From positions 1 to 64,000 of the forward strand of contig NZ_VSJK01000006.1 in assembly GCF_008085915.1 (NCBI RefSeq): a stretch of 64,000 bases of DNA, written 5' to 3'. Shown one piece after another: positions 1 through 64,000 of this stretch (the stretch's first letter is position 1; each line of letters begins with the position of its first letter). The DNA is from Oceaniovalibus sp. ACAM 378. GTDB lineage: Bacteria > Pseudomonadota > Alphaproteobacteria > Rhodobacterales > Rhodobacteraceae. Below the pieces are notes generated by a model that was given only the letters and a program-made list of their open reading frames with translations, was not told the DNA's origin and did no database searches. Position numbers and translations under genes: made by a program.

Positions 1-914
1 GTCGTCCGACGCGACACATCCAAAGGCTCTCTCAGCATCAAACTCAAGCGAGCTGGCTGGGATGAGGCATTCTTATGCAGCGTTCTCAATGGGCTGTAAG
101 ACGCGTGAGCCAAACGCGATTGCCCTGCGGCGTTCAGTGCGGCGAATTTGGACAGAGTTTGCGTGAAGTACGGTAAGCCCATTGATATAGTGACCACTGT
201 CCAGATGGCGTCTTTATGAAACTTGATCGCCGTTCGTTCTGTTCGCTTGGTGATAATTTCACGCAACTCTGTGTCGGACATTCTGCCCAATGGGATGTGG
301 ACTAGTGCGCGATTAAGTGACTCATGATCCTCAACTAGCTTTCCAATATCTTCTGCAACGCCAACCAATATTATCGTGACATTTACTGAATAGTCGTAGA
401 GTTCCTTTATGAGATTAGCAGTGAGTTCCTTCGCATTATCATCAATTAGTTTGTCATATTCATCGATGATAATGACTGGAATCGCGTTCGCGTTTGCTCT
501 AGCAAAAAGTCTTCTCAGACTTGCTGGCGTTATCTCATCAATATCGGAGGATTTTCCTGGGAAGAGCTCTTGTCGGCCCTGAGAGGCGGCAGAAGCTTCA
601 ATTTCTTCGAGCGCATCTCGCCAGAGGCTATCAAAAGTTTGGCTGGGATTTGCCTGCACCCTCCCAACAACGAAGCTAGCTAAAGATTTCCCAAATCGTT
701 TCCAGAAAATGTTTGATAACGATGTCTTGCCTACGCCGCGTTCGCCAAACAATACGACATGCTTCGACCGTGCTAGCGATGCATCAAGCATTCTTGTTAT
801 TTCCGCAGCGCGACCTGCAAAAAGGTCTGCCTCATCAATGGGCGCCCCATCAAACAGTTGCTTAATTTCATAATCAAGCTGCCACCAGTCTTCTTCTGTT
901 TTTGGCTTGTCCAT
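1..914 (-). CDS. AAA-family ATPase, C-terminus cut by window edge
   Basis: Reading the minus strand from an ATG at 914 gives at least 304 codons with no stop before the window edge. A P-loop GERGVGKTS lies at about residues 57-65 and a Walker B strand VIIIDE at about 147-152. This is the layout of AAA_16/Orc1-Cdc6-like ATPases, which couple ATP hydrolysis to remodelling of a partner. The partner cannot be told from sequence. The gene diverges from the IS1-type transposase at 1061, with about 150 bp between them. Base composition is more AT-rich than the housekeeping genes from 5 kb onward, which suggests acquired DNA. It is not recognisably a TniB or IstB helper. The ATPase call is firm; the role is unknown. 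Confidence 0.75.
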   Translation of the reverse strand, partial: MDKPKTEEDWWQLDYEIKQLFDGAPIDEADLFAGRAAEITRMLDASLARSKHVVLFGERGVGKTSLSNIFWKRFGKSLASFVVGRVQANPSQTFDSLWRDALEEIEASAASQGRQELFPGKSSDIDEITPASLRRLFARANANAIPVIIIDEYDKLIDDNAKELTANLIKELYDYSVNVTIILVGVAEDIGKLVEDHESLNRALVHIPLGRMSDTELREIITKRTERTAIKFHKDAIWTVVTISMGLPYFTQTLSKFAALNAAGQSRLAHASYSPLRTLHKNASSQPARLSLMLREPLDVSRRT

Positions 915-1060
915 CGTCGGCGGCTCCTGTGCGCTTAAAGGCTCGTTTGAGCGCCCTTGTACCCTCGAGTGCCTCTACCAACAACAGGAAAGCCTCTAGT
1001 TATTCACAAAAAGAGCCTAGTAGGTCTTACCCTACGCATAAAGGTCAGTATGAATTATTC

Positions 1061-1948
1061 ATGAGAAAACTTGACATGAAATCCCGCACCCTGATCAATC
1101 GCCTTCTGGTGGACGGTAACCCCATTCACGCCACCTCGCGCATTGCTGACGTGTCCAAGAACACCGTCACCAAGTTGCTTGAGGATGCGGGTAGGGCCTG
1201 TGCTGTCTACCTCGATGAGAAGGTGAAAGGTGTTGAGTCCAAGCATGTGCAGGCAGATGAGATTTGGTCTTTCTGCTACGCCAAGGCAAAAAACATAGAG
1301 GGCGCAAAGGCCGCTCCTGCGAACGCTGGCGACATCTGGACGTGGGCCGCAATGGACCGCGACAGCAAGTTGATGATCTCTTACACTATCGGGGATCGCT
1401 CTGGCGCAACCAAACGTGAGATTATGTTTCATTCGGCGTCACGCGTTGCGACACGCATTCAATTGACCACAGACAGTCACTGCGCTTACCTCGAAGCCGT
1501 TACAGGCGCTTTTTCTGGCGATGTGGACTACGCGATGCTGATCAGGCACTACGGCAATCCGACAGGTAGCAAGGGCCATGAGAGCAAGTATAGCCCATCT
1601 GAATGCACGGGCACTGCAAAAGAGGCGATCTTTGGCAATCCCATCATGGAAGATGTCGGTACATCACACATTGAGCGCCAGAACCTGAAAATGCGGATGG
1701 GTATGCGCCGCTTTACAAGCCTGACCAATGCCCTTTCAAAAAAGGCAGAGAACCACGCTTTCGCAGTTGTCCTGCACTTCATGCGCTACAACTTCTGCCG
1801 CACCCACAAGACGCTGCGCATGACCCTGGCAATGGCTGCAGGCGTGTCGGATCGCCTGTGGGATGTCGAGGATATCGGTGCGCTGGTGGAGGCAGCAGAG
1901 GAAGCCGCGCCGAAGATGCGTGGCCCATACAGAAAGAAGTCACTCTAA
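1061..1948 (+). CDS. IS1-family DDE transposase
   Basis: From the ATG at 1061 the product is 295 aa. It has an N-terminal helix-turn-helix (SRIADVSKNTVTKLL, about residues 26-40) and a DDE nuclease core: D66 in QADEIWSF, D138 in TTDSH, and the Glu of SHIERQN. It ends in the basic MGMRRFTSLTNALSKK stretch typical of the single-ORF IS1 relatives. The open frame extends upstream to 902, but that part lacks family similarity and overlaps the divergent ATPase, so I chose 1061; no strong ribosome site decides between 1061 and 1076. I did not find convincing terminal inverted repeats, so it may be a solitary or immobile copy. All three acidic residues are present, so it is probably active or recently so. 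Confidence 0.85.
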   Translation: MRKLDMKSRTLINRLLVDGNPIHATSRIADVSKNTVTKLLEDAGRACAVYLDEKVKGVESKHVQADEIWSFCYAKAKNIEGAKAAPANAGDIWTWAAMDRDSKLMISYTIGDRSGATKREIMFHSASRVATRIQLTTDSHCAYLEAVTGAFSGDVDYAMLIRHYGNPTGSKGHESKYSPSECTGTAKEAIFGNPIMEDVGTSHIERQNLKMRMGMRRFTSLTNALSKKAENHAFAVVLHFMRYNFCRTHKTLRMTLAMAAGVSDRLWDVEDIGALVEAAEEAAPKMRGPYRKKSL

Positions 1949-2036
1949 GCCCAGAAGGACGCTCATCTGAAAGGCGGCATCGTCGTCTGGGATCGTCGCG
2001 AGAACTTCAATTTCCTACCGGCATTGCGCGTATCTT

Positions 2037-2051
2037 GTTTTGACATTGTTC
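2037..2051 (+). promoter_or_regulatory. Degenerate LexA-like box (left copy)
   Basis: The site reads GTTT-N7-GTTC, one mismatch from the alphaproteobacterial SOS box GTTC-N7-GTTC. It aligns exactly with the intact box at 4698-4712 in the right repeat copy. It lies about 65 bp before the ATG at 2116. Confidence 0.4.
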
Positions 2052-2115
2052 TTGTTTTCGGAAGCGCCCGCCTCCAGTTTCAGTCGGGCGAGTTTTCCGT
2101 TTTCGAGGAGTTGTC

Positions 2116-2304
2116 ATGCCCTGGCCGAACACAATCCCTTCGGATCTCCGCAAGGCGCTTGATAACACATTGGGAGCCCGCAGCGTTGGGTCTGCCGAGG
2201 TGTGGGGTGCGGTGAAGGAGTGGCTGGAAGCCCACGAGCCGGAGGCGCCAGAATAAAGGGTTGTATCATCAGTGCCGGACCCTTGCCATTACATTGATCA
2301 GTAG
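2116..2304 (+). pseudogene. Truncated copy of the 62-aa MPWPNTIP small gene
   Basis: The frame starts MPWPNTIPSDLRKALDNT, nearly identical to the intact gene at 4777-4965. Codon 47 is TAA (2254-2256) where the intact copy has TTG, so translation would stop after 46 residues. The remaining 15 codons and the original TAG stop (2302-2304) are still recognisable in frame. A 46-aa product could still be made, because the conserved N-terminal part is whole; I call it a pseudogene because of the nonsense codon and the diverged tail. A GGAG ribosome site precedes the ATG in both copies. Confidence 0.7.
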
Positions 2305-2420
2305 AGTTCGATCGTTGTATGCTAGGCTGGAGACCGTGAGATAAGCTGCGGTGAACGATCGGCGTGGAGCGATGCTGACGCCATGAATACCGCTTTGGGC
2401 TTTGCGCTAGTTTTCCGGCT

Positions 2421-2469
2421 AAAAAACTGAAGTGGAGCCGATAGGCAGCCCAGATGCTGGCTCTATCGG
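2421..2469 (-). terminator. Probable terminator of the three-gene operon
   Basis: On the minus strand an interrupted stem (CCGATAG at 2469-2463 pairing with CTATCGG at 2444-2438, with inner AGCC/GGCT pairing) overlaps the stop codon of the 189-aa gene. A run of six T (2426-2421) follows after a short gap. The stem-to-T distance is longer than ideal. Confidence 0.5.
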
Positions 2470-3032
2470 GGCGAGTTTAGCTTAGAGACCTGAGTCGCGA
2501 GGTCTCGGTGGTATCTGGAAGTATTATCATCATATTCGTGATCAGCCATCGGTACAAAGTTACGCGCTGACCGTGCAACTGCTCTCACTACTTTGCGTCG
2601 ATCGTCTCTTTTTTCGTTCTTCGTCCCGGTTCCTTTGGGATGCATCTCGATCTGAAAGTGGCATACTTCATCATGTTCAGGGAACCATCGAATGCATTTA
2701 TCATAATGTTCCATTCCGATGCAGTTAACTGATTGTGCTAGAAAACGGAAATATCCAAGATAAGAGGATCCGGGATTCGGATCTCGCTCGTTCCTCACAC
2801 GGTAGGCATCATTTTGCTGTTGAGCAATGCGCTTGCCATACTCATGGACGCCATGTTCTCCTAGGGCGAGTATTTCGGATGCAAGAGAAAGCGCGTAGCC
2901 CTCAGTGACCCTTCCGCCGCGATCCCTTATCCTCGAAAGTTCAAATAACTGTTCTTCGTCGAATATTTCGGACGCATTATCTATAAATTTAGGGTAAATC
3001 GCGGCGCGACCCAAAGTATGTTCATCAAGCAT
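2463..3032 (-). CDS. Unrecognised protein, third gene of the three-gene operon
   Basis: The product is 189 aa and matches no family I recognise. Its composition suggests a soluble protein: many charged residues, no membrane segment, no signal peptide. The N-terminal half is rich in helix-forming residues (IFDEEQLFELSRIRD at about 23-37). The C-terminal third is strongly basic and histidine-containing, with a KNEKRDDRRKVVRAVARS stretch that could contact nucleic acid. It lies 12 bp behind the 171-aa gene and is read in the same direction, so it is almost certainly co-transcribed. Base composition matches its two partners and is more AT-rich than the core genes. No catalytic motif can be named. 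Confidence 0.7.
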   Translation of the reverse strand: MLDEHTLGRAAIYPKFIDNASEIFDEEQLFELSRIRDRGGRVTEGYALSLASEILALGEHGVHEYGKRIAQQQNDAYRVRNERDPNPGSSYLGYFRFLAQSVNCIGMEHYDKCIRWFPEHDEVCHFQIEMHPKGTGTKNEKRDDRRKVVRAVARSARNFVPMADHEYDDNTSRYHRDLATQVSKLNSPR

Positions 3033-3044
3033 ATCGTCTTACTG

Positions 3045-3560
3045 TCAAACCTCTGAAGTGATATGCAAACGCATTTCTGCCAAAAGAGACTTAAGGTCGA
3101 GAGAGCCGCCATTAGATAGGTTTGTTGACTTGGTGCAGTCTTCTGGCCCCACCTCAAGCATGTCAATTTGCTCGTCGTCAATTGTAAGATATTTCTTAAC
3201 GTCACCTATCCGCCAAGTGAAGACAACAGCCTCGCCTTCTTCGTTTTTGATCTTCGGAGCTGGAGCGGAAGTATTCTCGCAAACGATCGAAAGTAAACTT
3301 TGAGCTCTTTCTGACAGATTCCTATCGATGTGAAGATGGTGCCTGTCGGGAAGGTTGCTCATCTGAGAGATTGCACCCATCAAGTCGTGGAAGAGCGAAG
3401 TTTCGTAGTTACTCTTCCTGCGCGGCTTCGCATTCACGGTGCTCGACGCCGATAGGTCACTCTTAGATCTCCACTTCTCATAGTAGCCCAGGCCCATTTC
3501 AGCGCTTGAAGCCTTCTGTCCATACTCGGAAATTAACTTGAAAGTTGCATTGTTTGTCAC
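3045..3560 (-). CDS. Unrecognised protein, second gene of the three-gene operon
   Basis: The product is 171 aa and soluble, of no family I recognise. The N-terminal third contains a serine/lysine/arginine-rich stretch (KSDLSASSTVNAKPRRKS) that looks like a flexible linker. The middle holds a histidine-rich patch (LPDRHHLHIDRNL), followed by a compact domain with FTWRIGDVKKYLTIDDEQ. The start codon overlaps the stop of the 253-aa gene in an ATGA, so translation is coupled and fixed stoichiometry with that protein is likely. There are no membrane helices and no Walker, HNH or HD signatures. Confidence 0.7.
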   Translation of the reverse strand: MTNNATFKLISEYGQKASSAEMGLGYYEKWRSKSDLSASSTVNAKPRRKSNYETSLFHDLMGAISQMSNLPDRHHLHIDRNLSERAQSLLSIVCENTSAPAPKIKNEEGEAVVFTWRIGDVKKYLTIDDEQIDMLEVGPEDCTKSTNLSNGGSLDLKSLLAEMRLHITSEV

Positions 3561-4318
3561 AGCATAACTCCCTTCTTAACTTTCAATATTTCTGCAAATA
3601 TTTCCATTACATTCACAGTCTGTTGAGCCTTGGAAAACTTTTCTCCCTGAGGGTGGTTGTTGAAGTCGTACGTTTGAAAGTGAGCAAACACTTCATGCGC
3701 CGGAAAGTGCTGGTCGAGATCAATTTTCAAAGAAGCTTGGTCAACTCCTTGCGGGGTGGGCACTTGAAATAGTTGCATGTGCTCGACTGAATGCCTGATC
3801 AAGCGATTAAGCAAGAAACCTTCGCGCAGCTCTTTTCTGGAATTAAATTGATGAATTAAATCAATTGCGTCGGGTGCGTTCCCGTCGATTCTGCATGTAT
3901 CAAAAAGCGATCTGTTGGCTTCTGCTCGGTTGGGGAATTCGGTTAGAAAATTGCATATAACCGCCTGTCGATAGCAGTCATCGAATGCAACGCCCTTGTT
4001 TTCTAGGGCCACTTTGAACACTTCAAAAGATTCAATTGCGTCAAGCGTTGGAAACGCAATTTTGCTTCCGTGGTTTATCTCGGGGGCCTGTAGGAAAACA
4101 TCTACTCTACCCGGCGTTACCTTTACGATGCCGTCGCCCGCTGAGGTCTGGCCCAGTGCCTGGCTCAAAAATGGGGATGTCTGTGATGGAGCTTTGTTGG
4201 TTTGAACTGTATCGGGTTCCTCACCAAAAATCTCCTGATATACTACATGGGCAGCATATTTCTGCGCGCCTGAGTGGAACCATGCAATCTGTAAGTTTCT
4301 ACAATCGAGTCTTGCCAT
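3557..4318 (-). CDS. Unrecognised protein, first gene of the three-gene operon
   Basis: The product is 253 aa, soluble, with no signal peptide. It begins MARLDCRNLQIAWFHSG. An alpha/beta middle part contains PGRVDVFLQAP and FPTLDAIESFEVFKVALE. A helical C-terminal half carries LLNRLIRHSVEHMQLFQ and ends with a hydrophobic helix and basic tail. The alternation resembles small immune or accessory proteins encoded with partners, but I cannot place it in a family. It is the promoter-proximal gene; the 171-aa gene overlaps its stop by 4 bp. The upstream region (4319-4686) is AT-rich and must hold the operon promoter. This could be an antiphage or toxin-type module by position and gene number only. 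Confidence 0.7.
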   Translation of the reverse strand: MARLDCRNLQIAWFHSGAQKYAAHVVYQEIFGEEPDTVQTNKAPSQTSPFLSQALGQTSAGDGIVKVTPGRVDVFLQAPEINHGSKIAFPTLDAIESFEVFKVALENKGVAFDDCYRQAVICNFLTEFPNRAEANRSLFDTCRIDGNAPDAIDLIHQFNSRKELREGFLLNRLIRHSVEHMQLFQVPTPQGVDQASLKIDLDQHFPAHEVFAHFQTYDFNNHPQGEKFSKAQQTVNVMEIFAEILKVKKGVML

Positions 4319-4686
4319 CGCTAAATTCGCCTCGAACCCGTATTATTCTCTATGTTATCTACCAACCTGAACGATTGTCTTAACAGTGAGGACGTGATGG
4401 TCTACGTCTATGTCTGACATGTCCGAAGACTGTATAGCACTATAGTTCTATGGACGATAGTTCCCTCGTTGAGGCCAAAAGCTCAGTCTTTCCTGTCTTC
4501 GTCCGCTGCATGAGACATCCCCTTATTTTGTCGGGAGTGATCATCGTTCACATCGAGTAGCGCTCGGTTCATCCGTTTGTCGTAGTATGGCCGTCTGGCA
4601 CCTGCGCAGCGCGGAATGTGCGAACGGTAAGGTCGAGGCGATCAGCGTGACGATGGCAAGTGCAGCATACGATCCGTGAGCCGTGC
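4319..4686. other. AT-rich spacer upstream of the three-gene operon
   Basis: No open frame with family support was found. On the minus strand, TTAAGA and TAGATA spaced 16 bp apart (within about 4350-4385) could be -35 and -10 elements for the operon, but the match is weak. The right repeat copy begins at 4687. Confidence 0.35.
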
Positions 4687-4697
4687 GCGCGTATTTT

Positions 4698-4712
4698 GTT
4701 CTAACATTGTTC
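4698..4712 (+). promoter_or_regulatory. LexA (SOS) box, alphaproteobacterial type
   Basis: The sequence is an exact GTTC-N7-GTTC direct repeat (4698-4701 and 4709-4712), the form described for LexA in Rhodobacter and other alphaproteobacteria. It lies 64 bp ahead of the ATG at 4777 and is conserved, with one change, in the left repeat copy. This suggests DNA-damage control of the small gene. Chance occurrence of an eight-base match is possible; conservation in the repeat copy alone is weak support because the whole repeat is shared. Confidence 0.5.
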
Positions 4713-4776
4713 TTGTTTCTGGAAGCGCCAGCCCCCAGTTTCCGTCGGGCGAGATTTCCGCCTTCAAGGAGTTGTC

Positions 4777-4965
4777 ATGCCCTGGCCGAATACAATCCCC
4801 CCGGATCTCCGCAAGGCGCTTGATAACACATTGGGGGCCCGCAGCGTTGGGTCTGCCGAGGTGTGGGGTGCGGTGAAGGAGTGGCTCGAGTCACACGGCG
4901 CGGAGGCTCCCGAGTTGCCAGTTGAGCCATCGCCACCGGACCCTTGGGACTGGATGGATCAGTAG
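4777..4965 (+). CDS. Small conserved protein (62 aa), putative SOS-controlled
   Basis: The protein starts MPWPNTIPPDLRKALDN and ends in an acidic, proline-rich, tryptophan-containing tail (SPPDPWDWMDQ). An AAGGAG ribosome site sits just before the ATG. It looks like a short helical domain (DLRKALDNTLGARSVGSAEVWGAVKEWLE) followed by an unstructured tail. I recognise no family. The left repeat copy preserves the first 46 residues with few replacements, so the reading frame is under coding constraint. Both copies sit immediately outside the three-gene operon, on the opposite strand. Function is unknown; a DNA-damage-related role is inferred only from the upstream LexA-like box. Confidence 0.65.
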   Translation: MPWPNTIPPDLRKALDNTLGARSVGSAEVWGAVKEWLESHGAEAPELPVEPSPPDPWDWMDQ

Positions 4966-5167
4966 CGTGTGGGTGTTGGATGGGCCGCCTAAGTGTTTTG
5001 CATTTTATTCGCAACCCATTGATATCGTTGACGTCCGCTGTAGGCCGATTTGCACCGTAACGCTATGAAATAGCCTGATTATACCGGCCCTCCCCAGCGC
5101 ACCATTCCCCCCACATACCGACGTTTGCGCCTATCAGTGCTGTGGCCGATTGGGCGATCCGGTACGC

Positions 5168-5458
5168 TCAGTCGTGGGTCGCGGAAAACGCGTCTTTCTG
5201 TTCTTTAGACGCTTCCGTCTGGTTTAGCGCGCGCCAGTCTTCGTAGGGCATGCCATAGAACGCTTCGCGCCCTTCCTCTTTGGTCATCGCAATACCACGG
5301 TCGTTCGCCGCCTCCTGATACCATCTGCCAAGACAGTTCCGGCAGAAACCGGCGAGGTTCATCATGTCGATATTCTGAACATCCGGGCGTTCCGCCAGAT
5401 GGTCGCGTAGGCGTCGAAATGCGGCAGCTTCCAGTTCGATACGTGTCTGGTCGTCCAT
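5168..5458 (-). CDS. DUF1244 domain protein
   Basis: The 96-aa product matches the DUF1244 family of alpha- and gammaproteobacteria along its whole length. The hallmark segments are RIELEAAAFRRLRDHL, DVQNIDMMNLAGFCRNCL and YGMPYEDWRAL. The CRNC pair may bind a metal, but no activity is established. A GGAGGA ribosome site precedes the ATG. It is transcribed divergently from pyk, and the DUF1244-pyk pairing is usual in this bacterial group as far as I recall. The 202 bp between it and the small gene at 4777 hold nothing I can name. Confidence 0.88.
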   Translation of the reverse strand: MDDQTRIELEAAAFRRLRDHLAERPDVQNIDMMNLAGFCRNCLGRWYQEAANDRGIAMTKEEGREAFYGMPYEDWRALNQTEASKEQKDAFSATHD

Positions 5459-5587
5459 GTTGCTGTATCCTCCGTGCAGTTGTAATTAGGGTGGGTTGCG
5501 GCGGCTCTGGCGTCAAGGCGCTCGGCAGGGTTTTGGCAGAACGGGGGCATAGGCCCGGTCGGCCCGTTTATCCGCCATCTTTTGACC

Positions 5588-5601
5588 CCTGACGCGTCAG
5601 G
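5588..5601. promoter_or_regulatory. 14-bp perfect palindrome between DUF1244 gene and pyk
   Basis: CCTGACGCGTCAGG is self-complementary and lies 91 bp before the pyk start, next to a TTGACC that could be a -35 element. It could be an operator for the divergent pair. There is no regulator in the window to assign. Confidence 0.3.
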
Positions 5602-5692
5602 ACAGGCGTGCCAGTTGTGCCGCTAACATTTTTGATCCATAACCCCGTCAATCGCCCCGCCCGGGGTCGCCGTAATACAAGGATAAGGTTGC

Positions 5693-7138
5693 ATGAGACG
5701 CCGTCGCAACGTCAAAATCGTCGCCACCCTGGGCCCCGCGTCCAGCGACTATGAAACCATCCGCGCCCTGTTCGAAGCAGGGGCGGACGTCTTTCGCCTG
5801 AACATGAGTCATGGCGAACATGCGGATATCGCCGAACGTCACGCGATCATCCGCAAAATCGAAGCCGATACAGGCCGCCCCATCGCCATTCTGGCCGATC
5901 TTCAGGGGCCGAAACTGCGCGTCGGCACCTTTGCCAACGGCGAGGAAGAGCTTGAGGTCGGGCAGAAGTTCCGGCTTGATCTGAGCGAGGCCGAAGGCGA
6001 TGCCCGCCGCGTCCGTCTTCCCCACCGCGAGATCTTTGAGGCGCTCGAGCCCGGATCGAGCCTGTTGGTCAACGATGGCAAGATCCGCCTGAAGGTTGAA
6101 ACCTGCGGTGCCGATTTTGCCGATTGCGAAGTGATGGTTGGCGGTACGATCTCCAACCGCAAAGGCGTCAATGTGCCCGATGTGGTCCTGCCGCTGGCAG
6201 CGCTGTCGGACAAGGACCGTCGCGATCTGGAATTTGTGTGCGAGCTTGGCGTCGACTGGCTTGCCCTGTCCTTTGTGCAGCGCCCCGAGGATGTGGAAGA
6301 GGCGCGCGAACTGGCCAAGGGCCGCGCTGCGATCCTGAGCAAGATTGAAAAGCCGTCCGCGGTCACGAACTTTGATGCGATTCTTGCAGTGTCCGACGGG
6401 ATCATGGTGGCGCGCGGCGATCTCGGTGTCGAACTGCCTGTGCAGAACGTGCCGCCAATCCAGAAGCGTCTGGTCAAGAAGTGCCGCGAGGCCGCAAAGC
6501 CGGTGATCGTAGCCACGCAGATGCTGGAATCGATGATCGATTCGCCCGTTCCGACGCGGGCCGAGGTGTCTGATGTTGCGACCGCGATCTATGAAGGGGC
6601 CGATGCCGTCATGCTGTCGGCGGAATCCGCAGCCGGATCCTATCCGATAGAGGCCGTCAAAACGATGAACGCCGTGGCGATCGAAGTCGAGGGTGACCCG
6701 ACCTACCGCGAAGTGATCGAGGCGAGCCGGGGCGGGCGCAAGAAGACCGTTGCCGACGGCATCGTATCTGCCGCGCGGGAAATCGCGGAAACCACCGAGA
6801 TCAAGGCGATCTGTTGTTTCTCGCAGTCGGGCACCACGGCGGCGCTTGTCGCACGTGAACGTCCGCGGGTTCCGATCATCGCAATGACCCATGTCATCGG
6901 CACTGCACGGCGGTTGTGCCTGACATGGGGCCTGCACTGCGTGATGTCCGAGGCTGTAACCCGGTTCAAAGGCGCTGTTATCGCTTCGGCCCGCGCGGCG
7001 CTGTCCGAAGGGTTTGCCGAAAAGACCGATCAGATCGTTGTGACGGCGGGTGTGCCGTTCAATAAGCCAGGCACGACAAACATCTTGCGCGTCGCACCAT
7101 GCGAAGAACGGTTGATTTACAGCGCCGATCCGGAATAG
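5693..7138 (+). CDS. pyk: Pyruvate kinase
   Basis: It converts phosphoenolpyruvate and ADP to pyruvate and ATP in the cytoplasm, the last step of glycolysis. The 481-aa length is normal. Visible motifs are KIVATLGPAS at the N-terminus, FRLNMSHG, the catalytic lysine in LSKIEKPSA, the metal/PEP site MVARGDLGVELP, and VIVATQMLESMI. A C-terminal allosteric-type domain includes CFSQSGTTA. An AAGG ribosome site precedes the ATG. Transcription probably continues into the small membrane gene at 7168. Confidence 0.98.
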   Translation: MRRRRNVKIVATLGPASSDYETIRALFEAGADVFRLNMSHGEHADIAERHAIIRKIEADTGRPIAILADLQGPKLRVGTFANGEEELEVGQKFRLDLSEAEGDARRVRLPHREIFEALEPGSSLLVNDGKIRLKVETCGADFADCEVMVGGTISNRKGVNVPDVVLPLAALSDKDRRDLEFVCELGVDWLALSFVQRPEDVEEARELAKGRAAILSKIEKPSAVTNFDAILAVSDGIMVARGDLGVELPVQNVPPIQKRLVKKCREAAKPVIVATQMLESMIDSPVPTRAEVSDVATAIYEGADAVMLSAESAAGSYPIEAVKTMNAVAIEVEGDPTYREVIEASRGGRKKTVADGIVSAAREIAETTEIKAICCFSQSGTTAALVARERPRVPIIAMTHVIGTARRLCLTWGLHCVMSEAVTRFKGAVIASARAALSEGFAEKTDQIVVTAGVPFNKPGTTNILRVAPCEERLIYSADPE

Positions 7139-7167
7139 GCTTTCACGACAGCAGGTTGGAGGCCGCC

Positions 7168-7392
7168 GTGGATCCCGATGTCGCCCTGGTTCTTGGCGTG
7201 ATCTTTGCGGCGCTGGCGTTTCCTTCGCTGCTGTCGGCTTTCTCGGAATCCCGCTCGCCCCGGGCGGCGGCTGTGCTGATCGTGCTGGCCGCCGTATCGA
7301 TCTATTGGGCGACGACGTCGCGCCCCAGTGGTTATAAGCTGGATGATATTCCGGGCGCTTTCGTCCGGGTTGTCGGCAAATTCACGCATTGA
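7168..7392 (+). CDS. Small membrane protein between pyk and rpmI
   Basis: A GTG at 7168, preceded by GGAGG at 7158-7162, opens a 74-aa frame with two hydrophobic helices (ALVLGVIFAALAFPSLL and AAVLIVLAAVSIYWA). A short tail (YKLDDIPGAFVRVVGKF) follows. Codon use resembles neighbouring core genes. The longer frame from 7099 overlaps pyk and lacks a ribosome site. I recognise no function; position 29 bp behind pyk suggests co-transcription. Confidence 0.75.
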   Translation: MDPDVALVLGVIFAALAFPSLLSAFSESRSPRAAAVLIVLAAVSIYWATTSRPSGYKLDDIPGAFVRVVGKFTH

Positions 7393-7524
7393 ACGCGCCC
7401 GCCGGGGCAGGGCAATTCCTGCTTGCCTGCGACGCGCCACACCCTTATACGACAGGTTCTTTCGCGCGTCCGGCCAGAGGCATGCCGAGTCGCGCTTGCA
7501 CCGTACAAGATCAAGGAGACGGAA

Positions 7525-7725
7525 ATGCCCAAGATGAAGACAAAGAGCAGCGCCAAGAAGAGATTCAAGGTGACGGCGACGGGTAAGGTCGTCGGCGGCA
7601 TGGCAGGTAAACGCCATGGAATGATCAAGCGGTCGAACAAGTTTCTGCGCGACGCGCGCGGCACCCGGGTGCTGAGCGCGCCGGACCAGAAGCTTGTGAA
7701 ATCCTTCATGCCCTACGCCGGTTAA
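7525..7725 (+). CDS. rpmI: 50S ribosomal protein L35
   Basis: The 66-aa basic protein begins [17 protein letters not shown] and contains [14 protein letters not shown], diagnostic of bL35. An AAGGAG ribosome site precedes the ATG at 7525; the longer frame from 7423 is not needed. rplT follows 13 bp later with its own GGAG site. The usual infC partner is not upstream here; pyk is. Confidence 0.97.
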
Positions 7726-7738
7726 GGAGACCTGAGAT

Positions 7739-8104
7739 ATGTCGAGAACCAAAGGTGGAACCGTCACCCACGCCCGTCACAAGAAGGTCCTGAAGGCCGC
7801 CAAAGGCTACTATGGCGCGCGCAGCACGACGTTCAGAACGGCGACCCAGGCGGTCGATAAGGCCAACCAATACGCGACCCGTGACCGTAAGAACCGCAAG
7901 CGGAACTTCCGCGCACTGTGGATTCAGCGGATCAACGCAGCCGTGCGCAGCTATGACGCGGCCCTGACCTACAGCCGTTTCATCAACGGGTTGGCGATGG
8001 CCGGGATCGAAGTCGATCGCAAGGTGCTGGCCGATCTGGCAGTCCACGAACCCGATGCCTTCGGAGCAATCGTGTCCAAGGCACAGGCCGCTCTGGCTGC
8101 CTGA
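7739..8104 (+). CDS. rplT: 50S ribosomal protein L20
   Basis: The 121-aa basic protein has the bL20 signature: [52 protein letters not shown] and YSRFINGL. It binds 23S rRNA early in large-subunit assembly and in many bacteria represses its own operon. It forms an operon with rpmI and is closed by a strong terminator at 8126-8159. Confidence 0.97.
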
Positions 8105-8125
8105 ACCTGTTTCGGTAGAAAATTG

Positions 8126-8159
8126 AAAGCCGCAGATCCTTCCGGGTCTGCGGCTTTTT
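8126..8159 (+). terminator. Rho-independent terminator after rplT
   Basis: The arms AAAGCCGCAGA and TCTGCGGCTTT form a near-perfect stem closed by a short loop and run into a T tract (8155-8159). It lies 22 bp after the rplT stop and before pheS. Confidence 0.9.
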
Positions 8160-8242
8160 CATTGCCACCGGCGCCGCGCCGCGTCGGCTTGCACTGAACG
8201 CCCTGTCGCGATAACTGCGGGTCGGGATTGCTTGGGGGTGAC

Positions 8243-9313
8243 ATGGAAGATCTTCGACAGAAATACATCGGCATGATCGCGACCGCGAGCGACGAGTCGG
8301 CGCTGGAAAGCGTGCGTCTGACGGCCATCGGCAAGAAGGGCGAAATTGCTTTGGCGATGCGCGAGCTGGGCCGAATGACGCCCGAGGAACGCCAGACCGC
8401 TGGCCCCCGCCTGAACGCCCTGAAAGACGAGATCACTTCGGCGCTTGCCGCACGCAAAGAGGCGCTGACCGATGCGGCGCTGGATGAACGGTTGCGGGGC
8501 GAATGGCTTGACGTGACGTTGCCGGGACGGCGGCGCGGGGTCGAGCCGGGCACGATTCATCCGGTTTCTCAGGTCTGGGAAGAATGCACGGCGATCTTCG
8601 CCGATATGGGTTTTGCCGTGGCCGAGGGGCCGCAGGTCGAAACCGATTTCTACAATTTCGATGCGCTGAACATCCCGTCGCACCACCCCGCCCGGGGCGA
8701 GATGGACACCTTCTATATGCACCGCGACGCGGGGGATGAGCGCCCGCCGCATGTCCTGCGCACCCATACCAGCCCGGTGCAGATCCGCTCGCTTCAGGCG
8801 CAGGGCGCACCGATCCGGATCATCGCGCCCGGTCGTGTGTATCGTGCCGATTATGACCAGACCCATACGCCGATGTTCCATCAGATCGAAGGTCTGGCCA
8901 TCGACCGCGACATTTCGATGGCCAACCTGAAGTGGGTGCTTGAGGAATTCTTTACTGCCTATTTCGGCACCTCGGTGAAAACCCGCTTCCGCGCCTCGCA
9001 TTTCCCCTTCACCGAACCCTCGGCCGAAGTGGACATCCAGTGCTCGTGGGTGGATGGACAGGTGCGCGTGGGTGAAGGCGACGGCTGGCTCGAAGTTCTG
9101 GGCAGCGGAATGGTGCATCCCCATGTCCTGCGATCAAGCGGCGTTGACCCGGATCAATGGCAGGGTTTTGCCTTTGGCATGGGGATCGACCGGATCGCGA
9201 TGCTGAAATACGGGCTTCCCGATCTGCGGGCCTTCTTTGATTCGGATCTGCGCTGGCTCAGGCATTATGGGTTTTCGCCGTTGCAGGTTCCCACGCTGCA
9301 TGGCGGGATTTAA
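8243..9313 (+). CDS. pheS: Phenylalanyl-tRNA synthetase alpha subunit
   Basis: It charges tRNA-Phe as part of the alpha2-beta2 enzyme. The 356-aa length is standard. Motifs seen: [30 protein letters not shown], and motif 3 [14 protein letters not shown] near the C-terminus, plus the N-terminal helical tRNA-binding arm. The ATG at 8243 has a G-rich ribosome site, so the longer frame from 8228 (TTG) is rejected. pheT does not follow: the next gene is on the opposite strand and no pheT is in the window. Confidence 0.97.
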
Positions 9314-9326
9314 GCCACTCTGAGTT

Positions 9327-9356
9327 CCGGGCCGCATTTCATCCTTTCCGGCCCGG
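9327..9356. terminator. Possible bidirectional hairpin between converging genes
   Basis: CCGGGCCG (9327-9334) and CGGCCCGG (9349-9356) form a GC-rich stem between the pheS stop and the convergent gene end. It has no clear T tract on either side. Confidence 0.3.
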
Positions 9357-10475
9357 GCCATCAAGCGCTTCGATCACGTCCCACCCCATGGATTTCGCCC
9401 GCGTGTCGGTCAGGATAACTGCACCCACGTTCTGCCTGCGCAACCGCGTGGCCAGCGTTTCGCTGGTGGCGGGACCGAAATAACCGGTTTGCGCAAGGCC
9501 CAGCCGGTGTTGCAGCTGTGACACTGCTGGCCCGGACGATCCCGGGCGCAGGGTCGCGGGCAGCGATCCCGATGTGGCCAGTGCCGCCTCTTTGCCCGTG
9601 GTCAGCAAAAGATCGACGCGACTGCGCAACCCGTGGTCGGTCAGGACCGATTGGAACGCCGCCCATTGATCCGACGGCGCGGCCGTGCCCCGCAACGTGA
9701 TGCAGCCGAGGGATGAAAATGTGGCGCCAAAGGCGGCATCCGGGTGCAACAGGTGGGAACAATGCACGTTGTCATAGGGTCGTGCGCGGTTGAACTTCCC
9801 CCGTGTATCCAGACAGGTGCCAGAGACCGGGCGCTGGACCGTAGATTCGGCGCCGATCTCGAGAGCGGCGTGCGCCGTGTTGCCGCGGCTCATCCGCAAT
9901 GCGGGCCAGATATCGCGATGCCGCCATATCGCCATCGGATACAAGCCGGTGGGCAAAAGGTTGGCCGGACGCAGACCACTCGCCTGGTCGTAAAGTGCGC
10001 GGCGGCAGGGCACGGTTGATCCGGTGAACAGACGGATTTCGCCCCGGCGCGGTCGCCAGAACCCGACGACACATCGAAACCGGGTCAAATCGGGGCGGGC
10101 GTGTGCAAGTTTGACCTGCCTGCACCATCCGCTGTCATCGCCGTCGCACAGGGTTGCCCCGCGCAGCGCCAGCGCGATCAGATCACCGTCGCGCCATGGC
10201 AGAAACCAACCTTGTGCCAAGAGGATCTCAAGCGTTTCGGGCGTCAGAGTAAATCGGTCGGGCAGGGAAGTTTTAGCGAGGTGCGACAGATCGGGCACAT
10301 CGTGGTCAGACTGCGGCCAGATCACTGACGACAGGTCGGGCGCATCTGACCGGTCAGTTTTATTACCGGCTATCGATGGATTCTGCGACAGGATCGCGCG
10401 GATAAATGCGTCGTCGCCGGGCTGTTCCCGGGCGTCCGGATCGAACCGGGCGTCCGGTGATAGGTCGGTATCCAT
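9339..10475 (-). CDS. Peptidoglycan-binding domain protein
   Basis: The C-terminal 70 residues form a PG_binding_1-type repeat (LRPGSSGPAVSQLQHRLGL, then TGYFGPATSETLATRLR), which in known proteins grips peptidoglycan. The preceding 300 residues have no domain I recognise. They carry several cysteines (GATLCDGDDSGWC, GCITLRG) and a histidine-rich stretch (NVHCSHLLHP), so a hydrolase-like fold is possible but unproven. No clear signal peptide is seen. I chose the ATG at 10475 because GGAGA lies just upstream; in-frame ATG 10529 and TTG 10598 are alternatives that lengthen the protein to 396 or 419 aa. The gene converges on pheS and follows comE on the same strand. Confidence 0.75.
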   Translation of the reverse strand: MDTDLSPDARFDPDAREQPGDDAFIRAILSQNPSIAGNKTDRSDAPDLSSVIWPQSDHDVPDLSHLAKTSLPDRFTLTPETLEILLAQGWFLPWRDGDLIALALRGATLCDGDDSGWCRQVKLAHARPDLTRFRCVVGFWRPRRGEIRLFTGSTVPCRRALYDQASGLRPANLLPTGLYPMAIWRHRDIWPALRMSRGNTAHAALEIGAESTVQRPVSGTCLDTRGKFNRARPYDNVHCSHLLHPDAAFGATFSSLGCITLRGTAAPSDQWAAFQSVLTDHGLRSRVDLLLTTGKEAALATSGSLPATLRPGSSGPAVSQLQHRLGLAQTGYFGPATSETLATRLRRQNVGAVILTDTRAKSMGWDVIEALDGPGRKG

Positions 10476-10613
10476 TCCGGTCTCCGGGCAGATTTTCCGG
10501 GCAATTTCCCGGCGTGCCTTGGCGGCCATCTCTGCCCCAGCCTGGCCCGGGTGTCGAGCGGGCTGTACCCAACCTCTGATGGATGAGGTCGGGCACAACC
10601 CGCCCGAGTCATA

Positions 10614-11168
10614 TCAGGCTTGAACGGCCTTCATGAACCGGTCGCGGATCACGACCGGGTCCATCGTGATCACCGGCATGGTGGCATTGCCGCTGTCGCA
10701 TTTACACACGATCACGGTCATTTTCTTGCTGTCCAATGCCTCTTGCAGCACGCGCCCTGTGTCCACGTCACGGCATTCCACCACGTTGTCGCAGCCACAT
10801 GCCTCGGCCACCTTGGCCAGCGATGTCTTCTTGCCGGCATAGGTCGGCTGATCCCCGGTCGACCCGTAAGAGCCGTTGTCGATGATCAGCAGGATGTAGT
10901 TATCCGTGACGTTATTGGCGATGGTCGGCAGAGTGCAAAGGTTGGTCAGCACCGAACCGTCGCCGTCAATGGCAATCACCGGTTTGGGTTGCGCCATTGC
11001 CAGCCCCAGCCCGATGCTCGACGCCAGCCCCATGGTGCCCAGCATGTAAAAATTCGTCGGTTGGTCGTCGATGGCGTGCAGTTCTTGCGACGGGATACCG
11101 ATGTTGCAGACCACAAGCTGGTCACGCAGGATCGGAGCGATTTCTTTCAGGATTTCGGAACGGATCAT
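10614..11168 (-). CDS. comE: Sulfopyruvate decarboxylase subunit beta
   Basis: The 184-aa protein is the ThDP-binding half of sulfopyruvate decarboxylase. The ThDP/Mg motif is IDGDGSVLTNLCTL followed by LLIIDN, and the N-terminal part (VVCNIGIPSQELHAIDD) matches ComE. With ComD it converts sulfopyruvate to sulfoacetaldehyde plus CO2. The ATG at 11168 overlaps the comD stop in an ATGA, which fixes the start against the longer frame from 11228. It ends the hpsN-comD-comE operon. Xsc, which would split sulfoacetaldehyde to acetyl phosphate and sulfite, is not in this window. Confidence 0.93.
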   Translation of the reverse strand: MIRSEILKEIAPILRDQLVVCNIGIPSQELHAIDDQPTNFYMLGTMGLASSIGLGLAMAQPKPVIAIDGDGSVLTNLCTLPTIANNVTDNYILLIIDNGSYGSTGDQPTYAGKKTSLAKVAEACGCDNVVECRDVDTGRVLQEALDSKKMTVIVCKCDSGNATMPVITMDPVVIRDRFMKAVQA

Positions 11169-11671
11169 TGGTCGCCGTAGCCTCCCCAGAAATTGGCATC
11201 GGTCAGAATCGCGACCGGTTTGTTGCACATGAAGGTGTATTTCAGGATCATATCGAACTCATTAACGTCCGACTGATTGTGAAAGTGATAGGTCGGGATG
11301 TTCAGCTGTGCCAGCAGCGCCTTGGTATGCACGGCCATTTCAACCTGACAGGCGACGGGTTCGCGCAACTCGCCCCGATAGGAAATCAACATCGGCAGCG
11401 GCATCCGGTAATATTGGATCAGCGTCGCCAGCGTGTTGATTGTCACACCGATTGCGGTGTTCTGCATGATGATCGCCGCGCGTTTGCCACCCATATAGGA
11501 ACCGGCGCACAGGCCCATCCCCTCGTCTTCCTTGTTGGAGGGGACGTGGTGAATTTCGGGTCGGGCTTCGACCTCATCAATGACCCCGGCAAGCTGTTTA
11601 CAGGGGACTGTGGTGATAAAACCGACGCCGTTGGCGACGAAATCGTCCACAATTTTTGCGTGGATGGACAA
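11165..11671 (-). CDS. comD: Sulfopyruvate decarboxylase subunit alpha
   Basis: The 168-aa protein is the pyrimidine-domain half of sulfopyruvate decarboxylase, with VGFITTVPCKQLAGVID, HVPSNKEDEGMGLCAGSYM (containing the ThDP-activating Glu) and MQNTAIGVTINTL. The start is a TTG at 11671 with GAGGAG upstream. It is translationally coupled to comE by a 4-bp overlap. It lies 90 bp behind hpsN in the same direction, so one transcript is likely under the palindromic operator at 13107. Confidence 0.92.
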   Translation of the reverse strand: MSIHAKIVDDFVANGVGFITTVPCKQLAGVIDEVEARPEIHHVPSNKEDEGMGLCAGSYMGGKRAAIIMQNTAIGVTINTLATLIQYYRMPLPMLISYRGELREPVACQVEMAVHTKALLAQLNIPTYHFHNQSDVNEFDMILKYTFMCNKPVAILTDANFWGGYGDQ

Positions 11672-11761
11672 GATTTTACTCCTCTTGGTTGGAACGGTTC
11701 GTGATATTTGGGCGGTCCCTCATGCCTACACGGCATTTCGCGTGGTTTTGAAGGACTGATT

Positions 11762-13069
11762 TCAGTCAGTACCCGACAGATCGAAGGTCTCGCCGGGGAA
11801 ATATTTTGCCAGCCGGGCGTCGGCGCTGCGCGCGTGACCCTCCATCCCCTCAAGTCGGGAAATCCGTGCCGTGGCTTCGGCAACAGGGCGCGCACCGTCG
11901 CGGGTAGAGCGCTGCCACGTCACGATTTTCATGTATTTATGGACCGATAGGCCGCCGGTATATTTCGCTGATTTCGATGTGGGCAGGACGTGGTTCGTTC
12001 CCGATGCCTTGTCGCCAAACGCCACGGTCGTCTCTTCGCCAAGGAACAGCGAGCCATAGCATTGTAACCGATCCAGCCACCAATCCAGATCCTCGGCCTG
12101 CACGGTAAGGTGCTCGGGTGCGTATTCGTCGGAACAGGCGGCCATATCCTCGCGGTCGGTGCAAAGGACCACCTCGCCATAGTCGCGCCAGGCGGCCTCG
12201 GCGTTCACGCGGTTCAGTTCGGGCAGATCAGCGATCAGACCCGGCAGGATCTCCATGACCCTCTCCGCCAGAGCGCGGGTGTCAGTCACCAGCCAGACGG
12301 GGGAATTATAGCCGTGTTCGGCCTGACCAACCAGATCGGTCGCAACGATGAACGGGTCGGCAGTGGCGTCGGCCAGAATCAAGCTGTCGGTCGGTCCGGC
12401 AATCATGTCGATACCGACGCGTCCAAACAGGATGCGTTTCGCCTCGGCCACGAATTGATTGCCGGGGCCGACCAGAATGTCGGCCTTGGGCAGTCCGAAC
12501 AGCCCGAATGTCATCGCCGCAACACCCTGTACCCCGCCCATGGACAGGATGCTGTCGGCGCCGCACAGGTTGGCAGCGTAGATGATGGCAGGTGCAATGC
12601 CTTCGCCCTTGCGCGGCGGCGAACAGGCGGTGATATGGCGGCACCCGGCAACTTTGGCAGTCGTGACCGTCATGATTGCGCTGGCCACATGGGAATATCG
12701 CCCGCCCGGTACATAACATCCTGCGGTTTGGCAGGGGATCGCCCGCTGACCCGCGATCAGGCCGGGCAGGATTTCGGTTTCAACATTCTGCAACGTCGAC
12801 TTCTGGATTTCGGCAAAACGCCGCACATTATCGTGGGCAAAGGCGATGTCGTCCTTCAGTCTTTGAGATACTTTGTCGGATGCCGCCTTGATTTCTTCAG
12901 CATTCAGCAAGACCGGGCCGCTGTACCCATCGAATTTCTCGCCGTATCGCAGGGCGGCTTCGTCGCCGCCCTTTTCGATATCGTCCAGAATGGCCTGCAC
13001 CGTGTCGCGAACGTCGTCCGCATCGCTCCGGGCCGTCTTTGCGGCCTGTTTCAGATAGGTCCGTTGCAT
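11762..13069 (-). CDS. hpsN: Sulfopropanediol 3-dehydrogenase (HpsN-type, histidinol dehydrogenase family)
   Basis: The 435-aa protein keeps the histidinol-dehydrogenase fold and Zn-site motifs: VGPGNQFVAEAKR, DEYAPEHLTVQ, and SGTNHVLPTSKSAKYTGGL. It also has the alternative N-terminal region of the HpsN branch (GQRAIPCQTAGCYVPGGRY). HpsN oxidises (R)-2,3-dihydroxypropane-1-sulfonate to (R)-sulfolactate with two NAD+. Next to comDE this is far more likely than a histidine-biosynthesis role. HpsO/HpsP, the sulfolactate dehydrogenases and Xsc are missing from the window, so the pathway must be completed elsewhere. It diverges from the LacI gene across a 36-bp palindrome. Confidence 0.9.
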   Translation of the reverse strand: MQRTYLKQAAKTARSDADDVRDTVQAILDDIEKGGDEAALRYGEKFDGYSGPVLLNAEEIKAASDKVSQRLKDDIAFAHDNVRRFAEIQKSTLQNVETEILPGLIAGQRAIPCQTAGCYVPGGRYSHVASAIMTVTTAKVAGCRHITACSPPRKGEGIAPAIIYAANLCGADSILSMGGVQGVAAMTFGLFGLPKADILVGPGNQFVAEAKRILFGRVGIDMIAGPTDSLILADATADPFIVATDLVGQAEHGYNSPVWLVTDTRALAERVMEILPGLIADLPELNRVNAEAAWRDYGEVVLCTDREDMAACSDEYAPEHLTVQAEDLDWWLDRLQCYGSLFLGEETTVAFGDKASGTNHVLPTSKSAKYTGGLSVHKYMKIVTWQRSTRDGARPVAEATARISRLEGMEGHARSADARLAKYFPGETFDLSGTD

Positions 13070-13106
13070 GGCGCGGCCTCTGGTTGGGGCTTGAACTCAA
13101 GAGCTG

Positions 13107-13142
13107 TGTAAGCGCTTGCATGCGCCCATGCAAGCGCTTACA
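13107..13142. promoter_or_regulatory. LacI-family operator, perfect 36-bp dyad
   Basis: Two 16-bp arms (TGTAAGCGCTTGCATG at 13107-13122 and its exact complement at 13127-13142) flank a 4-bp CGCC spacer. Each arm contains the self-complementary core AAGCGCTT typical of LacI/GalR operators, so this is two half-overlapping sites in mirror order. It sits 37 bp before hpsN and 8 bp before the lacI-type gene, well placed to repress hpsN-comDE and autoregulate the repressor. Confidence 0.88.
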
Positions 13143-13150
13143 TCACGGGT

Positions 13151-14176
13151 ATGTCACGCAACGGTTCCCCAACGCTTGAAGATGTGGCCGCCGTCGCGCA
13201 GGTGTCGACGGCGACAGTATCGCGTGCATTGAACGAGCCGGGGCGGGTGGCCAAACCCACACTTGACCGGATCGAGGCGGCGATTGCAAAGCTTGGCTAT
13301 ACCCCGAATTTCGGTGGCCGTGCCTTGGCCGGAAACCGCACGAACACCGTTGGTGCGGTGTTTCCCTCCATGGCGAATGCGATGTTTGCCAACGGGTTAC
13401 AGGCCTTTCAGGAAGAGTTGGACGCCGCCGGCAGAACGCTGCTTCTTGCTTTCACCGGATATGACCCGGCGCGAGAGTTCAACCAGATCCGTGCGCTGGT
13501 GGCGCGGGGTGCCGAGGGGTTGTTGCTGATCGGCACGGCGCGCCCCGAGGAGACGCGGCAGTTCCTTGCGCTGCGCCGGGTGCCCCATGTTCTGGGCTGG
13601 TGCCATGGCGGCGACCCGAATGCGCTGCATGTCGGGTTCGACAACGCCAAGGCGGCGCAGGCGATGGCCGACAGGGTGCTTGACCTTGGACACCGCCGGA
13701 TCGCGATGATCTCGGGGGTTACGGCGGGAAACGACCGGGCGCAGGGCCGTATCGACGGTGTGCGCGCAGCGGTTGCGGCCCGCGCCGATCAGGGCGCGCG
13801 GATCACCCGGATCGTGCACGCGCCATTTCTGCTGGCTGAAGGCGGGGCGGCGTTCCGCTCGCTGATGCGGGATGATGATCTTCCCACCGCCGTCATTTGC
13901 GGCAATGACGTGCTGGCGGCGGGCGCGGTGGTGGCTGCACGGGAAATCGGCGTGGATGTGCCGGGCGCAGTGTCGGTCACGGGGTTTGACGATATCGGCG
14001 CGGCTGCCATATCGCATCCGGGGCTGACCACCGTGCATGTGCCGCAGATCGAGATGGGTCAGGCGGCGGCGAGGCTTTTGCTGGCGCTGGTGGCGGGGCA
14101 GGGTGGATTAGACGATATCCTTCTGCCCACCCACATCGTCATGCGCGGATCGCTTGCCCTGCCAGTCAAAAGTTGA
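13151..14176 (+). CDS. LacI-family transcriptional regulator
   Basis: The 341-aa protein has the LacI DNA-binding head (LEDVAAVAQVSTATVSRALN) with hinge helix (GGRALAGNRTNTVG). A periplasmic-binding-protein-like effector domain follows (GRIDGVRAAV, AVICGNDVLAAGAV, VSVTGFDDIGAAAISHPGLTTV). It begins 8 bp after the perfect operator dyad, so it very likely represses hpsN-comD-comE and itself, with a sulfonate or sugar-acid intermediate as inducer. The effector cannot be read from sequence. Its 3' end overlaps the convergent dehydrogenase gene by 11 bp. Confidence 0.92.
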   Translation: MSRNGSPTLEDVAAVAQVSTATVSRALNEPGRVAKPTLDRIEAAIAKLGYTPNFGGRALAGNRTNTVGAVFPSMANAMFANGLQAFQEELDAAGRTLLLAFTGYDPAREFNQIRALVARGAEGLLLIGTARPEETRQFLALRRVPHVLGWCHGGDPNALHVGFDNAKAAQAMADRVLDLGHRRIAMISGVTAGNDRAQGRIDGVRAAVAARADQGARITRIVHAPFLLAEGGAAFRSLMRDDDLPTAVICGNDVLAAGAVVAAREIGVDVPGAVSVTGFDDIGAAAISHPGLTTVHVPQIEMGQAAARLLLALVAGQGGLDDILLPTHIVMRGSLALPVKS

Positions 14177-15077
14177 ACGGTTCTGTCCAGACCCGTCGGC
14201 CAAGGGTCAGCGCATCGGCAATATGCACCATCGGCGCAAGGTCGACATCGCTTTTGCCCCGCGCCACAAGATCGGCCATCCGTTCGTAAAGTGCCGGATA
14301 TTCCCGGTTCGGCCCCACGTCCTGTTTCACCCCGTCGATGAACAGCACGGCACCGCCCTCGGCGATCTTCAGCGTGCCCCGGTTGGTTTCGACGTCGATA
14401 TCCCAGGTCTGGGCGCCGGTCTGACGCCAGTCGAAATCGCCCGATACGTTACCGCTCCATTGTACCTGCGCCGCAATCGGCGTGAACCGGTTTTCGGGAA
14501 AGATCAGCGTCGCCTCGCGCACATGCACAGGCTCGGGCAGGATATGGGTCATGATCGACAAGGCGTTGCTGCCCGGATCGAACACGCCCATGCCGCCGGG
14601 TTCGAACACCCAGTCCTGCCCGGGGTGCCAGTGGCGCACATCCTCTTTCCAGGTGATGTGGCACTTTGTGACGGTGCGGTCCGCCAGCCATTCACGGGCT
14701 TGGGCAACACCGGCAGCCATCCGGCTGTGCCATGTGGCAAACAGGGTCAATCCGCGCGACGCGGCAAGATCGTGCAGCCGGTGAACCTCAGCCAATGTCG
14801 CGCCCGGAGGTTTCTCCAGCATGACGTGCCGCCCGGCATTCAGCGCCTCTTCGGCATAGTCGAAACGCGGAACGGGCGGCAGGCACAAGGACACGGTATC
14901 GATGTCAGGATTTGTCGCAAGCATCGCCGCAAGATCGGTGAAGGCCGGCACTCCATCGACAGTGCCTGCACGGCTGACCGTGGCGGCCAACTGCCAGTCG
15001 TTGCTGTCTGCAATCGCGGGAACATGTTGATCCCTTGCGATTTTGCCGATGCCGACCAGTGCAATGTTGCGAACCAT
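14166..15077 (-). CDS. Gfo/Idh/MocA oxidoreductase, D-galactose 1-dehydrogenase-like
   Basis: The 303-aa protein opens with a Rossmann motif (IALVGIGKIARDQHVPAIA) and has the family lysine motif VMLEKPPGATLAE. Its substrate domain (FATWHSRMAAGVAQAREWL, GVFDPGSNALSIMTHILPEPV) resembles D-galactose 1-dehydrogenases, which oxidise aldoses to lactones with NAD(P)+. It converges on the LacI gene. The neighbourhood raises the alternative that the substrate is a sulfonated or other modified sugar; that is inference only. Confidence 0.8.
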   Translation of the reverse strand: MVRNIALVGIGKIARDQHVPAIADSNDWQLAATVSRAGTVDGVPAFTDLAAMLATNPDIDTVSLCLPPVPRFDYAEEALNAGRHVMLEKPPGATLAEVHRLHDLAASRGLTLFATWHSRMAAGVAQAREWLADRTVTKCHITWKEDVRHWHPGQDWVFEPGGMGVFDPGSNALSIMTHILPEPVHVREATLIFPENRFTPIAAQVQWSGNVSGDFDWRQTGAQTWDIDVETNRGTLKIAEGGAVLFIDGVKQDVGPNREYPALYERMADLVARGKSDVDLAPMVHIADALTLGRRVWTEPFNF

Positions 15078-15324
15078 CCGGATTTCTCCCTGTCACCCAT
15101 AGAGTGCCATATTGCATACAGGTTTTTGCGCCCTGTGCCAGCGCCCTGCGGGCGTCGCGGCGAAGGATTTGGCCTCTCCGCGACCGCTGCATTCGCAACC
15201 ATCCGCCGATCAGACTGCGTGATTCAGTACCGGACGTCGGCAGTCCCGGATCCTTGCGGGGTCGCGGCTTATGAGAACGAAAACGCGACTGCGGGGCGTG
15301 GCAATGACGTGTTCCCCGACCTGA

Positions 15325-15492
15325 AAAGCCGATGTGTTGAGCGATGAATCCGGCGCGGTTCTGGTCGGCAATTTCGATGGTGATACTGTCGCCAATCTTA
15401 AGGCGGCGGCACCGACACGGCCGGTGGTCGATCTGACCCGGCTGAACCGGGATATGGTGTCGGGTGGGAGCTATTCTGGGATCTGCTGGTAA
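15325..15492 (+). pseudogene. C-terminal remnant of a nucleotide-sugar (GDP-mannose) 6-dehydrogenase
   Basis: After an in-frame TGA at 15322, an open stretch encodes GAVLVGNFDGD and then RPVVDLTRLNRDMVSGG, ending SYSGICW-stop. The ending fits the carboxyl terminus of AlgD/GDP-mannose dehydrogenase-type proteins (VVDLxRx...Y-G-I-C-W). The rest of the enzyme is absent, so this is a decayed fragment. The remaining 15078-15324 shows no coding signal except the promoter side of the galactose-dehydrogenase-like gene. Confidence 0.6.
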
Positions 15493-15576
15493 CCGATGCG
15501 GCCTCTGTCGCATTCCAGACTTGGCGGCAAACAGACGGTGCTTTGGCCGGGCTGATCCACCGGGGGCAATGCCGTC

Positions 15577-15990
15577 TCAGCCGTTGACGGTGGGCACATT
15601 TTCCGGCGGAAGGGGCCGTTTCACCCCCGAAGCCGAGATCGCGACAAAGGTAAAATCGCCCTCGGTCACCATCAAAAGCTCACCCGTGCGCTGACGCCGG
15701 ACCCAGGTTTCAACATGCATGGTCAGAGATGTGTGGCCCGTGCGCAGGATGCGCGTGTGGACCGAAACCAGATCGCCGACAAAGATCGGCGCGTGAAACC
15801 GCATCGCATCGACCGCCACGGTGGCACAGCGCCCGCCGGCCCGCTGCGCCGCCGTAACGCCCGCAGCAATATCCATCTGGCTGATCACCCAGCCGCCGAA
15901 CACATCGCCACCCGAATTGGTATCCCGGGGAAAGGCGACCGTCTGCAATGTCAGCGTGCCGTCGGGAGCAGCGTGACGTGGTTTGGTCAT
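15577..15990 (-). CDS. Acyl-CoA thioesterase (YciA/hotdog family)
   Basis: The 137-aa product has the hotdog-fold thioesterase pattern: DTNSGGDVFGGWVISQMD with the catalytic Asp, then RFHAPIFVGDLVSVHTRI and VETWVRRQRTGELLMVTEGDFTFV. YciA enzymes hydrolyse a broad range of acyl-CoAs in the cytoplasm. The ATG at 15990 has GAAGGA upstream; the longer frame from 16101 lacks similarity. The gene stands alone, with pseudogene sequence on both sides. Confidence 0.88.
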   Translation of the reverse strand: MTKPRHAAPDGTLTLQTVAFPRDTNSGGDVFGGWVISQMDIAAGVTAAQRAGGRCATVAVDAMRFHAPIFVGDLVSVHTRILRTGHTSLTMHVETWVRRQRTGELLMVTEGDFTFVAISASGVKRPLPPENVPTVNG

Positions 15991-16507
15991 GTCAGATATT
16001 CCTTCTTCGCAGCGTCGGTCTGATGCGCGTTCAGCCCGTTTAATACCCCAAGGCAGGCCGTCAGTTGCGCGATCGAGATTCGCGCCTGCATCGCGCAGCA
16101 ATCCGGTCCTTTACCCGGTGACGACGATGTTGTCATCCGTCGAAACTCTTCCGGGCTTTCCCGTCAAGATATTGCATTCTGTTGCCGTTCGATTGGTTGC
16201 TTGATACAATTTCAGTCGAAATCCAGTCCGCTTCAAGAAATCCACGACAGGCAGCCGTGTTAGACCCGCGACGCGCGTTCTCCGCGGACTTAATCACTGC
16301 AATTGACCGCGTCGCTGAACGAGCGGCTGCATCTATAGTTTGCCGCTTGCTCGTCCGGCATTCACCCAAAACCGTTCTGGCTCAGGCGGGCTGAAGTGTG
16401 TCTTGCCAAGTAAGCCGGTTTGCCGAATCCAATCCCACCGGGCTGATCTTGCCAAATGTTCTCGTTGGGAAGGCAACAAGCCAATCCCTCGGCGGGCCGC
16501 CCATACG
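15991..16507. other. Non-coding or decayed stretch
   Basis: I see no gene with family support on either strand. Short open frames here have atypical composition. A GGCGGGCCGCC motif occurs at about 16493 and again at about 16522 as a short direct repeat next to the radical-SAM remnant. Confidence 0.4.
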
Positions 16508-16732
16508 CTTCTGGCCGATGGGCGGGCCGCCGAGGATACGCTGGATCGGCACATTGACCTGCTGGTTGAGCCGACGCTTGCCTGCACGCTCGGGTGTGCC
16601 TGCTGCCTGCGCAAAAGCATCCTGCGCAAGGGACGGACCGACGACGCGATGGACCCTGAGGCGCTGCGTCAGTTCGTCGGCGCCTGTGTCCGAGAGGGGA
16701 TCGCGCTGGGCGAAGTCCGCCCTATCGGCTGG
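16508..16732 (+). pseudogene. N-terminal remnant of a radical SAM protein
   Basis: The plus frame reads DTLDRHIDLLVEPTLACTLGC, continuing into ACCLRKSILRKGRTDDAMD and ALRQFVGACVREGIALGEV. This contains a CxxxCxxC cluster, the 4Fe-4S/S-adenosylmethionine site of radical SAM enzymes, set in the usual LxxxPTLxC context. After RPIGW the similarity stops and the remaining barrel is absent. The target reaction cannot be deduced from so short a fragment. Confidence 0.55.
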
Positions 16733-16852
16733 GTCACCTGCGCGGCGATTATCGCCCCAGACTGCACAGACGACTGCACAGATCGGGCAGGCGCGATGTG
16801 CCGGGCGAGGGGGCATGCACCGATCTGCCGGACAGCTTTGAGCTGAGGAGGG

Positions 16853-17689
16853 TCAGTCGAGGCGAAACCCGATCCGGCGGATGAACGCGCCGAACCCGGT
16901 CCGTTCGGGCAGGGCATACTGGCGCGCCTTTTCCTCGGACCAAGTGTAGCGCTCGGCGGTGCCGAAACGCTCCGGGCTGCGTTGCTGCGCATATGGCGCC
17001 CGCGCAAGACGCCGTGCGTCATAATCCGCGACATCCTGTTGGATCTGTGTGTCGTCAAACCTGTCGATATGCACCGTGGTCCGCAACGGCAGGCGCATGC
17101 TGATCGCGGGCGTGTCGGCGGCAGGATATCCCACCGCCACCCCGGCAAGCGGAAAGACGTGATCGGGCAGCCCGATCAGGGCGCTAATGTCTTCGGCATG
17201 GTTTCGGACAGTGCTGATCGGGCAGCATCCAAGGCCCGCAGCCTCGGCCGCAGTGACGAATGTAGCGAGCGCGATGGCGGCGTCGGCGGTGGCGTTGAAA
17301 AATGCATCCAGATGATCGTTGGCGAAAGCATGTCCGCGCCAGCCGTGCAGTTGCCGTTGCCGCCGGTTGTTGCCGCAGAAAATCAACAGATGTGGCACCG
17401 CTCCGGTCCAGAGTTGCGGCGCCAGAAACCCCCGCACCTGCGCCAACAGAGCCGGATCGCGGATCTGCACGATATCGCGCTGTTGCAGATCGCTTTTCGA
17501 TGGCGACGACAGGGCGACTGCGCAGAGTGTATCCATCAGGTCCGGCGCAACCGCCCGGTCCTGAAAGCTGCGACATGATCCACGCTGTGCAATCCGGCGC
17601 AGCAGATCGGCCCCGGTGATGTCCTCTGGCACGGCTGGCGCATCCCCGAAGCGGGCCGCCAGCGCCTCGCGGATTGCCTTGACGCTCAC
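16853..17689 (-). CDS. Nitroreductase-family NAD(P)H oxidoreductase
   Basis: The 278-aa product shows the FMN-binding nitroreductase fold: RRIAQRGSCRSFQDRAV near the N-terminus, SSPSKSDLQQRDIV, DAAIALATFVTAAEAAGLGCC, and PDHVFPLAGVAVGYP. Such enzymes reduce nitro compounds, quinones or flavins with NAD(P)H. The start is a GTG at 17689 that overlaps the stop of a small upstream frame in a GTGA, suggesting translational coupling. The substrate is unknown. Confidence 0.88.
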   Translation of the reverse strand: MSVKAIREALAARFGDAPAVPEDITGADLLRRIAQRGSCRSFQDRAVAPDLMDTLCAVALSSPSKSDLQQRDIVQIRDPALLAQVRGFLAPQLWTGAVPHLLIFCGNNRRQRQLHGWRGHAFANDHLDAFFNATADAAIALATFVTAAEAAGLGCCPISTVRNHAEDISALIGLPDHVFPLAGVAVGYPAADTPAISMRLPLRTTVHIDRFDDTQIQQDVADYDARRLARAPYAQQRSPERFGTAERYTWSEEKARQYALPERTGFGAFIRRIGFRLD

Positions 17690-17916
17690 CGCCTAAGCCA
17701 CCGAAATGCCTTCGGCTGCTGCGCGGCCAGCGTGAAATCGACAGGCCGGATGGCGGAACCGGGGTCGACCTCGTGAAACAGGGTGTTGGGGACAAGGGCT
17801 GCGATGCTCTTGGAGTGGCGAGGTGCAGTCACGGCATTCTCCTTGCGGTCCGGGAGAGCCGGGCCAGAAACCTTCTTGGCGGGACTATAGACAAATCGGG
17901 CCGCCTGAAAATCCAT
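17686..17916 (-). CDS. Possible small protein coupled to the nitroreductase gene
   Basis: A 76-aa frame starts at an ATG (17916) with AAGG upstream and ends with a TGA overlapping the GTG of the nitroreductase. The product (FVYSPAKKVSGPALPDRKE, then TLFHEVDPGSAIRPVDF) matches no family I know. It may be a leader peptide that couples translation, or chance. Confidence 0.35.
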   Translation of the reverse strand: MDFQAARFVYSPAKKVSGPALPDRKENAVTAPRHSKSIAALVPNTLFHEVDPGSAIRPVDFTLAAQQPKAFRWLRR

Positions 17917-17932
17917 CGACCTTGTAATTTTT

Positions 17933-17971
17933 CTTACGCTAATGTTTAGAATTTATTCCTTTATGTTAGCG
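17933..17971. promoter_or_regulatory. Candidate operator for the SDH-like operon
   Basis: CGCTAA (17937-17942) and TTAGCG (17966-17971) form an inverted repeat in AT-rich DNA 54 bp before the operon start. The nonamer CTTACGCTA (17933-17941) and heptamer ATGTTAG (17963-17969) recur, inverted, in the LysR-tct intergenic region at 25660-25680. A shared LysR site is inferred. Confidence 0.4.
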
Positions 17972-18024
17972 GAGCTTTCCAATAACAAATTAGGCAGGGG
18001 TTCGACCAGACATGGAGGTGCCCG

Positions 18025-18759
18025 GTGAAAGCCACTCCGGATACATTGACGGTAAGCGTGTGGCGTGGCGCCGAAAGCGGCGGCAGCTTTGAGAGTTTCG
18101 AGGTGCCGAACTTTGAGAGTCAGACGATTCTCGATATCGTGGCATGGATTCAGCAGAACAGCGATCCGACGCTGACCTATCGCTATGCCTGTCGTGTCGG
18201 TATGTGCGGATCATGCGCGATGATGGTCAACGGCGTTCCGCGCTGGACCTGCCGGACCCACGTGCAAAAGGTCGTTCAGGACAACCGGGTCGAAATAGCC
18301 CCCCTGCGCAACCTGCCGGTGATCAAGGATCTGGCGACGGACATGGACCCGTTCTTTGACAAATGGATCGCCGCCGAGGGTCTGCATCACCCAACAAAGT
18401 CACGCCATGACCCGATCGAGCAGATCAATCCCGAAAGCGCCGCCCGGGTCGAGGCCGCGTCGGGGATCGAATGCATCAACTGCTCGGTCTGCTATGCGGC
18501 CTGCGACACGGTGGCGAACAACCCCGATTATCTGGGACCAGCGGCGTTGCAGCGGGCCTGGACGGTTTATAACGACTCCAAGGATGCAGGCAGGCAACAG
18601 GTGCTGGACGCCGTTTCGGGGGTTGGTGGCTGTCACAATTGTCACTCTCAGGGCAGTTGCGCCGTTCATTGCCCGAACGATCTCAATCCAATGAAGGCGA
18701 TTGCGGGCCTGAAACGCGCGACCGCCACATCGTTCTTCCGGAAAGGCAGCCGGACATGA
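18025..18759 (+). CDS. SDH/fumarate reductase-like iron-sulfur subunit
   Basis: The 244-aa protein carries the ferredoxin-type 2Fe-2S motif (ACRVGMCGSCAMMVNG ... WTC) and two C-terminal clusters (CINCSVCYAAC; CHNCHSQGSCAVHCP). This is the three-cluster set that passes electrons from flavoprotein to membrane quinone. Start is a GTG with GGAGG upstream. It heads a seven-gene operon with 4-bp overlaps and is the electron-transfer subunit of a paralogous SDH, not the TCA-cycle enzyme, judging by its company. The 3Fe-4S position appears to carry a standard cysteine pattern, so clusters are probably complete. Confidence 0.9.
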   Translation: MKATPDTLTVSVWRGAESGGSFESFEVPNFESQTILDIVAWIQQNSDPTLTYRYACRVGMCGSCAMMVNGVPRWTCRTHVQKVVQDNRVEIAPLRNLPVIKDLATDMDPFFDKWIAAEGLHHPTKSRHDPIEQINPESAARVEAASGIECINCSVCYAACDTVANNPDYLGPAALQRAWTVYNDSKDAGRQQVLDAVSGVGGCHNCHSQGSCAVHCPNDLNPMKAIAGLKRATATSFFRKGSRT

Positions 18760-19088
18760 TGGATATCCGGCTTTACATGCTGCAACGGATTTCCGCGCTG
18801 ATCATGGCGCCTCTGACGTTGGGGCATATCGCGGTGATGATCTATGCCATTCAGGGCGGTCTTTCGGCGGACGAGATTCTGGGCCGGACGCAGGGCAGCG
18901 TGTTCTGGTTCTTGTTCTACGGTAGTTTTGTTGCCGCCGTCTCGATCCACGCCGCCATCGGCCTGCGGGTCATCGTGTCGGAATGGCTGGGCCTGCGCGG
19001 CATGGTGTTGACGGTGTTTGGCTGGGCGGTCTTTTTGGTGCTTCTGGCGATGGGGGCGCAGGCGGTGCTTGCGGTGACACAGACATGA
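18756..19088 (+). CDS. SDH-like membrane anchor subunit, first
   Basis: The 110-aa product has three predicted membrane helices (LIMAPLTLGHIAVMIYAI, FWFLFYGSFVAAVSIHAAIGL, VFGWAVFLVLLAMGAQAVLAV). Histidines lie within helices 1 and 2 at positions suited to haem b ligation. It overlaps its neighbours by 4 bp on both sides. In position and topology it is the SdhC-type anchor. Sequence is divergent, so family rests partly on operon context. Confidence 0.8.
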   Translation: MMDIRLYMLQRISALIMAPLTLGHIAVMIYAIQGGLSADEILGRTQGSVFWFLFYGSFVAAVSIHAAIGLRVIVSEWLGLRGMVLTVFGWAVFLVLLAMGAQAVLAVTQT

Positions 19089-19426
19089 TCCGGCCACATC
19101 GCACACATACGCTCTGGTTCGCCTATATCCTGCATCGGCTGTCGGGGCTGTCGCTGGCTTTGTTCCTGCCGGCACATTTCTACATCATGTCTCTTGCTCT
19201 GACGCAGCCTGAAAGGCTCGATGGGTTCCTGAAATGGACGGACCTGATGATCGTTAAGGTCGCGGAATACGGTTTGGTGTTCCTGCTGGCGGTGCATATC
19301 TTCGGCGGTCTTCGACTGATGGCGCTGGAATGGCTGCCTTGGTCCAATGGGCAAAAGACGCTGGCGGCGGCGGCGGTCGGCGGTGCCTTCCTGATTTCCA
19401 CAATGTTTTTTATGCGGGCGATATGA
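19085..19426 (+). CDS. SDH-like membrane anchor subunit, second
   Basis: The 113-aa product has the motif LHRLSGLSLALFLPAHFYIM, matching the H-R-x-S-G quinone-site signature of SdhC/D anchors. Two further helices follow (YGLVFLLAVHIFGGLRLMAL and AAAVGGAFLISTMFFM). It begins inside the stop of the preceding gene. With the 110-aa partner it would form the quinone-reducing membrane domain. Confidence 0.82.
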   Translation: MIRPHRTHTLWFAYILHRLSGLSLALFLPAHFYIMSLALTQPERLDGFLKWTDLMIVKVAEYGLVFLLAVHIFGGLRLMALEWLPWSNGQKTLAAAAVGGAFLISTMFFMRAI

Positions 19427-19427
19427 C

Positions 19428-21191
19428 ATGGCATCAACTTCGAACATCGACCGGCACGACACTGACATCCTGATCCTCGGGACCGGCGGGGCTGGCATGT
19501 TTGCCGCCCTGCATGCGCAACAGACGGCGCCTGCGGGCACGAAGATCACCATCGCGGTCAAAGGACTGATCGGCAAATGCGGCTGCACGCGGATGGTGCA
19601 GGGGGGCTATAACGTCGCCTTGGGCACCGGTGACACGGTCGAGCGGCATTTCATGGACACGATCATCGGCGGCAAGTGGCTGCCCGATCAGGACATGGCC
19701 TGGAAGCTGTGCGAACAGGCCGTGGTGCGTGTGCGCGAGTTGGAAAACGAGATCGGCTGTTTCTTTGATCGCAATACCGATGGCACGCTGCATCACAAGG
19801 CATTCGCCGGACAGACCGCAGACCGCACCGTGCACAAAGGTGACCTGACCGGGATCGAGATCATCAACCGCCTGATGGAACAGGTTCTGTCCCGGCCCGT
19901 CGAAAAACTACAGGAACACCGGGCAATCGGCTTGATCCCGACACGCGACGGCTCGGCGCTGGCGGGGGTTCTGTTCATCGACATGCGCACCGGCCGGTTC
20001 CGCTTTGTGCGCGCCAAGACGGTGATGATGGGCACGGGCGGTGGCCCGACGATGTACAAGTATCACACGCCATCGGGTGACAAGACGATGGACGGTCTGG
20101 CCATGGCTTTGCGCGCCGGGCTGCCGCTGCGCGACATGGAAATGGTGCAGTTTCACCCGACAGGACTGTTGGCCGGGGATCACACCAAGATGACCGGAAC
20201 GGTGCTTGAGGAAGGGTTGCGCGGCGCAGGTGGACAACTGCTGAACGGCGCCGAAAACCGGTTCATGTTCGACTATGATCCGCGCGGCGAACGGGCCACG
20301 CGCGATGTGGTCAGCCGGGGCATCTATGCAGAGATGCGCAAGAACAACACGTCAAAGAATGGTGGCGTGTTCATCTCGATGGCGCATCTCGGACCGGACA
20401 ACGTGCGTGCGAAATTCAGCGGCATGGTCAAGCGCTGTGCCGACAGCGGTTTCGATCTGGCGGGCGGGCTGGTCGAAGTGGTGCCGACCGCGCATTATTT
20501 CATGGGCGGCGTCGTGGTTGATCCTGACACCCGCACGGCGATGGAAGGCCTGTATGTTGCGGGCGAAGATGCGGGCGGGGCCCATGGCTCCAACCGTCTG
20601 GGCGGCAACGGTGTCGCCAACTCCACCGTTTACGGCGGTGTCGCGGGCGACGTGATGGGCATGGATATCCGCAAGATGGCCGGGCTGCGCGACCCTGACG
20701 AAACTGTGCTGGACGCCGAAATTGCCCGGGCGCAGCGGCCCTTGTCGTTGAAGCCCGGCAATGTGCAGGCTTTGCGCCACGCGCTGCAAGAGGCAATGTG
20801 GGAAGATGTCGGTGTGTTGCGCACCGAGGTCGGGATGCTGCGCGGTATCGACCGGGTGGAGAGCATCAAGGCAGAGCTTTTGCAAACCGGCGTCGCAGGT
20901 GACAATCTGGCGTTCAATCTGACCTGGCACGATTGGTTGAACATGGCGAGTCTTGTCGATGTATCCGAAGTGATCGCACAGGCAGGCATCGCGCGGGAAA
21001 ACTCGCGCGGGGCGCATTACCGCGAAGACTTTCCTGACAGCGGGTCGATGGAAAGCTCGTATTTCACTCTGGCACAGATGAGTGGAGGCGAGGTGCAGGT
21101 GACCCGGGCGCCGGTGAAGTTCACGATTGTCCGGCCCGGTGAAACCGTTTTGCCCGCAGGTGAACCCGAAACTCTGGTGGAGGCCGTCTGA
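19428..21191 (+). CDS. SDH/fumarate reductase-like flavoprotein subunit
   Basis: The 587-aa protein has the FAD motif ILGTGGAGMFAAL (about 16-28) and keeps the dicarboxylate active site: MVQFHPTGLL, the catalytic arginine in EEGLRGAGG, the histidine in VPTAHYFMGG, and the arginine in HGSNRLGGNG. The flavin-linking histidine of true SdhA (S-H-T-x-x-x-Q-G-G) is replaced by Cys53 in CGCTRMVQGG, so FAD is probably bound differently. It should therefore act on a succinate/fumarate-like dicarboxylate. The downstream gene starts within its stop (TGATG). Whether it works as dehydrogenase or reductase is open. Confidence 0.9.
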   Translation: MASTSNIDRHDTDILILGTGGAGMFAALHAQQTAPAGTKITIAVKGLIGKCGCTRMVQGGYNVALGTGDTVERHFMDTIIGGKWLPDQDMAWKLCEQAVVRVRELENEIGCFFDRNTDGTLHHKAFAGQTADRTVHKGDLTGIEIINRLMEQVLSRPVEKLQEHRAIGLIPTRDGSALAGVLFIDMRTGRFRFVRAKTVMMGTGGGPTMYKYHTPSGDKTMDGLAMALRAGLPLRDMEMVQFHPTGLLAGDHTKMTGTVLEEGLRGAGGQLLNGAENRFMFDYDPRGERATRDVVSRGIYAEMRKNNTSKNGGVFISMAHLGPDNVRAKFSGMVKRCADSGFDLAGGLVEVVPTAHYFMGGVVVDPDTRTAMEGLYVAGEDAGGAHGSNRLGGNGVANSTVYGGVAGDVMGMDIRKMAGLRDPDETVLDAEIARAQRPLSLKPGNVQALRHALQEAMWEDVGVLRTEVGMLRGIDRVESIKAELLQTGVAGDNLAFNLTWHDWLNMASLVDVSEVIAQAGIARENSRGAHYREDFPDSGSMESSYFTLAQMSGGEVQVTRAPVKFTIVRPGETVLPAGEPETLVEAV

Positions 21192-22147
21192 TGATATCCA
21201 TTGATTTGATCCAGAAAACCGCAGAAATTCTGATGGACAAAGCCGCCATCGAGATTCCCGACGATTATCTAACCGGTCTCAAGGCGGCGTCAGCGGTCGA
21301 GGATGGCGATCTGTCGTCCTTTGTCCTCAAGGCGATGCTGGAAAATTACGAAGTCGCCAAGCAGGACCGCCGCGCGATGTGCGGCGATACCGGCACGCCG
21401 CGCTGGTACATCAAGATGGGCAATGAGACCCAGGTTGAAGGCGGGCCAATCGCGCTGGAGGCCGCACTGCGCCGCGCCACGGCCAATGCCACCAACGGTG
21501 TCCCACTCAGGCCGAACCGGGTGCATCCGTTGTGGCGGACCGATCATGACAACAATGTCGGCATCGGCGCGCCCGAAATCGAATATGGCTATGAACCGGG
21601 CGGCGAGTGGATCGACCTGATCACCGTGCACAAGGGCGGGCTGTTCGGCACCGATTACCGGATGTTGTTTCCGTCAGACGGGATTCAGGGGATCAAACGC
21701 TTCTATCTCGACTCGCTCATCTCTTTCGGGAAACGCGGTCTGGCCTGTCAGCCTGCGATCATCGGCATCGGTCTGGGCGGCTGCAAGGATACCTGCATGG
21801 TGCTGGGCAAACGCGCGGCCTGTCTGCGCACGGTGGGCGATCGCAATTCCGACCCGCGCATTGCCGAGCTTGAACTGGAGTTGAAAGAGCTGGGCAATTC
21901 CATCGGCATGGGCGCGATGGGGTTTGTCGGCAAATCCATGGTGATCGACGCCCATATCGAGGTTGGCTATTGCCACACCGGCGGTATGCAGATGTCGGTT
22001 CATGCCTTCTGCCTGTCTTCGCGCCGGGCCGTGGCGCGGGTTTTCCCCGACGGGCGGGTCGAATACCGCACCGATCCCGACTGGTTCACTGACTATCAGC
22101 GGCGCGAGACGGTGGAATGGGAGCTGCCAGCCGTAGCTGCCGAATGA
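21191..22147 (+). CDS. Class I fumarase/tartrate dehydratase-type hydratase, alpha subunit
   Basis: The 318-aa protein matches the N-terminal half of class I (4Fe-4S) fumarases and the TtdA subunit. It shows AMCGDTGTPRWYIKMG, NNVGIGAPEIEYGYE, the iron-ligand region IGLGGCKDTCMVLGKRA, and CHTGGMQMSVHAFC. The beta subunit is encoded at 23319, separated by a CoA transferase gene, so the enzyme is split. It would add water across the double bond of a fumarate-like acid. The product may be substituted (citramalate, tartrate or similar) rather than malate. Confidence 0.9.
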   Translation: MISIDLIQKTAEILMDKAAIEIPDDYLTGLKAASAVEDGDLSSFVLKAMLENYEVAKQDRRAMCGDTGTPRWYIKMGNETQVEGGPIALEAALRRATANATNGVPLRPNRVHPLWRTDHDNNVGIGAPEIEYGYEPGGEWIDLITVHKGGLFGTDYRMLFPSDGIQGIKRFYLDSLISFGKRGLACQPAIIGIGLGGCKDTCMVLGKRAACLRTVGDRNSDPRIAELELELKELGNSIGMGAMGFVGKSMVIDAHIEVGYCHTGGMQMSVHAFCLSSRRAVARVFPDGRVEYRTDPDWFTDYQRRETVEWELPAVAAE

Positions 22148-23322
22148 CACAGGTCCCGCATCTCCCGTCCGAACCGCACGACGCCGCCGGCGCGCGACCT
22201 CTTGACGGGGTGACGATCCTTGATTTCACCCATGTGCTGGCCGGGCCCTATGCCACCGGGCAGCTTGCCCTGATGGGCGCCCGCGTCATCCGGATAGAGC
22301 GACCGGGCGGCGATGATTTCGTGCGCGGCCACGGCGGCACCGACACAATGAAAGCCGCCGGTCTGGGCGCGTCTTTCCTGAGCCAGAATGCCGGCAAGCA
22401 ATCCATCGTTCTGGACCTCAAGACCGACGCCGGGCGCGACACGGCCCTGCGTCTGGCAACCACGGCAGACGTTCTGGTGCAGAATTTTCGCCCCGGCGTG
22501 ATCGACCGTCTGGGCCTTGGATTTGACGCCGTGCGCGCCGTGAACCCCGATATCATCCACGCCGGTCTGTCGGGCTTCGGGCCGACCGGTCCGCTCGCGG
22601 GGCGGCCCGCCTATGATCACATCCTTCAGGGGTTCTGCGGGCTGATGGCAATGACCGGAGACGAAGGGTCAGGGCCGCAGCGCGTCGGGCTGCCGATCGT
22701 GGATTATGTCGCAGGGCAGGCGATGGTTGCGGCCGTTCTTGCGGCACTGCTGCGCCGTGCGCGCCAACCGGACAGGGCGCAGGAACTCCACGTTTCGATG
22801 CTTGATGCGATGACCGGATTCATGGGCGCCTATGCCGTCAATCACCAGACGACCGGCGCGCTGCGCGGGCTGGACGGCAACCGCGCGTTTTCCGATTCAC
22901 CCTATGCCGGGCGTTTCGACTGCGCCGGTGGGGAACGGATCGTGATTACCGCGAACACGCCTGCGCAGGCGACACGCCTCTGCGCGGCGTTGAACGCGCC
23001 TGACCTTGCCGATGAACCGGACCCGCAAAAGGTCACCGCTCGGCTGTCGTCGATCTTTGCCACTGCGCCCGCCGCGCATTGGGACGACCTGCTGGCCGGG
23101 GCCAATGTGCCCGCCGGGCCGGTTCTGTCTTTGGCCCAATGCCTTGCCCATCCACAGATGGCGGGATCGCCCGGCTGGCTTGATCTGCCGGTGCCGGAAC
23201 TGGGCATCACCGTGCGTGTCCCCGGTCTGCCGTTTGCTGCCCCTTGGGCACCGACACAGCTTGACGCTGCCCCGACCTTTGGCCGCGACACCGACGCAAT
23301 CCTGCAGGAGACCCCGACATGA
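22144..23322 (+). CDS. Type III CoA transferase (CaiB/BaiF family)
   Basis: The 392-aa product has the family N-terminus (PLDGVTILDFTHVLAGPYAT, LGARVIRIERPGGDDF-like), the catalytic aspartate region GLPIVDYVAGQAM, and LRGLDGNRAFSDSPYAG. Such enzymes move CoA between carboxylic acids through an aspartyl-CoA intermediate. It overlaps the alpha hydratase subunit by 4 bp and the beta subunit by 4 bp, so it sits between the two halves of the hydratase. This strongly suggests it activates the hydratase substrate or product. Confidence 0.92.
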   Translation: MTQVPHLPSEPHDAAGARPLDGVTILDFTHVLAGPYATGQLALMGARVIRIERPGGDDFVRGHGGTDTMKAAGLGASFLSQNAGKQSIVLDLKTDAGRDTALRLATTADVLVQNFRPGVIDRLGLGFDAVRAVNPDIIHAGLSGFGPTGPLAGRPAYDHILQGFCGLMAMTGDEGSGPQRVGLPIVDYVAGQAMVAAVLAALLRRARQPDRAQELHVSMLDAMTGFMGAYAVNHQTTGALRGLDGNRAFSDSPYAGRFDCAGGERIVITANTPAQATRLCAALNAPDLADEPDPQKVTARLSSIFATAPAAHWDDLLAGANVPAGPVLSLAQCLAHPQMAGSPGWLDLPVPELGITVRVPGLPFAAPWAPTQLDAAPTFGRDTDAILQETPT

Positions 23323-23987
23323 GCCCACGTGAAATCAGACTGAGCACAACCCCGAGCCCCGAGGCGCTGGCCGAGTTGCAGCTGGGCGATATCGTGTACC
23401 TTGACGGGCTGATGTATACCGCCCGCGAAGGGGTATATAAGCGCGCCCTTGAGGATAAGGCGAATATTCCGATGGAGCTTCCCGCCGAAAGTGCGACGAA
23501 TTTCCATTGCTCGCCCGCGGCACGGATCAACGCCGACGGTACCTTCACCATGGGTGCTGTCACTGCGACAGCATCGTTCCGCTTCGCCAAATGGCTGCCT
23601 GAATGGTTGGAAAAATCCGGTGCCAAACTGGTGATCGGCAAGGGCGGGATGAGCAGCAAAGACTATAAGGCGTATTTCGTACCCAATGGCGCAATCTATC
23701 TCAGCACCGTCGGCTATGGCACCGGCGCGCTTTTGGGGCGGGGTGTTGAAAGCGTCGAGGCGGTGCATTGGAACGAAGAACTTGGGCTGGCACAGGCGAT
23801 GTGGGTGATCAAATGCAACCGCATGGGACCATTCATCGTCGCCTCTGACATCGAGGGTCGCTGCCTGTTCGAGCGTGAAAACGAACGGATTTCCCAGAAC
23901 CTCGAGCGGATCTATGAGGGCACCCGCCCCGCGACCCTGAAACGCTTTGGCGAAACCGACGACAAGAGCGATGAACTGATCGGTTGA
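23319..23987 (+). CDS. Class I fumarase/tartrate dehydratase-type hydratase, beta subunit
   Basis: The 222-aa protein matches the C-terminal (swivelling) half of class I fumarases: LQLGDIVYLDGLMYTARE, NFHCSPAA, and the phosphate-loop-like VIGKGGMSSKDYKAYF. It should pair with the 318-aa alpha subunit. It ends 7 bp before the convergent TauE-type gene, with no room for a classical terminator. Confidence 0.9.
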   Translation: MSPREIRLSTTPSPEALAELQLGDIVYLDGLMYTAREGVYKRALEDKANIPMELPAESATNFHCSPAARINADGTFTMGAVTATASFRFAKWLPEWLEKSGAKLVIGKGGMSSKDYKAYFVPNGAIYLSTVGYGTGALLGRGVESVEAVHWNEELGLAQAMWVIKCNRMGPFIVASDIEGRCLFERENERISQNLERIYEGTRPATLKRFGETDDKSDELIG

Positions 23988-23994
23988 AGCGGCT

Positions 23995-24738
23995 TTACAG
24001 CACTTCCTTGGCCAGCAGGATCGTCCCCGAAAGGAACATCATCGCCACCAGCAGTTGACGGAACTGGTCATCGGTCAACCGCTTGAAAAGGGCAATTCCG
24101 GTCTGTGCAAAAATCAGCGCCACAGGCAGAGCGACGGCGATATGCGTCATCGTCTCAAGGGTATAGACGCCGCGAAACAGCAACACGATGCCGGTGACAC
24201 CGAGAATCACAATGTTGAACGGTTGCAGAACGGCGCGGGTTTCGGACTTTGACCAGATTTTCATCGCCGACCACATCGTAGGCAAAGCGCCCGACAGCGA
24301 GATCGCCCCGCCCATGATGCCACCCAGAAAGCCGATACAGCCGTCGATCACGGGTGTCGAACGCTCCAGTCTGGGCAGGGTGCGGCGCACGGTGAAGAAC
24401 CCGCCATAAAGAATCATCATCGCTGCAATCGTGATCTTCAGATACCCGGGATGCAGAAACGACAGCGCTGCCACACCCAAAGGTATCCCCACCAACCCCG
24501 GCACCACAAATCCCGCAAGCCGTCGTGGTTGATCCATGATCGACCGGCGCACCAGCCACGCCCCCTGCAGGCCAGTGGCCACGGACATGAAGATCGCCAC
24601 CGCAACCGCATGCACCGGGTCCATGATCTGCAACCAGAACCCCAGACCGAAAAGCGCTGTGCCGAACCCGGCAAGACCGTTGATCAGTCCGCCCGCCGCC
24701 GCACCCGCCGCCAATATCAACAGAAACTCAACGGTCAT
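23995..24738 (-). CDS. TauE/SafE-family membrane transporter
   Basis: The 247-aa protein has about seven or eight membrane helices and the TauE/SafE repeats (GLINGLAGFGTALFGLGFW; GGIMGGAISLSGALPTMW). Members export sulfite, sulfoacetate or related anions, or act as general anion permeases. The ATG overlaps the LysR gene stop in ATGA. The pair therefore belongs to the regulator of the neighbouring tct operon. A sulfite-exporter role would fit an organosulfonate substrate, but family membership alone does not prove it. Confidence 0.88.
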   Translation of the reverse strand: MTVEFLLILAAGAAAGGLINGLAGFGTALFGLGFWLQIMDPVHAVAVAIFMSVATGLQGAWLVRRSIMDQPRRLAGFVVPGLVGIPLGVAALSFLHPGYLKITIAAMMILYGGFFTVRRTLPRLERSTPVIDGCIGFLGGIMGGAISLSGALPTMWSAMKIWSKSETRAVLQPFNIVILGVTGIVLLFRGVYTLETMTHIAVALPVALIFAQTGIALFKRLTDDQFRQLLVAMMFLSGTILLAKEVL

Positions 24739-25646
24739 GCGCGGGGTTCGCCTTGGAAAACCGGTGCGAATTTGCCGATTGCGACCGCCTCGAGCAGAAC
24801 CCTGCAAACCTCATCGATCACCCGGCCCTTGGGCGCGTCCTTGCGGCTGATCAGGCCCAGCCGTCGCACCGGCGCATTGACGGGCAGGGGAAGGCGCCGC
24901 AACGGAAGCGGGTTATAGCTTTCGACACAGGGGCGCGGTGCAATCGAAACCCCGAGGTTGCTCAGAACCATGCTGGAAATCGCCTCAAGTCCATCAAGCT
25001 CCATGATGTCGGACACCCTCACCTTGTGTTCCACCAGCCAGTTTTCGATCTGCATGCCCACCACCGCTTCGCGCGAAAAGCGGATAAACGGGTATTTTTC
25101 CAACAAATGCAACGGATCGTCGCTTACGGTGTCCATGCTTGCCAGCAGTTCAAATGGCTCGGCCGCGATCTCGGTCCAGTGATAGGCGTCAGTCAGGGAC
25201 GCAGGGCGTGAGATCAGCGCCGCCCCCAAAGCGCCGCGTTCAAGCTGGCGCATCAGCTCGTGGGTCAGTCCCGGCACGACGCGGATGTGCAGTTTCGGCC
25301 AGCATCGTTTCAGCGCGGAAATCGCCAGCGGCAACAGAGCGGTCAGGGTGGTCGGGACCGCCCCCAGATACAATTCTCCGGTCAGCCCGTCATCGCCTAG
25401 CACCGATGGCACGATATTATCATAGCTGCGAACAACCTCGCGCGCCCTGGCCACCAGTTGCAGGCCGATAGGCGTCAGTTCTGGTGTGCGTTTGGAGCGA
25501 TCAAAAATCACCACGTCCCAGTTGCTTTCCAACGCCTTCATCTGTTGGCTGACGGCCGCATGGGTGACAAAAACCGCTTCGGACGCGGCGCTGAACGTGC
25601 CATGATCTGCCACGGCTATAAGGGTTTTCAGCACTCTTATGGACAT
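24735..25646 (-). CDS. LysR-family regulator of the tct/SDH-like block
   Basis: The 303-aa protein has the LysR winged helix-turn-helix (LKTLIAVADHGTFSAASEAV, THAAVSQQMKALE) and an effector domain (GELYLGAVPTTLTALLPLA). It is divergent from the TctC gene with a 165-bp shared promoter region, the usual arrangement for a LysR activator. Motifs repeated before the SDH-like operon suggest it controls both. A TauE-type gene is translationally coupled behind it. Confidence 0.92.
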   Translation of the reverse strand: MSIRVLKTLIAVADHGTFSAASEAVFVTHAAVSQQMKALESNWDVVIFDRSKRTPELTPIGLQLVARAREVVRSYDNIVPSVLGDDGLTGELYLGAVPTTLTALLPLAISALKRCWPKLHIRVVPGLTHELMRQLERGALGAALISRPASLTDAYHWTEIAAEPFELLASMDTVSDDPLHLLEKYPFIRFSREAVVGMQIENWLVEHKVRVSDIMELDGLEAISSMVLSNLGVSIAPRPCVESYNPLPLRRLPLPVNAPVRRLGLISRKDAPKGRVIDEVCRVLLEAVAIGKFAPVFQGEPRA

Positions 25647-25659
25647 TCTTACCGATCCG

Positions 25660-25721
25660 TAGCGTAAGTAAATCTAACATTTGGTGTAACTAATTGTCGC
25701 TTCTCACAAGTATGACTTACG
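25660..25721. promoter_or_regulatory. Candidate LysR operator region
   Basis: TAGCGTAAG at 25660-25668 and CTTACG at 25716-25721 form an outer dyad around AT-rich DNA between the divergent LysR and tctC genes. The first motif and the adjacent CTAACAT (25674-25680) recur, inverted, before the SDH-like operon at 17933-17971. Confidence 0.4.
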
Positions 25722-25811
25722 AATACGGTCCGGTCAATAAACGTAGAATGCACAGGGGCTGGCAGGATGCCTGACCCACTGGCGCACATGAACCAAACGG
25801 AGGAGGAACGT

Positions 25812-26789
25812 ATGACACTCAGGAAAATCGCCGCGGTAAGTGCTGTCGCGCTCGGATTGAGCGCGACGATGGCGCTGGCAGAATACCCCGAACGCGCGAT
25901 CAACATGATCATTCCGTTCAGCGCAGGTGGGGCCACGGATATTTCCGCGCGGGCGATCTCGGGCTCGCTGGGTGAGGCGGTGGGCAAACCGCTCGTCATG
26001 ACCAACGTCGCCGGTGCGGGCGGCGCCACAGGGTCGGTCGCCGTGATGAACGCGAAACCCGATGGTTATACGATGCTGTTCGCACGGGTCGGATCGCACA
26101 CGGTCAGCCCGGCGATGAAAGCCACATTGCCATACACGCTGGATGATTTCCGGTTTGTCACGGTGTACGAGATCAACCCCGTTGCCTGTGCCGTCACTCC
26201 GGCTTCGGGGATCAAGTCGATGGACGAGTTGATCGCCAAGGTAAAGGAAGGCAACGCATCGTTCAGTTCATCCGGTGTCGGAACGCTGCTGCATCTGGCG
26301 GCTGTCATGGTGCTGAACGAATTCGGCGTTGAAAACGCCAACACGGCAGCGACGCATATCCCGCAAAAGGGTGGTGGCGAAGCAGCGACGGCAGTCTTAA
26401 ACGGCACTGTGACTTTCGTGTGCACCAACTCGTCCGCGCTGGCCAACTTTGTCGCCAACGGTCAGCTGGTGCCGCTGATGGTCACGACGGCGGAACCGGT
26501 CGTCGGCTTTGATGCACCGACATCCGCCGATCTTGGCAAGCCCAATCTGGAACAGCTCGTCGGCTGGACCGGGATTGCCGGGCCTGCAGACCTGCCCGAT
26601 GACATTTCGGCCAAATGGGGCGGATGGATCGGCACCGCCACACAGGACCCGAAGTTCGCGGCGACGATGGAAAGTCTCGGGTCGGTTCTGGTGTCCATGA
26701 CCCCCGAGGAATCGAGCGCCTTCATCCAGACGCAGTACGAGACCTTCCGCGCGCTGGTAGATCAGCTTGGCATGCGGGTCGAAGGCTGA
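25812..26789 (+). CDS. tctC: Tripartite tricarboxylate transporter binding protein (TctC/Bug)
   Basis: The 325-aa product begins with a signal peptide cut after about MALA (residue 23) and matches the Bug/TctC family: YPERAINMIIPFSAGGATD, GKPLVMTNVAGAGGATGS, MNAKPDGYTMLFA. It captures a carboxylate in the periplasm for the TctA/TctB permease. GGAGGA precedes the ATG at 25812, so the longer frame from 25767 is rejected. A strong hairpin lies between it and the tctB gene. The ligand cannot be read from sequence. Confidence 0.93.
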   Translation: MTLRKIAAVSAVALGLSATMALAEYPERAINMIIPFSAGGATDISARAISGSLGEAVGKPLVMTNVAGAGGATGSVAVMNAKPDGYTMLFARVGSHTVSPAMKATLPYTLDDFRFVTVYEINPVACAVTPASGIKSMDELIAKVKEGNASFSSSGVGTLLHLAAVMVLNEFGVENANTAATHIPQKGGGEAATAVLNGTVTFVCTNSSALANFVANGQLVPLMVTTAEPVVGFDAPTSADLGKPNLEQLVGWTGIAGPADLPDDISAKWGGWIGTATQDPKFAATMESLGSVLVSMTPEESSAFIQTQYETFRALVDQLGMRVEG

Positions 26790-26812
26790 CATTATTTCGA
26801 AACTGAAAACGG

Positions 26813-26843
26813 ATGCGCCGGACCGATCAGCGGACCGGCGCAT
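26813..26843 (+). terminator. Intercistronic hairpin after the TctC gene
   Basis: Arms ATGCGCCGGACCG (26813-26825) and CGGACCGGCGCAT (26831-26843) pair with one mismatch around a 5-nt loop and are followed by TTT. In an operon this probably attenuates or protects the upstream mRNA, giving more binding protein than permease. Confidence 0.7.
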
Positions 26844-26878
26844 TTCCCAACGATAATGACTTTTCGAGGTGCGAAAGC

Positions 26879-27370
26879 GTGGAAGACAGAAGAATCCACC
26901 TGCAACTGGGTATCAGCGCGATCATCCTGTCGTTGCTGTTTTTGGTGGTGCTGATCCCGAACTGGGTATCGTCACCGTCGAATGTGTCAAAGATGATCCT
27001 GTCACCTTTGATGTGGCCCAATGTGATCGCCGGGGCGACCGGGTTGATCGGCGCTGCGCTGTTGCTCGGCGCGTTGCGCATGCCACGGCTCGCGACTGAA
27101 ATTCCGCCTGACACCGACGATCCCACGCGCGCCTATCTGCGGCTGTTTGTGCTGGCGCTGATCCTGATCGTGACGATGCCGCTGATGCCCCGGCTGGGTC
27201 TGGTGTGGACCACGATGGGTGTCTCTGCGCTGCTGGCCCTGCTGGTGCGGACCAGCCATCCGAAAACCGCGTTCATCTGCGCAATCTGCGTGCCGCTGGT
27301 GCTTTATGCCTTCTTTGCCCATGTCGCCGGTGTGGCGATCCCGCAGGGCAACTTTGTGCGCCTGCCATGA
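26879..27370 (+). CDS. tctB: Tripartite tricarboxylate transporter small membrane subunit (TctB)
   Basis: A GTG at 26879 with GAGG upstream opens a 163-aa protein with four hydrophobic helices (LGISAIILSLLFLVVLI; WPNVIAGATGLIGAALLL; RLFVLALILIVTM; AFICAICVPLVLYAFFA), the topology of TctB. It overlaps tctA by 4 bp. The longer frame from 26813 runs through the intercistronic hairpin and is unlikely. Confidence 0.85.
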   Translation: MEDRRIHLQLGISAIILSLLFLVVLIPNWVSSPSNVSKMILSPLMWPNVIAGATGLIGAALLLGALRMPRLATEIPPDTDDPTRAYLRLFVLALILIVTMPLMPRLGLVWTTMGVSALLALLVRTSHPKTAFICAICVPLVLYAFFAHVAGVAIPQGNFVRLP

Positions 27371-28887
27371 GCTTTGTAGATAACGTCATGGCCGGCCTCG
27401 CGCTTGTTGCCAATATCGAGAGCTTTCTGGCCCTGTTCATCGGCGTCGCCGTGGGCACCGTCGCGGGTGCCATACCGGGCATGTCCGCCACAATGGCGGT
27501 CGCGTTGACGCTGCCGTTTACCTTTGCAATGGCGCCGATCACCGGCATCCTGCTGTTGCTGGGGGTGTATAAGGGCGGCATCTTTGGCGGGTCGATCCCG
27601 GCCATCCTGATCCGCACGCCGGGCACGCCCGCATCCTCGGCGACAATCCTCGACGGCTATCCGCTGGCGGAAAAGGGTCAGGCGGGCAAGGCGCTCGGGA
27701 TGGCGCTTTGGGCGTCGTGTACCGCCGATCTGATCTCGAACCTGTCGCTGATCCTGTTCGCGGGCTGGCTGGCGTCTTTCGCGCTCAGCTTTGGACCGCC
27801 GGAGTTCTTCACGCTGATCCTGTTTTCGCTGACCATCATCGCCGGCGTGTCGGGCGACAGCCTGCTGCGCGGTGCGCTGTCGGCACTTTTAGGGCTGATG
27901 CTGGCCACGATCGGTCTGGATCTGATCTATGGCACCAACCGCTTTACCTTTGGCAGTCCCACGCTGATGGGCGGGCTCAATTTCATTGCCGTCCTGATCG
28001 GGCTTTTCGCCCTGCCCGAAATCATCGCGATGGTCTGGAACCCGAAAGCCCACGAGGGCAAGACCCGCACGTTGGGCAAAAACTGGGTGACCTTTGCCGA
28101 CTACAAGGCCAGTTTCCGCACCATCGTGCGCGGCAGCTTTATCGGCGTTTTCCTTGGCTCGATCCCCGGAATTGGGGCGGCCCCGGCCGCGTTCCTGTCC
28201 TATTCCGAGGCGCGGCGCAAATCCCCCAACAAGGCGAATTTCGGCAAGGGCGAGCTTGAGGGTGTCGCCGCAGCCGAGGCGGGCAACAATGGCGTCGCGG
28301 GCGCCACGCTGATCCCGCTGCTGGCGCTTGGCGTGCCGGGCGACGTGATCACGGCGATCATTCTTGGCGCATTCATGATCCACGGGTTGCAGCCCGGGCC
28401 GATCATGTTCGTGATGAACGCCGATATCATCTATGGCCTGTTCATCGGTCTGATCGTCAGTTCGGTTTTCCTGTTCATCATCGGTACGGTGGCGATCAAG
28501 GGCTTTAAATATGTGGCCGACATCCCGCGCGGCGTGCTGTTTCCGGCTGTCATGGTGCTGTGCATCTATGGCGTCTTCGCGGTGAACAATAACCTGTTCG
28601 ACGTGGGCGTCATGTTCGTGATGGGCGGAGTCGGCTATCTGATGATGCGCTATAAGGTGCCGTCGGCGCCGTTTCTGATCGCCTTCATCCTTGGTCCGCT
28701 GCTGGAAGACAACTTTCGTCAGGCGATGCTGATGTCGAACAGCTCTCCGGCGATCCTGTTCCGTGGGCCGATCACATGGTTCTTCTGGTTGCTGACCGCG
28801 ATCACCGTCTTTGCCATCGCCCGCGCGGGTTTCAAGACGATCCGCAATGCGCGTGCCGCGGATGCAGAAGCTGAGGAAATTCAATGA
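27367..28887 (+). CDS. tctA: Tripartite tricarboxylate transporter large permease (TctA)
   Basis: The 506-aa protein has the TctA signatures AGAIPGMSATMAVALTLP and GSIPGIGAAPAAFLSYSEA, which form the duplicated substrate loop, and about twelve membrane helices. It drives uptake of the TctC ligand using the ion gradient. It overlaps tctB and the downstream ThDP-enzyme gene by 4 bp each, so the enzyme is made with the transporter. Confidence 0.95.
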   Translation: MSFVDNVMAGLALVANIESFLALFIGVAVGTVAGAIPGMSATMAVALTLPFTFAMAPITGILLLLGVYKGGIFGGSIPAILIRTPGTPASSATILDGYPLAEKGQAGKALGMALWASCTADLISNLSLILFAGWLASFALSFGPPEFFTLILFSLTIIAGVSGDSLLRGALSALLGLMLATIGLDLIYGTNRFTFGSPTLMGGLNFIAVLIGLFALPEIIAMVWNPKAHEGKTRTLGKNWVTFADYKASFRTIVRGSFIGVFLGSIPGIGAAPAAFLSYSEARRKSPNKANFGKGELEGVAAAEAGNNGVAGATLIPLLALGVPGDVITAIILGAFMIHGLQPGPIMFVMNADIIYGLFIGLIVSSVFLFIIGTVAIKGFKYVADIPRGVLFPAVMVLCIYGVFAVNNNLFDVGVMFVMGGVGYLMMRYKVPSAPFLIAFILGPLLEDNFRQAMLMSNSSPAILFRGPITWFFWLLTAITVFAIARAGFKTIRNARAADAEAEEIQ

Positions 28888-30515
28888 CCACGCCCAAAAC
28901 CACACCCCGGACCCGCGGCGCGGATCTTTTGGCGCAGACACTGGCAGCGGCGGGCGTCACCCGGATCTTTTCGCTGTCCGGTAACCAGATCATGCCGATC
29001 TATGACGCCTGCATCGACGCGGGCATCCGGATCATCCACACAAGGCACGAGGCCGCCGCCGTGTTCATGGCGGACGCCCACGCTCAGCTGACCGGCGAGA
29101 TCGGCGTGTGCATGGTCACCGCCGCACCGGGCGCCACCAATGCGCTGGGGCCGTTGTTCACCGCCCGCCAGTCCGAAAGCCCGATCTTGTTCCTGACAGG
29201 CGATTCATCACGCGCGCAGGACGGCAAGGGGGCGTTTCAGGAACTCGATCAGGTGCCGATCACCGCGCCGCTGACCAAGCTGTCGTTTCGCGCCACCCGC
29301 GCCCGGGACATCGGCACCGAAACGGCCCGCGCGATCCGCACAGCCCTTTCGGGGCGACCCGGACCGGTGCATATTGCGCTGCCCTTTGATGTGATCGAGG
29401 CGGACGCGGCGGGGGGGACCCTGCCATCACCACAGGACATGACCCGCGACACCGCCGCGCTGTCCGATGAAGACACGCAAAAGATAGCCGAGATGATCGG
29501 CGCGGCAAAAACTCCGCTGATCCTGTGCGGTCCGGTCATGAACGCCACCCGCCAAGGCGACCTGACCGCAGCACTGGCCAAGGCCACGGACGCCCCGGTG
29601 ATCGCAATGGAAAGCCCGCGCGGCCTGAAAGACCCCTCGCTTGGGGATTTTGCGATTGCGCTGAAACAGGCCGATCTGATTGTCTGTCTTGGCAAGCCGG
29701 TGAATTTCACGCTGGGCTTTGGCGGTCCTGCGGTCTGTCACCCCGATGCCCGGTGGGTCGTCGTGGACGTCGAAGCGGTGGAACGTGACCGCGCCGCTCT
29801 GAATCTCGGGTCCCGCCTGACGCTTTGCCTTGCCGCCGACCCGCGGGAAGCCGCGGACGCGCTGATCGCCGCGGCCCGCAAAGGGCCGGCGCGCACCGCT
29901 TGGCAAAAGGAAGTCGCAGACCGGATCGCCGCGCGTGTTGTTCCGGAGACGGACACGCAGACAATCACACCTTCCGAACTCTGCGCCGCAGTACAGCGCC
30001 AGATCGACAGCCATGCCCCATCCATCGTGATCTGTGACGGCGGAGAATTCGGACAATGGGCGCAGGCGGGCACCAAGGGCACGCAGCGCATCATCAACGG
30101 TCCGTCGGGCGCCATCGGCGGCGCGTTGTGCTATGGTGTGGCGGCCAGACTGGCCAACCCAAAGGCCACTGTCTTCGCTCTGATGGGCGACGGAACTGTC
30201 GGTTTCCACTTTGCCGAATTCGAAACCGCAGCGCGGGAAAACTGCCCCTTCGTGGTCGTGATCGGCAATGACGAATGCTGGAACGCCGAACATCAGATCC
30301 AGATGCGCGACTATGGCCCCGACCGCCTGATCGGCTGCACCCTCAGCGGGGCGCGTTATGATCTCGCGGTGGCGGCACTCGGCGGACATGGCGAGTATGT
30401 GACCGACCCCGCCGATCTTGACGCGGCCCTGACCCGCGCCGTGAACAGCGGCAAGGTGGCCTGCGTGAACGTGAGGATCAAAGGTCTTCCCGCCCCTGCC
30501 GGATCGGCCCACTGA
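28884..30515 (+). CDS. ThDP-dependent enzyme, acetolactate synthase/2-hydroxyacyl-CoA lyase-like
   Basis: The 543-aa protein has the three ThDP domains: a pyrimidine domain with the activating glutamate in THTRHEAAAVFMADA-type context, a middle domain (AAKTPLILCGPVMN), and the ThDP/Mg motif MGDGTVGFHFAEFE with a VVIGND partner. It groups by eye with acetolactate synthase, oxalyl-CoA decarboxylase and 2-hydroxyacyl-CoA lyase. The FAD-linked features of true AHAS are not obvious. It is translationally coupled to tctA, and a CoA transferase lies in the neighbouring operon. A catabolic C-C lyase or decarboxylase is therefore more likely than valine synthesis. Substrate unknown. Confidence 0.85.
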   Translation: MTTPKTTPRTRGADLLAQTLAAAGVTRIFSLSGNQIMPIYDACIDAGIRIIHTRHEAAAVFMADAHAQLTGEIGVCMVTAAPGATNALGPLFTARQSESPILFLTGDSSRAQDGKGAFQELDQVPITAPLTKLSFRATRARDIGTETARAIRTALSGRPGPVHIALPFDVIEADAAGGTLPSPQDMTRDTAALSDEDTQKIAEMIGAAKTPLILCGPVMNATRQGDLTAALAKATDAPVIAMESPRGLKDPSLGDFAIALKQADLIVCLGKPVNFTLGFGGPAVCHPDARWVVVDVEAVERDRAALNLGSRLTLCLAADPREAADALIAAARKGPARTAWQKEVADRIAARVVPETDTQTITPSELCAAVQRQIDSHAPSIVICDGGEFGQWAQAGTKGTQRIINGPSGAIGGALCYGVAARLANPKATVFALMGDGTVGFHFAEFETAARENCPFVVVIGNDECWNAEHQIQMRDYGPDRLIGCTLSGARYDLAVAALGGHGEYVTDPADLDAALTRAVNSGKVACVNVRIKGLPAPAGSAH

Positions 30516-30818
30516 TCACCAGTTCGCACACAGCGATCTGTCCGAAGCCGATCACCTCATCGCCACAGCTTGCGTGCAGGTGGTTGAACAATTGAGCGGT
30601 GCGCATTCAGCGATTGCGGAACATGATCGCGTAACGCTTCCCAAGACGATCATATTCACATCAAACAGGGTGGTGATTGTCTGGGATGAGCTGAGACGGC
30701 AGGCCAATCTATCACGGCATTGCTTCACGCTGGTCCAACATTCTGAAAACGTTGGACGCTCTGCCAAAAACGCGAGAAATGCGCCGCGCTCGCTGGCACA
30801 TTCCTTGGTGACCGTTGA
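30516..30818. other. Intergenic region between converging operons
   Basis: About 300 bp with no gene I can support; short frames on both strands lack family signals. It separates the ThDP-enzyme operon from the convergent peptide ABC operon. I saw no clear terminator. Confidence 0.5.
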
Positions 30819-31631
30819 CTATGGTCTGGGCGACAACAGCGGGCTGCTCGGCACCGCGTCAAGCAGTTGGCGGGTATATTCGCTTTGCGGATTGTCAAAG
30901 ATCGCCTCGACCGTCCCTTGTTCCACGATCACACCTGCCTGCATCACCGCGATACGGTCAGCGATGTGGTGCACCACCGACAGATCGTGGCTGATAAACA
31001 GATAGGCGAGGCCAAGATCACCCTGAAGCTGGAGCAGAAGATTCAGGATCTGGCTTTGAATCGAGACGTCCAGCGCGCTTACCGCTTCGTCGCAGACAAT
31101 CACATCTGGGTCCAATGCAAGAGCCCGCGCAATCACAACGCGCTGACGTTGGCCGCCCGAAAAAGCACCGGGCAGGCGGTTGGCAGCATTCGGCTGCAAT
31201 CCGACGAGAGCCAAAAGCTCTGCCGCCTTGTCGCGCCGGCTTTTTGCACTGCCGATGCCGTGGATTTGCAGAGGCTCGGTGATGCTGTCGCCAATGCTCA
31301 TGCGGGGATTGAGCGCCGAGGCGGGATCCTGAAACACGATCTGAACCCGCCGGGTGATCGCGCGCCGGTCTGTGGCGTTCATTCCGGCACGATCCTGACC
31401 GGCGATCATGATGGTGCCCGAGGTTGGTTGTTCCATGCCCAGAATGGCGTATCCGGTCGTCGATTTGCCCGAACCGGATTCGCCGACAATCGCAAGGGTT
31501 TCGCCCGCGGAAAGGTCGAAACTGATGCCGTCGACGGCCTTTACCGGATCACCGTGACGACCAAGAAAACCCCGCCTGACCGGGAAATGAACCTTGAGGT
31601 CGCGCACTTGGATGAGTGGTTCGATGCTCAT
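30819..31631 (-). CDS. Peptide-type ABC transporter ATPase (DppF/OppF-like)
   Basis: The 270-aa protein has Walker A (GESGSGKSTT), signature FSGGQRQRVVIARALA, Walker B (VIVCDEAVSALDVS) and the H-loop FISHDLSVV. It lacks the long C-terminal Cys-rich extension found in its partner. It is last in a nine-gene operon running from 39995 down to 30819 and overlaps the preceding ATPase gene by 4 bp. It energises the permease pair at 35859-37624. Confidence 0.93.
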   Translation of the reverse strand: MSIEPLIQVRDLKVHFPVRRGFLGRHGDPVKAVDGISFDLSAGETLAIVGESGSGKSTTGYAILGMEQPTSGTIMIAGQDRAGMNATDRRAITRRVQIVFQDPASALNPRMSIGDSITEPLQIHGIGSAKSRRDKAAELLALVGLQPNAANRLPGAFSGGQRQRVVIARALALDPDVIVCDEAVSALDVSIQSQILNLLLQLQGDLGLAYLFISHDLSVVHHIADRIAVMQAGVIVEQGTVEAIFDNPQSEYTRQLLDAVPSSPLLSPRP

Positions 31632-32605
31632 GCGACCTCCGCGACGCGATCGGAGTGCCAGCAGGCGGCCCTATGGGATTCCCTGCCCTTGGCTGCAAGC
31701 GGCGGCATTTCGGCGCAGATCTCGGTGGCCAGCGGACAGCGGTCGCGAAAGCGGCATCCCTCGGGCCAGTCGGTGGCTTCGGGCACGATACCCTCGATCG
31801 CAGGCAACATCTTTTTGCGCGGACCGTCGATGCGCGGCACGGTGCGCAGCAAAAGCGCGGTATAGGGATGTGCAGGGGTGCCCAGCACCTCGTTCACCGG
31901 TCCGGTTTCAACGATCCGGCCCGCATACATGACGGCAATCCGGTCGGCGATTTCGGCGACTACACCCATGTCATGGGTGATCAGCAACACGGCGGTGCCC
32001 AGATCGCGCCGGAGATCGGCCATCAGTTCCAGAATTTGTGCCTGAATGGTGACGTCCAGCGCCGTTGTCGGTTCATCCGCGATCAGCAGCGCGGGCTGGC
32101 GGATCATGGCGATGGCGATCATCACCCGCTGACACATCCCGCCCGAAAGTTCGAACGGATACTGCGTCACCCGAAGCGCGGGTTCGCGGATGCCGACGCG
32201 ATCAAGCATTGCGATGGCGCGTTTCTCGGCCTCGGTGCTGGACACCGGACCTGACAACCGCAACGCCTCGGTTATCTGGCGACCAATGCGCATCAGCGGG
32301 TCGAGCGAGGCCACGGGTTCCTGAAAGATCATCCCGATCCGGCTGCCGCGCACCGCGTCCATCTGCCGCTGGGACAGGGTGTCGATGCGGCTGCCCTGAA
32401 GGTTGATCGCCCCGGCGCTGCGGGTTGCGACATCCGGGAGAAGGTTCAGCACCGACAGCGCGGTAAGGCTCTTGCCGCAACCGGACTCGCCGACCAGAGC
32501 GAGCGTCTCGCCCGGGTCCACATGCAGGCTCAGGTGATCGACGACAGGATTACCGTTGATCGAAACGGTCACGTCGCGCATCTCCAGAACCGGCGCGTCG
32601 GTCAT
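31628..32605 (-). CDS. Peptide-type ABC transporter ATPase (DppD/OppD-like)
   Basis: The 325-aa ATPase has GESGCGKSLTA, LSGGMCQRVMIAIAM, LLIADEPTTALDVT and ITHDMGVV. Its C-terminal extension carries cysteines (GCRFRDRCPLATEIC) that bind a 4Fe-4S cluster in DppD-type proteins. The ATG at 32605 overlaps the gamma-glutamyltransferase stop, which decides the start. Note the signature motif reads LSGGMCQ rather than LSGGMRQ. Confidence 0.93.
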   Translation of the reverse strand: MTDAPVLEMRDVTVSINGNPVVDHLSLHVDPGETLALVGESGCGKSLTALSVLNLLPDVATRSAGAINLQGSRIDTLSQRQMDAVRGSRIGMIFQEPVASLDPLMRIGRQITEALRLSGPVSSTEAEKRAIAMLDRVGIREPALRVTQYPFELSGGMCQRVMIAIAMIRQPALLIADEPTTALDVTIQAQILELMADLRRDLGTAVLLITHDMGVVAEIADRIAVMYAGRIVETGPVNEVLGTPAHPYTALLLRTVPRIDGPRKKMLPAIEGIVPEATDWPEGCRFRDRCPLATEICAEMPPLAAKGRESHRAACWHSDRVAEVA

Positions 32606-34161
32606 GGCGTATCCTCGGCGCGGGCGGCGGCGGACCACGGGTGGTTGGGATGGACCATGCCGGTCATCGCACCGTCGGCTGTCACCGCCACGGCAGAGGG
32701 AATGGCGAACTGCACCGGATAGAGAAGGTTTTCCACGGCTGCCGCGTCATGGTCGGCCCGGATTGCCGACAACGTGCCATCGGGCGTGTCACGGTCGACC
32801 ACGATACGCGGCGCCGAGGCGTCAATACGCGGTTCGCCAAGCGCCCGGCCCAGATTCATCCCATGATCGAGACAGAACACCGAAAGTTGCACAAGGGCGG
32901 GCATGATCTGCCGCCCACCCGCCGCACCAATGGCGATGGAACCGCCCGAAGCGGGGCGCAGGATCAGCGGGCACATGTTCGCCAGCGGCTTGACCCCGGG
33001 CGCGATGGTGTTCGGGGTGCCGGGGCGCGGATCGAACCACATCATGCCGTTGTTATAAAGCATGCCGGTGCGCGCGCCCATCACCTTGGAGCCGAACCGG
33101 GACAGCAGCGTATTGGTAAGCGACACCGTGGTGCCCTCGCTGTCCACCACGCTCAGATGCGACGTACAGCCCGGGTCGATCCCGTATTTGCCCGCGTGCC
33201 CGACCGTGGTGAGACGGGTGGCATAGGCGCGGCGGATCGCATCGGCATAGCTGGCGAAATCCTGCGGTGTCACGGTGCCGGGCGACTTGGGCAGCGGCAC
33301 GCCATCCAGCGCATCGCAAAAGGCCGGACCACCAGAAAGCCCCGGCATGGCAAGGATCCGGTGATCGCCCCGTGCATGATCCAGCGGTTCAGCCCATGTG
33401 GCGCGATAGTTGGTCAGATCCACACCGTCCAGCGGTTGCCCCAGATCAGCGAGTTCGGCGACGATATCGCGGGCAATCTGCCCCTGATAAAAGTCCTGCC
33501 AGCCATTTTCGGCCAGCCGTTTCAGGGTGGCAGCCTTTTTGGTCAAGGGCAGGCGGAGTGACGAATGACCATCGGAGAGCCGCGGAGGTTTGCCGTCGAC
33601 CAGAAACAGCGCGGCAGACTCGGCGTTTGTAGCCAGATTGTCGCTGTCGATCGTCAGGGCCAGTTGGGTGAACCAGTCGACCTCCAGACCCTTTTCCGCC
33701 TCTGCGATGGCCGGAGCGCAGGCCTCGGCCCATGAAATCGAGCCATGCGCGTCCAGCGCCGTGCCCAGACCCGCCACCGCACCGGGCACGCAGATCGACG
33801 AGGCACCGATAAGGTTGCGGTTGTCGATCACCTGCGGCCAGTCGAACCAATTGCCATCGCGCCCCTCAGAGAGAGGATATGCCGCAGGATCGATATTGTG
33901 CGACGAGACCATGTTGAAATCCAGCGCCTGCGCAGCATTGGTCCGCCCGTCGTGACGGATCAGGAAGCCGCCACCGCCAATTCCCGAAAGCCAGGGCTCG
34001 ACGACTGACAGCACCAGCGCGCAGGTCACCGCCGCATCCACGGCATTGCCGCCCCGTGCCAGTACCGCCGCACCGGCGTTCGCCGCAGCCTGATGTTGCG
34101 CCGCGACCATCCCGCCCCGGCCCTGTGAAATGGGTTTGCTCATTGACCAGGTTGTCGTCAT
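32602..34161 (-). CDS. ggt: Gamma-glutamyltransferase family protein
   Basis: The 519-aa protein matches Ntn-hydrolase gamma-glutamyltranspeptidases: AAVLARGGNAVDAAVTCALV, EPWLSGIGGGGFLIRHDGR, and the autocleavage/nucleophile threonine T333 in GCTSHLSVVDSEGTTVS. These enzymes cleave or transfer gamma-glutamyl groups from glutathione or gamma-glutamyl amines. Unusually there is no signal peptide: the ATG at 34161 is fixed by overlap with the preceding stop, and the N-terminus (MTTTWSMSKPISQGRGG) is hydrophilic, so a cytoplasmic substrate brought in by the ABC system is likely. Confidence 0.9.
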   Translation of the reverse strand: MTTTWSMSKPISQGRGGMVAAQHQAAANAGAAVLARGGNAVDAAVTCALVLSVVEPWLSGIGGGGFLIRHDGRTNAAQALDFNMVSSHNIDPAAYPLSEGRDGNWFDWPQVIDNRNLIGASSICVPGAVAGLGTALDAHGSISWAEACAPAIAEAEKGLEVDWFTQLALTIDSDNLATNAESAALFLVDGKPPRLSDGHSSLRLPLTKKAATLKRLAENGWQDFYQGQIARDIVAELADLGQPLDGVDLTNYRATWAEPLDHARGDHRILAMPGLSGGPAFCDALDGVPLPKSPGTVTPQDFASYADAIRRAYATRLTTVGHAGKYGIDPGCTSHLSVVDSEGTTVSLTNTLLSRFGSKVMGARTGMLYNNGMMWFDPRPGTPNTIAPGVKPLANMCPLILRPASGGSIAIGAAGGRQIMPALVQLSVFCLDHGMNLGRALGEPRIDASAPRIVVDRDTPDGTLSAIRADHDAAAVENLLYPVQFAIPSAVAVTADGAMTGMVHPNHPWSAAARAEDTP

Positions 34162-35039
34162 GGGCGGTTCTCCGTTGGCAGATGGGTGGCAAGGGTCGCA
34201 AGATCGCTGTCGTAGCTGAAACGTGCTGCATTGGCCGAGGTATGGTGCCATTCGGCAATCTCGGCGGCTGTCGCGTGCCACACGTCATCCTGAGATTTGA
34301 TATGGCCCAACAGGTCTTCGAGCATGGCCAGCCGCCCGGCGCGCCCGGACAGCCAGGGGTGAACGGTGATCATGAACAACTGCCCGTACCGCCGCCCGGC
34401 CTCGAATTCGTCGCGCCACATGGCACCGACCTCGGCGGCGGATCTTGGCTGCCACTTGTCTGCGCCGCCGCCCATGAACTTGAAATGAATCGCGTCATCG
34501 ATCAGCCATTGCACGGGAATTTCGGTGATTGCGTCAATCGAATATGGGTGATCGTGCCCCATCAGTGAACTGTCATAGGCAAGCCCGCGTGTCCGCAGCG
34601 CCGCAAGCATCCCCGCCGTCATTTCCCAGGCCGGCGAGCGGAAGCCAAACGGCCTGCGCCCGGTGATCCCGGCAAGGATGTCGATGGAACGATCCAGCGC
34701 CGTTTCAAATTCGGCCTGCGGCGTTTCGGCCACCAGTTCGTGCAGATGCCCATGCAGCCCGATTTCGTGGCCGCGCGCATCCAGTTCCTGCACCATTTCA
34801 GGGTGCAGTTGCGCAACGACCGACGGAACATAGAAACTGCCGGTGACCTGCACCCGATCCAGCATGTCGAGCAGCCGCCAGAACCCCTCGCGCGGGCCAA
34901 AGCGGCGTGCCTCAATCGCACCCAGAGTGTCGGGCAGACCGCTGCGGTGTTGCCAGAGATAGGGCGATTCCGCATCGACATCGGCGGAGAAGCAGAAAGC
35001 CGAACGTTTGCCCGCGGGCCATTCGTATTCCTTTATCAT
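34158..35039 (-). CDS. Polysaccharide deacetylase (NodB) family hydrolase
   Basis: The 293-aa protein has the NodB metal motif (FSADVDAES with paired acids) and the H-x3-H element in HEIGLHGHLHE, plus RSPAWEMTAGML. It lacks a signal peptide. The family includes peptidoglycan and chitin deacetylases and cytosolic allantoinase-like amidohydrolases. Cytoplasmic location and company of a gamma-glutamyltransferase suggest a small amide substrate. It overlaps both neighbours by 4 bp. Confidence 0.87.
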   Translation of the reverse strand: MIKEYEWPAGKRSAFCFSADVDAESPYLWQHRSGLPDTLGAIEARRFGPREGFWRLLDMLDRVQVTGSFYVPSVVAQLHPEMVQELDARGHEIGLHGHLHELVAETPQAEFETALDRSIDILAGITGRRPFGFRSPAWEMTAGMLAALRTRGLAYDSSLMGHDHPYSIDAITEIPVQWLIDDAIHFKFMGGGADKWQPRSAAEVGAMWRDEFEAGRRYGQLFMITVHPWLSGRAGRLAMLEDLLGHIKSQDDVWHATAAEIAEWHHTSANAARFSYDSDLATLATHLPTENRP

Positions 35040-35839
35040 AACGCGGTCTTCTTATCCTGATGCACCACCAGTGAGCCGATAGAATTGCCGCCGTCGACAG
35101 CGATTGAAGTGCCGGTGATATAACTGGCCGAATCCGAACACAGGAACATGATCGCCGCGACCGCATCCTCGGGCTCCGAGCCGCGCCCGAGAGGGATATT
35201 TGCCAGAACGGCCTTCACATGCGCTTCGGTCAGCGGCGAAGCGGTGGAACCCGGCGCGAACCCCGGTTCGACAGCGTTGACCCGGATGTTGTAGTCGGAC
35301 AGTTCAAGCGCAAAGCCCTGCATCAGCCGGTCAAGCGTCGTCTTGGACGTGCAATAGGGCACCACGGACCGGCGCATCTTGCGTGCGGCACCCGACGAAA
35401 TCATGATAATCGAGCCGGGTTTGCCCGCGTCAATCATCAGTCGCGCGGCGGCCCGGGTCAGAACGAACGGCGCGCGCACATTCACGTTCATGATGCGGTC
35501 CCATTCGGCCGGTTCAATATCCAGCAGGAACCCCGAAGGATAGACGCCGGCGTTGTTGATCAGGATATCCGGCGCACCCCAGTTCATCTTGATCAACCCG
35601 ATCAGATCATCGATCGAGCCATCGTCAGCCAGTTCGGTGGTATGGGTCAATGTCCCGTCAGGCATACGATCTGCCAGCTTCTGCAGCGCACCAGCATCGC
35701 GGTCTGACAACAGCAGCTCAGCCCCGGCCTGTGCGAAACAATCGGCGATCCAGCTGCCAAAAATCCCGGCAGCGCCGGTGATGACAACCCGTTTTCCAGT
35801 GAAGTCAAAGCCGGGCAGGGTGGTAGAGGGAGCGGACAT
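35036..35839 (-). CDS. Short-chain dehydrogenase/reductase
   Basis: The 267-aa SDR has the cofactor motif ITGAAGIFGSWIA, NNAG (INNAGVYPSG), the catalytic serine in IIMISSGAARK, and Y-x3-K in PYCTSKTTLD. Acid SDR39-type cofactor preference cannot be decided. The ATG at 35839 is favoured by an AAAGG site. It lies 19 bp behind the permease gene within the peptide ABC operon, so it probably acts on the imported compound. Confidence 0.9.
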   Translation of the reverse strand: MSAPSTTLPGFDFTGKRVVITGAAGIFGSWIADCFAQAGAELLLSDRDAGALQKLADRMPDGTLTHTTELADDGSIDDLIGLIKMNWGAPDILINNAGVYPSGFLLDIEPAEWDRIMNVNVRAPFVLTRAAARLMIDAGKPGSIIMISSGAARKMRRSVVPYCTSKTTLDRLMQGFALELSDYNIRVNAVEPGFAPGSTASPLTEAHVKAVLANIPLGRGSEPEDAVAAIMFLCSDSASYITGTSIAVDGGNSIGSLVVHQDKKTAL

Positions 35840-35858
35840 ATATGGGCCTTTCGATGGG

Positions 35859-36698
35859 TCAGCGGCGTTTTTCGACCATGTCGCGGACATGATCTCCAAG
35901 AACATTCACGGACAGGATGAGGGTAAACAGACAGAGTCCCGGAAATATCGCGATCCACCAGGCAGTGGTCATGTAATTGCGTCCCGAGCTGAGAATCGCG
36001 CCCCAGGAAGGTGTGGGCGGCTGCACACCCAGCCCCAGAAATGACAATCCGGCCTCGAACAGGACCATCAGCCCGATCTCCAGCGTGACGACAACCATGA
36101 TCGGGCCGATGATGTTGGGCAGGATGTGGCGACGGATCACCCAGGGACCAGCGGCACCCATGGTCTGCGACAACCGGACATAGGGAAGCGACATCAGCCC
36201 CAGCGTCTGACCATAGGCGACGCGGGCGTAGCGGGGCCAGCGGGTGAAGGCCAGCACGATAACGACGTTGACCAGCCCCGGCCCCATGATCGCCACCGTG
36301 ATGATCGCCAGCAGAATCGCGGGCACCGACAGAACGATGTCGACGAGTCGCATGATCACCGTGCCGGTGACACCGCGATAATAGCCGGCAATCATCCCAA
36401 GCGATGTGCCCACCAGCCCGGACCCGACGACTGAAAGTACCGCCACCATCAGCGACACCCGCGCCCCATAGATGACCCGAGAAAGCAGGTCGCGGCCCAA
36501 TTCGTCAGAGCCAATCCAATAGGTAATCCCGCGCACGTCGGAGCCCGGTGGTTTGAGACGGCCGAGAAGATTCTGAGAGTTCGGGTTCTCAGGTGCGATC
36601 CACGGCGCAAACAGCGCGACCACGACAAAAATCGCCAGAATTGCGTAAAAGATCCTCAGCCGTGGCGGCGCCATGCGTGAGATGAAGGAGGCGGCCAT
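35859..36698 (-). CDS. Peptide-type ABC transporter permease (DppC-like)
   Basis: The 279-aa protein has the DppC N-terminal helix, WIGSDELGRDLLSRVIYGAR, six membrane segments and the EAA-type loop ETMGAAGPWVIRRHILPN-like (QTMGAAGPWVIRRHILPN). It pairs with the permease upstream, with start and stop sharing one base (TGATG). Confidence 0.93.
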   Translation of the reverse strand: MAASFISRMAPPRLRIFYAILAIFVVVALFAPWIAPENPNSQNLLGRLKPPGSDVRGITYWIGSDELGRDLLSRVIYGARVSLMVAVLSVVGSGLVGTSLGMIAGYYRGVTGTVIMRLVDIVLSVPAILLAIITVAIMGPGLVNVVIVLAFTRWPRYARVAYGQTLGLMSLPYVRLSQTMGAAGPWVIRRHILPNIIGPIMVVVTLEIGLMVLFEAGLSFLGLGVQPPTPSWGAILSSGRNYMTTAWWIAIFPGLCLFTLILSVNVLGDHVRDMVEKRR

Positions 36699-37624
36699 CA
36701 GCGTGCTCCGTCCAGGCGGATCCGCGGATCGACCTGAGAATAAAGCAGATCGGCGGCGAGGTTCAGAGCAATCGACACCATCGCACCCAGCAGCACAACG
36801 GCTTGCACGATGGGGAAATCGCGCGCTGCGATACTTTGCACCGTCAAAAGGCCAAGGCCTGGCCAGGCAAAGACCGTTTCCACGATCACTGCGCCAGACA
36901 AAAGGTTGGCGATTTCAAGCGCGGCGATGGAAATGACCGGAATCGCGCTGTTGCGCAGCACATGGCGGGTGACAACCCGGCCCAGCGGCAGCCCCTTTGC
37001 GCGGGCGGCGCGGACATAGAGTTTGGAGAGCTCATCCAGCACCGCAGTGCGCGCGACCCGCGCAAAGGTCGCCATCGTCAACAATGAAAGGGTCAGCGCG
37101 GGCAACAGCAGGCTGGATGGCTCGCGCGCGCCCGAGGCAGGCAGCCAGCCGAGCGTGACGGCGAACAGCAGGATCAGCAGCAGACCGGACCAGAACGTGG
37201 GCAGGCTCTGCCCCGCCAGAACCAGCCCCATGCCGAGCTTTGACAGGATGTGATTGCGTTTGACCGCCATGAACACCCCCAGCGGCAACCCGACACCAAG
37301 GGCCAGCACCAATGCGCCGGCTGCCAGTCTGAGAGTATAGGGCAGGCGCGACTGGATGATGTCCAAAACCGGGACGTTCTGGACAATGGACTGTCCGAAA
37401 TCCAGCCGCAGCACGCCGCTCATATACTCGAGAAACTGCACCCAGACCGACCTGTCAAAGCCCAGCTTGGTGCGCAGGGCGTCGATGCTCTCTTGGGTTG
37501 CGGTTTCCGGCACCATCAGCAGCACCGGATCGCCGGTCAGCCGTTGCAGGAAAAAGATCAAGGCTGTGACGCCCAGAACCGATATGACGGCTTGTGCCAA
37601 GCGTTTGGCAAGAAAGGCACCCAT
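36698..37624 (-). CDS. Peptide-type ABC transporter permease (DppB-like)
   Basis: The 308-aa protein begins LAKRLAQAVISVLGVTALIFF with the DppB pattern, contains YVRAARAKGLPLGRVVTRH as the ATPase-coupling loop, and ends DLLYSQVDPRIRL, the usual DppB tail. It lies 59 bp behind the binding-protein gene across a hairpin. Confidence 0.93.
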   Translation of the reverse strand: MGAFLAKRLAQAVISVLGVTALIFFLQRLTGDPVLLMVPETATQESIDALRTKLGFDRSVWVQFLEYMSGVLRLDFGQSIVQNVPVLDIIQSRLPYTLRLAAGALVLALGVGLPLGVFMAVKRNHILSKLGMGLVLAGQSLPTFWSGLLLILLFAVTLGWLPASGAREPSSLLLPALTLSLLTMATFARVARTAVLDELSKLYVRAARAKGLPLGRVVTRHVLRNSAIPVISIAALEIANLLSGAVIVETVFAWPGLGLLTVQSIAARDFPIVQAVVLLGAMVSIALNLAADLLYSQVDPRIRLDGAR

Positions 37625-37651
37625 AGTTCAGCTTTCCAGCGTGAAAGAGGC

Positions 37652-37676
37652 CGGGCGCACCGCGGGGATGCGCCCG
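37652..37676 (-). terminator. Intercistronic hairpin after the binding-protein gene
   Basis: CGGGCGCA and TGCGCCCG (outer limits 37652-37676) form an 8-bp GC stem with a 9-nt loop between the family-5 binding protein and its permease. It probably lowers permease expression relative to the binding protein. Confidence 0.6.
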
Positions 37677-37683
37677 CAACTGG

Positions 37684-39195
37684 TCACTCGGACCATTCCA
37701 TGCGGTTCAGGAACAGGCTTTCGTTCGATGTCGGAGCCCAGACGAGAGACTCGTTCACGCCGTAAAACACCGATGCCTGATAAAGCGGGACCAACGGGAT
37801 TTCGGTGGCGACATATTCGTGCACCTTCCCGTATTCCGCCAGCCGCGCCTCGGGGTCCAGTTCGACCCGTGCCGCTTCCAGACCTGCGTCAATTTCGGGG
37901 TCGCGCACGGCAGACCAGGACGATCCGGAATGGAGCAGCGGATAAAGCACGCCGTCAGCATCCTGACAGGCACAGGACCAGCGTCCAAAGCTCATCTCGG
38001 GGCCCTCTGAAGGCTCGCCTCGGGCCTTGCCGAGATATGTCGCCATATCCGTCATCTCGATCCGCACGTTAAGTCCGACTTCGGTCAGCATTTGCTGCAG
38101 CGCCTGCACAACGCGCTGGTCAAAAACCGGCGCAGTGGCAAATTGCAGCTCGACCTTGGCCGCGTCGCCCAATTCCTTGACCAGAGCCTTGGCCTTTTCG
38201 GGGTTATAACCGGTGCCTTCGAAGCCTTCGACCCAACCGACGTGGGCGGGGGTCAGCATCTGTTGTACCGGTTTGTCAAAGCCACCCGACAGTCCCTCGA
38301 CGATAAGATCCCGGTCGATGGCATAGGCAATCGCCTGACGCATTTTCAGATCCGACATGCTGGGACGCTGCGGGTTCAGCTTCAGATATCCAACACGCTC
38401 AGTCAGAACCGGGCGCGCCTCGACTCCGCCCGATCCGGCAAGCTGTGCGGCGAGGTCAGGATCAAGCGAGACCACGAGATCGGCAGCCCCCGATTGCAGA
38501 TCCGCGATACGGGTCGAAGCATCCGGCACGGCGCGGAAGGTTGCTGTCTCGAACGGTCCCTTGTCGCCCCAGTAATCGTCGTTGCGGTTCAGCGTCACTT
38601 CGACGCCTCGGGTCCAGGAGCCGAAACTGTATGGACCTGACCCGACGGGCGCGAGGTTGAACGCCTCGCCACCCATTTCTTCGACCACAGCGGCAGGGAC
38701 GATCGACAGCTTGGCAAGCTGCGCGAGCAGCGCCGGATAGGGCGAGGAGGTGGTCAGTTTCACATGGGTGTCGTCAAGTGCTTCGGCATTGGTGATAACG
38801 CTGAACTGGCTGATTTGCGGCGAACCGAAATCGGGATTGGTAATGCGCTTGACGGAATAAACCACATCTTCGGCCGTCAGGGGCGAACCGTCGTGAAAGG
38901 TCACGTCGTCGCGGATCGTGAAAACCATCTCGGTGTCTGCGGGGCGCTCCCATTCCGTCGCGATCTGTGGTGCAATCTCGCCGTTGTTGTCGCGGGTCAC
39001 CAGATTGTCAAAGATGTTGCGATAAACGTAATAGCTGTCGGGATTCCACTGCATGTGGGGATCCAGCGATGATGGCTCGTTCACCAGATCGATGGCCAGG
39101 TTCTGCGCATCGGCCAGGGCGGGCGCGGACATGGTGCCAAAGGCGGTTCCGGCGGCAAGGGCAAGCGCAAGAAGGCTGCGTCGCGTCGTTTTCAT
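37684..39195 (-). CDS. ABC transporter family-5 solute-binding protein
   Basis: The 503-aa periplasmic protein has a signal peptide with an RRSLL motif (MKTTRRSLLALALAAGTAFG, cleavage near PALA-DAQN). It has the canonical order: N-terminal lobe (NEPSSLDPHMQW, VTFHDGSPLTAEDVV), middle (GSGPYSFGSWTRG), and C-terminal lobe (RQAIAYAIDRDLIVEGL, then LQQMLTEVGLNVRIEMTD, and TEIPLVPLYQASVFYG). AGGAG precedes the ATG. The GntR gene overlaps its start by 4 bp. It delivers a peptide- or opine-like ligand to the DppBC-type permease. It is the in-window reference for the permuted protein at 55962. Confidence 0.94.
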   Translation of the reverse strand: MKTTRRSLLALALAAGTAFGTMSAPALADAQNLAIDLVNEPSSLDPHMQWNPDSYYVYRNIFDNLVTRDNNGEIAPQIATEWERPADTEMVFTIRDDVTFHDGSPLTAEDVVYSVKRITNPDFGSPQISQFSVITNAEALDDTHVKLTTSSPYPALLAQLAKLSIVPAAVVEEMGGEAFNLAPVGSGPYSFGSWTRGVEVTLNRNDDYWGDKGPFETATFRAVPDASTRIADLQSGAADLVVSLDPDLAAQLAGSGGVEARPVLTERVGYLKLNPQRPSMSDLKMRQAIAYAIDRDLIVEGLSGGFDKPVQQMLTPAHVGWVEGFEGTGYNPEKAKALVKELGDAAKVELQFATAPVFDQRVVQALQQMLTEVGLNVRIEMTDMATYLGKARGEPSEGPEMSFGRWSCACQDADGVLYPLLHSGSSWSAVRDPEIDAGLEAARVELDPEARLAEYGKVHEYVATEIPLVPLYQASVFYGVNESLVWAPTSNESLFLNRMEWSE

Positions 39196-39995
39196 GGTTC
39201 TCTCCTGTCGGTTGTGACAATGGCTGGCGGCGTTGGGCGCCGCTTCGTTGTGTAATCCGAGGTGGCGGTGCACCCGAGGCCCGGACCCGCCGAAACCGCA
39301 TAGGTGTCACCAATCAAGGCATCCGAATGGGCCTGAGTGCGACCTGCCCGGGCCGCAAAGGCTTCGGCGCCGATGCTGAGCGCGGCAAGCATTTCGATCG
39401 GCGCGTCCTGCCGTAATGCGTGCAAGAGATCGGCCATCGGCGTTGGCGGAATCGCGAATCCCAATCGGCGGTGCAGGTACAGATCGGCCCTTGCACACAT
39501 TTGCCAGGTCTCCATCAGCCAGGCGCGCATTCGGGGTTGTGGCATCAGCCCAGCAAGAGCGAGCCGCAAGCGCAGTTCCTGCCAGATCAGTTTTTCGGTC
39601 GCGTCAGGGTCGTGCAGATGCAGCAGCGAATTGTAGATCCGTCCCTGGATTTCAAGCTCACGCATCTGGTCGCGATTGGGCCGGGCATCGCGCAGTGTCG
39701 GCTCCAGCGTCCGGCGGGCCAATGTGAGATCGGACAGGTGGCGCCCGGTCACCGGAAGAATCCGCCAACCGCGCCGCGCCTCGGCGCTCGCCCAGCCCTG
39801 TTCCGCCAGTCGCGCCAGTGCCGCGCGCGTCGCGGCAAGGCTGAGGGCGAAACGCTTGGTCAGCGCGGCTTCTGTGACGATGCTGTCGGGCGGCAGAGCA
39901 AGGGACAATATGGCGCTCGCGATCTCGTCACGGGCCAAACCGCCCTGACTGAGGCTGGATCGCCGGGGACCGAAGGGAGAATCCTTGTCGTACAT
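39192..39995 (-). CDS. GntR-family (FadR-type) transcriptional regulator
   Basis: The 267-aa protein has an N-terminal winged helix (IVTEAALTKRFALSLAATRAALARLAEQGW) and an FCD-like helical C-terminal domain (LEPTLRDARPNRDQMRELE). The ATG at 39995 is chosen because upstream codons show no family features. Its stop overlaps the binding-protein start, so it is the first gene of the ABC operon and probably senses the transported compound. The 238 bp upstream to the next gene should hold the promoter and operator; I found no clear dyad. Confidence 0.87.
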   Translation of the reverse strand: MYDKDSPFGPRRSSLSQGGLARDEIASAILSLALPPDSIVTEAALTKRFALSLAATRAALARLAEQGWASAEARRGWRILPVTGRHLSDLTLARRTLEPTLRDARPNRDQMRELEIQGRIYNSLLHLHDPDATEKLIWQELRLRLALAGLMPQPRMRAWLMETWQMCARADLYLHRRLGFAIPPTPMADLLHALRQDAPIEMLAALSIGAEAFAARAGRTQAHSDALIGDTYAVSAGPGLGCTATSDYTTKRRPTPPAIVTTDRREP

Positions 39996-40233
39996 CCTGA
40001 CAGCATTACCGCAGATCGTAAAAATGTCAAAAGCCAGTTTCAACATTTCCAATCGGGATCTGGCAGAGCTGAGATTATCGCCCCTGCTATCTGACGCCCG
40101 CGCCTGCCGATCCGTCGCAGACGAAACCGGGCCGAAATATCCGCGATAGACATCGGCCGACTTGGTTTCTGATAGCGGCGTTGCGGTTTTGACATTCGAC
40201 GGGGTGTGATCATTCCGCCCTATTCCGTCGCAC

Positions 40234-41616
40234 TCACATCGAAAGCGGCGCGGGAAACGCAATGCGCACCCTCAGGCCGGGTGCGTTGTCCTCCAATGTC
40301 AGAAGCGCGCCATGAAGGTGCGAGATCGCCGAGACCAAGCTGAGGCCAAGACCGTTGCCCTCGGTCGTGCGGCTCTGCTCAAGACGATAAAGGCGGCGGA
40401 GGACCTTTTCGCGTTCCGCCAGCGGAATGCCCGGCCCTTGGTCCGACAGGGTGAGCGTGACACCGCCAAGGCCCTGCGCGACGATGACTTTGATCGGGCC
40501 GCCACCCAGCGCGTGGGTCAGGGCGTTCTGGATCAGGTTGGTGATCAACTGCGATAGAAGTTGCCGGTCGCCCTTGACGATTGCGGTGCCGTCCTCAGGC
40601 GCGTCGATGGTCAGCACAAAACCGCGTTCCTCGGCGTCGAGCCCCAGAAAGTCGACAACATCGCGCGCCACATCGGCAAGATCGGTGGGGCGAAACCTGT
40701 CGCGCACCGCGCCGCCCTCGATCTGGGCCAGTTGCAACAGCGCCTGAAACGTTCTCACGATGCGGTCGGTTTCGTCCAGTGCGCGATTCAGCAGGCCCTC
40801 CTGCCCATCGCTCAGCACGGTTCGGTTGCGCATTTGATCCAAAACGACGGCAACGCGCTGGATCGGTGTTTTCAGGTCATGGGCGATATCGGCCGAAATC
40901 TGGCGCATGGAGGAGATCAGCGCCTCTTGCGCGTCCGCCATCTGATTGACCCTGTGTCCGATGCCCGACAGATCGTCCGCGCGGCCTTCGATGCCGTCAA
41001 CCCGGGCGGACAGAGTGCCCCCGGTGAGATCGCGCAGCGTGCCCTCGATGGTGTCGATCCTGCGCCGCGCCGTGCGGGCGATCCATGCCCCGGCGCATCC
41101 GGCGATTATCAATGCGGGCAAAAGCCCCATGAGCAGGACGGAGAGGAAAACCTCGCCCATTTCGACAATCTGTTCGCGGCTATGGGCCACGATCAGTTGA
41201 CCGCGCCCGACGCGGACGCTCAGCGCCAGATAGCTTTCCGCAAGATCATCGTCGTCGTCACCGGCCTTGATCGCGTCTTCTGGCACCACGGCGAATTCGC
41301 GGATCGGTGGAAAGTCCGCGACGTTGGAGATTCGCGCCCCTCGGTCCGGCAGATATTGCAGGATGCGCACCTCGGGGTCGGTATTCGCTGCCGCTTCGGA
41401 CAGCCGGTTCTCCAGATCATCGGCATCCCGGATCGCCCGATAGTCGCTGACCGTCTGTTCCAGATCCGCCTCAAGCGTCGCGTCGATGTTCCCGCGCGTC
41501 ACCTCATAGGCCACGGCGAGGCAGCCCAGAGCGGCCACCGCGAAGATCATCAGAAGGATCAGCGTCAGCCGCAGTGGGGTAGAGCGGATGCCGCTCGACC
41601 GAAACGGCGCGCTCAT
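40234..41616 (-). CDS. Sensor histidine kinase
   Basis: The 460-aa kinase has an N-terminal membrane helix, a periplasmic sensor loop, a second helix (LLMGLLPALIIAGCAGAWIA) and HAMP. The H box is ISADIAHDLKTPIQRV, the N box NLIQNALTHA, with G boxes DQGPGIP and GNGLGLSLV, so it is complete. Its start overlaps the response-regulator stop (ATGA). Sensor loop is short and acidic (AGDDDDDLAES), which may bind metal. Confidence 0.93.
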   Translation of the reverse strand: MSAPFRSSGIRSTPLRLTLILLMIFAVAALGCLAVAYEVTRGNIDATLEADLEQTVSDYRAIRDADDLENRLSEAAANTDPEVRILQYLPDRGARISNVADFPPIREFAVVPEDAIKAGDDDDDLAESYLALSVRVGRGQLIVAHSREQIVEMGEVFLSVLLMGLLPALIIAGCAGAWIARTARRRIDTIEGTLRDLTGGTLSARVDGIEGRADDLSGIGHRVNQMADAQEALISSMRQISADIAHDLKTPIQRVAVVLDQMRNRTVLSDGQEGLLNRALDETDRIVRTFQALLQLAQIEGGAVRDRFRPTDLADVARDVVDFLGLDAEERGFVLTIDAPEDGTAIVKGDRQLLSQLITNLIQNALTHALGGGPIKVIVAQGLGGVTLTLSDQGPGIPLAEREKVLRRLYRLEQSRTTEGNGLGLSLVSAISHLHGALLTLEDNAPGLRVRIAFPAPLSM

Positions 41617-42287
41617 CCTTCCCTGATCCGGTATCCCGATCCGCGCACCGTTTCGATCAGTTCGGTGGCAAAGGGTTTGTCGACCTTGCCGCGCAGGCGG
41701 CTGATGTGGGTGTCGACCACATTGGTCAACGGATCGTAATGGATGTCCCACACCGCCTCCATCAACATGGTGCGAGTCTGCACACGGCCCTTGCGGCGCA
41801 TCAGATGCTCCAGCAAGGCGAATTCGCGTGGCAGCAGATCGATCACCTGCCCGGCGCGCGTGACCTTGCGGTGCAGCAGGTCCATCTCAAGGTCCGCGGC
41901 TTTCAGGGAGGTCGGATCGCCCTGGGTCCGCGGGCGGCGGCCAATGGCGGCGATCCGGGCGCTCAGCTCACCGAAGACGAAGGGTTTCACCAGGTAATCA
42001 TCGCCGCCCGCCTGAAGCCCCTCGATCCTATCATCGACGCCACCAAGCGAGGTCAGGAACAGCACCGGCGTCGCATTCTTCGTGGCGCGCAGGGTCTTGA
42101 CGAGACTCATGCCGTCGAGCCCCGGCAGCATCCGGTCGACCACCATCACATCATAGGTGCCGATGGTCGCCTGCACCAATCCGTCGGCCCCGTTGGCGAT
42201 CAGATCGACCGAGTGACCCTCTTCGCGCAACCCCTCCGCGATATATGCGCCGGTGGATGCGTCGTCTTCGATGACCAGGATTTTCAT
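41613..42287 (-). CDS. OmpR-family response regulator
   Basis: The 224-aa regulator has the receiver acids (VIEDDAST), phosphoacceptor in MVVDRMLPGLDG, lysine in LVKPFVFGE, and an OmpR winged helix (LLPREFALLEHLMRRKG, ETVRGSGYRIREG). It is co-transcribed with the histidine kinase and lies 69 bp behind a PepSY gene. Confidence 0.95.
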   Translation of the reverse strand: MKILVIEDDASTGAYIAEGLREEGHSVDLIANGADGLVQATIGTYDVMVVDRMLPGLDGMSLVKTLRATKNATPVLFLTSLGGVDDRIEGLQAGGDDYLVKPFVFGELSARIAAIGRRPRTQGDPTSLKAADLEMDLLHRKVTRAGQVIDLLPREFALLEHLMRRKGRVQTRTMLMEAVWDIHYDPLTNVVDTHISRLRGKVDKPFATELIETVRGSGYRIREG

Positions 42288-42356
42288 GGCTTCCCCAATG
42301 GCACAGACCGGCAGAGCATCTGGCCCCGCCGGTTTCAGTGACCTATAACCCGCCGG

Positions 42357-42689
42357 TCAGTTCTTGTCGTCGTCGTCATCCATGGCAACCGCAGTAACCG
42401 ATCCGTCGGCAGGGTTCACGGCGACGGTCTTTGTCGTACCGTCGGGCATCGCGACTTCGACTTCGTAAACGCCCGTTGCCGTGTCGTCGGTTTCGAACTC
42501 GACGCTCATCGCCTTGCCGCCGGTATCTTTTTCGGCGTCGGTGATCGAGCCGGGGGCGGCCAGAAACGCCTGGATCTCGGGTTTGTCGCCTGCGTCGGAA
42601 TGTTTGTCGGCCAGTGCGGCGGTGGCTCCGACTGCGCCCAGCGCGATCAGGCTTGCGGCACCGAAGGTCTTGAGTGTCTTGAGATTCAT
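42357..42689 (-). CDS. PepSY-domain periplasmic protein
   Basis: The 110-aa protein has a signal peptide (LKTFGAASLIALGAVGATAALA) and a PepSY fold (VYEVEVAMPDGTTKTVAVNPADGSV), with an acidic tail (DDDDDKN). PepSY proteins are secreted modulators often placed beside two-component systems. AAGGAG precedes the ATG. It heads the operon with the response regulator and kinase and may report envelope stress or metal. Confidence 0.9.
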   Translation of the reverse strand: MNLKTLKTFGAASLIALGAVGATAALADKHSDAGDKPEIQAFLAAPGSITDAEKDTGGKAMSVEFETDDTATGVYEVEVAMPDGTTKTVAVNPADGSVTAVAMDDDDDKN

Positions 42690-43031
42690 GGTGGTCTCCT
42701 TGGGGTTTGGGGCAACAGCAACGCCGCCCTCTGACCCCAAACTATGGGTAGCCCCGGGTCATCGCCTGTCGCAGAGATTACAAATCTTCCATGCGGGGCG
42801 GCGTGTCAGGATCGAAGTCTGTGAACATTACACAGATGACATGATCCCGAAACGTCCCCGACACCGAGCGATGGCAGGGAGAGCGGGGAAGGGCATTCAT
42901 CTTGCGGCCCGAATTCCGGAGTAAATCATGGCGAAACCAATATCGGCACAAGTGGGCGACAACGGCATATCCGGCGCCCTGCCACCCACGCAAAGCTCGC
43001 CGAACCGGCTTGCCCGGCTGGTGGTCAGCCA
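42690..43031. other. Divergent intergenic region
   Basis: About 340 bp between the PepSY gene and the PAP2 gene on opposite strands. Short frames lack support. It must contain the promoters for both directions; I could not identify convincing elements. Confidence 0.5.
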
Positions 43032-43805
43032 ATGACCGGGCGGGCGACCTGCCTTCAGGCGACTGTCTTGCTGATATTGCTTTTGACCCTTGCGAGCGCG
43101 GTATTCGTTATATTCCCGCGCCTTGATCTTGCCATCGAGAGCCTGTTTGCGTCACCGATGACTCCTTTTTTGATCAAAGACCTGAAGGTCTGGCAACACG
43201 TCCGCACCTTGATGATCGTCCTTACCGATGGGACGGTCGCCACGACCCTCACGCTGATGATCCTGGCCATGCCGTTTTCCCGACTTCGGATCGTCAGGCC
43301 GAGGATTCTGGGGTTCATGATCCTCGTATATGCCGTTGTGCCCGGAGTTCTGGTGAATTTCCTGTTCAAGCAACATTGGGGCCGGGCGCGCCCGCGCGAT
43401 ATCCTTGAGTTCGGCGGTGCGGCGCATTTCTCACCGCCGCTTCAGATCGCGGATCAGTGCCGTGGAAATTGCAGTTTCGTCTCGGGTGAAACCAGCGCGC
43501 TTTTTACGGTTGCGACATTGATGGTTCTGATCTTCGTGCCGCAGTTGCCGAAACACCTGCGCCGGGGTGCAACCGCCCTGATCGTGGCGGTCGCGACCTT
43601 CGGGTCCGGCCTGAGGGTGGCGTTCGGCGCACATTTCGCCAGCGACGTCATCTTCGCGGCCCTCATCGCGACGGGGGCGACAGTCGTGCTGTATATGATC
43701 GCTGGCATGGATCGCCTCGACAGCCCGTTTGTGAAACAAGGGGCGCGACGACCGGGCCTTGCCCGCGCGCCAAACGTTCACGCCGTCCAAACACGATTTG
43801 ATTGA
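43032..43805 (+). CDS. PAP2-superfamily membrane phosphatase
   Basis: The 257-aa protein has six hydrophobic segments and PAP2 motifs: KQHWGRARPRD, SFVSGETSALF (histidine of the usual SGH replaced by Glu), and RVAFGAHFASDVIFA. The SFVSGE variant is also seen in some lipid A phosphatase-like proteins of alphaproteobacteria. It likely removes phosphate from a lipid at the periplasmic face. It lies 5 bp before the fused DedA-PAP2 gene. Confidence 0.88.
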   Translation: MTGRATCLQATVLLILLLTLASAVFVIFPRLDLAIESLFASPMTPFLIKDLKVWQHVRTLMIVLTDGTVATTLTLMILAMPFSRLRIVRPRILGFMILVYAVVPGVLVNFLFKQHWGRARPRDILEFGGAAHFSPPLQIADQCRGNCSFVSGETSALFTVATLMVLIFVPQLPKHLRRGATALIVAVATFGSGLRVAFGAHFASDVIFAALIATGATVVLYMIAGMDRLDSPFVKQGARRPGLARAPNVHAVQTRFD

Positions 43806-43809
43806 CCGT

Positions 43810-45813
43810 ATGCTGCATTCCCTCGACCAGATCCTGCCCTCGCTTCAGTCTCTGGGGCTGTGGACCTATTGGATGCTCGGCCTGTTTGCGCTGCTCGAAG
43901 CGGTCGTACTGACCGGGATCGTCGTGCCCGGAACGCTGGTCGTGATTGCGGGCGGGATGCTGGCACAGCGCGGCACGCTGGATTTCTTTGACTTGGTCTG
44001 GTTCGTGGCCATTGGTGCGGCTCTTGGCGGCGAGATCAGCTTTCGCCTTGGGCGATGGGCGACAGACGGGCTAAGCCACCGGCACGCATTGTCGGAGTCG
44101 CTCCATGCGCGACGCGCAGCCGATCTGTTGCGCCGCCACGGGGCCTTTGCCATCGTGATTGGGCGCTTCTTCGGCCCGCTTGCTTCGTTTGTGCCGTTTT
44201 CGGCGGCGATGGCCGGAATGGCGCAGCGGCGATTTTCGATCTGGAACGCGCTCAGCGCCGTGCCCTATGCCCTGATCCTGCCCGCCATCGGCTATGGCGC
44301 GGGGCGGGCGCTTGGCACGCTGGGGGCGGCCGCGCCAAGGGCTCTGGCGGTCGGGGCGGCGGGGTTGGCCACCCTCGCGTTCCTTTTGTTTGTGGTGATC
44401 CGCCTCCGCCGCGCGTTTCCCTTGCTGGTTGAAATCGCAGGGGCGCTGCGCGACGGTCTGCTGGGCAAACCTGCCGCTCAGGCCGCAATCGGGCGGTTTC
44501 CGCGCCTGTCGCGGTTCGTCGCGGCGCGGTTCGGGACCGAGAGGTTTCTGGGTCTGACCGCGACCATCCTCGTCGTGCTGTTTCTCTATATCGCGGGGGC
44601 CTGGGCGGATTCGGTGTTCGATTTCCTTGGCGACAGCGAGGTTGTGACCTCGGACTCCCGCGTCGCCAATATGTTGTTCGCGATGCGTGATGCGCGGCTT
44701 GTCACCGTATTTGGCTGGATCACGGATGCCGGCGGGCGTCACGGCGTTCTGCCGATGTTGGCAGGGGCGAGCGCGGCCCTGTTGATCCTGCGGCGGTTCG
44801 ATCTGTTCACCGGCATGTGGATCGCAGCCATTGGCAACCAGTTGACCGTGACCCTGCTCAAAAGCTTTTTCGACCGCCCCCGGTCCGCCCTTGGTTATTT
44901 CGTTGAAGCATCGGGCAGTTTTCCCAGCGGTCACGCGGCGGGGGCTGTCGCGGTCTGGGCCATGCTGTTCTATCTGGCATGGCGCACCCGGATTCTGTCG
45001 CCGGGAGTGGCTGGCATCGGCGCGGTCACGGTTGCGTTTCTGATCGGACTCAGCCGGGTCTATCTGGTCGAACACTATCTTTCGGACGTGTTGAATGGCT
45101 ATCTTGTGGGGGCGCTGTGGCTGATCCTTGGCGTGGCCTATTGCGAATGGCGCCGCCGCGATCTGCACCCGCGTCCCACGCCGGCGCGCAGATGGGGTGC
45201 AATCGGCTGCGTTGTCGCCGCATTGGCCGTTGCCGGATATTTCGCCTTTACGACGAGTAATCCGCTGAATCCGGCGATTGATCCGCCGTTGCAGACCATC
45301 GCGCAACCCGAAGCGTTGTTAGAGACCGGGGTGCTGACCGATGCCACTGAAACACTGCTCGGCGATCCGCGCCAGCGCGTGAACCTTGTCGTTACGGTTC
45401 AGGATGCAACCGCGCTGGGCGTCGCCATGCAAGGCGCAGGCTGGTTGGATGCGCCGCGACCCGGTCTGGGTAAACTGGCCGTTGCCGTGTTCGACGACTG
45501 GACCGGACGCCCGCTGCCCGATCCGCTGGTCATTCCGACCTTCTGGAACGACCGGCCCAACTTGCTGGGCTTTGCCAAGCCTGCCGGGGGCCAGCCGGAC
45601 GATACCCGTCTGCACGCACGGTTCTGGGACAGCCGGTACCGCACAGCGACGGGAGCTGTGGTGTTTCTTGCCACCTTGACGCGCGAAGATCCGTTGGAGT
45701 GGGCGCTGGATGACGACACGGTCAGCCAAACCGGCCCGGACGTGGGCGCGGCACTGAACCAGCTTGCGACCGATCTGCGGGTGGGCGGGGCGGAGGTTTC
45801 GCTGCGCCCCTGA
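43810..45813 (+). CDS. DedA-PAP2-LssY three-domain fusion protein
   Basis: The 667-aa membrane protein joins three parts. Residues about 1-200 are a DedA/SNARE-associated domain (VVLTGIVVPGTLVVIAGGML; GRFFGPLASFVPFSAAMAGM), proposed to move lipids such as undecaprenyl phosphate. About 225-450 is a PAP2 phosphatase (KSFFDRPRSALG, GSFPSGHAAGAVAVWA, SRVYLVEHYLSDVL), with all catalytic motifs. About 490-660 is an LssY-like C-terminal domain (RQRVNLVVTVQDATALG, FWNDRPNLLGFAKP). The ATG at 43810 follows the PAP2 gene by 4 bp; the frame from 43759 begins with TTG inside it. A lipid phosphate recycling role is inferred. Confidence 0.9.
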   Translation: MLHSLDQILPSLQSLGLWTYWMLGLFALLEAVVLTGIVVPGTLVVIAGGMLAQRGTLDFFDLVWFVAIGAALGGEISFRLGRWATDGLSHRHALSESLHARRAADLLRRHGAFAIVIGRFFGPLASFVPFSAAMAGMAQRRFSIWNALSAVPYALILPAIGYGAGRALGTLGAAAPRALAVGAAGLATLAFLLFVVIRLRRAFPLLVEIAGALRDGLLGKPAAQAAIGRFPRLSRFVAARFGTERFLGLTATILVVLFLYIAGAWADSVFDFLGDSEVVTSDSRVANMLFAMRDARLVTVFGWITDAGGRHGVLPMLAGASAALLILRRFDLFTGMWIAAIGNQLTVTLLKSFFDRPRSALGYFVEASGSFPSGHAAGAVAVWAMLFYLAWRTRILSPGVAGIGAVTVAFLIGLSRVYLVEHYLSDVLNGYLVGALWLILGVAYCEWRRRDLHPRPTPARRWGAIGCVVAALAVAGYFAFTTSNPLNPAIDPPLQTIAQPEALLETGVLTDATETLLGDPRQRVNLVVTVQDATALGVAMQGAGWLDAPRPGLGKLAVAVFDDWTGRPLPDPLVIPTFWNDRPNLLGFAKPAGGQPDDTRLHARFWDSRYRTATGAVVFLATLTREDPLEWALDDDTVSQTGPDVGAALNQLATDLRVGGAEVSLRP

Positions 45814-45901
45814 CACGCTCTCTGTCGATTGACAGATCCTAGAACCCACCACGACAGCGCCGCGAAAGACGCGTCATTTCCGCGTTTCCGGGCCAGATTT
45901 T

Positions 45902-46069
45902 TCACTTCCCGATCATGCCTCGGCCCGATCCGGCCGCAAGCCGGGCCGAGAGCGTCATAGCGCCGCCGATCACGATCGCGGATACGATGACCACCGCCCC
46001 CAACCCGATGGCCGCGAAGGCCACCGCGACACTGATCGCCAGTGCCAGAGATTGTTTGAACCGTCTCAT
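45902..46069 (-). CDS. Small single-helix membrane peptide
   Basis: An ATG at 46069, six bases after GAGGAG, opens a 55-aa frame. It has a basic start (MRRFKQS), then a long hydrophobic segment (LALAISVAVAFAAIGLGAVV plus IVSAIVIGGAMTL) and a polar tail. It lies downstream of the kinase at 46239 on the same strand, with a 169-bp gap. I recognise no family; it may be a small regulator of the kinase or a stress peptide. Confidence 0.55.
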   Translation of the reverse strand: MRRFKQSLALAISVAVAFAAIGLGAVVIVSAIVIGGAMTLSARLAAGSGRGMIGK

Positions 46070-46238
46070 TTTCATCTCCTCTTGTTGATGGGATGTAGAT
46101 GAGTGCGAACCGCGCCCGTTGCATGGCAGGGACATTGCAAAAATTCAATCTGGTGGGACCATCGGAGCATGACGGCGGCCCGCGCCGAGAAATACCGATG
46201 CTGATCCCCGTCGTTAATGGCGCAACTCGGGGCGGACG

Positions 46239-47621
46239 TTACGATTGTCTGACAACAGGCTTGATTGGCGGGGCATGAAACATCGCCTGAAAGCCGGAAT
46301 CGCGACCTTCCGGCGGCGAGGATAGCTCGAACGTTCCGCCTGTGTGACGCGCGATGGTGTCGACGATGCAGAGCCCAAGGCCAAAGCCGTTGCCCGATAC
46401 AGTTCCGCGCTGAAACCGTTTTGTCAGACGCAAAAGTTCGGTCGCGGCAATGACTGGTGAATCGTTGGTGACGCTTAACCAACCCGCCGGCGACAGGGCA
46501 ACATGGATAGCCGTATCGGGCGGGGCATGTTGAAACGCGTTGTCGATCAGGTTGCCCGACAACATTGCAAAGGCATCCGGATCGATCCGCGACAACACAG
46601 GCGCATCGGGCAGGTCGACGTGCAACCGGGCAGCGCGCGCCGGGTCGCGGCGGCTGTCATCAAGGATCAGGTCGAGCAATCCGGCGATGTCCTGCGGCGT
46701 CTCGGACAGGCCGATTCCCGCTTCGGCCCGTGCCATCTGCAACAGGCGCACGACAAGTCGCGTCATGCGTTTCAACGCCTCTTCGATGGCGATCAGGCGG
46801 GCAGGATCAGCCCCGGACCCTTCGGCGCGCATCCGCTGCACCTGCGCCAGCGCGACGGCGACGGGGGTGCGCAATTCATGTGCCGCGCTGGTGGCAAAGG
46901 CGCGTTCGCCTTCCAGAGCGGTGGACAGGCGGATCATGAAACCGTTCAGCGATGCAGTGATCGCGCGCAACTCATCGGCCTGTCCGCCTGCGTCAATCGG
47001 ATCAAGCCGGGTATCACCACGCTGGGCGATTTCGCTGCGCAACCGGTCAAGCGGGGCCAGCGCCCGCCGCCCGATCCAGCCGACCAACAGCCAGCACAGG
47101 GGCAGGATCGCCAGCATCGGGATCAGCAGCGCGAGGAAACTGTCACGGTACGCCTCGGCGCGTTCAGAGCGCAGATCACCGATCTGCATAACGAATCCGT
47201 CGTGATTGGGAAACGTCGTGTAAAACACGTGGCTTACGGTTCTGGCGTGCCCCTGCTGCGCAGTTTCGGGATAGATGGTGCCCGGTGGCGCGGCCGAGCG
47301 CATCAGCGCCGCTCCGGTGCCATCAAGCAGGCGATAGATCAGCGCATCTTCGGCATCTTCATCTCTGTTGACAGGATCGAACCGTCGGGTGCCGCCGGTC
47401 TCGATCGGCAGGGTCACCGGATCGGCGCCGCGCTGGCGAAAATCGGCGGCGATCTGCGGCAGGAACACCTGTGCGGTGCGCTGGATGGTGATGTCGGCCA
47501 GTTCGTCCTGTTCTGAGCGCAGCACCAATGCGGTCGCCACCAGAGCCAATAGCCACATCGCCGCAAAACCGAACATGACATAGCGGGTCAAAAGACCTGA
47601 TATACTGTGTCGCCCGTTCAT
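46239..47621 (-). CDS. Sensor histidine kinase with atypical ATP lid
   Basis: The 460-aa kinase has two membrane helices around a periplasmic loop, HAMP, H box SAAHELRTPVAVAL and N box NLIDNAFQHA. The C-terminal G2 box is GNGFGLGLCIV. The G1 box, normally DxGxG, reads VTNDSPVIAAT and lacks both glycines, as seen in some QseC-like kinases. The start is fixed by ATGA overlap with the regulator. It belongs to the QseC/PmrB type. Confidence 0.9.
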   Translation of the reverse strand: MNGRHSISGLLTRYVMFGFAAMWLLALVATALVLRSEQDELADITIQRTAQVFLPQIAADFRQRGADPVTLPIETGGTRRFDPVNRDEDAEDALIYRLLDGTGAALMRSAAPPGTIYPETAQQGHARTVSHVFYTTFPNHDGFVMQIGDLRSERAEAYRDSFLALLIPMLAILPLCWLLVGWIGRRALAPLDRLRSEIAQRGDTRLDPIDAGGQADELRAITASLNGFMIRLSTALEGERAFATSAAHELRTPVAVALAQVQRMRAEGSGADPARLIAIEEALKRMTRLVVRLLQMARAEAGIGLSETPQDIAGLLDLILDDSRRDPARAARLHVDLPDAPVLSRIDPDAFAMLSGNLIDNAFQHAPPDTAIHVALSPAGWLSVTNDSPVIAATELLRLTKRFQRGTVSGNGFGLGLCIVDTIARHTGGTFELSSPPEGRDSGFQAMFHAPPIKPVVRQS

Positions 47622-48277
47622 CGCTTGCCCATCCTGTAGCCAAATCCGCGCACCGTTTCGATCGCGCCGCGCCCCAGCTTGGCCCGCAGGCGCGACACAT
47701 GGACCTCGATCGCGTTGCTTTCCACCTCTTCGCCAAAGCCATAGACCGCGTCTTCCAACTCGGCCTTTGTCACGGTGATATCGGGGCGGCGGCTGAGACG
47801 GTCGAGGATTGACCATTCCTTGCGGGTCAGGCTGACCGGTGCATGGGAGAGGAAAACGGTTTTCGCGCCCGGTACGATGCGCAGGTCGCCGAACTGGCGT
47901 TCGGGCGCGCGATTGTTGTCGGCGCGGCGCAGGATCGCCAAAACCCGCGCCAACATCTCGTCCAGATCATAGGGTTTCACCAGATAATCGTCGGCCCCTG
48001 CCTCAAGCCCCTCGATCCGCTCGGTGATCCGGTCGCGCGCCGTCACGATCAGCACCGGCGTCGTCGCGCCCCGGTCGCGCAAGTCGCGCAGCAGGGTCAG
48101 GCCTTCACCATCGGGCAGACGCAGATCCAGCAGGATCAGATCATACGCAGTGGCGCGCACCGCCGCCTGACCATCCTCCAGCGTCATCGCAATGTCAGCG
48201 GCATGACCGGCCGCGCGCAGATGATCCGCGACGGCAGTGGCCAGATCCGGTTCGTCCTCGATCACCAGTAATCGCAT
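47618..48277 (-). CDS. OmpR-family response regulator (QseB/PmrA-like)
   Basis: The 219-aa regulator has VIEDEPDL, phosphoacceptor Asp in LILLDLRLPDGEG, LVKPYDLDEML, and a winged helix (VSLTRKEWSILDRLSRRP, ETVRGFGYRMGKR). It diverges from the LAB_N-GT39-GT2 operon, with 116 bp between, so it may control those lipid-modification genes. Confidence 0.95.
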   Translation of the reverse strand: MRLLVIEDEPDLATAVADHLRAAGHAADIAMTLEDGQAAVRATAYDLILLDLRLPDGEGLTLLRDLRDRGATTPVLIVTARDRITERIEGLEAGADDYLVKPYDLDEMLARVLAILRRADNNRAPERQFGDLRIVPGAKTVFLSHAPVSLTRKEWSILDRLSRRPDITVTKAELEDAVYGFGEEVESNAIEVHVSRLRAKLGRGAIETVRGFGYRMGKR

Positions 48278-48393
48278 GTCGTTTCCGTTCTTCGGATTCG
48301 TCCCCCTCATAGGGCTTCTGTCAGCGTTTCGTAAGGTTGCAATGGAAAGACCGATCCGACGGCGACGGGCCGGGCGCAATCGAAGCGGGCGAA

Positions 48394-48672
48394 ATGTCAC
48401 AAAGCAGCATCTGGATCGGGATCGGATTTCTCGGGCAACTTTTCTTCACCTCGCGGTTTCTGGTCCAGTGGATCGTCAGCGAACGGCGCCGCGAAAGCGT
48501 CATTCCGCTGGCGTTCTGGTGGTTCAGCCTGTTGGGCGGTGTGACCCTTCTGTCCTATGCAATCTGGCGGCAGGATCCGGTGTTCATCATGGGGCAGGCG
48601 ACCGGGCTTGTCGTCTATGTGCGCAACCTGACCCTGATCGGGCGCAAGCGACATGGCGAGGCGGCCGCATGA
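48394..48672 (+). CDS. Lipid-A-disaccharide synthase N-terminal (LAB_N) domain protein
   Basis: The 92-aa membrane protein has the LAB_N pattern: GQLFFTSRFLVQWIVSERRRESVIPLAFWWFS, followed by a second helix pair (LGGVTLLSYAIWRQDPVFIM). Such proteins are common partners of polyprenyl-phosphate sugar transferases. ATG at 48394; its stop overlaps the GT39 gene start. It likely forms a small membrane component for glycolipid transfer. Confidence 0.88.
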   Translation: MSQSSIWIGIGFLGQLFFTSRFLVQWIVSERRRESVIPLAFWWFSLLGGVTLLSYAIWRQDPVFIMGQATGLVVYVRNLTLIGRKRHGEAAA

Positions 48673-50261
48673 CATCTGACGCCGCGCCGCGCTGGGCCCT
48701 GCTCGGCTTCTTCCTTGTGGCCGTCGCGGGGGTGTTGTTGCGCCCGCTGATCCCGGTGGATGAAACGCGATATCTTGCCGTGGCATGGGAGATGTGGGGC
48801 AATCACAACTATCTCGTGCCGACGAAGAATTTCGAACTCTACAGCCACAAACCACCGCTGCTGTTCTGGACGATCAACCTTGTATGGGCGTTCACCGGCG
48901 TGTCCGAGGTCGCCGCTCGTCTGGTTGGGCCGCTCTATGCCGTGCTCGCGATCTGGCTGACCGGGCGGCTGGCCCGACGGTTGTGGCCCAAGGATGCCGG
49001 GATCGGTGGGCGGTCGGTGCTGGTCCTGTCAGGCATGACGGTGTTCGCCATGTCAGGCGGGTTGACGATGTTCGATGCGATGCTGACGGTTGCAACGCTG
49101 GCCGGTCTTCTGGCGCTGGTCCATGCGCTTGAGACCGGCGCTGCCCGCTGGTGGATCGCACTGGGCGCGGCGCTTGCCATGGGCGTGCTGGCCAAAGGTC
49201 CGGTGATCCTGCTGCACCTTGGACCGGCCATCGTTCTGGCACCCGTCTGGGCGCGCGAGGGCATGCCGTGGCGGATGATGCTGCGCGGTGGTGGCATTGC
49301 GCTGCTATCGGCGCTGGGCATTGTCGCGCTTTGGCTGATCCCCGCCATTGTCACCGGCGGTCCGGAGTACCGCGACGCGATCCTGTGGACCCAGAGCGCC
49401 GGACGGATCGCCACATCCTTTGCCCATGCCCGGCCATGGTGGTTTTTCGCTGCGCTGCTGCCTGTGCTGCTGTTCCCGTGGGTCCTTGTCCCGGCTGTGT
49501 GGAAAGCTGCGTTCATGGCAAGGTGGAGCGAACCGGGTCTGCGTCTTTGCGCCATCTGGGGCCTGTCGGCGCTGGTGTTGTTCAGCGTCATCAGCGGCAA
49601 GCAGGTTCACTATCTGATGCCGGAAATTCCCGCCGCCGCATTGATCATCGCGCGTCTTTTGCGGGACCGGCCCGTGTTGAGCCCCGTTTTGAGCCCCGTG
49701 TTTCGGCCGGTTCTGGCAAGTGTCCCGCTGATCCTTGCCGTCGGGCTTGCCATGGTGGCGGCTTCGGGGATGGTGGATCTGGGCCGCGCCACGCGGCTGT
49801 TCCATCCCACCCCGATCCTGATGGCATGGGGGTTGTTCGTGCTGGCGGTCTGCTGGCTGGCGGTGCGGACCGGCGGGTTGCGCGGTTGTGTGACGCTCAG
49901 TCTCGGGGCGGTGCTGTCGCTGAACCTGCTGGTCGGGCTGACCGATACCCGGGCGATTTATGACACGCACCGTATCGCCGGGTTGATCGCGCCATTTCAG
50001 GATCGCGGCATTGCCTTTGCCGGGCGCACCTATAACGCCGAGTTCAACTTTGCCGGTCGGCTGACTTTGCCCGTGGCCCTGCCCGCGGACGCCGTTGCGC
50101 TGACGGCATGGCAGGCAGGACACCCGGATGGCGTCATCGTCGGACGTCCCGACGAAGTGGCCCTGAACTGGGCGCCGCACGACGAAATCCTGTTTCGCAA
50201 TGCCACCTATGCCATCTGGCACGTCGCCGATGCGCCCCTCAGCCCGGAGCCTTCCTCATGA
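48669..50261 (+). CDS. GT39-family (ArnT-like) glycosyltransferase
   Basis: The 530-aa integral membrane protein has the catalytic motif PVDETRYLAVAWEMW near the first periplasmic loop and FELYSHKPPLLFWTINL, characteristic of the ArnT/PMT group. Many membrane helices follow. ArnT-type enzymes move a sugar from undecaprenyl phosphate to lipid A or other acceptors. It is made with a polyprenyl-phosphate-sugar synthase (next gene), a typical donor/transferase pair. Sugar and acceptor unknown. Confidence 0.9.
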   Translation: MTSDAAPRWALLGFFLVAVAGVLLRPLIPVDETRYLAVAWEMWGNHNYLVPTKNFELYSHKPPLLFWTINLVWAFTGVSEVAARLVGPLYAVLAIWLTGRLARRLWPKDAGIGGRSVLVLSGMTVFAMSGGLTMFDAMLTVATLAGLLALVHALETGAARWWIALGAALAMGVLAKGPVILLHLGPAIVLAPVWAREGMPWRMMLRGGGIALLSALGIVALWLIPAIVTGGPEYRDAILWTQSAGRIATSFAHARPWWFFAALLPVLLFPWVLVPAVWKAAFMARWSEPGLRLCAIWGLSALVLFSVISGKQVHYLMPEIPAAALIIARLLRDRPVLSPVLSPVFRPVLASVPLILAVGLAMVAASGMVDLGRATRLFHPTPILMAWGLFVLAVCWLAVRTGGLRGCVTLSLGAVLSLNLLVGLTDTRAIYDTHRIAGLIAPFQDRGIAFAGRTYNAEFNFAGRLTLPVALPADAVALTAWQAGHPDGVIVGRPDEVALNWAPHDEILFRNATYAIWHVADAPLSPEPSS

Positions 50262-51025
50262 ATCCCGACATCAGTATCATCATCCCCGCCCGCGACGAGG
50301 TCGTCGCCATTGGTCCGCTGGTCGAAGACATCGGGCGCGTCCTGCAAGGGCAATCGTTCGAGGTGATCGTCATCGACGACGGCTCCACCGACGGGACGCA
50401 TCATCTGCTGGCAAAGCTGGCAATGACCCACGACTGGCTCACATGGGAACGCACCGAGGATGTGATCGGTCAGTCCGCGTCGATCCGGCGCGGTGTACGG
50501 GCGGCGCGGGGCGGCATTGTCGTCACTCTGGACGGCGACGGGCAAAACCCGGCGGATCAGATCCCGGTCGTGCTGGCTCCCTTCGTCAATGCCACGCGCG
50601 CTCTGGGGCTGGTTCAGGGGCAACGGCTGGCACGGCAAGACACGCTTGCCAAACGCTGGGCTTCACGCGCGGCGAACATGATCCGGGGAGGCCTGCTGCA
50701 CGACGGGGTGCGCGATTCCGGCTGCGGGCTGAAGGCGTTCCGGCGCTCAGCATATCTGGACCTGCCGTGGTTCGACCACATCCACCGCTTCATGCCCGCG
50801 ATGATGCTGCGCGAAGGCTGGGAGGTGCAGGTGGTGCCCGTCACCCACCGTGAACGGGTCGGTGGGATCTCGAAGTACTCCAATCTGGCGCGCGCAATGG
50901 CCGGCATCCCCGATCTGCTGGGCGCGGCCTGGCTGATCCGGCGGTCGGGGATGCCCCGGCATCCAGGGGCTGGCCTTGCGGGGCAGGGCGGCGAGCTGCA
51001 CTCAGGCGCACACAGGCCGACATGA
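50258..51025 (+). CDS. GT2-family (ArnC/Dpm1-like) glycosyltransferase
   Basis: The 255-aa protein has SIIIPARDEVVAIGPLVED, nucleotide-binding VIVIDDGSTDGTH, and TLDGDGQNPADQIP with the DxD element, then RDSGCGLKAFRRSAY. It lacks C-terminal membrane helices found in ArnC, so it is more like soluble Dpm1 types. It would load a sugar on polyprenyl phosphate for the GT39 enzyme. It overlaps that gene by 4 bp. Confidence 0.92.
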   Translation: MNPDISIIIPARDEVVAIGPLVEDIGRVLQGQSFEVIVIDDGSTDGTHHLLAKLAMTHDWLTWERTEDVIGQSASIRRGVRAARGGIVVTLDGDGQNPADQIPVVLAPFVNATRALGLVQGQRLARQDTLAKRWASRAANMIRGGLLHDGVRDSGCGLKAFRRSAYLDLPWFDHIHRFMPAMMLREGWEVQVVPVTHRERVGGISKYSNLARAMAGIPDLLGAAWLIRRSGMPRHPGAGLAGQGGELHSGAHRPT

Positions 51026-51093
51026 CCGACCGCGTGATCTGACTGCGCCGAATGGGGCAAAGGATCGCACCATCAAACCGTGGGATCAGACAC

Positions 51094-52710
51094 CTAAGGG
51101 CTTGAGGTGGCCGCGGCCGGACCGGTTTGGAATGTCTGCAACTCGTCCTCGTCCATCTGCGCAATCAGGCCGGTTTCCCACTCCAGATAGCGACGTGCAG
51201 ACTCAAGAACGCCGCTGTGACGATCATGCACGAAAAAGAGGAAATCAATCATATCCGCATCTGTCGGCACGGAAGGTGTCGAGATGATATCCAGACCGGC
51301 AGACCGCCACTCGTCCGGGTCATGGGGCAGCAGAAGTGGCGCATCGATGCCCATTTCCACCAGATCAATTGCCGCGAGACGGGCCAGCGCCGGGTCAGAT
51401 GAGGTCAGGATCACCGGACATGCAGTATCGATCCCTTGCTGTTTCAGTCTGGGGCGAATGGCCCACTTTGCCTGCGCAATATGCCCGTTTCTGAATTCAT
51501 AGCCGGGGGAGAGGTCAAACAGTTGCGCACCATTCTTCAGGTGGGCGGCCAGTGCGGTTGCCGCGATAGCGGCAAAATCGCCGCCATTGTCCGACGCCCC
51601 GTCAGGATCGGCGCCTCTTTGCGAAAGATCGCTTTCGTCGGTGTCCAGAATATAGGCGTCGTGGCCCATTCTGCGAAGCCAGAAACAGGTGGTTGCCGCC
51701 CTCAATCCCAAGGGGTCACTCAGCACCACGCGGGCATTTCGGACGCCGATCCACAGATCTGTCGCCTGAACCAACTGTCCGCCGGGCGCATGGCAAGATC
51801 CCGGAACGTGCCCTGCGTTAAATTCCGCATCCGAGCGGGTGTCGAACAAATAGGTGGTGCGGGAGCGATCTTCGCGCCATTTCTTCAAAGTTGTTTGATC
51901 GATGACCGGCAGATCGTTGGCTTTGACAAATGCGGTGTATCGCGTCCGTGCCTGAACAAGCTCCTTCGGGCTCAGATCGGGCATTGGCGTGGCTGTCGCG
52001 CCATGATTCAGTTTGTGACCGGCCAACTGCCAGCCCTGGGTGCCATTCCTCAACGCGACGATGGGATTGCGAAATCCGAGGTTCAGCAGGGTCTGCGCGC
52101 CAATGATCGAGCGTGTCCGCCCGGCACAGTTGATGACGACGGGCATCAAGGGATCTTGCAACAAAGCGGGAAGGCGCAAGCCCAGTTCAGCGTTCGGTAA
52201 TGAAACGGCGCCGGGAATGTTCATCTTTGCGTATTCGGCAGGGGTGCGGCCATCGAAAAGGGCAATCGGCTCGCCCTCGGTCAAGCGGCGTTGCAATTCA
52301 TCGGCTGACATCGAAGGCGTGTCCATGTCATGTTCCACCAGCTCTCCAAAGGCCTTGGAGGGAACATTTACACCTTTGAACAACTGAAATCCCGCAGCGG
52401 CCCACGCCGGGGCTCCGCCTTCGAGAATCGAAACATCGCCATATCCAAGAGTTTGCAGCCGGCGGATGGCAAGCAATGCAATGCCATCGCCGTCATCCAT
52501 CAGGACAACCCGTGCCGCCGGGTTCGGGACCAGTTCAGCCGCCTTTTTCTCGATCAGGCTGTACGGGCAATTTACCGAAAAAAACGGATGTCCTTCGCCG
52601 TATTGACCGTGTTCCCGGACGTCAAGAAAGGCAATTTCCCGGGCGTCCGAAAGCATTGTCTTAACGTCGAGGGCAGAAATCTGCCGAATGGGGGGAGGGA
52701 TTACAGACAA
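51094..52710 (-). CDS. Four-domain rhodanese-like sulfurtransferase
   Basis: The 538-aa protein is built of four rhodanese-fold repeats (FLDVREHGQYGEGHP; LFDGRTPAEYAKMNIPGAV; LFDTRSDAEFNAGHVPGS; LFDLSPGYEFRNGHI). Only the second has an active-site cysteine, C195 in INCAGRTRS; the others have Asp or Ser at that point. Single-site multi-domain rhodaneses transfer sulfane sulfur. The start is a TTG (52710), because the first domain begins immediately after it. It lies 10 bp behind a thiol dioxygenase gene, so both probably work in thiol sulfur metabolism. Confidence 0.9.
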   Translation of the reverse strand: MSVIPPPIRQISALDVKTMLSDAREIAFLDVREHGQYGEGHPFFSVNCPYSLIEKKAAELVPNPAARVVLMDDGDGIALLAIRRLQTLGYGDVSILEGGAPAWAAAGFQLFKGVNVPSKAFGELVEHDMDTPSMSADELQRRLTEGEPIALFDGRTPAEYAKMNIPGAVSLPNAELGLRLPALLQDPLMPVVINCAGRTRSIIGAQTLLNLGFRNPIVALRNGTQGWQLAGHKLNHGATATPMPDLSPKELVQARTRYTAFVKANDLPVIDQTTLKKWREDRSRTTYLFDTRSDAEFNAGHVPGSCHAPGGQLVQATDLWIGVRNARVVLSDPLGLRAATTCFWLRRMGHDAYILDTDESDLSQRGADPDGASDNGGDFAAIAATALAAHLKNGAQLFDLSPGYEFRNGHIAQAKWAIRPRLKQQGIDTACPVILTSSDPALARLAAIDLVEMGIDAPLLLPHDPDEWRSAGLDIISTPSVPTDADMIDFLFFVHDRHSGVLESARRYLEWETGLIAQMDEDELQTFQTGPAAATSSP

Positions 52711-52720
52711 TGCAATTCGC

Positions 52721-53293
52721 TCAGCGTGTTTTGACGCCGATGTCCATCTGATGACAGGTTCCGGCCTCCAGATCGTACATGGTTCGGCCGGTCAGGGTTT
52801 CGAGGGGGCGGCCATACATATGCAGATGGCGGATCACCTCATCGCCTCGGATTTCGACCTGATGAATGTCTTCTGCCATCAGTGCGATACCTGAACCCGG
52901 CTCGATCGAAACCTCGCGGGTTTCCGTAAGCTTCGCACGGCCCGGTTCCGATCCGTCATCGTCGCGCTTGAAAACCTTATTGTGCTCAACCCCGACAACG
53001 GCAGCAACGCAGGCCCAGGTCGTGTGGTCATGGGGCGGGATCTTTTTGCCCGGCCGCATGACGTTCAGATACAGGGACAATCCTTGAGGGGAGTCCTGAG
53101 TGATCAGATAACGCACCTGCTTTTCGTCTTCGGCAGGGTCGGGAAAGTGCTCATCCGACCAAAGCGTGCTCTGCCCGGCCAATCCGATCAGCGCCTCTTT
53201 GACCTGTTCCAGACGGGAACGGTCAACGCCTGCTGCCAGAATTGAACGAACTTGTGTAAGCGTTGCCTCGACGGCCGCGTTCTGAGTGCTCAT
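52721..53293 (-). CDS. Cysteine dioxygenase-family thiol dioxygenase
   Basis: The 190-aa cupin has iron ligands H88 and H90 in PPHDHTTWACVAAVVG and H144 in EDIHQVEI, the three-histidine site of cysteine/thiol dioxygenases. These oxidise a thiol to a sulfinate with O2. The variant context (VVGVEHNKVFKR) resembles the CDO group found in alphaproteobacteria rather than animal CDO. Cysteine or 3-mercaptopropionate are the likely substrates. It is co-transcribed with the rhodanese gene. Confidence 0.85.
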   Translation of the reverse strand: MSTQNAAVEATLTQVRSILAAGVDRSRLEQVKEALIGLAGQSTLWSDEHFPDPAEDEKQVRYLITQDSPQGLSLYLNVMRPGKKIPPHDHTTWACVAAVVGVEHNKVFKRDDDGSEPGRAKLTETREVSIEPGSGIALMAEDIHQVEIRGDEVIRHLHMYGRPLETLTGRTMYDLEAGTCHQMDIGVKTR

Positions 53294-53351
53294 CTGGTCC
53301 TCCGGATCTGTTCGCTGAAGGCTACAATGCGACGGGCAGAGCTGACAAATT

Positions 53352-53368
53352 CAAACTTCTGGGGTTTG
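53352..53368. promoter_or_regulatory. CAAAC-N7-GTTTG dyad between divergent genes
   Basis: A 17-bp inverted repeat lies between the thiol dioxygenase gene (start 53293) and fahA (start 53548), 59 bp from the former. It is a plausible operator, with the LysR at 54872 a possible but unproven regulator. Confidence 0.3.
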
Positions 53369-53547
53369 CATTAGGGGTACGGCGGGAATGGTTCGAACCT
53401 ATTAACGGTGTTTTCCTTATGGATCATCAAAGGTTTCTAATTTTCCTTTCGCGGGCGGCGCTCCTACGTTTGACTTGCAATTCAGTGGGCGAGACGCAGC
53501 CGGACCGGCCACCAGAAGACAACCCGATGCCAAGGAGAGGTCACCCA

Positions 53548-54864
53548 ATGTCTGGACTGAACGAAACCCATGATCCTGCCCTGCGTTCGTGGGTCGAAAG
53601 CGCGAATGGCGCGACCACGGATTTTCCGATCCAGAACCTGCCGTTCGGTGTGATCTCTCCAAACGGTGTTGAAGATGACCGGATCGCCGTTGCCATCGGT
53701 GATTCCGTCCTTGATCTGCGGGCCTGCTTCCGGGCCGGTCTTCTTGATGGGTTGGCCGGGGACAAGTCGCATGCGGTTTTCGAAGCGCGGACCCTGAACG
53801 GGCTGATGGCGCAACAGCCAGACGTCTGGTCGGCGCTGCGGCTATGTCTCAGCCGCGGGCTTCGCGAGGGGGCAACCCAGCAGGCGAGATTGTCGCCTCA
53901 CTTGCTTGCGATGAATGACATCGCGTTGAAACTGCCTTCGCGTATCGGCGATTTCACGGATTTCTATTGTTCGATCGAACATGCCACCAACGGTGGAAAA
54001 ATGTCTCGTCCTGACAATCCGCTGATGCCCAACTTTACCAGCCTGCCTGTCGGCTATAACGGGCGCGCCTCGTCCATCGTGGTGTCGGAGGTTGGCATTG
54101 TACGGCCACGCGGACAGTTTTCGAAGGATGGCAAAATCGTCTTTGGACCCACTGAAATGCTTGATTTTGAACTGGAGGTCGGAGCCTTTATCGGCGCCGG
54201 GAATCCACAGTTCCGCGCGATTCCGCTGTCCGAGGCGCCCGAGCATTTCTTCGGAATCTGCCTGCTGAATGACTGGTCTTCGCGGGATGTTCAGTCATGG
54301 GAGTATCAACCCCTTGGGCCGTTCCTGTCGAAAGGGTTTGCGACCACAATTTCTGGCTGGGTGATCACGCAAGAAGCACTCGCGCCGTTTCGGGTTCCGG
54401 CCCGGCCCCGTGACAAGGAACACGGCGAGGCGTTGGAGTATCTGCGCGACGCAAACAATGACGCCAGAGGTGGCTTGGGTTTGCGCCTTGAGGTGCGGCT
54501 GCACAGCGAAAACATGCGCCAGAATGCACAGCCGCCCGAGGTTATCACCGCGACCGGGTTTGACAGCATGTTCTGGACCATCCCGCAAATGATAACCCAC
54601 CATTCATCCAATGGCTGCCCGATGCGTCCCGGTGATCTTTTGGGCAGTGGCACAGTCTCGCAATATGGGGAAAAGGCGCAGGGCTGCCTGTCGGAAATTA
54701 CCTGGCGGGGGACGAACCCGATCCAGCTGGAGAACGGCGAAACACGGGCCTATTTGCTGGATGGCGACGAGGTTGTGATGACGGGCTATTGCACAGCGCC
54801 CGGTGCGCGGCGCATCGGATTGGGGGTTTGCAGCGGCAGAGTTCTGGCGAGCCTCCCGAAATAG
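53548..54864 (+). CDS. fahA: Fumarylacetoacetase
   Basis: The 438-aa protein matches full-length fumarylacetoacetase, with the catalytic region DFTDFYCSIEHATNGG (D138, H145), metal-binding FELEVGAFIG, D242 in LLNDWSSRD, and SGTVSQYG. It cleaves fumarylacetoacetate to fumarate and acetoacetate at the end of tyrosine breakdown. AAGGAG precedes the ATG at 53548. The homogentisate genes usually beside fahA are absent, so an alternative beta-diketone substrate is possible. Confidence 0.92.
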   Translation: MSGLNETHDPALRSWVESANGATTDFPIQNLPFGVISPNGVEDDRIAVAIGDSVLDLRACFRAGLLDGLAGDKSHAVFEARTLNGLMAQQPDVWSALRLCLSRGLREGATQQARLSPHLLAMNDIALKLPSRIGDFTDFYCSIEHATNGGKMSRPDNPLMPNFTSLPVGYNGRASSIVVSEVGIVRPRGQFSKDGKIVFGPTEMLDFELEVGAFIGAGNPQFRAIPLSEAPEHFFGICLLNDWSSRDVQSWEYQPLGPFLSKGFATTISGWVITQEALAPFRVPARPRDKEHGEALEYLRDANNDARGGLGLRLEVRLHSENMRQNAQPPEVITATGFDSMFWTIPQMITHHSSNGCPMRPGDLLGSGTVSQYGEKAQGCLSEITWRGTNPIQLENGETRAYLLDGDEVVMTGYCTAPGARRIGLGVCSGRVLASLPK

Positions 54865-54871
54865 GGCTCCT

Positions 54872-55729
54872 TCACTCTTCGCGCAAATGCTCGACGATCA
54901 GATCGAACATGTCACGGATGTGCGATGCGGGGTCGACGGCTGACCGATGGAGATAATAGTGCACATCGGGCAGCGGGGGCAGCCCGTCCTGTTCGGTCAG
55001 GATCGTGGTGTTGCCAAACAGGCGGCTTTTGATCCGCACGGTCACGCCGATCCCTGCGGCGACAGCCAGACGGATCCCTGCCAGCGACGGAGAGGTCACG
55101 CGTTCGCTATAAGAATGGCCGGACAGATCAAGTGCGCTCAGGGCGATCCGGCGGAACATGCTGGGTTCGTCTGACAGAACAAGAGGCAGCGGGCGGGACA
55201 TATCCGCGACCCAGTTTTCCCGGGCAATCCAATGTACGGAACGCTTGATCAGGAAGGCACTGTGATAGGCGTCGGTCCGCCTTGTGCTCAGGGTCATATC
55301 CAACTGGCCGCTTTCCAGCATCTCCATCAGATCAGGGCTGCGGGCGACACGAATATCCAGCCTGACATTCGGCCATTTGCGTGCATAGGCCGAAATGACC
55401 GGCGGCAGAAGATCTTCGGCCACCTCCAACGGCGCGCCAAGCGTGATGAAATCGGCCTTGGCACCCTTGTTGGCAGCGGCGATTGCATGGTTGCAACGGG
55501 CGATGATCTCGCGGCTGTTTTGCAGCAACGACAGGCCTTCTTCGGTCAGTTCACGTTTGCGACCCCGCTTGCGAAACAAAGGCGACCCGACGACTTCTTC
55601 CAGGCTGTGCATTTGCTGGGTGATTGCCGATTGGGTCCGGCCCATATGATCGCCTGCGGCTGTGAACCCGCCCTTGTCCGCAATCGCGATCAACGTCCTC
55701 AGATGGTTGAGTTGCAGATTGTTGATCAT
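54872..55729 (-). CDS. LysR-family regulator of the peptide ABC operon
   Basis: The 285-aa protein has the LysR winged helix (LRTLIAIADKGGFTAAGDHM, TQSAITQQMHSLEEVVG) and an effector domain (ADFITLGAPLEVAEDLLPP). It diverges from the peptide ABC operon at 55962 across a 232-bp region and converges on fahA with only 7 bp between. It most likely activates the ABC operon. Confidence 0.92.
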   Translation of the reverse strand: MINNLQLNHLRTLIAIADKGGFTAAGDHMGRTQSAITQQMHSLEEVVGSPLFRKRGRKRELTEEGLSLLQNSREIIARCNHAIAAANKGAKADFITLGAPLEVAEDLLPPVISAYARKWPNVRLDIRVARSPDLMEMLESGQLDMTLSTRRTDAYHSAFLIKRSVHWIARENWVADMSRPLPLVLSDEPSMFRRIALSALDLSGHSYSERVTSPSLAGIRLAVAAGIGVTVRIKSRLFGNTTILTEQDGLPPLPDVHYYLHRSAVDPASHIRDMFDLIVEHLREE

Positions 55730-55961
55730 GCCGCATTGCCCCTTTGTGCTCTGCTGGCGTCAGCGCCGGTCCCTCTTAACGGGATCGCTAATGTGTCGGC
55801 AACTATTATTAATTTTTCATCGAGTTTTGGATTGATACAGTCTCACCATCAGCCCGGCCCGACGCATTGCAGCGATTTGCACTTGAGCAATTTTGTGTTG
55901 CGCGTTGGCTGGGACCGAAAGGAAAGATCGCCGCGAAGGCAGCACCAAGGGAGGAATTGTC

Positions 55962-57587
55962 TTGAAATTTGCAATTAAAACAGTCGCAGCAGGGGCCATC
56001 GGTACGACCAGCCTGTTATGCGCGACCATGGCCATGTCTCAGGAAAAGCTGGGTGAAATCGTTCCCGAGCTGTCCTTGTCATACTATGCCGCCGACATGG
56101 GCCCGGTGTATGAGCAATCTGCACGGGTGCTGTCGCAGGAGTGGGCCAAACTGGGCCTGAAGTTCCAGATGCGCCCGATTCAGTTCAGCACCTTCGTGTC
56201 TGACATCATCGTTGGCGGCAAACTGGAAGATATGGCGGTGTTCAGTGTTGGCGCCGATCCGGATCGGATCGATCCGACGTTTTACCTGAACAACATCAGC
56301 GCCTGCGGTCAGCGCGCCAACGGATCAAGCTGGTGTGACGACGAATATACCAAGATGGCGGAAAAGCAGCTGACGCTGGTGGATTCCGATGAGCGCCTGA
56401 AAACCGTTCACGCGATGCAAGAGCGGTTCCAGTCGCAGATTCCGTGGTGGCCGGTCACGAACACGGTCTATGGCATTCTCTATAACAGCGACAAATGGGA
56501 AAACGTGACCAATCCGTCTCCTGTCGCCGCCCACGAAAATCTGGTTGACCCATGGCTGGCCGCGCGGCCGCTGACCGATGACCGTATTCTGGACTGGGCC
56601 TATCTGGAGGATGTCAGCACCTATAACCCGATGTCCGAAGAGGGCGCGACAGGCTGGATGCGGTTTGTCTATGATACCTTCGCCAAAATTGGTGCCGACG
56701 GTGAATCCCGCCCTTGGGCTGCGGAATCGTGGGAGTTTACCGATGACACCACGGTCAGGGTCAAACTGCGCGAAGATATGACCTTTCACGATGGCGAAGC
56801 GGTGAACGCGGATGACGCGGTTTTCACCATCAACAAGATCGTCGAGATCCAGCCGCCCACCATGTCGTCGCGGATCGGTAATATCGCCGGGGCGACCAAG
56901 ATCGACGACTATACCTTCGAGTTCAATCTCAAAAAGCCCGACGCGACCTTTGAGACCATCGCCCTGACCTATCTCTTTATCCTGCCCGAACATCTGTGGG
57001 CGGATTACGAGGGCGATATGGCCAACCGCGATGTGATCGCCGACGGCGTGGCAATCGGCAGTGGCCCGTTCATGTTCAAGGAATGGCGTGTCAACGAGCT
57101 GCATGATCTGCGCACCCATACGTCGCATTTCGCCGCTCCGGCCTATGATGGCATTCGCCGTCTCGCCTTGGGACAGGCCGATGCGATCCGTGCAACCATG
57201 ATGGACGGAACCGCCGATATCGCGACAACCGTGCTGCCCGTTGCCGCAATGAGCGATCTGGGAGCACAGGAAGATTTCCTCGACTTCATCGAGATTCCTT
57301 CCCACGGCACCATGATGACCTGGCTGAACAACAAGAAAGCGCCGTTCACCGATCTTGAATTCCGCCGTGCGCTCAAGACGGCCACTGCCCGCCAGCGTGC
57401 AGCGGTTGAAGGCTGGTTGGGCTTTGCTGTTCCCGCCGGAGAAGGCAACGTTCCGCGCCAGACGGGCAAATGGTACAACTCGGATCTTGAGCCGGTTGCC
57501 TTCGATGTCGATGCGGCCCGGAAGATCCTGGAAGATGCGGGTTACGGCTGGGACGACGATGGCCGGCTGCATTATCCGGTGAACTGA
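55962..57587 (+). CDS. Circularly permuted family-5 solute-binding protein
   Basis: The 541-aa protein has a signal peptide (AGAIGTTSLLCATMAMS). Domain order is rearranged: residues about 36-180 correspond to the C-terminal lobe of ordinary family-5 binding proteins (VLSQEWAKLGLKFQMR; SQIPWWPVTNTVYG). About 205-541 correspond to their N-terminal and middle parts (VTFHDG-type MTFHDGEAVNADD; GSGPFMFKEWRVN; FRRALKTATARQR), and the chain ends at ILEDAGYGWDDDGRLHYPVN, where normal relatives would continue into the C-terminal lobe. A pair of cysteines (C115, C125) lies in the moved part. The start is taken as TTG (55962) behind GGGAGGA. It is followed by a hairpin and a complete dipeptide-type ABC set. 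It should still bind a peptide-like ligand. Confidence 0.88.
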   Translation: MKFAIKTVAAGAIGTTSLLCATMAMSQEKLGEIVPELSLSYYAADMGPVYEQSARVLSQEWAKLGLKFQMRPIQFSTFVSDIIVGGKLEDMAVFSVGADPDRIDPTFYLNNISACGQRANGSSWCDDEYTKMAEKQLTLVDSDERLKTVHAMQERFQSQIPWWPVTNTVYGILYNSDKWENVTNPSPVAAHENLVDPWLAARPLTDDRILDWAYLEDVSTYNPMSEEGATGWMRFVYDTFAKIGADGESRPWAAESWEFTDDTTVRVKLREDMTFHDGEAVNADDAVFTINKIVEIQPPTMSSRIGNIAGATKIDDYTFEFNLKKPDATFETIALTYLFILPEHLWADYEGDMANRDVIADGVAIGSGPFMFKEWRVNELHDLRTHTSHFAAPAYDGIRRLALGQADAIRATMMDGTADIATTVLPVAAMSDLGAQEDFLDFIEIPSHGTMMTWLNNKKAPFTDLEFRRALKTATARQRAAVEGWLGFAVPAGEGNVPRQTGKWYNSDLEPVAFDVDAARKILEDAGYGWDDDGRLHYPVN

Positions 57588-57625
57588 TCTTAACTCAGTG
57601 AACTGATCTGCCACAATAATACCGG

Positions 57626-57661
57626 GTGCCGCATGATCTGAAAGCAGATCCTGCGGCGCCT
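57626..57661 (+). terminator. Strong intercistronic hairpin after the permuted binding protein
   Basis: GGTGCCGCATGATCTG (57626-57641) and CAGATCCTGCGGCGCC (57646-57661) form a 16-bp stem (one G-T wobble, one mismatch) with a 4-nt AAAG loop, followed by TTTCT. It would allow partial termination or protect the binding-protein mRNA. A short direct repeat GTGAACTGATCT occurs twice just upstream (57581-57609). Confidence 0.75.
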
Positions 57662-57684
57662 TTCTCTCGCACAAGGATTTCACC

Positions 57685-58650
57685 ATGCGTGCCTATATCT
57701 TGCGTCGGCTGCTACAGTCGATGCTGGTGGTTTTTGTGGTCACGACGATCATGTTTTTCATGTTCCGCGTCATGCCTGCCGATCCCACCACGATGTTTCT
57801 GGAAGGCGGCATGACCGAAGAGGCCCGACAGGTCCTGCTGGAAGAATGGGGCCTGAATGGCACGCTCTGGGAGCAATACGTCCGGTATATGGGCAATCTA
57901 CTGACCGGCGATTTCGGGAATTCGTTCTTTTACCGCAAGCCCGCCTGGGATGTGCTTTGGCCGTTCATCATCAACACGCTTTGGATCGCTGTACCGGGTC
58001 TGTTGCTGGGGGCTGTGATCGGCTCGGGCTTGGGGATGATCGTTGGCTGGGCTCCGCGAGGCGGCAAGGTCGAGCGCAGCGGGATCCTGTTGGCGACGAT
58101 CATTCGCGGCGCGCCCAGCTTTGTTGTCGGTATCATGTTGCTCGCGATTTTCTCGAGCTGGCTGAACTGGGTGCCGGGGTATGGCATGGGTGATCCGCAG
58201 GGCGCGACAGGGCTGATGCGTTATTTGAACTGGGATTTCGCGCATCATCTGATCCTGCCGCTCTGCGCCGTTATCATTTTCTTCATACCGGAAAACCTGC
58301 TGTTGATGCGCAGCGGCGTGGTCGAAGCCCGAACCGAGGATTACATCGAACTGGTCCGCGCCAAAGGCGTGTCGGAAGGGCGTGTCGCGTGGCATGCCGG
58401 GCGCAATTCGATGCTGCCGCTTATCACCTGGCTGTTTCCCGCCCTTGCCGAAACGATCGCGGGCATCGTGGTTGTCGAGATCGTGTTCAGCTGGCCCGGT
58501 GTGGGCCGTGAACTGGTGCTGGCCGTTGTCCGGCAGGATTACCCGGTGGCGCAGGCCGCGTTCTTTTTGATGTCGATCATGATTGTTCTGGCCAATCTGG
58601 CCGCCGATCTGACCTATTCCAAGCTTGACCCCAGAGTGGTTTACAAATGA
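57685..58650 (+). CDS. Peptide-type ABC transporter permease (DppB-like)
   Basis: The 321-aa protein has YILRRLLQSMLVVFVVTTIM at the N-terminus, six membrane segments, the coupling loop YIELVRAKGVSEGRVAWHAG and the DLTYSKLDPRVVYK tail. It is the first permease of the operon, 97 bp behind the binding-protein gene. A 4-bp overlap links it to the next permease. Confidence 0.94.
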   Translation: MRAYILRRLLQSMLVVFVVTTIMFFMFRVMPADPTTMFLEGGMTEEARQVLLEEWGLNGTLWEQYVRYMGNLLTGDFGNSFFYRKPAWDVLWPFIINTLWIAVPGLLLGAVIGSGLGMIVGWAPRGGKVERSGILLATIIRGAPSFVVGIMLLAIFSSWLNWVPGYGMGDPQGATGLMRYLNWDFAHHLILPLCAVIIFFIPENLLLMRSGVVEARTEDYIELVRAKGVSEGRVAWHAGRNSMLPLITWLFPALAETIAGIVVVEIVFSWPGVGRELVLAVVRQDYPVAQAAFFLMSIMIVLANLAADLTYSKLDPRVVYK

Positions 58651-59555
58651 GCCAATCCGAAATGTACCGTGCCCCGCGGGGGCTACGGTTTCTGGCCCCG
58701 ATGCTGTCGACCTTTCGCCTTTTGCTTCGGGATCGTTTCGCTTTTTGGGGCCTGACCATCTTTGCGCTGTTCATTCTGGTTGCAATGATTGCCCCATGGA
58801 TCGCGCCCTATGATCCTTTTGCGCCGATGATGACGGAAAGTGGGCGGTTGATACGCCTGGCACCCCCGTCTGCCGAACATTGGTTGGGAACGACCGCCTT
58901 TGGCAATGACGTCTTTTCACAGCTTGTCATGGGGTCGCGCGTTGCCCTGCGGGTCGGGTTGGTGGCGGCGATTGCAGTTGGCTTCATTTCGACGCTGGTC
59001 GGGGTGATCTCGGGATATTTCGGCGGCATCATCGACGACATCCTGATGCGGATGACCGATGTGGCACTCAGCATTCCGACGCTGCCTTTTGCAATCGTTG
59101 CCGTGGGCCTGCTTGGACCGAGCATCGATAACATCATTCTGGTGATCACCCTTCTGTTCTGGCGCAATGGGGCGCGGATCATTCGATCGGTCGTCCTGAC
59201 CGAACGTGAGCGCGTGTTCGTTAAATGGGCCCGTGCTGCCGGCGCGTCCCATTTGCATATCATCCTCAGGCATATTCTGCCCAATATCCTGCGGGTCGTG
59301 TTCCTGTGGGTCACCATGTCGGTTGCCTTTGCCGTGCTTACCGAAGCCAGCCTGAGCTTTCTGGGCCTCGGCGATCCGTCGATCACCAGTTGGGGCCAGA
59401 TGCTGAACACGGCATTCGCCAGCGGCGCGTTGCGGACCGCCTGGTGGTGGGTTGCCCCGCCATCGCTGATGCTGATTACCCTGATTTCCTCGCTCTACCT
59501 GATTGGCCGCGCCTATGAGGAACAGACAAACCCCCGATTGAGGGAACGCACATGA
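58647..59555 (+). CDS. Peptide-type ABC transporter permease (DppC-like)
   Basis: The 302-aa protein has WLGTTAFGNDVFSQLVMGSR, the EAA-type loop KWARAAGASHLHIILRHILPN and six helices. Overlaps with both neighbours indicate tight co-translation. It forms the channel with the DppB-type permease. Confidence 0.94.
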   Translation: MSQSEMYRAPRGLRFLAPMLSTFRLLLRDRFAFWGLTIFALFILVAMIAPWIAPYDPFAPMMTESGRLIRLAPPSAEHWLGTTAFGNDVFSQLVMGSRVALRVGLVAAIAVGFISTLVGVISGYFGGIIDDILMRMTDVALSIPTLPFAIVAVGLLGPSIDNIILVITLLFWRNGARIIRSVVLTERERVFVKWARAAGASHLHIILRHILPNILRVVFLWVTMSVAFAVLTEASLSFLGLGDPSITSWGQMLNTAFASGALRTAWWWVAPPSLMLITLISSLYLIGRAYEEQTNPRLRERT

Positions 59556-60622
59556 GCATGACCTTCGAAGCCCTCTGCACGTCATTGGAGAGCAAACCTC
59601 CGGTCCGGTTGCAGGTGCAGGATCTGAGCGTGACCTACAGCACGTCAAAAGGGCCGGTACGGGCGGTTTCCCAGATCAATTTCGATGTCGAACCGGGCAC
59701 CAACTTTGGTCTGGTTGGCGAAAGCGGCTGTGGGAAAAGCACCGTCGTGAAATCGCTGATGCGGCTGTTGCCGGATTCGGCAAAGGTGGGCGGCAAGGTT
59801 CTTCTGGATGGCAAAGACGTGCTTGCCATGGACCGCAAAGCGCTGGCAGCCGTGCGCTGGACCCAGATTGCCTTGGTCACACAGAGCGCGATGAACTCGC
59901 TTGATCCGGTGTTCACGGTGGGGGATCAGATCGTGGAATCGATCCGCGCCCATGTGGACGTGTCCCATGCCGTCGCCTGGGCGCGGGCCGAACAGATGTT
60001 TGCGATGGTCGGGCTGCCGGCCGAACGTCTGAGAGAATATCCGCACCAGTTTTCGGGCGGGATGCGCCAGCGCGCGGTCATCGCGATGGCGTTCAGTCTC
60101 AATGCCGGCCTGCTGCTGGCTGACGAGCCGACGACGGCGCTGGACCCGATCATGCAGGATCAGATCATGTCGCGGATCCGCGATATTCAACAACGGCTTC
60201 ACCGCTCAATGGTTCTGGTGACCCATGACATCGCCGTCGTTTCGGAAACCTGCGAGACTGTGGCGATCATGTATGCGGGGCGCATCGTCGAGATGGGCCC
60301 CACCCGCGATGTTCTGAACAAGGCTTATCATCCCTATACGATGGGGCTGCAAAACGCCTTTCCAAGGATCAGGGCCAAGGGAGAGAGCAAGCCGCCGCTG
60401 ATTTCAATTTCGGGCGGGTTGCCGGATCTTCTGCATCCGCCCAAAGGCTGCCGGTTCGAGCCGCGCTGCCCATTTTCGACCGAGCGGTGCCGGGCCGAAG
60501 ATCCTGAACTGCGCCCGGTCGGAACTGTCATGGCCGCCTGTCATCACATCGACCGCGCCGAAGAGTTTCGCCGTGCCGCCCTGAAGGCAGAAACATGGCG
60601 TGTCGAGGAGGACGTGCAATGA
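59552..60622 (+). CDS. Peptide-type ABC transporter ATPase (DppD-like)
   Basis: The 356-aa ATPase has GESGCGKSTVV, FSGGMRQRAVIAMAFS, LLLADEPTTALDP and VTHDIAVV, plus the cysteine-bearing C-terminal extension (GCRFEPRCPFSTERC). It pairs with the following ATPase as a heterodimer. Confidence 0.95.
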   Translation: MSMTFEALCTSLESKPPVRLQVQDLSVTYSTSKGPVRAVSQINFDVEPGTNFGLVGESGCGKSTVVKSLMRLLPDSAKVGGKVLLDGKDVLAMDRKALAAVRWTQIALVTQSAMNSLDPVFTVGDQIVESIRAHVDVSHAVAWARAEQMFAMVGLPAERLREYPHQFSGGMRQRAVIAMAFSLNAGLLLADEPTTALDPIMQDQIMSRIRDIQQRLHRSMVLVTHDIAVVSETCETVAIMYAGRIVEMGPTRDVLNKAYHPYTMGLQNAFPRIRAKGESKPPLISISGGLPDLLHPPKGCRFEPRCPFSTERCRAEDPELRPVGTVMAACHHIDRAEEFRRAALKAETWRVEEDVQ

Positions 60623-61671
60623 GTGTCGAAACCGGCGACACGGTGATCGAAGCGCGCGATCTCAAAACCCATTTCAAGGGCCACACCGGGCTGATCTCGG
60701 CTTTGCTTGGCGGTGAATCCGAGACGGTCCACGCGCTGGATGGTGTGGATCTGCACATTGCCAAGAAAGAGATCGTCGGCATCGTCGGCGAAAGCGGCTG
60801 TGGCAAATCCACCCTTGGCATGACGCTGGTCCGCATGCACGAGCCGACAAGCGGCAATATCCTGTTCAATGGGCAGGACATCACCCATCTGAGCGGCGGC
60901 AAGTTGAAATCATACCGCGGGGCCGCCCAGATCATCTTTCAGGACCCCTACAGTTCGCTTAATCCGCGACTGACGGTGGATCAGATCATCCGCGAACCGC
61001 TTGATATCCACCGCATCGGCACCTCGGCTGAAAAGACCGAGCGTGTGGCAGAGGTTCTGTCTCGGGTCCGCATGCCGCCCGAGACGTATTTGCACCGCTA
61101 TCCATCCGATCTATCCGGCGGACAGCGTCAGCGTGTGGCAATCGCGCGGGCGCTGGTCTTGCGCCCCAAGCTGATCGTGGCGGATGAACCGGTGTCGATG
61201 CTGGACGTGTCGATTCAGGCCGGTGTGCTGGAGCTTTTGAATGTGCTGTCCAAAGAGCTTGATCTGGCGGTGTTGTATATCTCGCATGACATAGCGACCG
61301 TCGGATACATTTGTGACAGGGTGGCGGTGATGTATCTGGGGCGGGTGGTTGAAGAGGGCGGCAGTGACGATGTGATGCACACGCCGCTGCACCCCTATAC
61401 GGAACGCCTGATGGCGGCGGTGCCCAGCGTTGATACATCGGTTCCGCGTCAGCGTGTGGAATTACAGGGCGAAGTGCCCTCTCCAACCGATATTCCCGCA
61501 GGGTGCCGGTTTGCCGGGCGCTGCCCGCTTGCGGCAGAGCTGTGCCATGCGGTCGAGCCCGAACTCTACGAACCACTGCCCAACCACAGGGTGCGATGCC
61601 ATCTGTATCTCCCTGCGGACAATGACATCCCGGCCGATCTGGCGCGTCCGGAGTTTCCTGAAAACCGCTGA
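60619..61671 (+). CDS. Peptide-type ABC transporter ATPase (DppF-like)
   Basis: The 350-aa ATPase has GESGCGKSTLGMT, LSGGQRQRVAIARALV, LIVADEPVSMLDVS and YISHDIATV, with a Cys-rich tail (GCRFAGRCPLAAELC). The ATG at 60619 overlaps the preceding stop. It is the last gene of the LysR-controlled operon. Confidence 0.95.
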   Translation: MSVETGDTVIEARDLKTHFKGHTGLISALLGGESETVHALDGVDLHIAKKEIVGIVGESGCGKSTLGMTLVRMHEPTSGNILFNGQDITHLSGGKLKSYRGAAQIIFQDPYSSLNPRLTVDQIIREPLDIHRIGTSAEKTERVAEVLSRVRMPPETYLHRYPSDLSGGQRQRVAIARALVLRPKLIVADEPVSMLDVSIQAGVLELLNVLSKELDLAVLYISHDIATVGYICDRVAVMYLGRVVEEGGSDDVMHTPLHPYTERLMAAVPSVDTSVPRQRVELQGEVPSPTDIPAGCRFAGRCPLAAELCHAVEPELYEPLPNHRVRCHLYLPADNDIPADLARPEFPENR

Positions 61672-62112
61672 GGGAGTTGCCCCGACTGACCGGCGCGGCG
61701 GATGAATACCGGTTGAGCCAAAATCAAAAATACTGCCCTCGGCCTTTGGAATTGCACCGTAGGAGCGGCGCAGGTTCAGGCTCGGGGGCGAGAGATGGGC
61801 GGGGGCGTCAAATAGGTCAGTCAACCTTTGGTCGGGACGATCAGAGAAAGGTCCCCTGTCCCGTGCTGATCTCATAGACAGTGGCGGCTGATCGGATATT
61901 TCCCGACCCGTGCAGTTCGGACAGGATCGGGCCGTCCGACTCTGCGCGTGTGGCGTCGTTTTCGGCGTTCTGCGCGGTGGCGGCCACAAGCAGGTCGGCG
62001 GGACTGTCTGCCATGGCATCATAATCCGCCGGGCGGATGGCATTGACGAGCCATGGCCCGGGGGCACAGGCTGCGCCCCCGCCGGTATCACGCGACACCC
62101 GGGAGCGCAGGT
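61672..62112. other. Intergenic region between converging operons
   Basis: About 440 bp. The only frame of note is on the minus strand (61841-62098, GTG start, 85 codons, product includes SELHGSGNIRSAATVYEIST); it has no family support and is doubtful. A GC-rich stem GGGGGC/GCCCCC (62060-62065 with 62075-62080) lies behind dadA and may help end its transcript. Confidence 0.4.
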
Positions 62113-63372
62113 TCAGCGCGCGTAACGCGCCGCGGTGAGCCCGTCGAGAGAGATTTCCGCCGTCTTGCCCATCACCACATCAGCCACCGCGCGACCCGAG
62201 CCGCAGGCCATCGTCCAGCCCAACGTCCCGTGACCGGTGTTGACGAAAAGATTGTCGTATTTCGTCGGCCCCAGAACGGGCGTGCCATCAGGGGTCATCG
62301 GGCGCAGACCGGTCCAGCCTTCGGCCTTGGAAATATCGCCGCCTTTGGGGAAAAGATCGCCAATCACATGTTTCACCGTGTCAGTGGCATGGGGGCCAAG
62401 GCGGTTTGAATAGCCTGCGATTTCAGCCTGTCCAGCGACACGGATGCGGTCGCCCAAACGGGTGATGGCGACCTTGTGGGTTTCGTCCATGATGGTAGAT
62501 TGCGGAGCGAATGCGTCGTCGGTGACGGGGATCGTGACCGAATAGCCCTTGACCGGATAGACCGGCAGTTTGACCCCGATGGGGTTCAGCACGCGCACCG
62601 CATAGCCACCAAGCGCACAGACATAGGCATCGCCCGTGATGCGCCCGGCGACTTCGGTGTCGACGCCAACGATCTTGCCATCCTCGACAACGATCGATTT
62701 GACCGGCTGGCCGTATTGGAACCTGACCCCCATTTCGGCGCATTTTTCGGCCAGTGCGATTGTGAACATCCGGCAATCGCCGGTGCGGTCTGCGGTCAGA
62801 CGCAATCCGCCGACAAATTTATTGCGCACCTCGGCCAGTGCCGGTTCAACGGCGATACAGGCGTCGCGGCCAAGGACTTCGTAGGGAGAGTCGTATTCGG
62901 CCAGAATGTCCTGATCGGCCTTTGACGCCTTCATCTGCTTGGCGGTGCGGAAAAGCTGCAGGGTGCCTTGGGCGCGACCGTCGTATTCGATGCCGGTTTC
63001 GGCGATCAATTCGGGCATCACATCCCGCGAATAGCTGGAGATTCGCACCATGCGGCCCTTGTTGATGCGATAGCTTTCCTCGTTACAGTTCTGCACCATC
63101 GACACGCACCATTTCCACATGGTCGGGCTGATCAGCGGCCAGATGAACAGCGGGCGGCGCTTCATGAACATCCATTTGACCGCCTTCCACGGGATTCCCG
63201 GTGCGGCCCATGGCGACGTCATGCCATAGCTCAACTGGCCCGCGTTGGCATAGCTGGTCTCCAGCCCCGGCCCGGTCTGACGGTCGATAACCACGACCTC
63301 GGCACCCTGTTTCGCAAGATAGTAAGCGGTGGTGACGCCGATGACGCCCGCACCCATTACGACAACTTTCAT
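62113..63372 (-). CDS. dadA: D-amino-acid dehydrogenase
   Basis: The 419-aa flavoprotein has the FAD motif VVVMGAGVIGVTTAYYLAKQG, then GLETSYANAGQLSYGM. It ends with the DadA-type GHGTLGWTMACGSGRAVAD. It oxidises D-amino acids (mainly D-alanine) to 2-oxo acids and ammonia with electrons to the respiratory chain. It converges on the peptide ABC operon and follows another peptide ABC ATPase gene on its own strand. The racemase partner (dadX) is not visible. Confidence 0.93.
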   Translation of the reverse strand: MKVVVMGAGVIGVTTAYYLAKQGAEVVVIDRQTGPGLETSYANAGQLSYGMTSPWAAPGIPWKAVKWMFMKRRPLFIWPLISPTMWKWCVSMVQNCNEESYRINKGRMVRISSYSRDVMPELIAETGIEYDGRAQGTLQLFRTAKQMKASKADQDILAEYDSPYEVLGRDACIAVEPALAEVRNKFVGGLRLTADRTGDCRMFTIALAEKCAEMGVRFQYGQPVKSIVVEDGKIVGVDTEVAGRITGDAYVCALGGYAVRVLNPIGVKLPVYPVKGYSVTIPVTDDAFAPQSTIMDETHKVAITRLGDRIRVAGQAEIAGYSNRLGPHATDTVKHVIGDLFPKGGDISKAEGWTGLRPMTPDGTPVLGPTKYDNLFVNTGHGTLGWTMACGSGRAVADVVMGKTAEISLDGLTAARYAR

Positions 63373-63632
63373 ATCAGGTGCCTTTCAACTGTTTTCAGGG
63401 CAGTCTGGACAGTGCCGACTGGTCAATCAGGCGCGTCGTTCATACTTTGGACGGCAGCGATACAAACGGTTAACAGGGGGGCAGGGGGCAGACAATCCGG
63501 ACACCGGATATTCCCCTGACTGGCCATATGGTTTGACCGTATCTGGACAGCACGTTCATTGACCGGTTTCCCGGGGCCGTTAAAGGGCTCCGGGATGGGG
63601 GCAGGGCTTGCGGCTGCAGCACAGGCGCAGCG
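63373..63632. other. Intergenic region
   Basis: About 260 bp between two minus-strand genes, with G-rich runs (63475-63490). No gene or clear terminator was found. Confidence 0.5.
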
Positions 63633-64000
63633 TCATCCCTGATTTTCCGGGAAAAAGCACGCAGCAGAGTGGGGGCCGTCGCCCAGCAGCGGCAATTCGG
63701 CGCGGCATTTGTCCTGTGCTTTCCAGCAACGGGGCGCAAAGGCGCAGCCATCCGGCACCGCCAGAGGCGAGGGCAGTTCACCCTTGAGCTTGATCCGGTG
63801 CTTTTCGCTGGTCGGGTCCGCCTGCGGCGTGGCCGACAAAAGCGCCACGGTATAGGGATGTTGCGGCGCGGCAAACAATGCGTCTTTCGGACCCTTTTCA
63901 ACCGCGCGCCCCAGATACATCACGATCACCTCGTCGGCGACGTGGCGCACGACGCTGAGGTCGTGACTGATGAACAGATAGGCCAGTTGCAGCCGCTCTT
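63633..64000 (-). CDS. Peptide-type ABC transporter ATPase, C-terminal part, cut by window edge
   Basis: The visible 122 codons begin inside the ATPase at the H-loop (LAYLFISHDLSVVRHVADEV). They continue through the oligopeptide C-terminal extension (GRAVEKGPKDALFAAPQHPY; cysteine pattern GCAFAPRCWKAQDKC). It is a DppF-type subunit of a third peptide transporter. The start lies beyond the window. It precedes dadA on the same strand, 260 bp away. Confidence 0.9.
   Translation of the reverse strand, partial: ERLQLAYLFISHDLSVVRHVADEVIVMYLGRAVEKGPKDALFAAPQHPYTVALLSATPQADPTSEKHRIKLKGELPSPLAVPDGCAFAPRCWKAQDKCRAELPLLGDGPHSAACFFPENQG

Follow-up and report, generated by a model that had tools for sequence, protein, structure and literature searches.

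The protein encoded at positions 55962-57587 (+) of the 64,000-nucleotide stretch of DNA from Oceaniovalibus sp. ACAM 378 analysed here (the window) is, with high confidence, a naturally circularly permuted family-5 (cluster C, SBP_bac_5) solute-binding protein of 541 amino acids, serving an ABC importer of the Dpp/Opp type. The part that is normally last in this family comes first and the part that is normally first comes second, as the preliminary description, made from the letters alone, had proposed. The module order, a single confident predicted fold, the conservation of this order together with the importer genes, and purifying selection were all established by the analyses described below, which combined the open frame, Pfam, module profiles, a rotation scan and AlphaFold2. 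Going beyond the preliminary description, the permuted order is widespread and looks to be of single origin.

The frame is unbroken, as had been claimed, with 541 codons open from a TTG start, and a likely ribosome-binding site, read by eye, lies 7 bases ahead of it (GGGAGG, 55949-55954 (+)). Residues 1-26 (55962-56039 (+)) form a likely Sec-type signal peptide, as judged by eye from the sequence alone. The normally-last module, consisting of the later part of lobe 2 and the old C-terminal strand, covers residues 37-175 (56070-56486 (+)) according to profiles and structure alignment and holds the loop GADPDRIDP (residues 97-105, 56250-56276 (+)), in which column counts in the alignment identify the clade-signature Arg102. 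A new linker from the old C-terminus to the old N-terminus follows in the AlphaFold2 model at residues 176-208 (56487-56585 (+)), the borders of this linker and of the preceding module being those of the secondary structure of the model, and it contains the model's lowest ten-residue pLDDT block (57 at residues 187-196). The normally-first module, which runs from the old N-terminus through lobe 1 into the first helices of lobe 2, was assigned to residues 209-541 (56586-57584 (+)) from the PF00496 match, profiles and structure alignment. Its last residues, 526-541 (57537-57584 (+)), are the new C-terminus, placed by phmmer and profile matches to the PDB and by the AlphaFold2 model, and end in a loop from which the chain of ordinary relatives continues into the next strand of lobe 2. 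The displaced stretches quoted in the preliminary description lie where it had put them: the N-terminal third of the protein contains VLSQEWAKLGLKFQMR ... IPWWPVTNTVYGI, and the second part contains TFHDGEAVNADDAV.

SBP_bac_5 was the sole Pfam family matching the window protein at 0.001, with 179.1 bits against PF00496 (curated cut-off 32.4) and no match to a type I sugar-binding family. The match joined residues 250-534 to profile positions 3-284 of 368 and left nothing in the first 249 residues. Eleven NCBIfam models matched, the best stretch starting at residue 201 or later in each, and two of the eleven gave a second stretch whose position was not displayed. The host genome (5.36 Mb, 116 contigs) holds 31 PF00496 matches above the cut-off; 30 of these extend to profile position 333 or further, and only that of the window protein ends at 288. 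A lone partial match below the cut-off (positions 263-360, in a 236-amino-acid frame at G000:C15:95247-95528) is possibly a fragment. The protein at 37684-39195, against which the preliminary description had read the permuted chain, is indeed an ordinary family-5 protein of the window, with 503 amino acids covering PF00496 positions 1-365 of 368, but its strand had been left unstated: the plus strand carries stops and the open, coding strand is the minus strand.

For comparison across genomes, binding-protein ORFs were sorted by their length behind the front module, fewer than 60 residues being taken as permuted type and more than 120 as ordinary type, which gave 124 permuted, 50 ordinary and no intermediate ORFs, or 117 and 49, respectively, after removal of identical ORFs. 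Front and back module profiles built solely from the 49 ordinary proteins detected both family-5 modules in the window protein, in the order back-then-front instead of the ordinary front-then-back: the back profile found residues 52-172 (77-197 of its ORF, P0001; E 6e-14 at a database size of 1000) and the front module sat behind it (E 1.5e-66). That relatives should be searched for the same order had been suggested in the preliminary description, and all 117 distinct permuted-type proteins were back-then-front, while all 49 ordinary proteins were front-then-back. Among 234 control sequences (117 reversed and 117 shuffled ORFs) the back-module profile gave any match at all in 121, the best with an E of 0.84. 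A later set of 62 ORFs contained 55 that were front-then-back, one with the front alone and six that were back-then-front, the last six scoring identically to five haloarchaeal proteins collected earlier.

The profile search with rotated sequence, which had also been suggested, agreed with this order. Rotated in steps of 5 against one whole-length ordinary profile (514 positions), the window protein rose from 230 bits as encoded (profile 37-349) to 280 bits when cut near residue 192 (profile 39-491), so that two split matches became one. Rotation improved the best single match in 113 of the 117 permuted proteins (median gain 72 bits, smallest change -0.4) and in none of the 49 ordinary proteins (median change -157.5). 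Solved structures gave the same exchanged order. With the single sequence, phmmer aligned residues 241-532 to 5isu 50-340 and residues 42-190 to 5isu 345-491, the second piece being weak (4.7 bits for 5isu, 5.7 bits for 8upi). A profile of the N-terminal parts (alignment A4, 25 of 35 sequences used and 10 left out) matched 65 PDB sequences at E 0.01 or better and fell in the back part of the binding protein in all 60 of the 65 that were listed, for example at DppA 357-480 (E 1.4e-14) and OppA 373-488 (3o6p, itself a short fragment). It also aligned with residues 362-483 of the ordinary protein of the window (hhalign E 3e-6, probability 88). When the permuted-family profile was run against the PDB, its top match (267 bits) was an ordinary protein, found as two pieces in exchanged order, and no solved permuted family-5 structure was evident among the 60 of 116 PDB matches listed.

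AlphaFold2 predicted one confident fold for the whole chain (pLDDT 89.9), and the two parts of the model matched the front and the back of DppA and OppA structures in exchanged order (VIA-align), so the structural prediction called for in the preliminary description bore out its central proposal. The contrary outcome that it had named, an extra N-terminal domain ahead of a chain already holding a full C-terminal lobe, did not appear: residues 204-541 matched ordinary structures over roughly their first two thirds only (DppA 1-346 of 507), and the N-terminal part alone matched the last third. Model residues 1-150 had a pLDDT of 85-98 per ten-residue block within the whole chain, and the N-terminal part predicted alone had a mean of 66.1; this lower value and the match to the last third both argue that the N-terminal part is not a separate extra domain. 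The window protein is thus modelled as a two-lobed clamshell. Compared with DppA, OppA and AppA (cluster C, PF00496), it has the same two modules and, in pieces, the same predicted fold, but the modules are exchanged and both ends of the chain lie in lobe 2.

The genes downstream form an operon of the same type as those of DppA, OppA and AppA, with two permeases and two oligo_HPY ATPases. Pfam and NCBIfam identify a DppB/OppB-type permease (57685-58650 (+)), a DppC/OppC-type permease (58647-59555 (+)) and two ATPases, of the DppD/OppD type (59552-60622 (+)) and the DppF/OppF type (60595-61671 (+)), both with oligo_HPY. In the gap separating the binding-protein gene from the first permease gene, folding energies compared with shuffles reveal a stem-loop at 57624-57661 (+), the segment 57588-57690 having -35.6 kcal/mol (z -4.82, none of 200 shuffles equally stable); an intergenic stem-loop is a known device keeping the binding protein in excess. 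A divergent LysR-type protein (54872-55729 (-); Pfam, NCBIfam) is, from its position, perhaps the regulator of the importer operon. Among the relatives, 80 of the 117 loci were longer than 5 kb, 37 being too short for the operon count, and importer genes lay downstream on the same strand in all 80, exactly in the order permease-permease-ATPase-ATPase and with nothing similar upstream in 69, and as a single permease followed by the contig end in one. Both modules are under purifying selection, as dN was lower than dS for each of them in all eight pairs compared; dS approached or had reached saturation in several of these pairs. Since the importer genes are kept in relatives and dN is below dS, the window protein very probably acts as the importer's binding protein.

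The permuted type was found in Alphaproteobacteria, Deinococcota, Chloroflexota/Thermomicrobiales, two betaproteobacterial bins and haloarchaeal plasmids. The closest relatives are 63-70% identical and collinear over the full length, in four other genomes, and outside its own subgroup identity to the window protein is 18-30%. Full-length collinear relatives occurred in 3 of 40 near genomes, in at least 19 of 389 other genomes of the same order (20 loci) and in at least 12 of 384 other genomes of the same class (13 loci; two of the genomes were already among the near-genome hits). Of 397 other genomes drawn from the phylum, none had a full-length match at 1e-25, and four had ordinary matches only; because three candidates per genome were scored in the order, class and phylum draws, their genome counts are lower bounds. 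Plasmid records matching at least 80% of the query numbered 29 (15 haloarchaeal, 14 alphaproteobacterial), Neorhizobium galegae and Ketogulonicigenium vulgare being among the hosts, and the 24 that annotate the gene call it "ABC transporter substrate-binding protein" every time. With queries of their own kind, 10 of 111 Deinococcota genomes (including two previously known, and with one in-frame TGA at three places) and 2 of 201 Chloroflexota genomes (including one previously known) were positive. The module order was tested by profile for nine of the 29 plasmid hits and follows from collinear matching for the other 20 and for the new places in Deinococcota and Chloroflexota. The peptide patterns PERSDPDE and [IV][YFM]NLFHS[STQ][TN] retrieved 174 relatives, of which 80 were kept, and a permuted-type ORF was recovered from 79 of these loci and none from L148; going by their titles the 80 are mostly alphaproteobacterial, with three Trueperaceae, one Thermomicrobiales, one Chloroflexia and two betaproteobacterial bins. 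One Trueperaceae locus lies in a 4.29-Mb record titled chromosome and other relatives lie in records titled complete plasmid. L004 and L061 stand apart as a divergent permuted subgroup, in which an additional N-terminal stretch precedes the back module and the chain runs on for about 30 residues past the usual C-terminus.

The product of a decaying gene, an otherwise ordinary family-5 protein with its back end truncated and an unrelated domain added at its N-terminus, would present itself to Pfam alone much as the window protein does, with one early-ending SBP_bac_5 match behind an empty N-terminal region. This is very improbable, since profiles and structure alignment identify the first part as the missing back module itself, purifying selection acts on both modules, and the layout is kept in 117 distinct proteins with importer genes behind in the 80 loci examined. 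A separate N-terminal domain was rejected on the PDB profile matches and the structure predictions and alignments, and gene decay on dN below dS in both modules. Any permutation could come about by the joining of gene pieces, and the host genome is a 116-contig draft, so a recent, private chance fusion of 3′ and 5′ fragments of two binding-protein genes, or an assembly artefact, might also be considered. Such an event is hardly conceivable and is refuted by the full-length collinear relatives in other genomes, the four closest and many more at 24-31% identity, some of which are in records titled complete plasmid or chromosome.

That several independent permutations occurred, the group being united by shared rotation and not by descent, is quite unlikely, although the members are very divergent (18-30% identity to the window protein outside its own subgroup) and branches in the trees are long. 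In a tree of rotated whole chains, thinned from 166 to 60 rows, 26 permuted and 34 ordinary rows separated cleanly (SH-aLRT 100). Any effect of the rotation itself is avoided in trees of the front module only; thinned from 227 to 88 rows, with the front-only ORF L227 omitted, such a tree separated 22 permuted from 66 ordinary rows, the latter including haloarchaeal, Deinococcota and Chloroflexota records, with a support of 90. A more careful front-module tree, unrooted and with a bootstrap that was not fully settled, placed the permuted rows on one side of a branch (99/90), as did 99% of 200 bootstrap trees. The group also shares residues that are rare in ordinary proteins: at the Arg102 column, 114 of 117 permuted proteins and just 1 of 49 ordinary ones carry R, the three permuted proteins lacking it all being haloarchaeal, and a clade-shared Gln occurs in 97% of permuted and 2% of ordinary proteins. 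A single origin of the permutation is the simplest reading of these comparisons.

Such a single event probably began with tandem duplication of a family-5 gene, after which the front of the first copy and the back of the second copy would have been lost, and the permuted form would later have spread through descent and gene transfer. Among ORFs of at least 150 amino acids in all loci collected, no three-module intermediate was found; this survey counted 134 back-front, 104 front-back and 3 front-alone ORFs, in overlapping loci whose genes are not all distinct. A separate 172-amino-acid frame at L103:6067-6582 has only the end of the front module and is perhaps a fragment or an overlapping frame. 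In the resulting protein, the old termini would be joined through a short linker and new termini opened in a loop of lobe 2, between the helix preceding AGY (residues 526-528) and the next strand. The usual clamshell would still fold, with the two crossovers of the chain from lobe to lobe left in place, so that ligand closure and permease docking should resemble those of DppA and OppA, the chain ends having merely been relocated from lobe 1 to lobe 2.

One may further ask whether the permutation was purposeful, which would add to, and not replace, the permutation reading given above. TpMglB-2 (Tp0684) is a circularly permuted glucose-binding protein for which, in the available text of its description, a "Type Ic / Cluster Bc" was proposed, relatives mostly in treponemes and Gram-positive bacteria were reported, and tethering was raised as a possible reason for the permutation (PMC4990184). 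Keeping a tether or contact off lobe 1 could be imagined here as well, and an N-terminus on the other lobe would relocate any anchor. We consider this doubtful: no lipobox is seen by eye in the window protein or in the close relative L002, which makes tethering unlikely as a general reason, and neutral fixation accounts for the data equally well.

The loop carrying Arg102 is, by our own matching, the OppA loop carrying an Asp, which according to the available text of the source binds the amino end of the peptide (PMC5736914). Relative to DppA, the permuted back module has about two more residues in this loop, where most members have Arg. We lean towards the view that one ancient permutation founded a separate family-5 branch with a pocket signature of its own, the conserved Arg beside the DppA/OppA site for the amino end of the peptide, and hence its own cargo range, and that its members, together with the whole importer, passed from one to another of several bacterial phyla and haloarchaea while hidden under ordinary annotation. 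One of the three haloarchaeal permuted proteins lacking this Arg, that of Haladaptatus (L067, NZ_CP111042.1, 5980-7713), carries a DppA-like ADNGDPD loop where the clade has its Arg loop. Nearby genes are annotated as dipeptide epimerase and D-aminoacylase, and this protein is the best lead for a ligand.

Ten upstream proteins of relatives, chosen from 157, comprised two IclR regulators, two Asp/Glu/hydantoin racemases, one M28 and one M19 peptidase, a beta-lactamase-fold protein, a transposase, a luciferase-like protein and one without a match, and annotated neighbours in relatives include hydantoinase/oxoprolinase and D-aminoacylase genes. From these neighbours our guess for the cargo range of the clade is small peptide-, amide- or hydantoin-like compounds, which does not fix the cargo of the window protein. 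A D-amino-acid dehydrogenase gene (62113-63372 (-)) is convergent with the importer operon and may or may not share a pathway with it. A fumarylacetoacetase-type gene is found near the operon and also near the close relative L237, where 10188-13746, beside the permuted gene, holds fumarylacetoacetase-type, two further FAA-hydrolase and GST-like genes, as in aromatic ring cleavage. The fumarylacetoacetase-type and D-amino-acid dehydrogenase neighbours leave the cargo of the window protein unsettled. Elsewhere in the window, a 190-amino-acid protein (52721-53293 (-)), without a Pfam match at 1e-5 and cysteine-dioxygenase-like by eye, adjoins a protein with three rhodanese stretches (51094-52710 (-)), a possible thiol-oxidation pair.

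Changes of strand order are not foreign to periplasmic binding proteins, in which the "domain dislocation" from type I to type II is an ancient strand swap inside the lobes. It resembles the permutation in altering strand order within the same superfamily but involves no whole-chain circular shift. TpMglB-2 comes closer, being, as far as the available text of its description goes, a natural permutation of a whole solute-binding protein that is common to its relatives, but it belongs to the type I sugar-binding class and the window protein to family 5 (PMC4990184). Among the matches listed in the full-text literature searched, which mostly lies outside subscription journals, TpMglB-2 was the only natural permutant of a whole binding protein and no description of a permuted family-5 protein was found. 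The earlier statement that such proteins are rarely or not described therefore holds for family 5 within this literature, and the permuted group is to that extent previously undescribed, but natural permutation of binding proteins as such is already known.

Family-5 importers are very common, and within them the permuted form constitutes a widespread, conserved and apparently old group. Order-dependent models such as PF00496 and those of NCBIfam register these proteins merely as partial matches. The group offers a natural test of whether the positions of the chain ends matter for closure, permease docking and anchoring, and its members are ready-made permuted scaffolds for biosensors.
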